Below, in pieces: positions 1 to 64,000 of a stretch of 64,000 nt of DNA. How positions within the stretch are numbered: position 1 is the first letter of the stretch; each line of letters begins with the position of its first letter. A program made the translations under genes and the position numbers. Under the pieces are notes generated by a model. That model did no database searches and was not told the DNA's origin. It worked only from the letters and a program-made list of their open reading frames with translations. Source of the DNA: Strigops habroptila (taxonomy: Eukaryota; Chordata; Aves; Psittaciformes; Psittacidae); assembly GCF_004027225.2 (NCBI RefSeq), contig NC_044279.2, positions 53,530,744 through 53,594,743 of the forward strand. The letters run 5' to 3'.

Positions 1-1580
1 CATCAGCAACATGCTGATCTTATCCATGATACCAGGAGTAGGCAGCCTGAAAAAAGAACAGCCCAAGCACCAGGAAAAGAACTTGCGAAGTGCAGGTGAC
101 ATAGGAGAAAAGCTGCTACTCCCATAATCTTGTAGTACTATTAACCAAATCATAGCTTTTATTTCTTCTTTCTCGAGATAAAAATGACAAAACCTAACTC
201 CAGTCTCTAAAGACAAGTCTTGCCATTACCCCCTTTCAGTCCCTTCTCTTTGTTCACTGCTCCCTTGTCTCAAATGATGCTTCCCCTCATCTGACTTTTC
301 AGCACAGCAAGTGTTGCGTGCCAGACATCTTTCAGTCCTAGTGCAAGACATCAGGGACCACAATGAACCCAAACAGGTCCTTTAGTGGGGACAACCAGAG
401 GACTGGGACTGCAGAGCACACCACAGCATGGTCTTCCAGATGGACATAGGTACGCCAATATTTTTTGTTTTCCTCAGTGAAGCCACCATATTCTAGGTTA
501 GAATAGACCAGGCAAAATGCTTTTGAAGGGTATCATTACCACAAGGACCATAGGGGTGCAAGTGTGTCTTTTATAAATGTCTTAACAGAGCTAAAATCTG
601 CTCAGACACTAGAAAGGACAGCTTGTTCTAATGTCAGTTCAGCATTGCTTGCAGTACTCTTTGTAAACACTGATCTCTCTTCTAATTTTATTCTCCACTT
701 GGAAAAAAACCAACTACTGTGATCAAATGAAGGGGCAAAGGCCTAGAGATAGGAATTAAAAATTAGGAAATCTGTTAAATACTGAACATTTGACATGAAA
801 AAAAACCCTCCCTCTAAAACTCTGAGAAAATTGTATTCCTCCCAAAGAATGGCACTATGTGCTCAAAGAATCAACCAATGGAAGCTCTTTTTAAGATGCT
901 TGTTTTTCCACTGGATAAAGTAATCGTCAAGAGAGGATGCAATTTCAAATCCTTCTCTTGTACAGTATTCTCAGAAAACAGGGTAAAGGAAGGAAAGAAG
1001 TTAAAAATGTTGGTTCGTGCTTAAGCTTTTGATTAATTATTCAATTAAGTTATGTCTGCACTGAAAATCTTACCTATAGCTTGAGTGTGCCTGTGAAACA
1101 CTGAAATGCTATACTGAAGGGACCATGACATCTATTAATACATGAGAAATACTATCCCAGGCAAATATTTTCTTTATATTTTTCCTTCTGACAGTTTAAA
1201 ACAAGCATGTAAAAAGCAAACAAAGTGTATCTTTTGAGACCTCTCTTTCTACCGTGTGATCAAAATCTAAAAAAAAGGAGGGCAAAGCTGGGTGCTAAAG
1301 TACCCATCAATCTGTTCCCTCAAAATAACAGAGCCCTAGGTGCATGTAAGGCCTGAAAAAAAAGAAACCCCAAACCCCGATTCCTCTATGACAGAGCTAT
1401 TTTTTTTTGTTTCATTTGTTGGTTATTTTCTACCAGTGATTTATTTCAATATGCTTTAATGAGTATTATACAGCTTTCTGTACCAGTTCAAAAGATTTTC
1501 TGAGAAAGAAAAGAAAATTATCTGGGCCTTAGAAGCAATCAGGTTGAAAAAACACCCCAAAGTAAAAGCAAACTTTCTAC
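1..1580. other. KLHL42 intron 2 sequence, no exon recognised
   Basis: This AT-rich stretch lies beyond the exon 2 donor in the direction of KLHL42 transcription. No kelch-encoding frame or terminal exon is visible on the minus strand, so it is read as intron. I see no recognisable repeat. Confidence 0.5.
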
Positions 1581-1774
1581 CTCGTGTAGTGTATCCTCCA
1601 ATAACGTAGATCTTGCCCTTACATTCGCAGGCTGAGAATTCTGCAAGAGGGTTTGGCATGGACGCTACAAAATTCCACCAGTCGTTTTCTGGGTTATAGC
1701 ACTCCACGTTGGAAAGGGACTGACCACCAATGGCATACAGTTTTCCATTTACAGCCAAGAGCTTAAAATTGGAC
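1581..1774 (-). CDS. KLHL42: KLHL42 coding exon 2
   Basis: This 194-nt exon follows the acceptor TTTCTTTCAG and ends CGAG before the donor GTAGAA. It encodes two kelch blades with the double-glycine motifs IGGQ and IGGY, and closely tracks human KLHL42 (SNVECYNPE, NPLAEFSACECKGKIYVIGGYTTR). Entry completes the split Arg codon; exit is in phase 1. Confidence 0.95.
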
Positions 1775-4700
1775 CTGAAAGAAAAGATTGCAGCACTGAA
1801 ATAGGTTGCATAGATGTAGAGAATATAAGAAAGTTCTTCCTATCCAGGCTCTAATGTACTCATCGTCACTTATAGCTTGTACCATCACTTCAGTTGAATG
1901 CATCTGAACTTTTCTGTGCAAAGCCAAAGTTCTGTAATTACACAGTAATAACTTGGGACAGTAACCAGGGACGTTCTGGATGTTAGTAACATTGATGCTC
2001 AGACTGGCAAATATTTTATTTTGGATTTCAAACTGTCACAGTTTGAAATCTAAATGTTTAGTTAACTAATGTGTTCAGTAGATGTCTCATTTTTACTAGG
2101 CTTTTAGTAAAGTATTTTTAGTAGAGAAAAAAGTTTTATATATACACACAGTCAAGGATAATAGTTAAGTCAAAATTGCAGAAATTTCAAACAAGAGTTC
2201 ATGAATACCTATGTTCTCTTCTTGGTCTGTAATATAGAAACCCTTTAATAACCTTAATAAACAAAAATTTTGAACACATTGAATGTGTAATGAAACAGAA
2301 ACACATTGAATCATGTTCTACAAAAGAAGGAAGACAGAATTTCCTGTACCCTATTCAGTATTAAAGTACTAAACACATCCCCATCCCACTGAAGTGAGAT
2401 ATATCTGTAAATTAATGTGGGACATGAATGTGAGCAAAATACATTGCACTCGACAGGCAATTCCCTGTTCTCTTATTGCTTATTCTGTTCCATAATGCTG
2501 TTGTATTTCATGAATGGCAAAGGGTAACTTTCTAATTACTGAAGTACAAGAAGCCTTGCATCTTACGCTTTAAGATAATACAGGCAGAAACAAATGGTTT
2601 ATGGGTATTAAAGAAGCAAATCTCTAGGAAGAAACCGGAGGACGAAAACAGAGGGCTCACATGCTCAGGTATTCCTTCCAGCTGCGGTCTAATAAAAGAT
2701 GAGCTCTTCCTCTCCTCAGAAACAGTCTCATTGCCTAGAAAGGTTGTTCCTTCCCTATTCTTGAGCCAAACTGACATTTTACCATGAGGTATCCCAATTA
2801 ACTAGATGTCTGAAAGTCACTGGAGAGCACCAGCTCAGCATAAAGCCAAATGGGGAACTGTGTTATGTCTGTAAAAGCAAAGTGATGCTTTAGACTTGCA
2901 CTGGCCTGCTGAGCAGTAAAGTGAGTTTCACTCTGCATGAAACCAAGATTCAAAACTTACCGCTAAGTACTTTTGCAGGGTTTTGTCTGGACAAAATGAA
3001 CCCTGCCTAGCAGCAGACTGCCCTGCAATTTCTTTTTATTAAATGTATTTGGAAAAAGAATTTGTTTCCAGATGGAATCATTTTGTTCTTGTCATCCTGA
3101 TATAACTTTGGAAACTAAAATGTGCCTTTGAAAGAATTAATTGCTTTTTATTCTTTTTTTTTTTTCTGACATTTAGGTCACTCTGTTCATCTCCTCTCTA
3201 CAGCAATTATGTTTTCCATCTTAGAGGATCCAGAATAACATGGCAATGAATAGCAGGTATGACACAAGGATATACTTGCAAAACATGTAGGTTTTCAAAG
3301 CAATGTACCTGTTCTAAAAGTTATGGTGGGGAAAAAAAAAAATCCATAAATTAACAAAGGGACAAAACCACAAAATGTAAAAGCATTCTCCAAGCAATCC
3401 TTTAAAATCTAAATTGTGTTAGAAAGACTATAGTTCTGTGCCTACAATGAAGATGGTGCAAGACTTTTGGCTTATCAAATGAGTTCATGTGCACACAGAT
3501 AGCGTTTCCTATTCTAAGATCTTATAGCCACTTTTTAAACATGCTTAAAGTTCTACCGCAGAGACATGAACTAACTAAACACATGTGTAGTGTCACAACA
3601 TTAAGAATTCAGATTTCCTAACTCACACATGTTTGTGTAGCTACCCTCTATTTGTAGCCTCTTACTATTTTCTTTGAATGGGGGTGATGTACCCAGTTTT
3701 TGCTTGATGGCCTTCATATCACTGAATTGTTTCTTGCAGTACAGAGAAAACTATCTGGTCAAAGATGTACAGCACAACTTTCTACTTCAGCTATCCTAGA
3801 AGGAGGCCATGCACATTTGTGTCAGTCATTTAACCACTTCTAACACTGGAAGGATGACATTCAGTGGAAGTATCTTAGATTTATGGAGAACATTAACTAC
3901 AAAGTTCATTTTACTCAGAAGTAGCTGTAAGTATCCATCAGTACACTTCCTGTGAAAGTTTGGACAATGGCTCTTTGTATTATGAAAAACTTCTGTCATT
4001 CACCTTTCCATGCCAATAACAGCAGGTGTTTTTATGGAGAGTGAACATTAGGAAATATTTAGTGCATTTTTATGCTTTTTTAATGTGTTGGAGCAGCTGG
4101 AAACAAGGAAACCAAACACTGAGGAACCAGCCAGCTCTCCACAACTAACAACTGTTCCATGGACCACAGCTTGGAAACAATGGAGCTGAACAGTCTGTCA
4201 GATTCAACTGCGACATAACTCCACTCTCACCAGTGAGTTATCTAAACTTGAGGGATCTAGTGCATACCCTTCTTGTTGGGACATGACATGTCCTTCGTTT
4301 CCTCTGAACAGAACCCCAGGAACACAAGCAAGGAGAGCTGTGAGATTTTACCACACTCAAAATACCTTCTTCATTCAATAAGGACAAGTGCAAAGCACTA
4401 AAAGGAAGAAAAATATAACGTGCAACTGCAAAGGATCTATGGTCAGAGTGCATAGCTTTTTAAATACAAGACAACATTCAACAATTTGCAAAAAAGCCTA
4501 CATTGTTCTGGACTGCCTTAACAGCCACAGATATATCTATAGGAAACCACTATGAAAGTGGCTATAAAGAGAAGGGCAAGCATTCTTCTTGTTCACTGAC
4601 AGACATCATTCATTTAGTGTACAACAAAAAAAAAGTTAGCATAGATGTTAGAGAGGACTTCCTGATCAGAGGGGTGGCTAAACATGGGAACAAGTTACCT

Positions 4701-7700
4701 CGGAAGAAGGAGGCTGAAATCTACACTGCTGTAGGGTTTCAAGGACAAAGTAGATGAGTATTTGCAAGGTAAGCTTGGTCCTGCTGTAGAACAGGAGGCT
4801 TGGACTAACTAACCTGTGGTTCCTTCCTGCCAAATGATCAATTTTAATTTAAAAATTTCTCATAGATCAGATTACTTCTTTATTCTAGAGTTAAAACATC
4901 TAGAACAAAGAATCATGAAAGCACAGTTACAAAGGAAATTCTCCCAACACAGAGGAATTGTGAGTGAAAGAAAAAAAAAAGAAGATAGAAAATGAGGAAA
5001 CAGAAGGTCTTATAAGCCACTACCATTCCCCGGGAGCATCCTCTCCTATGTTCCTGTAAGAGTCCTCAGAGTGGCAGCAGTTCAGGCACAGATTGCTCAC
5101 AAAAACCATGTTCCACTTGCATGCATATAATCTCAGCCACGGGTTTACGAGGGTCTTCCAAGCCTGGAAGATTTACCTGCCACGAGTAGGAAGGTTCTGA
5201 AGGAAAATGAAAGTGGAATATACCGCTGAAACTGGCACATGCAGTAGAAATCCTATGAGTATATTATTTTTGAAATAGCAAATTTCAACTGACAGCACCA
5301 ATTTAAAGCAAAGCATGGAAAGGTATTCAAGGACATTACTTGAACAGTCTCCAATGTACTGTGTTACCTTCTTGTCCCCAAAGACCACAAATGGTCTTTG
5401 GCAACTCTTACAGGAAGTTTCTTCCATGAAAAAGTTCAGGCTGTTGTCTGAAGACACTATGCAAAGTACAGCAATACCTCTAGAATTAAAAGACCTACAA
5501 ACTGTAATCTTTTATTTGTGACCTATTTGTGACCTATATTGGCCTATTTGTGACCAGCACTAGATTTAGCCCTCAGATGATGACAAATTCCAGGCTCAGC
5601 CACAAGCTTCTTATATGAGCCTGAGCAAATTGTTTTATCTCCCTTGTGTATGCACAAATAGGGAATAACATTTTCTCAAGCTCATGTGGGCAACATGAGA
5701 ATAATAAACAGGAGTTACCTATTGTGAACAAATTTGAAACTACAGTAAATAAGACCTCTACATCTAGAAAGAAAGCCAACAGCTATTACCTATACCAGAA
5801 TGACTGCTAAGTACTCGGTATACATCTCATGGCTTTTGTCTTCTACTTAGAACTTGGGACTATTTAATCTATGCATGTGTGGAGAATCTAACATCCTGGG
5901 ATTCTATACTACAATAATGGAAATAATTAAACATTAAACTATCATAGAACTTACAATTCCCTGCTGAGGGCAGAGAGCTTCTTATATTAACAGCAAATCA
6001 GCACAATTATTTCCGTAACTCCTTAGCCTTCCCTTGAGGCCAACATATGCATCCATTCATATAGGCCAAATTCAGATACTCTGTTATCTGAAGTCAAACC
6101 ACCTTCAATAGGAACTAGAACCCTTCCTCAAGGTACATAAAAAATTCACCCATGGGTGAATTATATCAACTGACACAAATTTATTTGGCAGACAGTCACA
6201 TGACTGTAATTCCTAAGCAGCACGCCAGGCAACTGCTCTGCTTATTTTACTACAGCATAACAAACTAAAAATACAATGCCTAGCAAACTGCAGATCTAAT
6301 TGCAGCACATCTGTGTGGCAGACAGGCATCAGTGTTGTTTGTGTTAAACGCAAAATCCTTGATCCTAAAAAACTCCCTACTCTTGGCTCTACATCACAGG
6401 CCATCCCTTCCTGCATTCTGGCCGCAGAACATCAAGAGGGTCACCAGAGAGCTGGAATGTTGTGTCAGACAGAAAAAATAATAATTGTAACTTCAGAGTT
6501 GAGACTTCATGAAGATGTCAAAAGTCAAAAACATGTTTTGTGAAGGGGTCAGCAGAATTTTCACAAAAAGAACTTACCCTGATTATCATTCAGGGAGGAA
6601 CATATTCATTTGCTGCTACCTTGCAGTCTAGGGACAGATGTAATTGTGGATTCTTCTTGGCCTGCAACAACTACCATGAAATATAAGAATAAAGACTGTT
6701 CAAAAAATATCCATTTGTATGCTACTTTTCTGCAGTAAATGGCCAATGTGAAATTTTCTGCTAAGGAATACCTTGCTGTCACCTGTGATGGGCTTCAAGA
6801 TTAAGTTGGCATGGCAATGCAGCTGAAAATAGTAATATAAGGAGAAAACAGCCATGTGTTTATATCAGATGTAAGGATTATATATCTTAGAAAAAGGGGA
6901 AAGTGTGGGGAGGAGAAGGCTGATCTACAGTTTGAACAGCCAGCTTGTAAGGTGAAAAAAGGGCCTTGAAAAAGCACTTTTCTTTAGAAAGCCCCCATTA
7001 ACCACACTGCAGAATCATCACATGTAACATCTCTCTTGCTATATACCCATCCCACAAATCAACGCCAAAACCTCATAACTTGATCAACGTGGGACTTCTA
7101 TGTTTAAGTCAATTTCCATAGGAGATGCTGTGTGGGTTGACCCCATAATACTTTTCTACCGAGGCCAATGTGCTCTCAATTGTGATCACAGGCAAGACTG
7201 CCAAAGGGAGGCCAGCTGAAACATCTCAGTTCCCACAGGCGCCTAGGAGAAGACTGCTTATAGGCTCAGTCTCTAAGAAATGTGCCTGTAAAAAAAGGTG
7301 TTTGCAGTGTTTAAAAGCTAAACACTTATTTTACAGAATAAATTTTTCATAATGCTGTTCCAAGAAGCCAGAAATACTGAAAAACATTGTTTCTGATCAA
7401 TTCAGATGACTGATTATGGAGGTAATCATTTCAGTGAAATTCTCGTAACAATACAGGAAGTGAAAAAAAAGGGTGAAATGGGAAAGAACTAATTTTAGGT
7501 CAAACCCCTGTTTTGAGGGGGTTTAGCTGGCAAGAGTTAAGTAGAGACTGGAACAGAGACTGCAGTTTTACTACCCAGATACAAAGCATTTATGCCAACG
7601 GTTTGGGTCTCTGCATGCTCTTTGAGTTTACTGGATGGAGAATAGAATTTCCATTCTACAGTGAATTCTGGCCTCCTTGCTTGTTCTTTCACAGACGAAG

Positions 7701-9667
7701 ATCAAGATTTAAACACTTTTTCTAAAATGGAAACAATGGGGAAGTTCCACTTGCATAACTGAAACCTTTTGTTTCAGTCAAGTAAAAGGCTTTGTTTTGA
7801 TAACTCTTCAGTATGATGAAGGTAGAGCAGCCTCAAACTTGGCCAGGGAGATGGGCTTTCTTCTTGGGTCCCCCTCAGGGATGGCTCTCTATTATTAATC
7901 CAAATGTAAATTATACAAGTGTTTCTGAACACTAACTTAAACATAAATGTCAAACAAACAATTCAAAAGGATAAAAGAAAAAAGCAAAATGGTCAAAACA
8001 ACGAATGATTCACAGATCCAAATACACTCACAAAGTGAGAAATTTCTCACAATCTTCCTGACATTTTTCTGCTGCATATTTCACTGAAATGGAGGCCTAC
8101 GAAACAGTCAGGTTTTTATGAAAGTACAAACCAACGAAAAACTGCTCCAGCTAAATTTTTTCACCCATCTCCGGCTCTGACAGATTGTATATCCCCATTA
8201 GCAAAACTTGTCACTTACGTTACTGAAGTTCAAATATATCACAAAAATAGTAGGAGAATTGTATCTCTTTTTTTTTTTTAATCTTTGTTATTTCAAAGAG
8301 AATTTATACTACCAGCGAGACAGCTGTTTGAAGAGGCTGGCTCTGTGTATACTACAACTTAAAGAAGAAGTGGGAGCCCCCCACCATTTCAGACCAAGGT
8401 GACTGATCACATGGTGGTGGGCTGTAGCACAGTCCTTCTCTGCTGAAGCCTACCTCATGTTCTCCCATGGCTGAGGCCTTTACCACCAGCACTTATGCAA
8501 CCAAGCCCTGTCCCCCTCACCCCTCCCTGGCCACAGCAGGGGATGGGATTGACCGCTAATGGTAAAGACCAGGTTTGCCAGGCCTGTCCAACAGCATGCT
8601 GCCAAGCCATCAGCAAGCACCGTGGTCCTTCCCACCACATGATGCCAGAGATGCATTGATTCATGGCACACACAGAGGCCTGAATCACTTCTCATAACGC
8701 CAAGTCCAGTCAACACCACGTGACTCAATAGGGTCTGTTTTGACAACATACATGGACACACGTGTATTTCAGGGAGCAAGGGTTACCTCTTCTGGTTCAT
8801 GGAGGCCAGCTGAGTCCATTCATTTAGGCAAGGGTTGTAACAATGGGCAGCCGAAATCTCCTGGCTGGTGATCCTGTAGCCCCCGACAATGAACAGGTAG
8901 TTGTCCAGCATCGCCGACCCATAGCCTCGGACGTTCACCAGATCAGGCGGCAGGTTGTTGGCCAGGGGCAGCCACCTCTCCGCTTCCTCATCGTACCTCA
9001 GCATAGACCAGGGGGCTTCCACCTGAGGGTGACGGCCCAGAGGCGGGCCCAGGGAGGAGGCACTCATGAAGTCCCCGATGGCCACGAGGGTGGCGGTGCC
9101 CTTCATCCGCCTCTCCTTCAGGTGCTGCTGGAGAGCATGGGGCAGGAGGAGGTGCGGCCGGGCATCGGGCCTCCGCAGCACCTGATGGTAGTGGGTGGCC
9201 ATGAAGTCTAGACAGGCATCGTGCAAGTCCTGGAGCCCGTACACCTGAGCCAGGCGGTGCAGCTCGAAGCAGTTGCCCAGCCTCACCTGGGAGAGGAGCA
9301 GGCGGAGCAAAGGGGTGACCTGCAGGTAGGAAGCGGCCTCCACCAGCTCCTCCAGCAAAGGGGGCTCCTCATCGCCCCCCTCCTCCTGCTCCAGCCTGGC
9401 CAGGCAGGAGGTGTTGATGAAGTCCAGCACCAGTTCCAGCCCCAGGGCGCTCAGCCCTCCGCGCAGCAGCTGCTCCCCATGGCCCTGCCCTGCCTCCCGC
9501 ATGCCCGAGCGGTAGAGGGCTCGGAAATAGTCACTCTGCTCGATCAGCTTCCTCTTGCACACCGGGTAGCACTTGTCCCCCAGCCGGATCTGCACCACCT
9601 CCTCCCCTTCGTCCCCTTCCCCCTCCTCCTCCTCTTCCTCCTGCCGCCGCCGCCCCGCCAGGGACAT
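1581..9667 (-). CDS. KLHL42: KLHL42, BTB-kelch Cullin-3 adaptor (partial, 3' exon(s) off window)
   Basis: Coding join seen: complement(8787-9667) and complement(1581-1774). KLHL42 (also KLHDC5) is a substrate adaptor of Cullin-3 ubiquitin ligases; the human protein is reported to target the microtubule-severing subunit katanin p60. Seen: an acidic run at residues 10-23, then a BTB segment from residue 24 (VQIRLGDKCYPV, KLIEQSDYFRALYRSGMRE), a BACK-like helical part up to about residue 190, and kelch blades containing YLFIVGGY, LYAIGGQ and IYVIGGY. The start is the ATG at 9667 in a GC-rich island. Donor GTAACC follows 8787 and acceptor TTTCAG precedes 1774. The split arginine codon (AG|G) joins in frame, matching human MNQKR-SNFKL. 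Exon 2 closes in phase 1 before GTAGAA. The remaining kelch repeats should lie left of base 1; I found none in 1-1580. The identification is firm. Confidence 0.95.
2024..2050. repeat. Perfect inverted repeat, 12-bp arms, 3-nt loop
   Basis: Arms GATTTCAAACTG and CAGTTTGAAATC flank TCA, inside KLHL42 intron 1. Pairing stops at both outer ends, so this is a short isolated hairpin rather than a miRNA-sized precursor. Confidence 0.7.
4630..4850 (+). mobile_element. Old CR1 LINE 3' fragment
   Basis: The block includes GGTTTCAAGGACAAAGTAGA, then CTTGGTCCTGCTGT, ACAGGAGGCTTGGACTA and GGTTCCTTCCTGCC. These follow the order of the CR1 3' region (line through 'aggttggactagatgacc' and 'ggtcccttccaacc') but are quite diverged, so this is an ancient copy. 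The exact boundaries are uncertain. Confidence 0.5.
8787..9667 (-). CDS. KLHL42: KLHL42 coding exon 1
   Basis: This 881-nt exon encodes the BTB, BACK and first kelch segments, residues 1 to 293 plus two bases. It ends in AAGAG followed by the donor GTAACC. Composition is strongly GC-rich, with an N-terminal run of glutamate codons (GAG/GAA). From memory, the human N-terminus is shorter and lacks this acidic insertion. Confidence 0.95.
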
Positions 9668-10230
9668 CGCTCACCCCCTCCGCGGCCTGCGCTTCGCCCC
9701 GGTCGCCGCCAGCTCCGGCCAGGCCCCTCCTCCGGCCCGCCGGGATGGGCGGAGCCGAGCGCGCCGGGCCGAGCTAGGCCGGGCCTGGCCTCGCCGGGGA
9801 GGCGGGCGAGGGAGGGCTGTGGGCAGGCCCTTACCGGGCGCTCTGTCCCTGCAAGGAGAGGAGAAGGGAAGAAAAAAACGCAAGCCACCAGAGAGGAAAG
9901 GAGAAAAAAGCCCTAAAAGGCAATGTTGAGCGCTGCCCCTGCGCTGGGCACGGGTGTTCCACCCGGCCAGGCGGGCGGAGTGCTCGGCCCCGAGGGCAGA
10001 ACAGTGTGTCCCCCCAGACCCGTGTCCCACCGCGGCGCTGCCCGAATTGTGCCGGGAGCGCAGCTCTAACCTCTTGCCATAAATGTACTCGGCATCCCTG
10101 CAGAGGAGGAATATTCTGGAACCGCAGACGCGGGAGGAAAAAAATGGGGTGTGTACGTATATTTGTGTATCCGGGGAGGAGGAGGGAGCGGTGCCCTTGG
10201 CACGGGCCTGAGGCTGTGGAGGCATTCCCG
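8900..10230. promoter_or_regulatory. CpG island and promoter of KLHL42
   Basis: GC content and CpG frequency rise sharply from within KLHL42 exon 1 to about 0.55 kb upstream of its ATG, against an AT-rich background. It includes GC-box-like CCCGCC and GGGCGG strings near 9730-9830 and 9965-9980. The transcription start cannot be fixed from sequence. Long frames on both strands here are by-products of GC-richness. Confidence 0.75.
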
Positions 10231-13200
10231 AACAAAACCAACAAATGTCACCTGCCCAGTGCAGCAGTAGGATTTAGGAACACCAAGTGTGATGCATAAT
10301 TCTGCTAGGACCTTCCCGATTCCTCTTGCGTAAGTCCCTTTGTGTTCCAGCTTCGTGGTGTATAAAGATACTATATATGCTTGTTCGGCTGCTCTGTCTT
10401 CTCCATTTAAACTAAATTCCTGGAATAGGACAGTTACATTATTCATGAGCTTGATCTACATACTAGGGCCCCAAGTTTGTTTGACATGAACAAGGAAAGA
10501 GCAAATTAACAACTGAGCATCTTGGGCAGGGATGAAGTGATTGGTTTGCTGTTTGCTTGTTGCATTCTTCAAACATAATGACAGCCCTTTTAAAAACAAA
10601 CAGCTGCTGAAACACATGAGGAAGTCTGCCATCCTGTGTATTTTTTATCTTTATTTCCTTCACCTCGTGTACTGCGGACCATAGAAACTCCCTTTAGCAG
10701 TAATGTGACTCATCTCCCGTTACTGCCGATTGTTTTCAGACAACTCCCTATTTCCACTACGCAGAAGGGATCATTTCCCACAACTATTCAAACTCTTCAG
10801 AGTGGTCGTAGGCTGTTTCTTTTTTAAGGGAGACAGGGTTGTTTGCTTTTTGGCATTTCCTATGTGAAATGATCCTCTGACTGTTTTGTTCATCCTCAGC
10901 TTCTAAACTCTGGCCTGCAGAGATGACATGAATGTCAGTCTCAGAGTTACGGGTTGTCGCGGTTTAAGTTTTTTTCTGCTGACTTTTATAAAAGTTTTTG
11001 TTGAGGTGAAGTAGATTTCTGTGCATTTTTGTTTTCTACCTCACTCCAAAGCATTTTCATCATCTTGCTTTTGAAAGGCTCATTTCATGTTCCAAAACCC
11101 TTTTGTATAGGATTTTAAGCAGTTCCAAAGAGCACTCCTCAGCAGCCTCAGTACCTAGCCATGGCACTATCACCTCTCGTTTTCTCTTTCCTACTACTGA
11201 GTTTCACTGTTTGCTTGCTTTCTGTTCCTCTTTCATTCTCCCTCAATATTTAATTAAGGGCCCTAACACTTCAGTGGGAGTCCAACCCATATTTCTTTCT
11301 TGTACTTTAATTCCCACAGACATTTCAAGCAGTTGTCATCATTCAGAGGTAAACAGCGCATGTTTGTCGTGGCCATTAAGCTCCCTTGCTGGAATACAGT
11401 ATGATTGCCAACACAGTGGTATGATTGCCATCTTTAGACATCTGTTTTGGAGTGTCATATGTTTGATGTACTGGTAAGTTAGTTCCTAATTGGTGAGAGA
11501 TTTTTTCCATGTAGTCAGTTGCGACAAGTTCTGTTCCCTCAAAGTGTAGTCAGCACAGCCTGGAGAGATGGAATATTTCTTCTGTTGTCTTGTGTGCCTT
11601 CCTGTTGTCTGTATGCCTGCACCTGTCTACTTGACAAGGATTTCAAGTCCATCTTCCTCACCAAACCTCAAGTCCATGAGGTTTTTTTAATAGAGTGGAT
11701 CAGTTCTGACATGCACTAATACATATTTTCTTCCTGCCAACAATGTTTTGAGAACACTGCTTTCACCAGAACCTGTCATATGCACAAGGGATCAGCAGTA
11801 CTCTTTGTAGAGTGTTCATTGTTTCTTTAACCAATTGTTTTGACTGGGCTGCTTGTCAGCTATCTGTGCTTTATGCAGGCTTAGGACTGGGCAATTGTGT
11901 TAAGTCAGAGCATGCTGGCAGGGTAGTTCCCTTGGGGTTTTTACTATGCTAATCAGTCGGTTTGTATGGTCTGCTTATATAGTACTTATCCTGCGAATGC
12001 ACCAAGGCAAGGACTACCTTTTTGTTCCATTTTTGTAGAGATAATTCCATCTCTTTCCCAATCCAAAGCTATACTGTTTTATGCTAAGATCAATAGTACA
12101 TATTATTATACTGGAATTGAAGAAAAGGTCTTACTGTTTCATCAGCAATCATCTTGGTTGATCTTAAGAGAGTCAGAAATGTGTTTTCTGGAGTTAAAAA
12201 TGGAACTCTAGTCGTAGAGCTACAAAGTTGAATTCTCTAGTGAAGAGCCATAAAAGACTTGCATGATCTTTGAAACAAATATAGATGGCCTTTGAAAGGC
12301 CATCTGTCACTCTTTAAGAACATGCTGAAGCATGAAAGAACATGAAAACAAGTTTGCATCATGGTAGATATTAAATGAGTGTGTAATAAATGAATAAGAC
12401 ATTTACACAGAGAGGAACACAAGGGTAACTGTGCTCAGCTTTTCAATACCTAGCTTTTATAGTTTGCCTTGTGGGGCAAAATCTTCAAGCTGTTTTACAT
12501 AGTTCAGGTCTCTCTTTACAGTGCCTGAGAGACAAATTTGTCTCAAGGAGAGGATTCTCAAGTGCCAGCAAATGGAGTGGGAAGACAACAGAGGGTGTCA
12601 ATAAGCCCTCTCTTGCTCTAGAGCAGAGATGGACACTTCTGCTTGGGATTCACAGTCTAGACACTTTTTCCTGTGCTTGGTGCCTGAACAGTTTTCTTGT
12701 AGTTAATGCCTGAATTATTTCCAAGGCTGAAGAGAGATCACTCTCTTTTCTTTCAGAAAGACTTGGAAATGGAAGAAGCTCTTTTATACAGCAGCTACAT
12801 TGTAAGAGACCATTCAACCATGATATGGAAAACTGAAGTTTCTGACCCTTTCTCTGCCTGGGCATACCGTTCTATAGCCCTCTGATTTTCCAGCATAGCT
12901 AAAGCAAGGAAACACAGAGAACCAGGAGGAGCTACTGCTAGGAAAAGCAAAGCTATAGATAACTACGCAGAAGTAGCACTCTTTCTGTTTTGTGTGGAAC
13001 TTGGCTCATGCTTTCTGACTGGCAGGGGATGTGTATTGGGCTGCTGCAAGCCTGCGCTGTGTGCTAAGACTGAAAGCTGCTTACACTTTAGGTTCACTTC
13101 AAGTAGAAAACCATGGCCACTTGTTTTTCCTCTGTGAACCACTCAGTGGCTTTGTGTGGTAAGCTGGATGGGTCTCCAGACTGGTAAAGTCAGAAGGCAC

Positions 13201-16200
13201 AGCAAAGCAGGGTAAAAGAAGTCCCAGTGATGGGGAATCAGAATGACAAATGTTTTTCTTGGCAGGAAACCTGGTTTACATAAACATGAAATGTAGCCTG
13301 AATTTCTTTGAGGGTCAAACCCAAGATCATGAAAAAAGTCTGCAGCAGAGAACCAAACCCTTAAGCACCAGTACAGCGTCTAAAGGAAGACTGCAGTGGT
13401 TTTGTGTTTGGTTTAGGCAAACCTCTTGATTCAACACAGCGACATTGAATAATACATAAGAACCAGAAAGTAACACCAACCTGAATGCTCTAAGGAAAGG
13501 ACCACATACAAGGGAAAAAAACCCAAAGGACAAATTGAATTCCTTTCGGGCTTGCTAGTCTGAAATGTGAACTGGAACCAAACTGGGATATTTAAAATAT
13601 ACATGCTATCTAATATAAAAAATAAAGTGCCACATTCTTCCCTTTGAGATGCCAGGGATTTGTACTGTACTGCCAGGGAACTGTGCATTGAGTGATAGTG
13701 GAATTACTCAAGAGAGGAATTAGTCTTTTGGAAAGGATTCACCAACTGCTGCCATTGTTTAGTATTTTCCTTGTCACAGGATACAAAGTAAGCATCTGTG
13801 GAACATAGGAAATATCCTGCAGTATTTCAGCATTAAAAATATCAGTGTTCTAAAGGCTCTTGGCCTTTCTGAGAGGAACTGCCTGGAGCATAGCTTTGTT
13901 TCAACTGAAATCTCTATCATTTGTGAAGGATGAGCTGATAAATAAAGCTAATTTCTTTTTTCAGATTAGCAGCCAAAGAAAGCACTTTTTACCCAATGCA
14001 CTTCTTACCCAATTAGCAATACTATTAATGAAAAAAACCAACCAACCACTCATTTGTAATCACACTTGTTTAGGCTTTATTCTTTCTTATTTTCTGTTTA
14101 ATTTTCCTGCCTTTGAGGTAGTATTTAATATTTATTCCTTGCAACAAATGTATGTTGTAACACTACTGAAAAAAATATTTGGAGTGGTATTTTTTTTTTT
14201 GAATACTGATTATTTATTACCTAGTACTTTCAACTTATCCTTGCTTCAGTCAAATTTTATTTATGAGTGATTAATACTAAAGTGTGTGCTACTGAGCTCT
14301 GTCTGGACAGCAAAAGGCTGTTCCAGTAGTCTGTGTGTTAGTGGGCATTCTCTGTGGATCATGAGAAAGTTCTTTCACCAGACAGCAGAACGGAGGCATA
14401 AGTGTGTAAATCGTTACAATGGCGTTCAATCTGTTCTGGTTTTTATGCCAAAGACCCAGTAAGGAATTTCCTTGAAACTCTCTCAGTGAAATAAGTGTTC
14501 CCTAACAAAACCTGAACGGGGGTCGGGCTGCTGGAGGGCTCTGCCTGCTGCTGAACCTCCTGTTAGGGAAGTTTATTCTTTGCAATTGCATCGTGCATCC
14601 CCAGCCAGGATTTTCTTGTGTAGCGCTGTTTAGATGAGAGTAAACTGGGTGCTTTTAAAACAGCATATATCTCTAAATCCTGGTGCAGACAGCAGAGCTG
14701 AATTTTAGTACATAATAACTAGGTAAGACGAATGGTAATCCACGTGGCAGAGTTTTACTAAGTATCCAGCTATATAAGATTCATCACAATATTGAAACTC
14801 CATCCCCTTTGCCTCTTTTCAAGTTCTGTCATAAATCAGCATTCATTCATTGGTGTTTGCTAAACATTGTGCCTTTTGTCATAAACCTTGGCTCAAGTTT
14901 ATATATATGCCAGTAGATTTATATTTGTATAAATCTAATCTGGCTCAGACTTCTGTTGCTCATTGTTTGAACACACAGATTCCAGCATTTGTGCAGAGGT
15001 TTTACCAGAATTAGTCTGAAGCCAAGCTCCAAGAGGATCTTGGGGTCTGGCAGCCACTTTAAAACAAGGGTTTAAAAAATGGTTTGCACAAAGTCCCAGG
15101 AACAGAAAGTGTAATATTTCACCTCTTTTTGTTACTGGGATGGGTCTGAAACCAGAGTCTTGGACCAAATTGTCCCAAACATTGAAGAAGGTCAGATTCA
15201 TTAAAAATTTGATACATTGCTCCAAAACAAAATCTGACCACTAATAGCTGTTTTTTAAAAAACAGTTCTCTCAAAAAATGCTGTTTTGTTGGACTTAGGA
15301 TGTTTTGCAAGAACGTTTTGATTTCAAGGAAATTTTAAAGAAGAAACAAAGTGAGCATATTATTTCAATAATTTTAAAATGATTTGCTTTGATTTTTTTG
15401 AAAATACATTTCATTATTACATGATTTCATGATTTCGTGATTCATTCATATCATAATACTTAGTTTAGGTAAAATTTTGACTTCAACACTGCTGTAATAA
15501 AGGGAAAACATATGGACATGTCTACGAAAAACAAGATAAAAATTATTTCAACACAGGCATGCAATCAAATTTACTCACTTGGAGCACAATTCAGGCACAG
15601 AGCTCCACTGACTTAGTTTATTCCTGTTGACGTTGCATGGGATTATGCTGCACATTTCATTTAATAAGCTTACCAATGTTCAAAGGAGGACATAGGCAGG
15701 TTCTCGTCTCATCTGGGAAACTGGTCTCACTTCACAGCTGGTAGTTGTCATCTTTCAACTGCTCTGTCACAGACAACCTAAACCACAGATGATTTAAGCT
15801 AATATGTTTGATTTTAACTGTAGCAGAGAAGTGCTTTACACAGTCAGTGCTGGTCTCTTCCCATGTCAAGACAGGCTGGGTCTGTGCTAGCAGCAATCAT
15901 TTGCTGTGTACTTCTGCATCATCATGGCAGCACCAAGGAACTTTGCATTGACACTTCTGGGCCTTGGGGTATTTCTCACTTCTCTCCTATAGCCTACTTG
16001 GGAAAGGGAAGATGCAGGCAAGAGGCCCAACTTTCTTGTCCAGTCTGTATTTACATGAGGGATGTGTCCCTCTTTGGTCATATTGGCTTAACCACCACTG
16101 ATAGAGCAGAACAAAGGAGAAACTATCAAAGACAGGCACTAGTCTGGGACATAGCAACTAACAAACACCACTGTCTCCCACCACTGTTCAACTAGCTTCA

Positions 16201-19200
16201 GCTTGACCCAGGACATGGAGTTTTCTCCCCCATTAGGGCTGAGAGGGGACTTCAGTAGAGTCAGTAGAGAAGCGTGGGACACAACCAGCATGGACAACAG
16301 ATAACCCATGAACAAAGCCAGCATACAGTGTAGTTTCAGATGTGCTGATCTGACAACAGAATCAAAGCCTTGGCATTTTCCATCCTTTTTGGGAATGCTT
16401 TCCTGTATGTAGACTGTTTTTCTGGTTTTTACATATTCTGAGTACTAGAACAATATATTTCATATAAGCTAAATATAGTTCCAAATATCAATACATATCT
16501 GTTACTTTATAGTGAAAAAGAGTCTGATTATATTTGGCAAAAAAAGAGTTAATGCCTATGATGAATCCTTTGTGCTGGGAAGCTCTTGGATTGTGCCATT
16601 ATCACTGTCGGCCCAGGTGGAAAACTTCAGGTACTGTTTCTGTTTATAAGAATCATTAAAAAGATCATTCTCCTCTTTTGTGACATTTATATCTCTTTTA
16701 CTGAAAGGTCTGCAAAGACACCCATGTTCTCACAGAAAATGGGCAACTGCCTTTTTGTTTTCCAGGAAGAAGTTTGAGAAGACAGATGAAAAGACTACTA
16801 AATAACATGAAGTGCTGGTCTGGTACTGGCCATAGACTCCTCACTAACAGTAACAGTCTCTTGATCCCTCCTTGCAGAGCACATGGAACAGTCGGTCACT
16901 GGTTTCCAGGTAAGACTTGAGTATTTCCTTCTTGCAAATGATTGTGATTTAAAACTTTAGCATTGAACTATATGTATGCATTTCCCATAGGAAAGTCGAA
17001 GTGAAATTATGGGGAAGCTGGCAGAAGGCTGAGATTTGACAGAACTTTCCAGTTTTAAAATGAAATTGCCTAAAGCAACCATTTATTTAGTTATTTCAAT
17101 CTCTTTATATTTCATTAAATGAAAAGTTTCCCTGCAGCTATTTCTGCTCTTACAGTTTATTCAGAAACAGAGAAGGGAGAAAGAATGACAAGTAATGAAA
17201 AGGAAAAAGGCTGCTTGGTTGAAGCACGCAGCAGAAGAGAATAAAAACATGAAGGTACTAAGACTAGCAGCGTCTAGTGGCAAACAGTGGCAAACAAAGA
17301 AAAAGAGATTTTAAATATACATTGAAAACAGATAGATCTGTACACAACAGGACTGGTTACCCAAGCCTGGTTTTGAAAAGACATAATTAAATACTGTGCA
17401 GAGTAAGTACTCTCACTTTACTGTGTTTGGTGACTGCCTCAGTGTAAGTAACAGGTACTTGAGAATTTGTTACTTTATTCAAAACGTGCCAAAGAAAAAC
17501 TTATTGAATGTTCTGAAAGATGCTTAGATGCTCAGGCATGTTAACATCCAGTCTCACACTTCATCCTAATGTCTGGGCAGAACCCCACTGAAATCAAAGA
17601 AATTGTATGGTATTTCAGGTCCAGGTAACTGAAGTAGGTCACAGGGCTAGCCCTTTATTATTACTTGTTTTCCTGAAAATGAAGAAGTGAACACATTTGT
17701 CAGCTACACACTTTGCAAGGCATTAAATATACAAAAACAGAGGAACCGAGACAGCGTAATCCTTATGGAACTACAAATACATATACCATTAAAGCTCATG
17801 CACGCAGTATAAATACTGTTTTGTATCAGTTTAATCTCCTTGTTAAATGCTTCCCTCAGTTACTGAGAATCTTCTATAGTTCTGTTCTTGGAGATATGGG
17901 AAGAGTAGGAGTGACAAAATCAATCAGGAACCAAGATTTTTGCATGCAAGTCATACAGAATAAAATAAATACATCCAAAATTCCTACTAAATGCTGTCAG
18001 TAATGCCAAAATACAGGCCTATCTTTCAAAATTCTGAGTGTGTCCCATATCAGTTGACGCCTCAGAATATTTGGAAAGCTGAAACAGAGGTTTTAGAAAA
18101 ATACATTGTCAGTAGTGCTTTTGGCAATGGTAGATAAATGTCTGAAAACATCCCTGTGCAGGCCCACTGAATGCAAACTATTAGGTGTATTGAAACATAT
18201 TTAAGGTTGTAAGTCATGATTTTCACAGAGATGAAAATAAAAACAGAGCACATCAAACTACCAAAACTAAATAAAACAACGCAAGTACCAAGGGCTGGTT
18301 TTCAGGACAGAGGCTTAAAGAATTGCCCACTTATGCTCTTCGTTACAATTTAATTCATGCATTCCCCACAACACACATGCAGTCTGCATAAAAACAGTTA
18401 TTTGGAATCCTCCTAATTATAGCCAGTAGTTTCACTGAATAAATTGATCTTGCTATTGGATCAACAGGAGTTAACCTGCTCTGAGCTTTATTACCTTCTA
18501 AGGAGCTATGTAAGGAACAAAAATTGTATACATGTTGGCTCATTTCCAAACTGGGGGCCTTGTTTAGCAAAACAAACACCAGCTATAACGACTAAAGAAT
18601 TAAAATGAGTTTGAGGCTCCCCCTCTCCATGTAACTGATCTATACTTCATGTAGAACTGGGAAAATTCCTTGATTCTAATCTTAAAGGAAAATAATGCAG
18701 TCTAAATCATTTTTTATATATTCAACACTCAGTTTTTTTGTAGACAACTATATTTCTACCTAATTCTCTCAACCTCATTATAGAATCCATTGAATTTAAA
18801 TCAACTCATGCACTGTAATATTTTAAAGCCTTTCTGTATGAAACGCATACAGAAGTGGGAATCAGGGATAAGTCTGGATCCTCTTAAGAAACAAAACACT
18901 GTGGAGTTTCAGGTTGCAGACCAGGTGCTACAAAAATTCCTCCCTATATGCCAACTGTATTATCTTTCTTTCACAGGCCTTTTCCAAGCTTAAACATAAG
19001 TAGAAACATCCATACAGACTGCTCAATATTCTTATCTTTCAATATTCAAACTTATTAGAGGCAGGACTTCGATTACCCATCTGGTCTAGAGATTAATATA
19101 TATTATAGCCTTCTGCAGTCATACTCATCTATTCCCAGATCTTTGCAAATAAAATTGTATTATTCTTGCAACCAAAACAGAGTAGGGAAAGGGAACAAAT

Positions 19201-19808
19201 TTCCACCTCTGACTGGCCAACAGAATTAGATAGTTCAGTTTGCTAGTGAAGAAGGAAACTGTATTTGCGGCCACCAGCTAATTCAGAAGAAGTTAAGACA
19301 CTAAACTGAGCTGTGTCTTCTGTGTTGAGTGTAATAGTGTGCCTGAACAAAGTGGCAGACCTTCCTGCTCTCGAGTGTACTGCATACTTTCAGAGATGAG
19401 GTGAAACAATATGCTGAGCATACCATTATTCACCGATGGTAAGGCTGTCTGCCTAGTTTGCTCTTAGAAGGACCAGAGACACAAACTGGAGACCAAAGAA
19501 ACAAATTCTCTGAAGAACTAAACACAACCTGTGCCTTTTGTCTCTCAAAAACTGTCTCCAAATAATTTAGAGAACAACAATAGTAACTGTTACAATTGTG
19601 TGTAGCTCATGAAATGGCTGTTTCCTTCTAGCAGCTGCCTGAACAGCACCATGGGAATTGTTTGGAAGAAACATCCCTTGGCTTATGTCCCTGGCAGAAT
19701 TTGCAGTAACCTCATCGCTCAAGAGATTGTCTCTTAAGAGGCTGGTCCAAACTTTAGTGCATCCATAGAGGAGAAAGAGCACTGAATAAGCCTCATTACA
19801 TTGAAGAA
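10231..19808. other. Intergenic region between KLHL42 and MANSC4
   Basis: This is 9.6 kb between two divergently transcribed genes (KLHL42 minus, MANSC4 plus). I recognise no protein-coding exon, RNA gene or clear transposon. There is a near-perfect palindrome at 12283-12305. The open frames here (for example 11103-11477 and 13860-14270) have biased, low-information composition and no recognisable domain. Regulatory elements may exist but cannot be identified by eye. Confidence 0.5.
12283..12305. repeat. Near-perfect palindrome, 11-bp arms, 1-nt centre
   Basis: AGATGGCCTTT and AAAGGCCATCT flank a single G. Such dyads can be binding sites or cruciform-forming. No repeat family is recognised around it. 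Confidence 0.7.
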
Positions 19809-22835
<3,027 letters not shown>

Positions 22836-25800
22836 AATACGGTCACTATCCTTGTTTTGGAACAAATCTTTTGAAAAGTGAATCATATATACCAACTTAT
22901 CTCTTTTACAGAACCAAAGGTAATTTTCACTGATGGTTTCTGAATCTTTCAGTTGCAATTTATTTCTCAACAGATGAAACACAATTCCCCTGTCTCCTTA
23001 GGTAAGTACACATTCATAGCTCCACTGCATGCTCAGAGGTGTTTGAGCACATTTTGGTTCATCATCTGGCCCAGACTAATGCCTAACAAACAGTATACAC
23101 TTTCCCTAACTTAAAAGGGCAAATTCACAGGAGCTGTATGTATTCTTTCCCCTGACTTTGAACTAACCTGAGAAAACTAAATACGAGTGTAATCAGCAAA
23201 ACAGATCTCATTGTTTCTGTAAAAACTGTCAATTTTTCTCCAAGCTCTAGATTTCCCTTTTTTCCCATTATCCCTAGTATTGAGGCAAAACAATTTAGCC
23301 ATCACTCTTTACTTCTTCAAAGATAAGCACCAAAAAGAACCCCAGTCCCCAAAACTACTGAATTCCATTCACTCATACCCAAACATCTGATCATTCAATC
23401 TTTACGCTTTACTTTTACCCCACTTCTCACTTTACTCTTCTGATAACAATCACTTTAAATGTTTTTCAAGCCCACCCCAGAAACCTGCTTTTTTGAAGTT
23501 ACTTACTCTGCAATGCATTGACAAACCCATTCTAAGGTTAAGGAAAACACAAATGCAGCTAACATTTCTTCATGCCTTGCAATTAGCATCAATCTGTCTT
23601 GTTCCCCTTGACTTGCCTTTTCTTGCCTACTCATAATTTATATCATTAGCCTTTTAAAGTAGGGATAGTCATTTAATGTACGTTGCACAAGAATACACAG
23701 AGTGTTTTGGAAGCTCTATAAGTTAGCTTTATAATACCCCCACCCCCTTTTTTTGTTTCCTCATCCTGTATCCTCTATTCATAAAACTGCTCCTCCTGAA
23801 TATAAATCAAGCAACTAGATCAACAAATAGCAAGGTATTTCCTTGCCTTACCTTACTCAGGAAGTTTGCTTAGTAAAGCAAACATTTTCAACAGTAACCA
23901 GGATTATTCTTCCTCTTTTAAACTTGTTGATGTCTCAGAGTTTCTCACTTTCTTCACTTGCTTTTAGAAGTTTCCATTTCCGAGATGAGTGTAAATGTTA
24001 TTAAAGGGAAACAATAAAATATAAAACTGATTGTCATATCTGTTTGGCAGAAAATGATTTTAAAACTAGTAAGGTTCATGCAGTGTTTAAAGACTACAGT
24101 GATGAGGTTGTAAGGCCACATGAATACCTACTTACAGTTGAGCAGGTTGGTTTCAGAGGAAAAGAACTGTCTAAAATTACATATTAGCCCACATTGATAA
24201 GCAGTGTAGCTTAGAAAACTCAAGTTTAAAAAACCCCTTGTTCATAGTTTTTGATTGACCACGTATGCTAATTTATATGTAAGAGAAGAGGGAGTGACAC
24301 AGGATAAGAACATTTGAAGAGCATGGGGTTATTTAATCAGTTGAAATAACACAAAAGAAATTCCTTCTATTTTAGCTAGAAAAATTAGAATTAGGTATGA
24401 TTTGTTTTTAAGGGCAGTTCTATGCTTATATGTAAAGTGATGCAAACTCTAGAGTTGTACCCACTGCATGATGTACTTGAAATTTGAACAAGCTGACTTT
24501 TATCATCTGGTTGTACTTTCTTAATCATGTGCTTTCATCATGTGGCTGAATCTAGTACATAGTTTAACTTAAAAACGTCAACGAAGAATGATGAGACCCC
24601 AAGGGCTCTTCTGAGTGAGTTAGTTGACAGGTATTCTTTTCCAGATTTTTAACACCAAAAGGAAAGGAACTAGGAGAAAGGAACCAAGGTACTCTATATT
24701 GTATCAAAGAATTAATGTGGTGATACGTAAATAAAGAATGTATGTCTCGTGATGTGTTCATCATCTTAGAGTAACCTTTATGGATCTGACCCTGAAATGG
24801 CTAGCAAAGAAATCCTTTCACTAGATGAAATATACTCCAACATGCCAAAACCAAATGTTTTAATGGGAAGAAGTCATAGGTAATATACTATTTGCTTTCA
24901 AACAGGTGTTTTTTTTCATCTGCTTTTACTCTCAAAAGTAACTTCTATCTGATCATTCATCAGTTGTGTGATCTACAGCAACTCAAGAGACATCCCTGGT
25001 GTCCATGGTTTCTTCATCTCAATTAGTGACTGTACAGTGTACTTAATAGCACTTTGATGCTGTTTGATACTTGCCCGCAGTATTATGTTCTGAATCATAT
25101 AATGGAACTAGAGCCTCAATACTCACCAGAAAAAGGAAATGAGACTGAAGTGAAAATTTGTATGTGTCCTATGCACAGATGATTCTGGGGCAGGATGAAA
25201 TTACTAAATCTGAGATCATGTTCTGGAGAGTCTTCTTGGTTTGTTGATTTATAGAGAAAAAAATAGGCAGGAAAAGGGTTATGTAAAGCACAGTAGCAGG
25301 ACTATTTTATTACAGACCAAGAGAGTCACACAAAAATAAATACATACATTTTAAATATGAGGGAAAAGAAGAAATAGGTTTGTCCAGACAGCACATCCCT
25401 TGTTAAACAACTATCTTTTATCCCTTGTGCTTGTAGCAATGCTACAATGCCTTGAAAACAGGGCAAAAAGTGTCAACTCCAGTTAGGACGATCATAAGAT
25501 TATCTGGAGGGGTTTACCAACTCTTCACATGCAGCCTGTCACGTTCAGATCCTAGGGCTTGGTGAAGTACAAGTAGTTGTAACACGTACTCTCCTTGTCA
25601 AGGACTGAATTAATGTCGCTGTATAGGCCGCCTTATCTAATCTGGCACTATGCTTAGTGTCCAAAAGCCCATCTTCAAAGGGCAAAAGTGTGACAGAACA
25701 TGGAAAAACCTCAAGAAACTATTTAGCAACGCTTAGACTCAGAATTTTGAACATTTCAATTCACAACTCCTAGCACAGTTTACTAAAGACATCTTATGCC

Positions 25801-28786
25801 AGTGATTACAATAGCTTCTAAATGCAAAAAATTAGCCAGAATGCTGACAAAGCAAGTTCTTTTCCAGTTTGACCAAGCACAAGATCTCTAGCTTGCTTGA
25901 AATGTTTATAAGGGAAGCTGGCCTGCTTCTTGATTTGTCATCTATCTACATTTCTATTTAATAGTAAGGTTAGCACTTTCACGTGCCAAGAATGTACATA
26001 CACGCAGGAATGTAGAGGGATACACACCTTAGAGTCATGCATTTACATTATAATGTACATGAAGTAAATCCTTAGTGAGCATTACTAAGGATGTACTTCT
26101 TACTGTGCTGTACATCTGCTTAGCCTGAAAATATTACTCCTTAACTCAACCATTTTTAAACTTGAGTGCACATTTCCAGTAAGATGGTCTGCAAGAATAC
26201 ACAGGAAAATAAAAATGTGTATAGTTCATAAAAACACATGGTATATTATGCATCATTACAGTTGGGAAGACTCCAACTGGAGTTAAGATCCCAGTGTTCT
26301 AGATATTCTACATAATTACAGAGAAATACTGTCACCCTCAAACACAGTTTAAAGGCAGAAGCAGAAAACCAGAAAGAGAAACATCCAACATAAGAGCTCA
26401 AAATACAAAATACCTTTGATCCAGTCCAGTGCATTACACAAGTTCTGTACTGTAGCACATAAACCATTAGTAAAAATCAGAAGTGTAACTCTGAATTTTA
26501 TACTGTTTTTGATTCTAGCAGCTGGATTGGGCGCTTGTAGAGTTATAAATGTTTATAATTTTGCTTGCATGTTTCTTAGCAAGGACAACAAGACAACATT
26601 GAAAACCAAGGTTGGAGGTCACTCTTGCATATTTCTAAGGCCAGCTGACTAAGTGTTCTACAGCCATAGGGTCGTGAAGCCAGATACTATGGGAAAACTG
26701 GTATCTTTGACAATTAATTTCTGATGATAACTGTTGGATATGGTTAGGGAACACAGTGAATTAGTCCCAACATTGTTCTTAGCCAGTAGGTGTCATCTGT
26801 TGTTGGTAGAGATATTACAAGTGTCAGACACTCAGGAGATAGCCACCTTTTATCCTGTCTGTATTTCCTGAAACATTTATAGAACATACACAAGCTAGGC
26901 TTGAACACTTCAGAGGGAACTCTTGGTTGTGTATTTTAGGTTTTCCATGAATTAGCTATGAAGCTAATGAAATGATAATACAATCACATGAAAAAATATT
27001 TTCCCTTGCTGTGCTATTCTTTCTACCAGCCACTATTAGTAAAGTCAAATTGTTACTTTAACTACAACTTTCATACAGCATTCTCCTTAGGTCCACATAA
27101 AGTGTATGAAAAGCAAAGGAAAACTGAGTTGTGCTCTACTGCAGAGAAGACTTTATCAGGTGCTTGTATGTGCCGAGTACATTAAGGACAACTCTACGGA
27201 GAAAAGCAAGCTTATGGGGTTTTGGGTTACTTAAAACATGACAGTCTGGTACAAGACATGCCACTGCAAAATAGAAGTTAGTTACATATGCTTGCTAATA
27301 TGCCAGTCCTTATGCAAGCACTGACAAAGCTAAGTAAGGAAACAAATTTCTCATGTGTACAGTACTAGAACCAAACTGCCTTTGGAATAAAGCCAGGCAC
27401 AACTTCACCATCCATACCAGTCCTTGAGTCAAACTGCAGCTATTTCCTCAGTAATTTTGTTTTCATGGCTGTTAAAAAAAAGATTAGGAATTGCACATGT
27501 ATTATTTCAAACAAGAATTTTAAATATTACCCTCATAATCCCTTAATAAAGGAACAAGCTGATAACAGCTAAAACTCTCCCCGTATTAAGCTTCTGCTTA
27601 AAGTTCACATTAATACAGCTCTAGAAGGAAGGACCATGAAGTAACCCAGTTGGTAAGTGTGAAGTTGGGGTTACAGGATAACCATTTTCAGTCTTAGCTA
27701 CAGCTCATGCAAATTCTCATAAGGAGTAAAAAGTTGCATTAACTCAGTCTCCTGCCATATGAAAACAATCTCTGCCTAAGAATACTTCCAAAATGGACAA
27801 TGTTTTGGAAATGGGAATAAATACCCTCTTTGGTGGCATGTAAACACAAAACAATGAGAAACTCTAGCAGTAAGTTGAGCAACACAGAACACTGCAGAAA
27901 TCAATTCCCTTCAGTTTTCAATGTACTTATTCTTAACACTTTTTCCTCTCAAAGAGTTGCTGGCAAGGCCCCATACACTTTCTTTTATAGGTAAGCAGAA
28001 TCTTCAAGTCTGATGAATAAAACCTCCCTCTGCCCCTTCCAGAAAATGAGGATTTTCTCTCTAAGCTGAAATCCTAGTAAGCCAGGAAGGTACAATAAAA
28101 GCAAGAGTAGAGTTACTTATGTCTGCTTCACAGCAGTAAGCTGGGTGCTACAAATGTGTTTTTCCTTGAAGAGCCTAGGTACATTCAAGAGACAACTCAT
28201 CAGGCCTCAGGGTACCAAGACTTAGTCCATTCCATATTTAAGATATATATACTTGTCTCACTAATCAACAGCTCTCAGTTTCAGCAACACTCATCAGTCT
28301 TCCTTTCCTATGTACTCTGGCATCCTGATAATAACTGCTAGTTCACCTTCCCACTACCATCCCATTTACTACCTTATTTTTTTCCATCATTTTAGAGACC
28401 GGTATTTTTACTTAGGGTATTTCTTGGCGTTTATGATGACAGCTGAGAGAACCTCACACTGTTCAGCGTGCTTCAACACCTCTCCAAGAGTTAAGCTACT
28501 TAGGCAATAGTATCTTCATCTTACAGGTAGGGAGTACAGACAGAGAAAAATGACTGACATTTGAAAAGCATTTAGAAAATTTAGAGTTCTTAACTTTCAG
28601 ACTCTTAATTAATGAACTAGGAGCCTAAGTAATTTCATTGTTTTTGACATGTTGCTCTAAGTTATATGCCAAAAGTAGTTGTGTGAGAAGTCAGAATGTG
28701 ATTAAGCTGAGGTCTGAGCCAGGATCTCCCAAACTAAGAAAGCACAGAATAGAATGTTTAAGTCACCAATATGACTCAAAACATAC
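22836..28786. other. Region between the 3' ends of MANSC4 and MRPS35
   Basis: The two genes converge here. The first part is probably MANSC4 3' UTR. No coding exon, RNA gene or clear transposon is recognised in the remaining AT-rich DNA. A CTCF-like string (CCAGTAGGTGTCA) lies near 26785, one base off the usual core; this is weak evidence. Confidence 0.45.
24013..24018 (+). terminator. Candidate MANSC4 polyadenylation signal AATAAA
   Basis: This is the first clear AATAAA that I noticed downstream of the MANSC4 stop codon, implying a 3' UTR of about 1.2 kb. Position and hexamer only; no transcript evidence. Confidence 0.3.
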
Positions 28787-28792
28787 TTTATT
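28787..28792 (-). terminator. Candidate MRPS35 polyadenylation signal AATAAA
   Basis: The minus-strand AATAAA (TTGAATAAAGT) lies about 210 nt beyond the MRPS35 stop codon, a sensible 3' UTR length for a mitochondrial ribosomal protein gene. Confidence 0.5.
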
Positions 28793-29002
28793 CAAAGAAC
28801 AAGATTCATGGACAAGAAAATTTCATGTTTACAAGAAAGTCCAGTGGTAATGAAAAATCTGATTACTATTGAAATTAATTCTTCATAAAGTTTCATATTT
28901 TTGATTAAGGTTCTGGATAAATATATAACCATATCATACAGGAATATTAACCTAGTAGTTTAATATTTCCGTAACAATCAAGTATACCTGCAGAGTCCAC
29001 TC

Positions 29003-29281
29003 TCATGGTAATGCTTGTATATTCAATAGTTTCTTCACAGATTCCTTATACTGAGACATATTATTTTCTGTTTCACCTTCATTTTTAAGTGCAATTACAG
29101 AGTTTCTGTAATTTTTAACCACTTCAGATGCAAGAAGCTCTTCCTTAGATACATTACTGACATTCTCTGAGGCTTTTATTCGAAGTAGGGTATCCAAGGC
29201 ATTTTTCTGAGAGCGGCTATTTTCCCAAGTATACTCTTCCATGTCTTCCTCAGCCTTCTCACTCTCCCACATCTCAGTTTT
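29003..29281 (-). CDS. MRPS35: MRPS35 coding exon 8 (terminal)
   Basis: The acceptor is TTTCTTTCAG. This exon encodes the Glu/Lys-rich C-terminal helix region ([41 protein letters not shown]) and the stop. The protein ends a few residues later than the human one. Confidence 0.95.
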   Translation of the reverse strand, partial: KTEMWESEKAEEDMEEYTWENSRSQKNALDTLLRIKASENVSNVSKEELLASEVVKNYRNSVIALKNEGETENNMSQYKESVKKLLNIQALP

Positions 29282-32200
29282 CTGAAAGAAAATATACATT
29301 GTCTTAAAAACTAGTCAAGACTGAAACAAAGCTACAATAATTGGAGGAAACTTATCTCTGTACCAATTCACTTTAAAAATTACATTCGTTGTGGAAGATA
29401 TTTCCCCTCCTCTGAAGTACCGGGCTTGTAACTCAAGCCTCAAACAAAGTTCAAAAGGTGCCTGTATGCCATACATCTTCTGTGTACAGAATGAGTTTCT
29501 TTCCTCCCACTTACCAAGCTCTTTATGTATCTGGCAAACATATCTTCTAGCTGAGTCAGAATAGGAAAAAAAGCTTATAGACTAGACATAATGAATAATG
29601 ACAAATCTTGTAAAAGTAATAATTTTAAATGACCCTAAATGCTCAAGCTTTGGAAGTAGCCACCTAGCTATTATGTCCCTAGCATATTATTTTGATACGT
29701 TTACATTGGCTATAAGATGCGAGTCAAGACAGCTCATACCAAGTAACCGATGATGAGGGACAGCAATCCTTCATCATTTGGGAAATATTTTAATTGTGAC
29801 TCATAAGGAAAAGCACCACCAATCAATCTATTTCCTCTTCCTGCAAAACAAACTGCTCCTCAAAAGAATCTCTATCTGCAAGGTGCTAATTTTTAGCTAA
29901 TTAGTAATAGTAGACAGGATACTGGGGTTATTTAATCTAGATAAAAGAAGGCTCAGGGGGACCTTATCACTCTTTACAACTACCTGAAAGGAGGATGGAG
30001 CGAGGTGGGGGTCGGTCTCTCCTCCCAGGTAACCAGTGATAGGACAAAAGGTAACGGCCTCAAGCTGCACCAGGGTGGTTTAGATTGGATATTAGGAACA
30101 ATTTCTTCACCGAGAGGGTGCTCAGGCATTGGAACAGGCTGCCCAGGGCAGTGGTGGAGTCACCGTCCCTGGAAGTGCCCACAAACAGTGCAGACAAGGC
30201 TCTTAGTGATATGATTTAGTGGTGGCCTTGGCAGTGCTGGGGTGATGGTTGGACTTGATGATCTTAAAGGTCTTTTCCAACTGAGTTGATTCTTTGAGAA
30301 GTTAAACACAGAAGACATCAACCCAGTGCCTGTAAATACGTGGCTTCTGCAGTTGCTCTTTATAAATTTTATCTCTGAAAGTTTCTCCAATTCAGCAGGC
30401 CTTCCTCTAGCTTCACAGTCTGCTTAAGAGATATTTCAAATGTTATAAGCTACTACTTTTGTATATTTAATTTTTATTGTACTTTAGCAAATAGATATGC
30501 TTTGTAGATATATCTGTATTTTTATATATTGTAGACTGTATACTTATTTACATATTTATAATTATTCAGTACTTTAATGATATAAACAGAGGATCCTTAT
30601 TTCAACTATATAAGAATCACAATTTGAAATATTGTTGGTGCTCAAGTTTTTCTTACAGTTGTTGTAGAAATCGTATCTAAATAAAAATTATATTTATCTG
30701 GGAGTGAGTTCAAGGAAATATTATAGTAAATCATTTACACTGTATGGATAGATGGATTTTATTTTTTAAAATCCCCTGCCAGAAAGGGCTCTAAAGTAAA
30801 TTTTTAGCTAGGCTATGCAGAGTCCAAATAGACCTGGCAATCACAGGAGGGTTGGGTTTCTTTTTGCTTGGGTTTTATGGGAGTGGGTTTGGGGGTTGTT
30901 TTTCATTTAAAGTACTCTGTCCACTAGTAACAAGGTTGCTGCAGTCAAACCACAATATTTAATAATCTTTAATTAAGACTTAAGGTTATTTTTTTCCCTA
31001 CACATCTGTGTGCTTGGGTGTCTCTATCTGAATTTAAAAATACTTTAACAAATGCTGCATGCTGCACCTGGTAAATGGAATCGCTTGTCTTTTAAATCTC
31101 CAAGTCCAAATGTTTAGTCAGAAACAGTGATTAACACTGCTAGAAGGCTCATATGACTGACATTAAAGCCTGGACACAATACAACACAGAAGTGAAAGAA
31201 CCTTATTCAATTTTTAGAGGGGAAAAAAATAAAGGACAGCATGTTTTGCTGAAACAGTAGTGGAACAAGTAGGTATAGCAAAGTATTCCTAAGTTTGAAT
31301 AATACTGCAATTCAATGTGGAGATTTAGATAGTTTTAAATTAACTACATCATCCTGGTTTACATATCCCTTGTTTATGTGCATAATGGCTATCCAAGACA
31401 TTTTTTTCCTAAACTCCAAAAGGATTTTAAAGCAAAAGCTTCTCTCACAGGGATAGGGTTTCTCAAGAGTAAGGGGAATATGGGTATTGCCCCTGGTCAC
31501 TCCCTGGACCAAACTCATGTTTGAAGTTCAAACAAAAGATTACTGTGAGGCTTTTAAACACCTTTATAGTAGAGATAAAAACTAATTACAGTTATGACAT
31601 TACATTTATCTCTTCAGGAAAATCCTTCTCTGCACACATTAACTTACAGGATTTTGGAGATGCATGCTGATAAACAGATTAAGATTTCCCCTCTCTCTTT
31701 GGAGCGATACAGAGTAAGGTTTTAAAGGAGGTCAAAGAAACTCTTCAGTATTTCTTTCTTGGAATCATTCCCAGTAGAATGGTGTGTCAAAATTGATCTT
31801 AAAATAAAATCTGACTTCTGGGGAAAAGGGAGGCAGGAAGGGATTTGACAGTAGGGGGAGATTTCAAAATCCATTCCTCAGCCCTGCTACAAGAAGCCAG
31901 TATCCATTGCTGCAATGTTGGTGGCCGTGCCTCAAAATGAAAAGTTATCCTACTGTACACAGGTCCAGACATACATCACAAACAGGAAACTGAACAGAAA
32001 CCAGATATTTGCAAACTGACTGTATTGAGCAAAACTTAAATACCTTTCCAACTAGATTTATTACAAGAGAAAAAGTGAATCTGGAATTATATATTCATTT
32101 GAAAAAGTACTGTAGGTAGACGAGCACCTATGAACTGAATAGTGGAAATGTTACAACTGTTGTAGTCTTTATTTAAAGTGTTATGAAGAAAACTAATGAG

Positions 32201-35200
32201 ACAATGTAAGAAACTTCAAAAATGAGGTCTTCGTCACTCAAAGTTTTGTTAGTCATTTTGTCCCTGCAAATTTAAAATGTTAGCGAACACTACACAAAGT
32301 GTGTTACAAATGAGAATGTGCCTGTGAAAACGGAAATACAAGTTTGCCACTGTGTGACATTTTTCTAAAACCCCCACTTAGTGTACAAGGTTAGAAATCA
32401 AGAATGTATTTTTCTTCATTGAATGCACTAAAAATGATTGCTTCGTTCTATCACACATTAGGCAGAATCTCAGTATTAACCAACCTGGCTGAAGATACAC
32501 TTAGCTGATAATTTCAACTGTTTCTCTTACCAAAACTTTCAGTAAGAACTGGAGGGTGGGGGGAAAAACCCACAAAAAAATCACCAGAAAACTTTTCATA
32601 TATATTCAAAGGAACTAAACCTATTACTAAAGAGGCCTGGAAGATTTTTTTTTTTTTTACACTTCCTAATGCAAATATTATCCTTTTTTTTTTTTAATGT
32701 CATAAACCACATATCGATTTGTTTCAAATAAAACCTTCTATGCTACAGGTTAAGCCAGTTATTTTTTGAGGTTTACAAGCCTTTATAGTGCTTAATCTGA
32801 AGTGCTGACACAGTATAAATCAGTTCTCTGCTGTTTCTTTGGGGAAAAAATATTTTAACTAGAATTTGTATGTGGCACACAAAAATCTTCAAGGCAATTA
32901 AAAACATGACTCGTGAGTCAATTTTCTTGTCAATGGTTTGAACACTTCAAAAATTAATGCTGTTTATGTTTAGCAAAATCAAATATTTCAGTGGGATTTT
33001 TTTTTCAGGAGAAGGAAAGTCCTTTAAGTTGCAAGTCAGGTTTCAAACTCTATACAGCCTGGAATAAATACAGCAATGGCACAGGGCAAATAAAGCCTCT
33101 AGAGCATCCGGGAGTCACAAGAAATACTGTGACAACTAAACATTCCAGTAAGGAACAAATGCAAAACAGAAAGGAGAATAGATAGAGAAGAGCGAGCTTT
33201 GCCTCAAAAAATAGTATTGGAAGTAAGAGATGCTCTCATACTTAATCATACTCACAGGCTTAATCTGTGGTTCTGTCACCAACTTAATTGCCCTCAGCAG
33301 TCAACATCATCTAGGTTGCCTTTTTATAAATGAAGGACAACACCCCACTTCTCTGGCTGAAGTGGCTGCATGTATTTTCTAGAAAATCCAGGCTTCTGAC
33401 AGTCATTTGTAGTAAGGTATTTATCTAACTCAGTTTGTAAGATTCTGATCTTACGGGGCATTTTGTTATGCCCGATAAGACTTCATTTCAGTCCGACATT
33501 TAGACTGAAAATTAAACACCTGTAAAAATTATATTTATGCTTCAAAAAGGAGTCTTGTTTCTCAAGCAACACAGGGCTTAAACATAAGGTACTGCACAAA
33601 GCCTACTACAGTCTGAAATGCTAAAGACAATTTTGAAATCAACCTTTTGCTTCAATGTTTTATCCTTTGTGGTTCCAGGCAACAGGAGCAAAAAAAGCTT
33701 AACCTTTTTTCACTACAATGCAGATTCCCTGTCAGCAAAACTCTTTCCTTTGATTTTATACGTCTGAATTCAGATCACCAGAGAATGTTTATTAAATTTA
33801 TCATCTACTATGCCACTTAGCTTTATCTTTTCTGATTCACATTAATGATGAAGCCTCAGGCTGTTAGATTTTGAGCACTGCTGAGTGCAAAATGAAATGT
33901 AATACATACTTCAAAACAAAGTTTATATTACAACATTTACAGACCACCCTTACTTCAGCCTCAGTTTGTGTTATTTAAACCATATATAATGACATGCTGA
34001 GAAAGAACACTATTGTAGGACGGGGATAATTATATCACACTTCATTATTCTAAAATCTCAAAGTCAGGAGATTTACACTAAGCATTCTTCAGTTACACTA
34101 AAAGGTGCCCAGAGATCTACATCTGTCTCTCCCAGGTACATGCTCTAATCACTAGGCTACAGCCCTCCTTTTCATTCAATGAACTTTGAATTTTCTTCTG
34201 CCCAGGGAGAGTTGTTTCAGCAAGACTTCAGATTTTCTCCCTCCACCTCCCATTTTAACCCTGCAACCCATGTGTTGTAACATCCTGAATGTTCAGAACA
34301 TGAAGTTAAAGTATACTTTTGAAACCTAAGCAGCCAGAGACCTGCTTAGGTTTCAGAAGTGGACTCGTATCCTTTCACATATTTTAGGCTGAATTACAAG
34401 GTAAACTGCTATGGTGAAAACTACAAAATTCTACTGTTACAAAGTTCTACTGGCACAACCTGAAGTGAAAAGAAATATGCTTACTCGTAATTGTTTAAAA
34501 TGACTATAGATGAAAAAAAGACAACACAATTTAAGTGTTAACTGGTCTAGAGAAAAGCTACAGAATGTATTTTAGGATTATGACCAATGGATATGTAAAA
34601 ATATTCATTGAGCTGCATGCATACACAGATTCCCCACCCCAGCAATGCCGTGCAGTTGAATACTCTACTGAAAAAGGAATGCAAAAGAAATATGGGACAC
34701 TTCCCTCAAATTCCTTCTAACTACACAGCTTTGGGGTTCACAGATAAATTTTACTAAAGCCTCTAGTGCCACTCTATCCATTCTTCCAGTTTTTTTCCTT
34801 CCCTCCCCTTTCTGCTTCAACTTCCCTGTCCTTTCATTTCAAGTACTATTAACGTCTACAATGCAAACACAGTGCAAAGAGATGCACCCAGCACACCCTT
34901 GGCTATTACTGTACATATTCAGTAGCCACTTTCCACTTATCCCTACTTCTATATTCCTTCTTCCTTACTGTTTTTTTAAGTCTTGAATCTTTTTCATCAG
35001 ACTCCCGTAACCACACTACTAGAAAAAGCAAAAGTTCAGAAGTGCGTGTACAGCATTACTCCACTGTTATTCCTGGTATGTTAGATTAGACCTTTTACTT
35101 TAAGAAACACACTGGAGAATAGAAAATGCAAGGGCGACTTTTCACTAATCTTTCAAGATCTCAGCTGTGTAATGTAAAATAATATCCTCCACTCTCCACT

Positions 35201-38200
35201 GACTTCCATTTGTGTATGTTGAAAATCATGTGGAATCGGAGCAAAAAAAGTGGCTGCAACTTGCAACTTTTTGTCCCTTTTATAATCACTATGAATGATT
35301 TTCCTTATTGGGAAATTAACTTCCTGCTCCACTTGTTTCTCCTTTCTGCTTTCAACTTGTAACAGAACTTTTACTTTTTAGTGATAAACTATTACTCTGA
35401 GGAGTGTAAAGAAATCTGTTCATGATCTTTTTAACCACTTGAGGGCAGCAAACTCTTACTCTTTAAAAACCACTTAATACGTAAAAATACATTCAGGTTT
35501 AGAAGATGTTCCAGCATTCAAGAAGTACCACCGTTTAAAGGCTGCAGAAATGCAAGCGATTGAGCTGCTGTTTAACAATCTACCTAGAATATCTGACCCT
35601 TTCATTGATTAAATCAATCCATGCACAATCCTAAAGGGTAATTTGAAAGGAATCACAGAAAAAGTCCAAAGAGGGTAAGTTCAATTCTTACCAGACTGCA
35701 CATGTCAGATATCTACTGAACACATTCTAAACCCAAATAGAACACAAATATTTGATTTATAATCTGAAAACTATTAAACAGGATGAAAAATGCAAAAGAT
35801 CTCCAAGTATTTTAAAATAAGAAAATAAATGTACATTCTTAGGTTTTAATATATGAATTTTTTAACGATAACTGAACTCATGGGCCTGGTATCTATCTGC
35901 ATTTATGAAAGCTAAGGTGCCAAATGCATCACTCTGGTACGCTTCTCACTTCTTATGCATCTCTGTACTTAATAAAAACTTCAACTAAATTGAGCTCTCT
36001 ATTAGATTTTAGCAGCCCATTAGCCAACCTGTAATTCAAGTATTTTGAACCAAGACCACAATATGTAGACCCCTAATTAATACTGCTCCCATTGTTCAGA
36101 TTCATCTCAAGAAACAGCATGCTGTCTTACCAAGCAGATACTATCAATCAACCAATATGCTGCCAGTTTTCCGTACAGCTTCATAGTTCACTACATACCC
36201 AACAAAACCACAATGAACTGTCATTCTTTTAAAAAGGTTTCAGATTCCTAAACTACTTGGATGCTCCAGTTTGTAACTAATAAAATTATGCATCACTAGC
36301 AATTAAAATATAGTTACACTTGAAACTACATTTCCCAATTTGTATCTGCATACAATTTTTCCTTCTATATATTCACATCTTTGCTGGTTCACGAAATTCA
36401 GTAATCCATTATTAACATAAATTATAGAGTTATGCCATATTTAAGAGAAACAGCAGGCAAAGTTTTCAGGACCGAGGGCAAAATTTACATGCAGTCAGCT
36501 TTGCTTTCACATAGCAAGAATGTAACGCTGCCCTCATCTTTTTCTTGAATTCCATCATGCACATGCATTAAAACAGTGTGGCATTACTCTGCTGGGAAAG
36601 TCATCAAATCTTTCAATCAGTTCTGTAAACAGCATTGATGCTACTGCCTACATGGAAGGCCATTTCCCATCCATCCCCCTCCAGTATTAAAGTTTGTACA
36701 AATTAAAATAAACCATACATTGTTTGCTTATGGCTCACAATATGTATCAAACTATCTTTCAGCAAGTTATTAAAAGGCATTACCACTGATCATGGGAAAA
36801 AAACCCAAACAAGCAAACAAAAACCACACAAAACAAAACATGTCAGACAAAATTAAAAAGTCATGTCTGTCCTGGGTTCAGCTATAGCAGTCATTTTTCT
36901 CCTGCTTAGTAGCTGGTGCAGTGCTGTGTTTTTTAACTTTCAGTCTGGGAACAACGCTGATAACACTGATGTTTTTAGTTGTTGCTAAGTAATGTTTATT
37001 CCAACCAAGGACTTTCTCAGTCTCATGCTTTGCCAGGGAGGAGGGGAAGCCGGGAGGAAGCAGAGACAGGACACCTGACCCAAACTAGCCAAAGGGGTAT
37101 TCCATACCACAGCACGTCATGCCCAGTATATAAACCGGGGGGAGTTACCCGGAAGGCCCAGATCACTGCTCGGGTCGGGCTGGGTATCGGTCGGCGGGTG
37201 GTGAGCAATTGTATCCTCTCCCCTTGTTATTTCACTAATCATTATTATCATTGGTGGTAGCAGTAGTGGTTTTGTGTTATACCTTAGTTGCAGGACTGCT
37301 CTTATCTCAACCCGTGGGAGTTACATTCTTCCCATTCTCCTCCCCATCCCTCCGGGAGCGGGGGGAGGAAGAAGGGGGGGGGGGGGAGTGAGCGAGCGGC
37401 TGTGTGGTTCTGAGTTACCGGCTGGGCTCAAACCACGACAGTTCTTTTTGGCGCCCAACGTGGGGCTCGAAAGGTTGAGATAACGACAGATCTGACCAGA
37501 GTGTGTTTAATCATATTTGTGATAAGCATTCATTGTTACTACTCGTCACAATGGTGATTATTTGGCTCTCAGACGTGTTGCGCTTGATCTCAGAGTTTCA
37601 GCATGTTGTACCTTACTTACAGCCACTATTTGCTGTTTTAGCGTTTATCGGCTGGGGGGCCTGGGCTAAGGTTCTTGTTTCACTGTACTTCATGGTAATG
37701 ACTTGTAATACAATAGACTCATTGATCATGAAACTGGTCTGGTTTGTGCTTCCAGCGTGGCCATCACCACTATACATTGGGAGGTATATAATGAAATATT
37801 TTAGCAATTGCATATCTTTTTTTTTCTCCTCGGGGGGTAAACTTACGAAGGAAGCATTCTCTTTCACCCCCCGTTCCCCCACCAGCCTATTTGCAACAGC
37901 AATTGAGAGTTCTGAAGGTTTTAGATGGCCTTTGAGTACCCTTGAAACCTGCCTGCTGATTGTGCTGGGGATCAGCATGTTGGCAAACATACGGAGTGTG
38001 TTTTACCCACGGCCATCCCGTCGTAGGAACATCCTATTTCGTTTAATGTCAAAAATTCAGCAGTATCAGGTTCGAATCTGGTCTAGGGTTAGACGACGAT
38101 ATAGGAGGACCACCAGGAGATTTTCCCTGAGGCTGGACAGTTATGAGTGGCAGGGTGTGTGGGATAGTATGGGCAAGTACCTAGGCCAGTGGGCCCCTCC

Positions 38201-41200
38201 AGTGCTTTGGAACGTCACCACTGAACAAGTGCAACATCCGGAAAAACTAGTAAAACACTTAAACGAGGTGTGCTGTCGTCCTGGTTATACCAGAGAGGGA
38301 CAAATTTTGGCAACATGCTGGGGCTTGGCCTATGCCTACAGAGCCCTGCTCAACACTATCCAGCACCTTCAAAGGGAAAAAAATGTCTCTGGATCTGATG
38401 GCAAAGCAACAGACAACGCAGCTATGCCAACTACAAGCACAGCAGCTACTCAGACCCTGACCACAACAGTCAACACAGCTACTCCAAGTACAGCAGCTAC
38501 ATCAACCCCAGTGACAAGCACAACAGCTACTCAAACCCTGACCACAACAGACAACGCAACTACTCCAACTTCAAATACAGCAGTTACACCAACCCCAGTG
38601 ACAAGCACAACAGCTACTCAAACCCCGACAGCAACAGACAATGTGGCTACTCCAAGCACCACAGCCACACCAACCCCAGTGACAAGCACAGTAGCTACTC
38701 AAACCCCGACAGCAACAGACAATATAGCTACTCCAAGCACCACAGCTACACCAACCCCAGTGACATGCACAGTAGCTATTCAAACCCTGACAGCAACAGA
38801 CAATATGGCTACTCCAAGCACTGCAGCTACACCAACCCCAGTGACAAGCACAGTAGCTACTCAAACCCCGACAGCAACAGATAATGCAGCTGTTGGTGTT
38901 ACTCAACTCCCAAGCACAACAGCTGCACCAACCCCAGCAATAGACATTGCAACCACTCCAATCCTAGTGGCAGACACTGCAGCCACTCCAACCACAGTGA
39001 CAAACACTGCAGCTAAACCAAATGTCCAGTTTGTGACAATGTCTGTTGCCCCTGTAAGCAAAAGCAGACGAAAGGCACAAAGAGCAACCCGCGAAGCGAA
39101 GAAAGATGAAGACCCAGTGCCATTACTATATGCAACAGCACCTGAACAAGAGTTACTACTACGTGGGTCAGAGGAAGAGGAAGAAGAGGTCACTTCTCGA
39201 CCCTGGACCTCAACCGAACTACGGAATATGCGAAAAGATTTCACCCGTCTTCCAGGGGAGCACATTGTCACCTGGTTGCTCCGGTGCTGGGACAATGGGG
39301 CCGACGGTCATGAACTAGAAGGTAGGGAAGCCAAGCAGCTGGGATCACTTGCTAAGGAAGGAGGAATTGACAAAGCGATTGCAAGAGAGAAGCGAGCCCT
39401 CAGTCTTTGGAGGCGGCTCCTGGCAGCTGTGAAGGAAAGGTTTCCCTACAAAGATGATATTACGAATCGCTCAGCCAACTGGACCACGATAGAGAAAGGC
39501 ATCCAGTCCCTGAGGGAATCAGCCATTATAGAGATGATCTATTGTAAGCCGGATTCCAGGAACACATCCGTAGATCCAGATGAAGTCGAATGTACACGAC
39601 CCATGTGGCGGAAACTTACAATGTCTCAGGAGACCATTAAGTTTTCATGGGAATCAAAGACCATTACAAGTGATTGATGAACTCATCAAATATTAACATG
39701 GAAGATGAAAGGTAACAAAAGAGCAAGAGACTTGTGCATATTCAATACACACTGAACACGAACATAGCAATATCACATAGCCCTGCCTTCCATCACTAAG
39801 TAATGCCAGAGCAAAGGACAGATGTGGTGTTCATCTGGAATTAATAAAGCGAGCAGTGTCTAGCTCTCTTGTCATTGCTTAATACTGGAAACTGATCTGG
39901 CATTACTTTAAGATTTTGTAATGCAATGTAATGCTCTTCAGGAGAAAAATATCCACGTGAACAAAGCACTTGAAATCTCAAGTAAATGTATCTTTTAAGA
40001 TGTTAGTACAACCTGAATTTAATTTGATGCGTTCTACAATTACAAAATGTACTCTTCAAAGCAACTTCCAGTGAAATAGAAATATAGCTCATCCTCCTGA
40101 TGCTTTTTATGTCATCACTGCAAAAATCAAAACCAAGAACACTAAAATTCATAAAAATGCTAAATATGGAGATTTAACTGAAATACTATAGAACAACTGA
40201 AAACAGGAAGTCTGAATTTTAGTACCTAATCAGCTACAATTTAGTTAAAAGTGTACTTCTATGGAAATATACTGATGATGAAGGCTTTCATTGTCTGTCT
40301 CTATGTGTGCCTAAAAAAGTACTACTTTATTATATATATTTATTATATTATATATATCTAATGTGACTAATAAAGTATTACATTTAAACAAAGCAGAATA
40401 CTTCCAAGTTACAGCCATGATTTACTGCAGCCCAAGACAGATTCTAATTAACAGGTAAGAGTTTGGAATCAGGCAAAATGTAAATACTGTTCTGTCTGTT
40501 GGCTTTCATAGCTCTAAAGCTGGTAACATACCCCTCTGCTTCTTTGGAATAGACTTGTTTTCATCCTCAAACATGGTCTGAAAGCACACAGATAACAGGT
40601 GACAATCACAGAGTATACCATTTCTCTGGATGCACTTAATTCATATTTGAATATTGTGCATAGGCAGCCCAGCATGCTGGCTATATTTAGGAATCCTGAG
40701 AATTAGGGCATTTGCCGTTAGGCTCAGGGTCAGTTTTAGGCTCGTTGTTGTGAGAAACAAAGTATTGGGAAAGAATCTCATATTAAGGTCAAAAACTACA
40801 GAACTTCTGAAAATAGGCAAACTATGTATACAAACAGGATAGCATTTGTGAAGTTAGAAGAAATGCACCCTAAGCTGACTGGAGAATTGAGATTCAAACA
40901 TAAGCAACTTAGCTTGGTTAAATTTGAAAAAAAGTAAGGTGGAAGAGGAAAAGAATCTAAGATAATTTAAGCTACACACAGTCATGGAACTTTTTATAAC
41001 TTATGAGAGAGCATGCATGTGCATTAAAGAGCAAGAGTTATTCACAACTGCTTACCCAGGATTCATGGTACAAAACTGTGAGGAGGTGTATGCCATAATC
41101 ATAGTTCTGTCTTCTTAGCGGACACCTGGAAGTTCAAAAACAAAGCTGGTCTTTTTGAAATCAAGCCACTTTTGAATGAAATGTTAACATTAAAATTTCT

Positions 41201-44200
41201 AAGTTTGAATGTAGGGAAGCTTAGGGAAGTTTGTGTTTGATTCACATGCATTTCTGAATTACACATAATAGAGAATAACATCATGAAGGCATGAGTATTA
41301 AGAACAAAGAGGAACAGGCATCTGCAGGTCAGCAGAGAAGCTTAACAAAATGCAAGAATTTACAGATCTTCAGGAAATGTTAAAAACTTCTTTACCCTCT
41401 GTGCCAAAGTGGAATCTAACATATGTTAAGTCTGAACTCCCTTAAAACAGGATTTATTTTTTTCCTCCAGATCTGAAGGAAGGAGTATGACTGGTGAAAA
41501 CAGCTATGAAATACAGTTCAGAACAGACCTAGCCAACAATTTAAGAAGAAAAGTTCCCATCAATGTAGCTGTAAGTCAAAACAAGATCACCAGTAAATTC
41601 TGTTGGGATAAGACACAGTCCTGCAAAACCAGTGTTTTTCTTAAAATTAGTCATCAAAACCTTCTGCTAAGAATTTGATGACAAGTAATCTCTTCCTCAT
41701 GCTGACCAACCATAACCTCCTGTCTATTTCTCACACTCATCTCTTCCTGCAAGCTCCTTTACTCCTCCCTTCCCCCCTACCTTTTGATACACAACAAACT
41801 GCATCATGTGAGATTACATCTAAGACACTCTAAAAATCACTCATCTGAATGACTATGGACTATGACTATTCTAACAAATACAGTTCAAAAAGCACTCCAG
41901 CTTTTGACTTGCATTTAAAAGCAATCTAAATACCAGCCTGGAAAATCCTATATTGAAGATATAGATACCACTCAGAGGTTGGGCTTCAGAATATACTAAA
42001 AATAAAGTGAAATATCAACAGGCATGTTAAGAATTTCTTCTGGAACACAGCATGAGGCCATTCACAGATGCTCTAGAGGGTAAGCTCCTTTCAGCCACAA
42101 AATAAGTTGTGCTAGGGAAATGAAACTGGTTGGTAGCACAAGTGGCCCTGTAAACTATACAGATTTCCAAGTCTAGTCAGAAAAGCTGTGCACAATATTA
42201 TCCATTTTGTATTGATTTTGTGTAGAATAAAACAGTACGTCATACTGAAGGACAGGAAATTCAAGAGGGGAAGAAGAATTCTAATAAAAACATGCAAACA
42301 GAAAAGACTACCAAAATATTCTTCCTGAGAGCAGCTGTGAATGAAGGTGTAGTGTGAATTTAGGAATACATATGTATTCTCTTAAACACTTCAGAATTCA
42401 ACATATGAAACATGTTTCTCCAATGCAGCCGTCTGCACATAACTGTAAATAACTACAGTGATTTGTTTATATCTAGAATATCTAAACACTGAGAAATACC
42501 TGGTCACCAATGTAATTTTTCTTGCCTGAAACTTCAGATCATTGTTAAAACCTACTGGTTCTGTTGGGAAACATGACAACTACTTTAAAATAACATTTGA
42601 GACTTCAAAATACAGAGCGTCAATAACTAACAATATGTAACAAATATTAGGTTTGACCTTGTGTAATTTGTCCATTACAATTTTAACAGTTAACAGGAGC
42701 ACTGGTACGTTTAAGCCATATTTTAGCCTTAAAAGTGTAATAATTTTCCAAGAATAACTGGTATTACTGGAAGACACCCAGCCCCTTCTATACTGTGACC
42801 ATTGCTACCGGCATGTTCTTTCTTTTGTGTAACCATACCTGTCTGTTATAATTGTGAGGATATCTGTATCCTTACAGTACCGCTCTCCTACAAGTTTAAT
42901 GAGCTTCTTCTTTGCATGGTCATCCAAATTCAAGTTAGAAAGTTTAACCTTCAAGTACAAGAGAAAACACCTTTAATTGCTTGGATAAATCCAATCTTTG
43001 CACCCTGAAAATATTTTGAGATAGTCAGACACATCTTTGATCAAGAGCTATTAAATATGCATTTGCAGAATTTCTTCTGATTGTATCATATCAGAAATAT
43101 TAACACAAGGCAAGTATAATATGAATATTCAAACAATAGATTTCTTTTCATCCAAACGCCAGAGTGGCTGGGGGAGAATATTTCTACTCAAACTTTTCTT
43201 CAGAGCAAAAAAAGAGCTGTCAGTTTAGTTTTAAGCTGTATTTCATATTTATATGTACTTCATATGGAAATAATAAATCTTTTTTAGGGTTGGGTTTTTT
43301 TTTTTTCCAAAATACAGATCAGTAAAGTTAATACTAAGATATACCAAAGATCTTTATTACAAGCATCCAAAAGAGGAAGACAGACATCAGTTCAAGAGAC
43401 ATCAAATGAGAATCCTCAAAATCATTATTAGGAGTTAATTAGAAGTTTGCAAAGATGCACACAGTTAACAATACAAAGTTAATCAAACAATAATGTGAAT
43501 GGCTTGTCTTCTGTTCCAATACCAGGAAACCTACAAATACAAGATATACAAAGAACTACTATTTATTTGAAAAAGAAAAAAAAAAAAAAAAGGGCAACAA
43601 AACCAAAAAAAAACCCCACTAAGTTAGTCTGAAGCTAGTTTCTATGTGCACTAGCAAGTATGAAAAGTAAAACAAGCTGGTTTTACCTATCTGTTTACAC
43701 GATAGCAAATAAGAAGGTCGAGAACCTTAACAGTCTAAACATACATGATATTGGAAACATGAGTTTCTATTAAGTGAGAGTTGCTAAGGCATATTAAAAA
43801 CATGAGGACCTAATAGTAGTCTCTTACTAATTTGCATACAAATTTGTGAAAACTTGCTCCTGACCATGGATCTGAATTAGGAGACAAAACTAGAAAGGCT
43901 GAAGTCTAGCATGCAATGACTACAAGGGGATGGTGAAGTTACTGCTAACAGTGGTGTGAAATACCTATTTAAGTCAATGACAGACTAAATTAAATTTCAG
44001 CCCCAAAGGTTTCACAACATAAAGGGAAAGTGAAGACTCCTACAGACAAAATGAACTATTACAGTTCAAAGTCACCATGATTAGACGTTGTATCAGTGTT
44101 ACGAGCATGTGGCATCATGCAGTATTTGAACTTCTATACTGACAGAGTAAGAACACAACTATCACTGACCACACTACTGCTGCTGCTCTTAAGGTAGGCT

Positions 44201-47200
44201 CAAATCTCATCTCAAAAACACATTCAACTCCACAGCATATCCTAACTTTACTACCATGAGGACAGGCAAGCACTGGATCAGGTTGTCCGGAGAGGTTTTA
44301 CCATCTCCAGCCTTGAAGGTTTTCAAGACGCAACTGGATAAAGTCCCAGGTAACCTGGTCTGATCTCATACCTACCTTACTTTGAGCGGAAGGTCAGACT
44401 AGAAAACTCCTGAGCTCCCTTACAACCTCAAGTATCCCATGATTCTATGATTAGAAGGCTGCCTCTCCTACTGCATACATACTGATGCCTGGAGGCTTGC
44501 CAACTCAATACTTACTAATAGCGCCACATTCATATGACCCACCTTTCAATACCTACGCACTTCTGGAGTCTATAAATTAGGAATGAGTCTAAGCAAGACA
44601 CTGAGGTACAAAGACATTTACACACTCATCTATAAATAGATACTTCAGAAGCTGCAATATTTTGTTTATATCAGAGCTTAGTCTTCATTTATAAACACAC
44701 ATCCATAACCTTACAACCTCAGTTCTAACATGCTTAAGGAAATCCACTGCTTTTTATTCAGACATTCAGTAAACCATTTCCCTCATTTCCTTACAACATC
44801 ATACTTGCACCTGAGTTTTCGGGGGGGGGGGGGGGGGGGGAATAAAAATGGCTGTTTACCAAAAATACTACTTACTCTTAAAGTCACCACTCTTGCTTTG
44901 GGATTACGAATAGATGTCCCTGAAGAAACATAATCTATTGTTTCAATTTCAATAGGAAAATGCTGTTCACATTTCTCGTCACTGTCCAAAGCACTTGGCC
45001 ATTCAGTGCAGAAATCTGTATAATAAAGAGAAAACACTCCAAGTAATACCTGTTCGTTTGTTTGAGGTTTTTTCAAATTTATTGCAATGCATGTTTTAAA
45101 AAGTTCCATTTATAGAAACCATACTCATTTAGATAATGGCAGGGTCTCTGCTAGACTTGCTCCAGTATTTCAATGTCTGTCTTTGTTCCCCCAAATACGA
45201 CACAGTACTCCAGATGCAGTCTCGCAATTGCCAAACAGAATCACAGAATGGCTAGGGTTGGAAGGGACTTTCAAGATCACTATGTCCAACCCCACTACCA
45301 CAGCCAAGGACATCTTTCACTATATCAGGCTGCTCAAAGCCCTGTCCAACCTGGCCTTGAATACATCCAATGATGGGGCATCCACAGCTTCTCTGGGTAA
45401 GGTCTTCCAATGTCTCACCACCATCACTGTAAAAAATGCCTTTCTTATGTCCAGTCTAAATATCTACCCTCTTCCAGCTTAAAATCATTGCCCTTTGTCC
45501 TGTCACCACAGGCCTTGGTAAAAAGTCCCTCCCCATCTTTCTTATAAGCCCCCTTTATACACTGAAAGGCAACAATAAGGTTCTCTTGGAGCCTTCTTTT
45601 CTCCAGGCTGAAAAACCACAGCTTTCTCAGCCTTTCTTCACAGGCGAGGTGTCCCATGCCTCTGGTCATTTGTGTGGCCCTGCTCTACCAGGTCCATATC
45701 CTTCTTCTACTGGGGATCTCAGAACTGGATGCAATACTCCACAGACGAAAAAGAATTTTCTCAATGTGGAGGCTACACTCTTGTTAACAAAATCCAGTAC
45801 GTAGTTAGCTTTCCTTGCCACAAGGGCACACTAGTGACTCATGCTGAACTTTAAAATGCCCACAAGGCCTCTTCCGCAATGCTTCTTTCTAGCTGTCTGC
45901 CCCCTTCCCATGCTTATACTGTCATTCCATCCCAGACGGAGGTCTCTGCAGTTGCCTTTAACTTCATGAGGGTCCCTGCAGTGGGTTTTTTTCTTGCCTG
46001 TTGACATCCCTCTGAATGGCGGCTCTGCTCTTCAGTGTATCATTTGTTCCTCCCCAGTTTGTTATTATCAGAACACATGCTGAATTTGTGCTCTCTACTG
46101 TTACCCAGGTTGTTACAAAGCATGTTTTTGTGTGCTGGGAAATGGCTTCCAGGAAGGTTTGCTTCATAGCCTTCCAGGGAATATGGCGATGCTGACTGAC
46201 CTGCATTTTCCTGCATCTTTCCAGCCCTTTTTAAAGATGGTCAGGCAAAAATCTGTTCCTCCTGGGTAGTCTTTCCCTGCTTCCACTTTCTGTGTACTTT
46301 CTTTTTGCATCTCAGGTCACTCTGGAGTCCCCTGCACACCCATGCAGTCCTGCCATATTCACTAAACTTTCTGCACACAATGGTATGGACCATTCTTACT
46401 CTTTTGAAGAGGTTGAACTTAAGCACCCACCAGCTCTCATAGGTCAGTTTGCTCCCCAGGAGAGCCCCCTGTGAGATTTGCCAAGCAGATTTCTGAATAA
46501 GCTAAAATCACTCTCCCAAAGTCCAGACTATAGTTCCACTGTGTCTTGCTCACTTCTCTCAGGATTTTAAATGCTAGTTTTATGACCACTGTTACCAAGG
46601 CTGCCCCTAACCTTCACATACTTCGCCAGTTGTTTCTTGTTTCTGAACAAATCATCCACCAGAGCACATCTCCTAGCCAACTCATCAATTGTCTGCATCA
46701 AGATATTGCCTTCAATACCCTACCTGCCTTCCTCACTTCTCTCAAAATCTTAAACTCCACAATCTTTTTGCAACTAAGGCTGACAGCAACCTTGACATCT
46801 CCAATCAGCTTTTCCATATTTGCAGGTGTGTGCAACACAAGGCCTTCCCATAGACAGTCTGTCCAGCATCTGCATCAAAAAATTATCTGCAACACACTAC
46901 AGAAATCTCCTAGATTGCTTCCATCCTATCCCATTACCCTTCCAGCAGATGTGGACATGGCTGCAGTTCCCCATGAAAACCAAAGCAGTTGTGAGGCTTT
47001 TCTCACTTGCTCATCCACTTCCTTTTTTAAACCAGGCAGTCTGTGGCAGATGCTCACCAAGACATCCTCTTCAGCTTCTCCTCTGATCCCAACTCTTAAC
47101 TAGCTTGCTACACATCTCATGGCAAAGCTTTGCATCTGAGCTTTTGGGTACAAGTTAGCTCCTCCTCCATGTCATCCCTGCCTGTACCTCAATAATACAA

Positions 47201-50200
47201 ACTTCTGCTCTGCATTTATGTGACTTCTAAATTTTCCTGTTCCCTATGCTGTAAGCATTTGCTTACACGCAACTCAGGACAGGCCTCTCATCTCTTATTA
47301 TACAGGCCAAGGGGAGATCTTATCACTCCAACAACCACCTGAAAGGAGGTTGCAAGAAAAGTGGATGCCGATCTCTGTTCTCAAGTAGTAAGTGACAGGA
47401 CAAGAGGGAAGAGCCTCAAGTTGCACCAAGGGAGATTTAGATTGGATATTAGCAAAAATGTCTTCATCAAAAAGGTTGTCGAGCACTGGAACAGGCTGCC
47501 CAGAGAAGTGGTTGAGCCACCATCCCTGGAGGTATTTAAAAGACGTGTAGATGTGGCACTTCGAGACACGGTTTATTGGTGGACTTGGCAGTGTTAGGTT
47601 AACAGTTGGACTTGATGATTTTTAAGGTCTTTTCCAACCTAAATGATTCTATGACTCTATCTCGTACCTGCCCCTTGTGCCTCTCCTTGGGCTAACCTCC
47701 TCATTAGGTTCTCCTTATTGGCTTGCTGGCTGGCAGAGATGCTCTTGGTCTCCTCTAGATCCTGGATCTCCCCAGCAGACCTTGCTCTCAGCGGTTTCAT
47801 TTATTAATAGATTATTTTTTTTAATGCATGCTGGAATGGCTACGGATTGAACCCTGGTTTAATAGGTTTAACAGGTAACCTTCTGAGAACTGAGCCACTA
47901 AACTATAAATTCTCCACTACAAGTAGGGCCTAATGGAAAGCTAAAATTAAAGTCTTACTGGTGTGCTGAAAACCTCCTAAGACCTATCTGCCTACCACCT
48001 GTAGGACTCAATGCAGCAACAAACAAGCATACAACACTAGCCAAAGCCTGACAAATAACCAGCTTCAGAGGTGGACCATGTCTCACCTTCTTCACCACAC
48101 ATAGTTACATTTTTGTAACATTTTGTGCATTGCCTTAAAACTCTGAGAGATGGTTTGTAAAAAACAGTAAACAATAAAAAACAACTCACCTTTAAGAGCT
48201 GCACAGTGTTTCTTAATTGCAGGAGGAGTAAGATGCAAAAAATTGGGAATCTGAAACAGATACATTAAGAGTTACCAAAATAATAACTTTTTGTCTGTTT
48301 ATAACTAAATGGGCATTACTGAAATCTGATTACACTTTTAACTTTTGTTAAGGCAATACAATACCCTTAATAAGATATTCAGATAAGATGACTCTTCTCC
48401 AGTCTGATTTAGCAAAGGACTTAAGTTGGCCCCATTACATAAGTACAGGCATGATAATCCTAAAAAACTCTCCTGATTTGGTTCATTAAGTACACTTGTA
48501 TTTGTTACCATTTATTTTAGAAATTAAATAGAGTATTATCCTATTTAATAATAGAAAACAGCATCTAATACAAATAGGGCAGTGCAGTCTTAAAGAATAA
48601 TAAATTTAAAGGCACATATCAATGACATATGTCTTACCTTCATAAGTTCTAAGTTGCCTTCTTTTGGTGGAGGTACACCTCTCTTCACTGGGTAACCCAT
48701 TCGAATTGGGAGAGGCACAGAGGCAGATTTAAACACAGCTGCTGTTGGATAAACACTGGTCCAGTCCTGATCAACAGCCATCTTCTCAGTTCTGGGAGGT
48801 ATATGCTAATAAATTGAAAATTAGAAAAGTCTGATGAGAGACACTGTTTCGTGAAACCAAGCAGGAGCAACACCCCCCCCAGTTATTTCAGGAATAAATT
48901 TCCACAGCTAGAAATTTCAAGACACCTTTACATCAAAAGTTAGTGTTCGTCTGTAAAGGAATTTGTAAGAGACAGCAGGTCTTTCCCAATCTTCAGTTGC
49001 ATTTTATTTCAGAAATGCTTAGAAAGAAGTACATACATTTACTACGTGCCAGGTCCACGTTTACTATTTGCCTTTAAAAATCATAATACCTAATACACTA
49101 CTTTTGAAATTTATGTGTGGAATAAATAAGAAAATTCCCAGTGATTAAACATTCAGGTATCAATTTTAATTCTACTTTTAAAGAACAATTTCACTTATGC
49201 ACAAAACCAGGGGTTTTTTAATTATGCCAGAAAGCAACCACTACAAGTCCTGTAAAATCAAACTAAAACCAATATTGAAATGTCTGGTTTTATTTTAAAG
49301 GCAACTTTAAGTTACTTTTAAGATCTGCAGTACACAGTGTCAATACAGGCTAACTGTTAGCTTGTTACTGTTAATGGTTTTGCGCCTTTATAAGAACATG
49401 GACTGAAAACAGCTGGGAGATTCAAGAAGTGAGGTGCTTGCTCTGGAATAGTCACAGTGGATTGTTTCACCAGGTTTTGACTGCAGAAGCAGTTTCTGTA
49501 CAAACTGTTAAGACATAGAGCTTAGGAAACTTTTTCAGACACCCAAGTTAACTGCAAACAGTTTCAGTGCTTACTGGTCTTATGAACTGTGATGTCCTGC
49601 CTCTTCTCCTTGCTGAAGCTGAAAAAAATAGAAACATTTTCAATACAAACTATTAAACTCTCTCTTAAACACTTTCACAGCTTCCCCCTCCAAAAAAACA
49701 CCACCAGAACAATGTGGTCTTTATAATAATCAGACAAGCAAAGGTGGATCTGATTACAATTATTTTTAAGTGTCCTGTTTCAGCTTGGGATTTGTTTGTT
49801 TTTTAATTATTGCTACATTACAATAAAGTATGTATTCAGCAAAAACACTGAATGGGATTTAGGAGTGGATGTTTGGGTTCTTTTTGCCCCATTAATTTGA
49901 CTTTACTTCTGCCCCACATAAGCCTTGGAAAGACTTGTGAATTTCACAGTTATTTTGTTTTCCTCGTCTAGGTATTTCATAGATACAATTCTGTTCCTCC
50001 TCTTCTTGCTATATAAAAATGTAAACTGAAGAATACACATGGGGCTCTGTAATAACTGATACACAGAATTCTTTTACCCCTTGATCTGCCATTTTTGCTG
50101 TGCTTTCACAAAGAGACACACTTCATTCATATCAATCTTATTATTTCTGTTACAAACATCTACAATTTCAGGGCAAGAAACATTTTACTTCTGCACTGCC

Positions 50201-51427
50201 ATATCCTCCAACATCAGACATCACTTACAGGCCCTTTCTGCAACCTAGCCTGCTCCTGAATCTGCAGATGACAAATGCCCACCCAGCCTTGGCAAAAATA
50301 CTGCTACAACCCTGTCAAACAAGTTTCCATTTGCACTCAGAACCCCCTGAACAGCTCAGCTTGAGGCCAGGCATGACATCAAATGTTTAACGCAAGTGCA
50401 CATCCCATAACAAACTGTGAAGTTCTTATTTCCAATACCTAAAAAACAGGCAATGTGCTGCAGGTCCATTGTACCACTGTAATCCTGACTGCCCACCTCC
50501 AGGACCCCCAACACAAGACCTGTTGGAGCAAGTCCAGAGGAGGCCAAGAAGATGCTCCAAGGGCTGGAGCACTTCTCCTATGGAGACAGGCCAAGAGAGC
50601 TGGGGTTTTCCAGCCAGGAGAAGAGAAGGCTCCAGGGAAACCTTAGAGCAGCTTCCAGTGCCTAAAGGGGGACCACAAGAAATCTGGAGAGGGACTTTTT
50701 ACAAGAACATGTAGGGACAGGACAAGGGGGAATGACTTTAAACTGATACGGGGGAGATTTAGATTAGATATTAGGAAGAAATTCTTCCCTGTGAGGGTGG
50801 TGAGGCGCTGGCACAGGTTGCCCAGAGAAGCTGTGGCTGCCCCATCCCTGGCAGTGTTCAAGGCCAGGTTGGACGGGGCTTGGAGTAACCTCGTCTAGTG
50901 GAAAGTGTCCCTGCCTGTGGCAGGAGGTTGGAACTAGATGATCTTTAAGGTCCCTTCCATTCTATGATTCTTTGAATCTACCAGTGTCTAGCAAACACTA
51001 ATTTGCTCACTTCTGTCTTCAGACTATTCACAACATTTGCACTACCAAAATCTGTTAACTTTTATCATAAAAGACTTTAGAGGAGAAAAAAAACCAAACC
51101 AAAAAACCTCCAAAAAATTGCAAACAAAACGCCTTAAACAGAGCAGCCTGCAGCCGGGAAGGAAGGAGGACCACGGGCCTGAGCTCGCCGCCCGCTCCCG
51201 GAACCCCCCAGCCTGGAGCCCCCCGCCCCGTACGGCTGCACTCCTACCGCCACCGCAGAGTGTGCTGGGCTGCTCTCACCTTCCCTCTGCTGCCCTTCCT
51301 TGCTGCTCACTGCAGGCGCGGAAGAATAAGCCGCGGCTCCGAAGCGAGGCGCGACCGCCACCCTGCCGCGGCACCGGGACAGCATGGCCCAACAACCGGC
51401 CCGCACCGCCGCACCGACCGCCGCCAT
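29003..51427 (-). CDS. MRPS35: MRPS35, mitochondrial small ribosomal subunit protein mS35 (complete)
   Basis: Complement join of 51280-51427, 49576-49619 (approximate by 1-2 nt), 48638-48805, 48190-48250, 44876-45015, 42839-42948, 41056-41125 and 29003-29281: 1020 nt, 339 aa plus stop (human 323 aa). mS35 is a component of the 28S subunit of the mitochondrial ribosome, encoded in the nucleus and imported. Seen: a basic, Arg/Ala-rich N-terminus typical of a mitochondrial presequence; then conserved stretches that I recognise from human MRPS35, including [101 protein letters not shown] and [12 protein letters not shown]. All introns have GT-AG ends and phases add up without a gap. Intron 7 is about 11.8 kb and hosts an antisense provirus fragment. 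Confidence 0.95.
29915..30300 (+). mobile_element. CR1 LINE 3' end
   Basis: The order of CR1 3' landmarks is clear: GATTGGATATTAGGAACAAT, TTCACCGAGAGGGTGCTCAG, GGAACAGGCTGCCCAGGGCA, GGTTGGACTTGATGATCTTA, AAGGTCTTTTCCAACTGA. It is a 5'-truncated copy in MRPS35 intron 7, antisense to the host gene. Confidence 0.85.
34100..34178 (-). repeat. Possible tRNA-derived SINE relic
   Basis: On the minus strand TAGCCTAGTGATTAGAGCAT reads like a pol III A box with the start of a tRNA head, followed by CCTGGGAGAGACAGATGTAG. The B box is not convincing. It resembles old amniote tRNA-derived interspersed repeats; family not assigned. Confidence 0.35.
34320..34355. repeat. Perfect inverted repeat, 14-bp arms, 8-nt loop
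   Basis: Arms TGAAACCTAAGCAG and CTGCTTAGGTTTCA flank CCAGAGAC. It would form a stable stem in either strand's transcript, inside MRPS35 intron 7. Confidence 0.75.
36868..37440 (+). repeat. Avian ERV long terminal repeat (573 bp)
   Basis: It begins TGTCCTGG and ends CCACGACA, imperfect inverted termini of the usual TG...CA form. A TATATAAA box lies at 37127-37134, and a G13 run near 37374-37386. No clear AATAAA was noticed inside. Confidence 0.8.
37127..37134 (+). promoter_or_regulatory. LTR TATA box
   Basis: TATATAAA lies 260 bp into the LTR, followed by GGGG-rich sequence; transcription would be expected to start roughly 25-30 bp downstream. It points toward the gag-like frame and against MRPS35. 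Confidence 0.6.
37449..37466 (+). other. Retroviral primer-binding site, tRNA-Lys type
   Basis: TGGCGCCCAACGTGGGGC matches the 3' end complement of tRNA-Lys(1,2), as used by several betaretroviruses. It lies 8 nt after the LTR end, slightly more than the usual 2-3 nt. Confidence 0.8.
37551..39677 (+). CDS. ERV gag-like protein with hydrophobic N-terminus and Thr-rich repeats (708 aa, uninterrupted)
   Basis: The start chosen is the ATG at 37551 (A at -3, G at +4); the open frame extends 16 codons further up without an ATG. Seen in order: hydrophobic, probably membrane-spanning segments at about residues 22-52 and 132-147 ([14 protein letters not shown]); a very basic stretch, residues 152-194 ([10 protein letters not shown]); a compact region with WAPPVLWN and [17 protein letters not shown] at about 200-280; five Thr/Pro/Ala-rich repeats of 27 residues (about 312-447); a Lys/Arg patch; an acidic run; and a capsid-like segment from about residue 549 ([42 protein letters not shown]). 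There is no N-terminal myristoylation glycine and no zinc knuckle. No stop or frameshift interrupts it, suggesting a young insertion or selection. No specific function is assigned. Confidence 0.7.
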   Translation: MVIIWLSDVLRLISEFQHVVPYLQPLFAVLAFIGWGAWAKVLVSLYFMVMTCNTIDSLIMKLVWFVLPAWPSPLYIGRYIMKYFSNCISFFFSSGGKLTKEAFSFTPRSPTSLFATAIESSEGFRWPLSTLETCLLIVLGISMLANIRSVFYPRPSRRRNILFRLMSKIQQYQVRIWSRVRRRYRRTTRRFSLRLDSYEWQGVWDSMGKYLGQWAPPVLWNVTTEQVQHPEKLVKHLNEVCCRPGYTREGQILATCWGLAYAYRALLNTIQHLQREKNVSGSDGKATDNAAMPTTSTAATQTLTTTVNTATPSTAATSTPVTSTTATQTLTTTDNATTPTSNTAVTPTPVTSTTATQTPTATDNVATPSTTATPTPVTSTVATQTPTATDNIATPSTTATPTPVTCTVAIQTLTATDNMATPSTAATPTPVTSTVATQTPTATDNAAVGVTQLPSTTAAPTPAIDIATTPILVADTAATPTTVTNTAAKPNVQFVTMSVAPVSKSRRKAQRATREAKKDEDPVPLLYATAPEQELLLRGSEEEEEEVTSRPWTSTELRNMRKDFTRLPGEHIVTWLLRCWDNGADGHELEGREAKQLGSLAKEGGIDKAIAREKRALSLWRRLLAAVKERFPYKDDITNRSANWTTIEKGIQSLRESAIIEMIYCKPDSRNTSVDPDEVECTRPMWRKLTMSQETIKFSWESKTITSD
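38484..38892 (+). repeat. 81-bp tandem repeat (27 residues, about 5 copies)
   Basis: Units follow [19 protein letters not shown] then TATDN.AT; one unit is 29 residues and others differ by a few substitutions (for example TCTVAIQTL). All are in frame with the gag-like protein. Composition resembles a mucin-type O-glycosylation domain. Confidence 0.85.
41056..41125 (-). CDS. MRPS35: MRPS35 coding exon 7
   Basis: This 70-nt exon completes the split Arg codon and encodes [15 protein letters not shown] and TVLYHESW, with donor GTAAGC. It matches human [23 protein letters not shown] apart from a few residues. Confidence 0.93.
42839..42948 (-). CDS. MRPS35: MRPS35 coding exon 6
   Basis: This 110-nt exon encodes [29 protein letters not shown] and ILTIITD. 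It contains an internal GTAAGG (at the Tyr-Cys-Lys codons) that resembles a donor, but reading through it restores the human-like sequence and correct phase. The true donor is GTATGG. Confidence 0.92.
44262..44455 (+). mobile_element. CR1 LINE 3' end fragment
   Basis: Landmarks: GATCAGGTTGTCCGGAGAGG, TCCAGCCTTGAAGGTTTTCA, CTGGATAAAGTCCCAGGTAA, CTGGTCTGATCTCATACC and terminal ATGATTCTATGATT. This is a diverged copy in MRPS35 intron 5. Confidence 0.75.
44821..44840 (+). repeat. G20 homopolymer
   Basis: Twenty consecutive G. On the MRPS35 transcript this is C20, beginning 36 nt downstream of the exon 5 donor. It is likely length-variable and prone to sequencing error. Confidence 0.9.
44876..45015 (-). 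CDS. MRPS35: MRPS35 coding exon 5
   Basis: This 140-nt exon has acceptor TATACAG and donor GTAAGT and encodes [24 protein letters not shown] and [19 protein letters not shown]20 tract (G20 on the plus strand) begins 36 nt into the following intron. Confidence 0.95.
45145..45235 (-). mobile_element. CR1 LINE internal fragment
   Basis: CCAAATACGACACAGTACTC and CAGATGCAGTCTCGCAATTG match the minus-strand CR1 ORF2-end region ('acacagtactccagatgtggtctcacc'). It is abruptly interrupted at about 45236 by the 3' terminus of another CR1. Confidence 0.65.
45236..46110 (-). mobile_element. CR1 LINE 3' end, about 0.9 kb, inserted into an older CR1
   Basis: It opens with the minus-strand CR1 terminus (AATCACAGAATGGCTAGGGT, TTGGAAGGGACTTTCAAGAT), runs through the 3' UTR-type region (CTTCCAATGTCTCACCACCA, CTCCAGGCTGAAAAACCACA) and on into CR1 coding-end sequence (AACTGGATGCAATACTCCAC, AACTTCATGAGGGTCCCTGC, CATCCCTCTGAATGGC). 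The frames are broken. Confidence 0.8.
46111..47100 (-). repeat. Probable continuation of degraded LINE or other old repeat
   Basis: This stretch sits between two clear CR1 copies and has the pyrimidine-rich texture of minus-strand CR1 ORF2, but I could not match landmarks. The plus-strand open frame at 46546-47103 shows no domain and is taken as accidental. Confidence 0.3.
47303..47665 (+). mobile_element. CR1 LINE 3' end
   Basis: Landmarks: GGGGAGATCTTATCACTCCA, GATTGGATATTAGCAAAAAT, GGAACAGGCTGCCCAGAGAA, CATCCCTGGAGGTATTTAAA, CAGTTGGACTTGATGATTTT, TTCCAACCTAAATGATTCTA. It resembles the copy at 29915-30300 and probably belongs to the same subfamily. Confidence 0.85.
47833..47915 (-). repeat. 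tRNA-like relic (SINE head or tRNA pseudogene)
   Basis: Minus strand: TAGTGGCTCAGTTCTCAGAA resembles an A box and GGGTTCAATCC a B box, about 45 nt apart. Stems are poor, so this is not called as a working tRNA. Confidence 0.4.
48190..48250 (-). CDS. MRPS35: MRPS35 coding exon 4
   Basis: This 61-nt exon has acceptor CTGTTTCAG and donor GTGAGT and encodes [20 protein letters not shown], almost identical to human. It exits in phase 1. Confidence 0.95.
48638..48805 (-). CDS. MRPS35: MRPS35 coding exon 3
   Basis: This 168-nt phase-0 exon starts [15 protein letters not shown] and ends GNLELMK before donor GTAAG. It is very close to human ([31 protein letters not shown]). Confidence 0.95.
49576..49619 (-). 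CDS. MRPS35: MRPS35 coding exon 2
   Basis: This is a small 44-nt exon after a T-rich tract ending TTTCAG, with donor GTAAGC. It encodes a basic stretch ([12 protein letters not shown]) with little similarity to the human sequence. It is called because splice signals and phase exactly bridge exons 1 and 3. Edges could be off by one or two bases. Confidence 0.75.
50490..50980 (+). mobile_element. CR1 LINE 3' end, relatively young
   Basis: Close to the CR1 consensus: AAGGGCTGGAGCACTTCTCC, AGGAAGAAATTCTTCCCTGT, GAGGGTGGTGAGGCGCTGGC, ACAGGTTGCCCAGAGAAGCT, GGCCAGGTTGGACGGGGCTT, GGAACTAGATGATCTTTAAG, CCATTCTATGATTC. It lies in MRPS35 intron 1, about 0.3 kb from exon 1. Confidence 0.92.
51280..51427 (-). 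CDS. MRPS35: MRPS35 coding exon 1 (mitochondrial presequence)
   Basis: The ATG at 51427 lies inside AAGATGGCGGC. The encoded N-terminus is rich in Ala and Arg and has no acidic residue until SSKEG, as expected for an import presequence. The exon ends GGGAAG before donor GTGAGA, phase 1. A second in-frame Met at residue 15 is a possible alternative start. Confidence 0.88.
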
Positions 51428-51430
51428 CTT
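51420..51430 (-). promoter_or_regulatory. YY1-type motif over the MRPS35 start codon
   Basis: The minus-strand AAGATGGCGGC matches the YY1 consensus and contains the initiator ATG itself, an arrangement common in ribosomal and mitochondrial protein genes. Confidence 0.6.
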
Positions 51431-51712
51431 CGGGCCTGCCGCGCAACCCCCCCCCCCCCAGCCAACCCGCCGGCACGACAGTAGCCGGCCCGGGCCACGC
51501 CAGCTGGAAAGGCGAACCGGAGCAGTTCCCCGCCCTCAAGGAGGACGGGAGCGGGCAGGGCAGCGGTCGGCGAGGGAAGGGGAGGGCCCGAGCTCAGTGA
51601 GGCTTCAGGGGCGTGACGAAACCGCAGCAGTGAGCTTATGGCCCCACAGAGCGGGGCGGAAGGCAGAGGAGGAGCGGAAAGTGCTGTACGGTCGTGCTTT
51701 GTGTCGTGCCTC

Positions 51713-51722
51713 CGCCATCTTA
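51713..51722 (-). promoter_or_regulatory. Second YY1-type motif upstream of MRPS35
   Basis: AAGATGGCGG on the minus strand, about 290 bp upstream of the first motif, near the outer edge of the CpG island. Confidence 0.5.
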
Positions 51723-52170
51723 CTGCCTGTAGTTCGCACCCGCGCTGAGGGGGCGCGGCCGGTCCCGGGCTGTGGCCCCAGGGGTGGGGTCGGGGTTTTT
51801 GCGTTGGCTGTTTCGCCGAAGTTGGTTTCTTCCTCTCACAAATAAAAATACAAGTTCTCGGTCCGAGTGCTTTTTCTACTACCGAAATAGGGACTAGCTC
51901 CTCCACCGACCCCTGAAGCAAATCTCCCTGCATTTCTTTAGCAAAACGCAAACAGGTTCAGCCCTGTGTGAACCTGTACTAGAGAATGCTGGTTTTCTTC
52001 AGTGACAGCTTTTTTCTGCTTCCTAGAACCTGTTGCATGCAAGAGTAAGTGTTCTTTATAGCCATACATTTGTACCCCTGGCCATGCTCAAAGAGTTCTT
52101 GGCTTTTAATCTGTTTGCTTCAGGTTACAACATACCCGTAATGTATTTTATGCTTACATTATTAATATAG

Positions 52171-52295
52171 CATAGAATCATAGAACGGTTTGGGTTGGAA
52201 AGGACCTTAAGACCATCTAGTCCCAGCCTCCCTGCCATGGGCAGGGACGCCTCGCACTAGACCGTGTTGCCCAAGGCTCTGTCCAGACACGCTGC
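52171..52295 (-). mobile_element. CR1 LINE 3' terminus
   Basis: CATAGAATCATAGAACGGTT, TGGGTTGGAAAGGACCTTAA and CCTCCCTGCCATGGGCAGGG are the canonical CR1 end in reverse. The copy breaks off after about 120 bp at TGTTGCCCAAGGCTCTGTCC. Confidence 0.9.
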
Positions 52296-55200
52296 TGTTT
52301 ATGTTAACTTTTACTAGAGAAAGTGAATATCAAATTGTCTACTTCAGAAGGGTGGTGTTTTTTTTCTTAAAAAACATTTAAGGGATGTTCTAGTTGATAG
52401 AATAAAGAGCTCTCAGGAATCACAGCTTCCTTCAGAATCCTTATTGTCAAAGCAGCCTCTTTTCTACAGCTGTGTTTAAACAGACCAAATTATGTCTTAT
52501 CACAGATTTCTTTGTTTAGATTTCTTTGACTCAGCCAAGCTAAACACAGGCCCACATTTCTTAAAGGTGGACAAAATTGAAGTGCCCCAGATCCAGAGTG
52601 TCTTTGTTGAACTCATCATATTCAGCAGATTCATCACCATGTTTGTAAACTGGTGATGTTACAGGAATACAGACTTATATGAATAGGCTAGGAAATGCAC
52701 TAGGATGAGAAAGATCTCCACAGCCACCAAGGTTTGATCAAAATCTTCCATCAGGACTCTTTCTCCATTCCATCTTGTTTGGCTTCTCCAACAGATGTGT
52801 ACCTAAAAAAAATCCAGTTCACACAGAGCAAGTGGATTTCTTATAAAAGAAAAGCAGGGAAAAACCTGCCAAACACTATTTTTTGGTAGATGTTACTGTT
52901 CAATTAATAAATGTTTGTGGCTGGTTTTTTTTTATTTAATGTTTTGCCATCCTAGTAAGCTTTACCAGAAATCTCAAAAAAAAAAAAAAAAAAAAAAAGT
53001 GTAAGGGGAAGAAGAACAGACGTTATTTAGAAACTCAGATAGGCAGAAAGATATTGGTGATGTTAGATAAGTGTGTGTTTATGTAATTAAATCATAGATT
53101 ATGTTACTACTCTTCTCCTTTTTCAATTTTTGTGATTTCTTTTCCATCTTCTTAGTGGAAAAGCCAGCATTTACAAAGGCTCTGTCATCTCTCTCAGTAA
53201 GAGATTATGGTTCCTCTTTAATTTTTCCACTCAGGTTCAATTCCACTTTGACCATTCAATAAGTAAAAATTTACTGGTGAAAGAAGGAATTTCCTTCTAT
53301 GATCGAATCCCACTTCTGGTTAACGTTCTGAGTTCATGGAGCAGTGGCACGGTAATATTACCAGGTAGCTATATACCTTTCTGCCTGTACTAAAGCTAAG
53401 TCAGCCTGGGTTAATGTGATTGCCTGGAACACAATGGGAAGACACTTGGCCAGTGTCTCTGTGATTGAGCTCTTTAAATCTATGCAGAATAGATTATGAA
53501 TACTGAAGCCTGTCTTTCTGATCATGTTGCACATACTCTAGGATAAGTAAAGAGTTTAGAACTACCAGAGAAAGTAGTAGACAGTTGTTTTAAATTACAA
53601 GAGATGGATGAAATAGAAGATTTCTTGGGAATGAGGTGTATAATTACAGAAGAGTTACTGCCTCAGACTCCAGATTGGTACAGAAAGAGAAGGTAATGCA
53701 GACCTGTAACATTAAGAGTTTCAGGTTTTGTTTACTTCTCTTTAATATCAGCTTGGTAGTCAATTAAAGGTTGTATAAAAAGGCCTACAGAAAAAAAGCT
53801 TTGTGGGATCTTTTTAACAGAATATCTGACTTTTTAAACTCATACAGGTAAATGGAAAATGTGCAGCTGCACTTATCCTGCAATCACGATCTTCGTCATC
53901 TTTCCAAACTCTCCAGTTATAACATACATCTCTTATGTAGAAAGTCTCTCTGGAAGAAACAGTTACATTTTTATCAATCTTTTCAAATATACCTGTTATA
54001 AGTATCCACTTTTAATGATATTCTGTTACAACCTCAATACCAATATAAGTATCCTTCTCCTCCAGTGCATTGCTAATGATTTAAACAAACCCAATAAAAC
54101 AATGCTAGGACACTTAATATAATTGAAGATAGGAATCAAGTAACAGTTGAGGTTCACTCTACAAGAATTTAAATTGTCTCTTATTATTTGAAGTCTCACC
54201 ATGACTGCTATCTGATACCTCTTCATTAATTAGAATAGGTACAATATTTCAATCAGTAATTTTGTCTTCCTTTTATGCAACATAAGCACATCAAGAGATA
54301 CTTTGCCCTATGTGGTAGCAATTTATTTTAGTTTATAAAATTTATTTAGTGTTCTTATTCTTTTTATCCTGGTATTAAAAATACTATGGCTTTCTACGAA
54401 GATGTACTATTATTGTAATTACCTTAAGAATTCTGCTGACCTAAGTAAACAGCACTAAACTTAAAAGACTAAGCACACCTTAAACTTCAGACCAAGCTAT
54501 TCTCTATTGCCTCGGCAGAATAACGTGAGATCAGCAGAATTTGGCTTCACCATTGTAAAAAATAACTCTCATGGAATGCATTATAATTGTTTGATTTACC
54601 ATAGTGCCTAAAATGGCAAACATGTTCAGGACCTTATGATGCTGCTTTCAATAAACAAAATGTTCTCAATCAGCATATAATGCCAAGTTAGAAAATGCAC
54701 CCGCATTTTCTAAGATACAAACTTCTCCTTATTCTCAATATTTCAATTTAACAATTCCCATCTTTCCAAAAGCCTACTGAAATGGCAGTGTAATTAGCAA
54801 GGTTTTGTACTTTGTCACAATTGTTTCATCACAGTGTATGATTATTGTCTAACCAGTAAGGTTGAGAACAATGATGCCTGAAGCCATGACATCTCAGTTA
54901 TTTACTTTCTGCTATGGATCTCCCAAACCATTGAATATCATATCTAATTTTGTTGGGCCCAACTTTGTCTTTACCATAAAACTATTAACCAAACAGGTCA
55001 GTGCTGTGTGCAAATGAGAGCAACATGCACTTCCATAGTGCGCACAGCCCACAGTGGCTATTGGTAAACCATCAGTCTGATAGAAATTAGTGCACTTTAA
55101 ACTTAGCTGAACTATGTTTCAAGAGTCATGGAACTGAATACTTTTCACAGTTCCCAAGCAGCCTAATCTGAAGAACCGTTTTGAAAACAGGGATTCTTTT

Positions 55201-55372
55201 CTTTTACTAGGACAAACTGGGGAAATGTTATACATGCACCTTGCTCGCTTGTGAAGGGCGTGATCTGGGAGCTCTTCTGCACATCAGATGCTTTGCACAT
55301 TTCTGTGGGAGTTCAAGAGGGTGAAGGTTCGCTCTCATGTGACTGCTGGTGGTCGTATGCCATGTCCAGAGC

Positions 55373-55398
55373 GGGGAGGGCTAGGAGGGGAGGGGGAG
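55373..55398 (+). promoter_or_regulatory. G-rich, G-quadruplex-prone patch
   Basis: GGGGAGGGCTAGGAGGGGAG followed by GGGG gives at least four short G runs with small loops, in an otherwise AT-rich region. Function unknown. Confidence 0.35.
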
Positions 55399-56627
55399 GC
55401 TTGCTGGGTGGGATCTCCGGGCACTCTCCAGGGTGCTGAATCCCCTTGAGCGTGCTCCGGAAGGGAATTAATCAAAATGTGTTTTCAATATACACGCTGT
55501 TGTGCTTTCCCCCTCTTGTCATTCCTATGGGCAGAGGACCTGTGTCTGTGGGCAATACCACCGGGTGTATACAGCGTTCTTATTGTTTCCAGACTGAAAA
55601 CTGCATCCTTCAAATGAAGGAACTCTTCTTGTCAATCAATATTTTACACTGGTAGCCTTCTTGCCCTTCCGTTTGGGCTGCATCTTCACCATGTTTCCCA
55701 GTGCTTTAGTATGGGACATGTAATAGCATTATTGTACCTGTCAATGCAACCAGCACTTCTTCCATTTTTATTGCACAAAATGGCAGAGTTTGCCTGGATA
55801 GAGTGGATGGTTGGGTAACACAAAAGATTAATGAAACCAAATAAGCAAATGGAGGAATAACATATAGTTGGCTTTACTTGGGGATTGCTATATGTCTGTT
55901 GTCAGTGATTTTTACTTTAAGAGAGCTAGCTATTTTTCTCTGTCTTTATAGTCGAAGTTTGTTGAGTAGCTTTTTAACCAAAACCAGAATTAGAGACTTT
56001 AAAGAGAAACTTTCAGCCCGTATGCTTGCAACGTTGATGAAATTTCAAAAAATGAAATGGACACGTGTGGTAGGAATAGACAGCCAAACTGATCTGGAAG
56101 TTGCTAGTAGTTCCCCCTATACTGATCATATGAATTAATTAATTAATATTTCCACCAGGCATAGAGTTTGTTTAATTACAGTCAGCATAACAACCGTATT
56201 TCATAGTATAAGATCTACACATATATGATTGATATATATCATGCTAAGAGGCTGACCTTTTATTCACATCACAGCTGTTACTGATTACTTGAAGAACTTG
56301 CATATTCAGTTTCATTTTTCCAGTAAAACATTTTATTTTCAGTTTGAACAGAGAGAAAAAACTGCCTAACTGAAAGAGTCATCTTCATTTCTTATAGCAA
56401 TTCCATTCTGGAAATGAGAGATTTATAGAATTGTTAGATACTACTCTGGGTCAAGCAGTCAGCCTTGGAGACTATCTATATTAATACTAAAATAATGTAG
56501 CAGTGCCAACATGCATAAAAGGCAATTCAGCATTTCAGATCTTTCCCCATTTAGTAAAATGCTGCAATATGTTTTCCTGGACAAGCTTTAGGGAGTGAAT
56601 GGAAGCCCAGTGTCACAATCTGCTGAT

Positions 56628-56662
56628 TTTTTATGTACCATCCTTCCAATGGTACATAAAAA
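56628..56662. repeat. Perfect inverted repeat, 14-bp arms, 7-nt loop
   Basis: TTTTTATGTACCAT and ATGGTACATAAAAA flank CCTTCCA. Just downstream lies a short direct repeat of ATACCCAAGTCAT (two copies). Confidence 0.75.
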
Positions 56663-58349
56663 TATATATATACCCAGATACCCAAGTCATATACCCAAGT
56701 CATGATAATTTATGTTCAGCATGTCCTTGCAAAGAAGAATATTTGTATTCATGGTGCACATTACATGGATTGCAAAGTGCTCTACAGACAACTGAACTAT
56801 CTAACGTATTTGCAAGACAGGTATTACCCCATTTTCAAACTGCAGTTCAAAAATGAGCAGTACGGGAAGTACTGTTACATGAATTTGGAGCTCAAGTCTA
56901 TACCCCTTTCCAAGATCCCTAATTCCCCACAGTAAGCTTTGGTGTACAGTCCTTTGTAAGACCATTGGCTCACGAGACTGGGAAGTTCAAGCAGAAAGCA
57001 AGGGTTGGCATTTTGCCTCTGACATGCAGCCGGGTCACAACCAGTTCAAGCCACACAACATGCTGAATTTGTGCCCTGACATAATCATTGCTAAGAAAAG
57101 ATTATGTAGCTAAGCCAGAATGGTACATGGCACTCATCAGTGTCTAACTTTTAGGTATCCAGTTCTGGCAGTGGAATTCACTTCCCAAACCCAAAAAGCA
57201 GATGTTCAAGAGCACCACGTGCAGAAAGCTGAGGTCCTGAGAATGAAATTTGAAATGAACAGAGGAGTATGGGAATGTTTCACAAGCCTTGGCTATTATT
57301 TACCTTTCAAAGTCTTTTCTAGTATTTGGGTTTCATATTATTTCTTTATTCTTCTTGCATGACTGATTAACACTTTTCTTCTAAAATACTGCCTCATGAG
57401 GACACAGTGATGATGATATCAATAGAAAATGGAGTTGGTCCTGTGCTTAGGGTGGTTTCCTGAGAAGTATCTCCTTGTCAAGAAGGGGTTCAAATCTGCA
57501 TCTCAAAACCAGACATTTCCCTGTGCCTCCCCATGCTGGCCTTTTGGTTTTGAGTTATCACACACTTGCTGTGCCAAGTGCTAAATACAGTGTGGGGTAG
57601 ATATGCTCTGTAAGCATGTGGACTGCATCAGGCACATCAACATTAAACATGAGATGAGAAGTGACCCCAGCCATATAAGCCACAATTTTGTTTGGCCACA
57701 TTTTTTTGAGGGGCATTATATGCTTATATAATATTACCAGTGAAAACTTAAGCAGTTAAATATTCCTGAAATCATGCATTTGCATTTCACAGAAGTAATA
57801 AATTAATTAGTTGACTAGTTGAATTTGAGAGTTTGGCCCAAAGAAGTGATATACTACATTTGGGGTGTGTGTGAAGGAATGAGTTCATGTCTTCCACAGT
57901 TTGGTCTAATCAAATCTTAATCATCTTTCTGTTGATCAAGAAATAGGAGTCAGATGGTCTGGGTTCTATGCAGTGATTTCAGAAGTGCTGCTATTATGTG
58001 AATTTCTGCATTTGCAGTGAATCTGCATACTGCTTTTCACTCAAGGGAAACTTATTTTAAACCTTAAAATATCCAAGATAATTATTGTTTGTTTGTTTGG
58101 ATTTATTTTTTTTCCCTGACATACTTTGGATAGTTATTTACAGCTTGAACAATTATATTCAGGGGAGGTCAGAGGTGAGAACAGACAGCAGTTTTTGCAT
58201 TTAGGAAATTACTGTCTGGGAAGGTTAATACAGCAGAAAGCGTAAAAGTATTACTTAATTCAGAAAACATTTCAGGGAAGAAGCTTGAGCAAAAACCCAG
58301 AGAAGGATTTCTGTGGCTCCAGTCAGGTATTAGTGCTTCTCCGTGGACC

Positions 58350-58440
58350 ACCTACTGTACCTTCTGGAATACTGTATTCAGTTCTGGGCACAGTGTAAAC
58401 TGGTTCACACAGCTTCCAAGGACAGTGTTCTGGAGGGGTT
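58350..58440 (+). mobile_element. Small CR1-like relic
   Basis: CTTCTGGAATACTGTATTCA followed by GTTCTGGGCAC corresponds to the CR1 phrase 'cagtactgtgtccagttctgggc'. It is short and diverged. Confidence 0.45.
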
Positions 58441-59325
58441 GATTTTTAAAGAAGAATAAACTTAAGACTGATCAAACTATGTTTATCAGAAAAATAAAGG
58501 AACTAAAAACATTTTTTTTTTTTCAGTGATACAGAATCATAACTGGGAAACCAGGAAAGTAACTTTCTGGGATAATCTTTCCAAGGAATGAGACGTCTTA
58601 GCCCCATGAGCAATTTTGATAAAAGTTGAAGACCATGTACAATGGCAACATTCCCCCAGAGCCGGAACAGAAGATGAAATGGTTACCTCTGTTTCACTCT
58701 TGACCACATGACTGTGGAAAAGCAACTCATGTTCAGAATGCTGGCGTTCTGGACAACAGTCTGATATCTATTACGGAAGGGAGAAAAAGAGAGAAATAGC
58801 AGTATTCACTTTCTCCTTCCTGATTAGAAAGTTCAGCAATAAAATTAGGAGTTTGATGCTGGAATGGTTCTGTTTGGGATTCTTTTCCTCCCAAATTAAT
58901 AAAACAAAAAAACCCAAAAGAGCTGTAGTTCAGAAAGGCAACAACAGTAGAGAACTCCATTACTTAATGTAACATAATGAAGTGCTGCTTTTGGTTTTGC
59001 CAAAACTTTGATGGGAAAAACCAAACAATTGAAGCTGCCTCTTTAGGCTTCCTCAATATGAAAGCCTGCTGCAGAGCATCCAGCTAGCTACAAGCAACAC
59101 CTAATTCAGTTTCTTTAAAGATGTGCAGTAAGGAAATGCCACTTTTAACCCGTTGCAATTAAGTGTATGCAGATAAGAAAAGAGCTGGGAGGGGAAGGAG
59201 GATGATCCAGCAAAATTAAGCTGTTGCTTGTGATTGCTGGTTTGAGAACAGGAAGAAGCAGAAGCAATTTCTCTCTGAAGTTGTCAAAACTGTTCCTAGT
59301 TCTTTCTCTGCCTTTGCAAGGGCAG

Positions 59326-59335
59326 CCATATAAGG
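59326..59335 (+). promoter_or_regulatory. Perfect CArG box (SRF site) that may double as a TATA box
   Basis: CCATATAAGG fits CC(A/T)6GG exactly, and its ATATAAG core resembles a TATA element. It sits upstream of a moderately GC-rich, pyrimidine-led segment that ends in a possible splice donor (AAA|GTAGGT near 59494). This could be the promoter and noncoding first exon of the KCNQ1-like gene at 61149; inference only. Confidence 0.4.
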
Positions 59336-60258
59336 CAGATAGAAGGGAGGGCTCCTGCCTTCCGCAGGGTGGGACTTGATAAGCTGGGGCAGTCAGGCAC
59401 CAGCTTCTCTCCCCGCACCTACCCAGGGAGTCTGTTGCATGGAGCTGAGGGAGCAACAAGGAGAAGGAATAGAAGGACATGCAACAAGAGAAAGTAGGTT
59501 CAGGGTTTTCTGTGTTTTGTGTCTGACTGTGTGGGATGCCCTGTTTTGATCAAGCGGGCTAGCAAATGTGTTTCGGGTGGCTTTGTTTGCAGCTGCTGGG
59601 TAACCAGCCTTTGCTACAAGCACTTGTCTAGATAGCCTCAGCACCGTAAAATGAATGGTGTGGAGGGAGTGTACTTCTCATAGGTGTTTCTTATGTTCTT
59701 GTTAAAGTTAGACCTAGATGAAGGGCTTTGTGTTTTAACTTTAATGTTCGGTCCCTCCAGCTTTTTGTTGTTCAGAGAAAGGATGAGGGAAAACAAGTAT
59801 TTCTCTATATGCTATAGGACTAATGTAGAAATGCATCAGTTCACCTTACCATGACCAGTGTTCAGAAATGAGCACGCTGTAACTGACGTTCTCTCTCTAA
59901 ATTACTTGATTCTGCTGAGGCTAAAGTAACTCAAAATGTGGGTGTGAATCTCTCCCCCTCTTCTGAAGAGCAGTCAGCTGCAACTCCTAAGCACGTGGGA
60001 TTTATACTGCAGATAACACAGTACATTACGATATGACATTAGAGACATAATTTTAACATTGACATCAGCAGTGCTTTGAAGTTAAAGTACATCTCATGGT
60101 ACTTTTAATATTCTTATATTTTCGCAATTTTTTCATATTTCTATTTTAGCTAAGCATTTTAAATAAGGAACCTTTTCATGGTGGTGTGAAAGAAATGAGG
60201 CAGTAGAAAACAATTACACTTCAGGAAGACCGCTGCTCTCAGTCTCACAAAATGATTA

Positions 60259-60294
60259 ACATTGCTGCTAAGTATTTGTGTATAGCAGCAATGT
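60259..60294. repeat. Perfect inverted repeat, 12-bp arms, 12-nt loop
   Basis: ACATTGCTGCTA and TAGCAGCAATGT, about 0.85 kb upstream of the KCNQ1-like start codon. The stem does not extend, so a miRNA precursor is unlikely. Confidence 0.65.
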
Positions 60295-61148
60295 AAGTCT
60301 GGCCCATGAAATACATATTGATCTATAAGAGCCTTATTTTCTATTCTGTGTTCTGTAGGTACTTGCTTGAGAGTACTAAAGTTAGCAGCAAACATTAAAT
60401 GGTTTGAAGAAAATCAAGAATCAGGCCAGGAGTCTTTGATCTTTTCCCTTATAACAATATTAACCTCTCAGTTGCAGTTATTGTTAACGGCATCATCATT
60501 TCTACACTTGAGAAGAATTGTTCATGAGTACCATGGGCTGCAAGATCAGATCCTGTGAGGTGACTGAAAGAATTTATTCAAGTCCTAAAAACTTTCTGTA
60601 ATGCTGATGCTCTAGATAAGATCTCTTGAAGTGTAGGTGTTAAGTTCAAAACTTCTATCAGGTGTGTTTCAGGTAACAGCCAGTTTATAAATTCTAGGAA
60701 ATTTTCACAGGTCCACTTCTACTCAGGACACTTCAAGAACTGCTCAGCTTAAAATAATGCCATAAGGTCAACTCCCAAGGTAATTTTGCTGCTATACTTG
60801 TGTTGCACTATTCAAATAGTTTTAAGCTTCCTTCTTAACAAATGTAACTGTGAATCTTAATTTTCTTTCTTCCTCCAGAACTCAACCTCTTTCCTTTCCC
60901 AGCCTTCTGTTACTTCTGGCATCTAGCATGTGCTGTTGTGTAATATGTTTCTCTGATTTAATTTCAGAGACTGTGAGTGACAGCAGGTGACAGGCTGACA
61001 GCTCACACTTGTGTCACAGAGAAGCTCCGTGATAACAGCAGAAACTCATCAGCTGCTGGAGAACACCCTCAGCAGGGAGGACATACAGTACCTTCATTGT
61101 GATTTTAAATATTGATCAGCATTAGTAATACCTGTGTGTTGTTACAGA

Positions 61149-61531
61149 ATGTCCTGTGATAGCGGAGAAACCGTTGGGCACCCCATGTATAACCGCTGTG
61201 AACAGGTTCAAGGCTCCACTTCCCAACTGAGCAGTCTGAATGGAAATAGGGAACCTGCAGCATTGCTGGGAGCCAGGGGGAGCTTAAGCAATATGCAGTA
61301 TTCTTCTGTGGCGCTGGATCCAGAGACTCCAGGGAATAATGGAGCTGGGATTCCCTGCAACCCTGAGGAAAGCACAAAAGCTGCAGCCTTGGCAGAAGGT
61401 GAAGTCCGCAGGGCCTGTACGACAAAGTGTTTCTGTAGCCGTTACTTAACTAAAACTAGTACGCAGGGAGATGTCTACAACTTCCTGGAGAGGCCCAGTG
61501 GATGGAAGTGTTTTATCTATCATTTTATTGT
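61149..61531 (+). CDS. KCNQ1-like voltage-gated K+ channel, coding exon 1 (partial gene)
   Basis: The ATG at 61149 opens 127 codons plus 2 bases, closed by donor GTAAGT. The last residues ([20 protein letters not shown], then [10 protein letters not shown]) match the start of the Kv7.1/KCNQ1 channel, where the equivalent is [22 protein letters not shown] just before helix S1. KCNQ2-5 instead have YNVLERPRGWAF, so this is KCNQ1-type. Human KCNQ1 exon 1 also ends after two bases of a valine codon in the same HF.V context. The rest of the N-terminus (Ser-rich, with a Cys cluster CTTKCFCS) is unlike human KCNQ1's proline-rich one. A TTGTTACAG just before the ATG could be an acceptor from a 5' noncoding exon. 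Later exons must lie beyond the window; KCNQ1 has a very long intron 1. Inferred to be a KCNQ1 paralog, not KCNQ1 itself. Confidence 0.85.
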
Positions 61532-64000
61532 GTAAGTATCTACATCTTCACATCATATTTGGTATAAGGAAAATCAAACTATGCCCTTAATCAGCCAGAA
61601 ATCATACTTGAGTACCATCATCAGTACTTGAACTCCTGGGCTGAACACCTGTTACATGAGTAATCCCACTGAAAGCAATGGAAAAGCCAGTTTCTTGAAG
61701 GATCAGATGCTATATCCATTAACATTTCCAGAGGAGAGCTTTTTATTTGTCACATGATATTTGTCAGGTGTAGACTGTGTATTTGATATTTCTGAGGGGA
61801 AGTCCTATATGTGCACGGCAGTTTTTATTGCTGCCTTAGCTGCTTTACATTGTTCTAGCTTCAGACACTGCAATTTTTAGCGTGAGATGTAGAAGGTTCA
61901 GCTGTGATGAAATACATCACGTTTTTGTAAGTCAGTTTTGCTAATGCTGAAGTGCCAGAACAAGTGATCTGTTGGATAATCATAACATACTAATTTGAAT
62001 TAATTTACAGCCACGAACGCATAATGAGTACAAATTTAGCAAAAAGTTCTCCACTATACCATGTATGTAGTACACGCAATGATGAAATTAAGGCTTCCAT
62101 TTACCCTTGCAAACCAGTGGTTAATATATTAATACAGCTGTTACTGTTTTCTTTGAGCTGCTTATAGTATCTGTCAAGCTTTGCGAGACCACAGTTACTG
62201 TTTTGAATGCTGCTTAGCAGAATGATAATTTATCATCTTAGCTATAGAAAGGGTCCAATTGTGCTCTCACTGAGGCAAGAGGACGTTTTACTGGCTATAG
62301 TGAATGCAAACTGAGCCAAAAGTCCTTGCTTTTATTATAAAATTAGCGTATGTCCTAAAGAAATGCAGAGTGTTGAAACTACTCTGTTTGTCTTAGATGA
62401 ACTTTTCTATGGCCTGACTGCATTTTAGAAAAACCATTATCACTTACTGTAGTCAGGAGCTGCCCAGAGAAATATATGGTAATTATAAGAATGAATCATA
62501 ATGCCTCTATTTGGCATGGAATAGATGGTTTTATTAATACTTACTGCCTTTCACCACTCAAAATCATATATGGATTTTTTAAAAGGATTTTTTGATGCAT
62601 GAAATTTTGCCAAGTAAAAGGATAGGGCCTCTTTCAGGTATGTTTATAGTATACAATTCCTAAGGCTTAAACGGGTGTAATTTGTGTAGATATAAATATG
62701 TGAATAGTCATGATTTAAGCCTATTTGAGGTTAGGATTTAGTAATCTTGCTAAAATGCATTTGTTTCATCCTCTCTGTTGCTTTCATCTCAGACTAAGGT
62801 TGACCTTTAGTATGGACTTACATTCTGCAATAAGCATTAAAATAAGATAAAATTAAATTAAAAAATCTACGCACACACAGCCCATACAAGAAAATTGGAG
62901 AAAATAGGTATTGTTAACAGACAACTCTGGGTTTTTTTAAACTGTTCAAGGATTCCTAACTTAAATGAAAGAATATGTAAACTGACCTCCTTTAAATGCT
63001 TTTTCTTTGAGATTACTTGAAACTTTTTAGACATCATTTTTGGCCAGTATTTTGTCTTAAGTATATTTGCCCTACTAATTATCCCAATAACTACATGGCA
63101 TGTTTATTTATATAGCAAGTTTCTGTTTTGGAAAGAACATCCTTTACAACATTCAATATCACTACAGTTAAACATTGTTAAAGCAATAAAGTGCTAATCT
63201 AAAATACAATTAATTCTATAATGAGAACAAGCTGTAATTTATTTTTAAAAAGGTTTCCCATGTTGTATCTGTGGGTTTGGGGTAATTTATGTAGAGTTGG
63301 TATGATGGCTATTTTCATAACAAATCCAATCTTCCAAGTATGCAGATGATGTTTGTATAGCCTGGAGGAGCTGGATGTTCAGTGCCCCTTCATTGTCCTT
63401 TTGTCTTTCATGTGTCACAAAGACCTCATAATTTATGTATAAACTTGTGGGACTTTTCTATCCAAGAGGGACTGGAGTCTCTTCTGATCTGGAGCCAGTT
63501 CTGCTACAAACCCCCTGACTTTCCAGAAACAGGCAAGGCGAGGGAACAAGAAGTGCTCCAGGAGGTGACCTTCCTTTTGTATCCTGAAATGACCAATATA
63601 ATCTCATCTCCTATAACATTTGTAGTGTGTCTGATACTTCAAGTTCCTTTTAAGGGAGTAAACTGATGCTTCTTAAGGAACTTTATAATATGTGTTAGAA
63701 AAGGGAATTATTTTTACCTAATTAAATCTGGAATTTGTGTTATTTTAGTGGAGTTATTCTAGGCTAAAATTACGTTTTCAAAAACAAAACGTTTGAAGGC
63801 GTGAGTGGATTTGCTTGAGAATTCCCCCTCCCAGTCCTGGAAACCTCCTCAATTAGGTGATTTTCAGCTACACTGTAGGTACTGTGAAAAACTTAACTCC
63901 TGAAATCCCCAAGAACAGAGTAGAGGATCTCACTGACAAGTTAGAAGGAGGTGTGGGCTTGAGAAACAGCTATGACATGCAATAGTAATACATTGATCCT
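61532..64000 (+). other. Intron 1 of the KCNQ1-like gene (start)
   Basis: AT-rich DNA after the GTAAGT donor. I searched for an exon encoding helix S1/S2 (like FLIVLVCLIFSVLSTIEQY) and found none on the plus strand. The frame at 63382-63666 has no channel-like sequence. No transposon recognised. Confidence 0.6.

Follow-up and report, generated by a model that had tools for sequence, protein, structure and literature searches.

The question raised by this locus is whether a KCNQ1-type exon lying beside MRPS35 in Strigops habroptila belongs to a second KCNQ1 gene, distinct from the canonical one and missing from mammals. The window, i.e., the whole stretch of DNA that was analysed, comprises 64,000 nucleotides, and all positions refer to it; its features are collected in Table 1. 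In our assessment, the coding sequence of KCNQ1L very probably begins with this exon; KCNQ1L would be an ancient additional gene of the KCNQ1 (Kv7.1) type which birds and further non-mammalian vertebrates have retained, whereas mammals have lost it.

Table 1. Features at and around the KCNQ1-type exon (positions within the 64,000-nucleotide window)
Feature	Positions	Strand	Basis
KCNQ1L first coding exon, 127 codons plus 2 bases	61149..61531	+	KCNQ1-type end, ATG, donor
KCNQ1-type block, 29 residues, 29th codon (Val) finished across the splice	61446..61531	+	21/29 residues as in human KCNQ1
Splice donor GTAAGT	61532..61537	+	KCNQ1 exon 1 phase
Putative splice acceptor directly before the KCNQ1L ATG	61133..61147	+	Prediction; 192/4511 plus-strand AG sites score equal or better
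MRPS35	29018..48802	-	Six exon matches to human MRPS35
MANSC4-like gene	19758..22832	+	MANEC-like stretch and open frame with hydrophobic segment
KLHL42-like gene	1459..9670	-	BTB and Kelch matches in two open frames

Similarity searches in both directions confirm that the exon is genuine and of the KCNQ1 type. When human KCNQ1 exon 1 was used as the query on the window, the exon was matched with 60.1 bits (E 3e-14), whereas the same query on 200 dinucleotide-shuffled windows gave a best score of 24.6 bits and a median best score of 19.2 bits. Conversely, a phmmer search of PDB chains with the entire exon as the query returned 19 rows up to an E value of 10, headed by ten KCNQ1 sequences with E values of 5.5e-9 to 1.7e-8 and including two KCNQ5 sequences at 0.12 and three KCNQ2 sequences at 0.3 to 1.5. 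The signal resides in the end of the exon: the last 38 residues alone, searched in the same way, gave 28 rows up to E 10, with 42.9 to 44.8 bits for ten KCNQ1 sequences and 15.3 to 19.3 bits for twelve sequences of KCNQ2, KCNQ4, and KCNQ5, members of the same channel family which thus match weakly in the block where KCNQ1 matches well. The claim of the first-pass annotation that the exon is KCNQ1-type and no product of chance is borne out by the distance from the shuffled windows and by the lead of KCNQ1 over its relatives. The remaining PDB rows, four for the whole exon and six at an E value of about 1 for the 38-residue end, came from unrelated proteins and were put down to chance.

Upstream of its last 29 residues, the exon product shows barely any alignment with human KCNQ1. 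Likeness to Kv7.1 lies in the shared residues of the terminal block and in the exon phase, and unlikeness in the hardly alignable N-terminus and in the different locus. The block itself presumably corresponds to the KCNQ1 stretch just before and into the S1 segment, and by the same placement we take the exon to encode a cytoplasmic N-terminus followed by the start of S1. A Pfam search of the exon returned no family, and the GC content at the three codon positions (0.48, 0.53, and 0.49) reveals no bias. The frame is open from position 61116 to 61535 on the plus strand, with the stop counted and the ATG at 61149. Its length of 139 codons is no evidence in itself, because shuffled windows contain longer runs (median longest open run 151 codons, n=40).

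The exon ends at a compatible donor, which is observed directly as TGT|GTAAGT, with a perfect intron side and a weak exon side. Judged by a consensus matrix, 264 of the 3211 plus-strand GT sites in the window score equal or better, and the donor at 61532 is plausibly genuine, though not diagnostic. The exon is cut after two bases of a Val codon, and human KCNQ1 exon 1 likewise stops after two bases of a Val codon. The earlier claim of a donor in KCNQ1 exon 1 phase stands as to the GTAAGT and the position of the cut, and the agreement in phase presupposes this human boundary. At the other end, an acceptor is predicted to end at 61147, and therefore a noncoding 5' exon may lie upstream of the ATG; note that stronger acceptor-like sites are present at 60727-60903. 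No CpG island that might serve as the KCNQ1L promoter was found at the exon, the nearest such stretch being located at 50901-52100.

The position of the exon beside MRPS35, as stated in the first-pass annotation, was verified by six matches to that gene on the minus strand; the search had produced nine rows, three of which were dropped (E values of 0.59, 2.9, and 4.6). The nearest counted match lies approximately 12 kb from the exon on the opposite strand, and since the exon is directed away from MRPS35, the two genes are arranged head to head. Farther away, the names MANSC4-like and KLHL42-like were given by position and are to be taken as our assumption. The MANEC-like stretch of the former scored 19.3 bits (E 0.0013), below the Pfam cutoff of 25.5, and its open frame with a hydrophobic segment had no significant Pfam match. 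CpG-island-like stretches were seen at 9201-10500, 37001-37600, 39001-39600, and 50901-52100, i.e., where the KLHL42-like gene and MRPS35 would be expected to start, with two weak ones around an open frame of 732 codons (37479-39674, plus strand) inside an MRPS35 intron. The longest frame in 40 shuffled windows had 207 codons. In this frame of 732 codons, a unit of 81 bases is repeated in tandem 5.6 times and encodes a Thr-rich stretch; the frame gave no Pfam match up to an E value of 1 and no significant PDB match, and our impression, which we offer as such, is of a retroelement gag-type protein. A tRNA scan of the window returned none. A CR1-type tail motif, looked for as a sign of avian DNA, had no match over 16 bases and a few matches of its short forms, and is uninformative. 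For the later KCNQ1 exons, encoding S1 to S6, the GYG pore, and the calmodulin-binding C-terminus, a tblastn search with human KCNQ1 at E values up to 10 gave no convincing match in 61533-64000, and these exons would be situated past position 64000; hits elsewhere in the window were scattered, with E values of 0.8 or worse.

A gene fitting this description is already known. In a songbird study, Lovell et al. (2013) named a second KCNQ1 locus KCNQ1-Like (KCNQ1L) and placed it in zebra finch on chr1A between MRPS35 and CDKN1B (ENSTGUG00000012696), with the canonical KCNQ1 located separately on chr5 (PMC3711925). From the same source come further coding sequence of KCNQ1L, its KCNQ motifs, and its conservation at the locus (PMC3711925): the gene is apparently conserved in chicken on chr1 (where gaps precluded a model and the listed interval spans about 19.4 kb), lizard, and zebrafish, the frog gene is partly syntenic, and the frog and lizard models are 78.2% and 77.3% similar to that of the finch. 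The finch and frog models were reported to carry 3/3 KCNQ motifs and 5/9 KCNQ1 motifs; motifs 2 and 4 may have diverged, motif 8 is partial, and motif 9 is missing (PMC3711925). Mouse and human have no KCNQ1L according to these authors, and in both species the flanks abut what appears to be a breakpoint (PMC3711925). Our exon shares with the gene of Lovell et al. the KCNQ1-type sequence and the place beside MRPS35, in a gene absent from mouse and human, and no difference was found in a comparison by locus and published description rather than by alignment (PMC3711925). The first-pass annotation called the gene not known to its author; it had been described, as KCNQ1L and at the same locus, in 2013 (PMC3711925). 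Its further proposal, that the copy was kept in birds and lost on the mammalian line, agrees with the reported absence from mouse and human but was drawn too narrowly, as lizard, frog, and zebrafish are reported to have the gene as well, with the zebrafish assignment perhaps open (PMC3711925). The label KCNQ1L in a bovine paper (PMC2848150) denotes, where it was encountered, a primer and not the gene. Literature located for MRPS35 together with KCNQ1, and for the Ensembl identifiers of the gene, held no further KCNQ1L study in the text accessible to the search, and no functional study of bird KCNQ1L was met in the literature searched, as far as its accessible text goes.

As to zebrafish, the second kcnq1 gene (ENSDARG00000088397, possibly kcnq1b) resembles KCNQ1L in being a second KCNQ1 gene, and two candidate readings exist, namely a KCNQ1L ortholog and a teleost-only copy. 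Because teleosts underwent their own genome duplication and because zebrafish chromosomes 7 and 25 presumably both carry 11p15-type genes, this copy may be a twin of KCNQ1 that is confined to teleosts, and not KCNQ1L. This teleost-only reading touches solely the fish part of the claim made by Lovell et al., who place ENSDARG00000088397 with KCNQ1L (PMC3711925). In Wu et al. (2014), the same identifier stands for a kcnq1 gene that is located on chromosome 25 and for which no transcripts were reported, the other kcnq1 being on chromosome 7 (PMC4016485), and kcnq1b is listed in PMC5659376; a second zebrafish kcnq1 thus appears in expression papers (PMC5659376, PMC4016485).

Two alternatives to an intact second gene have to be weighed. 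That the exon is the genome's only, canonical KCNQ1, moved here by misassembly or translocation, would agree with the single exon visible in the window, but the residues of the terminal block speak against it. Specifically, human KCNQ1 and the KCNQ1 of PDB entry 5vms, which we take to be from Xenopus, differ from one another at 4/29 positions, whereas the exon differs from each of them at 8/29; at four sites human and 5vms agree against the exon, and at none does the exon side with only one of them. This pattern speaks against a canonical ortholog, because a bird KCNQ1 would be expected to join human KCNQ1 in a group and not to fall outside a pair formed by the human and frog proteins. As the sample is small, with few such sites, and as fast change could also explain these four, the pattern supports, without proving, that the exon is not simply the canonical KCNQ1 ortholog; to that extent it also favours the earlier claim of a copy besides KCNQ1. 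As both genes are reported at separate loci in the finch (PMC3711925), we regard a displaced canonical KCNQ1 as highly improbable. Somewhat less remote, but still improbable, is a decayed remnant of KCNQ1L, a gene that would have ceased to produce a channel in this species. Such decay would fit the one exon of the gene seen in the window as well as the partial gene model and the lack of an in situ signal in finch brain as reported by Lovell et al. (PMC3711925). In the same paper, however, a finch brain cDNA clone, FE721111, was assigned to the gene, with the qualification that nearness to the 3' end of a model was, on rare occasions, the ground for selecting a clone (PMC3711925). Against decay there is also the exon itself, which is open, has a conserved end, and is followed by a GT donor.

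With regard to the origin of KCNQ1L, its neighbours are informative, CDKN1B and CDKN1C being paralogs. CDKN1B flanks KCNQ1L in the finch (PMC3711925), a flank which here would fall past the end of the window, and CDKN1C lies within the KCNQ1 block at 11p15.5, where human and chicken share a conserved stretch from IGF2 to CDKN1C (PMC2427030). Because CDKN1B adjoins KCNQ1L as CDKN1C adjoins KCNQ1, a genome-duplication origin gains support (PMC3711925, PMC2427030), and KCNQ1L is plausibly the genome-duplication twin of KCNQ1. In narrow searches, this pairing was not found in print: PMC3711925 makes no use of the word CDKN1C, nor does CDKN1B occur in the main text of PMC2427030. A search for papers on a paired block of PTHLH, ARNTL2, and SOX5 found none on that subject. 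Alternatively, KCNQ1L might stem from a separate small duplication and not from the early vertebrate genome duplications, which would concern its origin only; Lovell et al. go no further on this point than to name fish as the likely setting of the duplication (PMC3711925). We consider a small duplication unlikely, since both the CDKN1B/CDKN1C arrangement and the wider, putative paired blocks listed in the first-pass annotation fit a duplicated block.

Mammalian physiology counts five Kv7 channels. By homology, the product of KCNQ1L would be a six-transmembrane subunit of the Kv7.1 type, and four such subunits would assemble into a voltage-gated potassium channel, perhaps together with KCNE partners as in the case of KCNQ1. 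The gene would have arisen as the genome-duplication twin of KCNQ1, and it would have disappeared from mammals where the chromosome broke between MRPS35 and CDKN1B, a break proposed by Lovell et al. (PMC3711925). On the whole, we lean towards the reading that KCNQ1L functions as a sixth Kv7 channel and is the genome-duplication counterpart of KCNQ1, just as CDKN1B beside it is that of CDKN1C; non-mammalian vertebrates would have retained the channel gene, and mammals would have lost it through the MRPS35-CDKN1B break. In birds and other vertebrates, a sixth gene of the KCNQ1 type could take on part of what KCNQ1 does in heart and epithelia, and therefore heart models in chick or fish may lack a one-to-one correspondence with human long-QT biology. 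This significance for heart models holds even though KCNQ1L, a gene which appears little studied, has already been catalogued.
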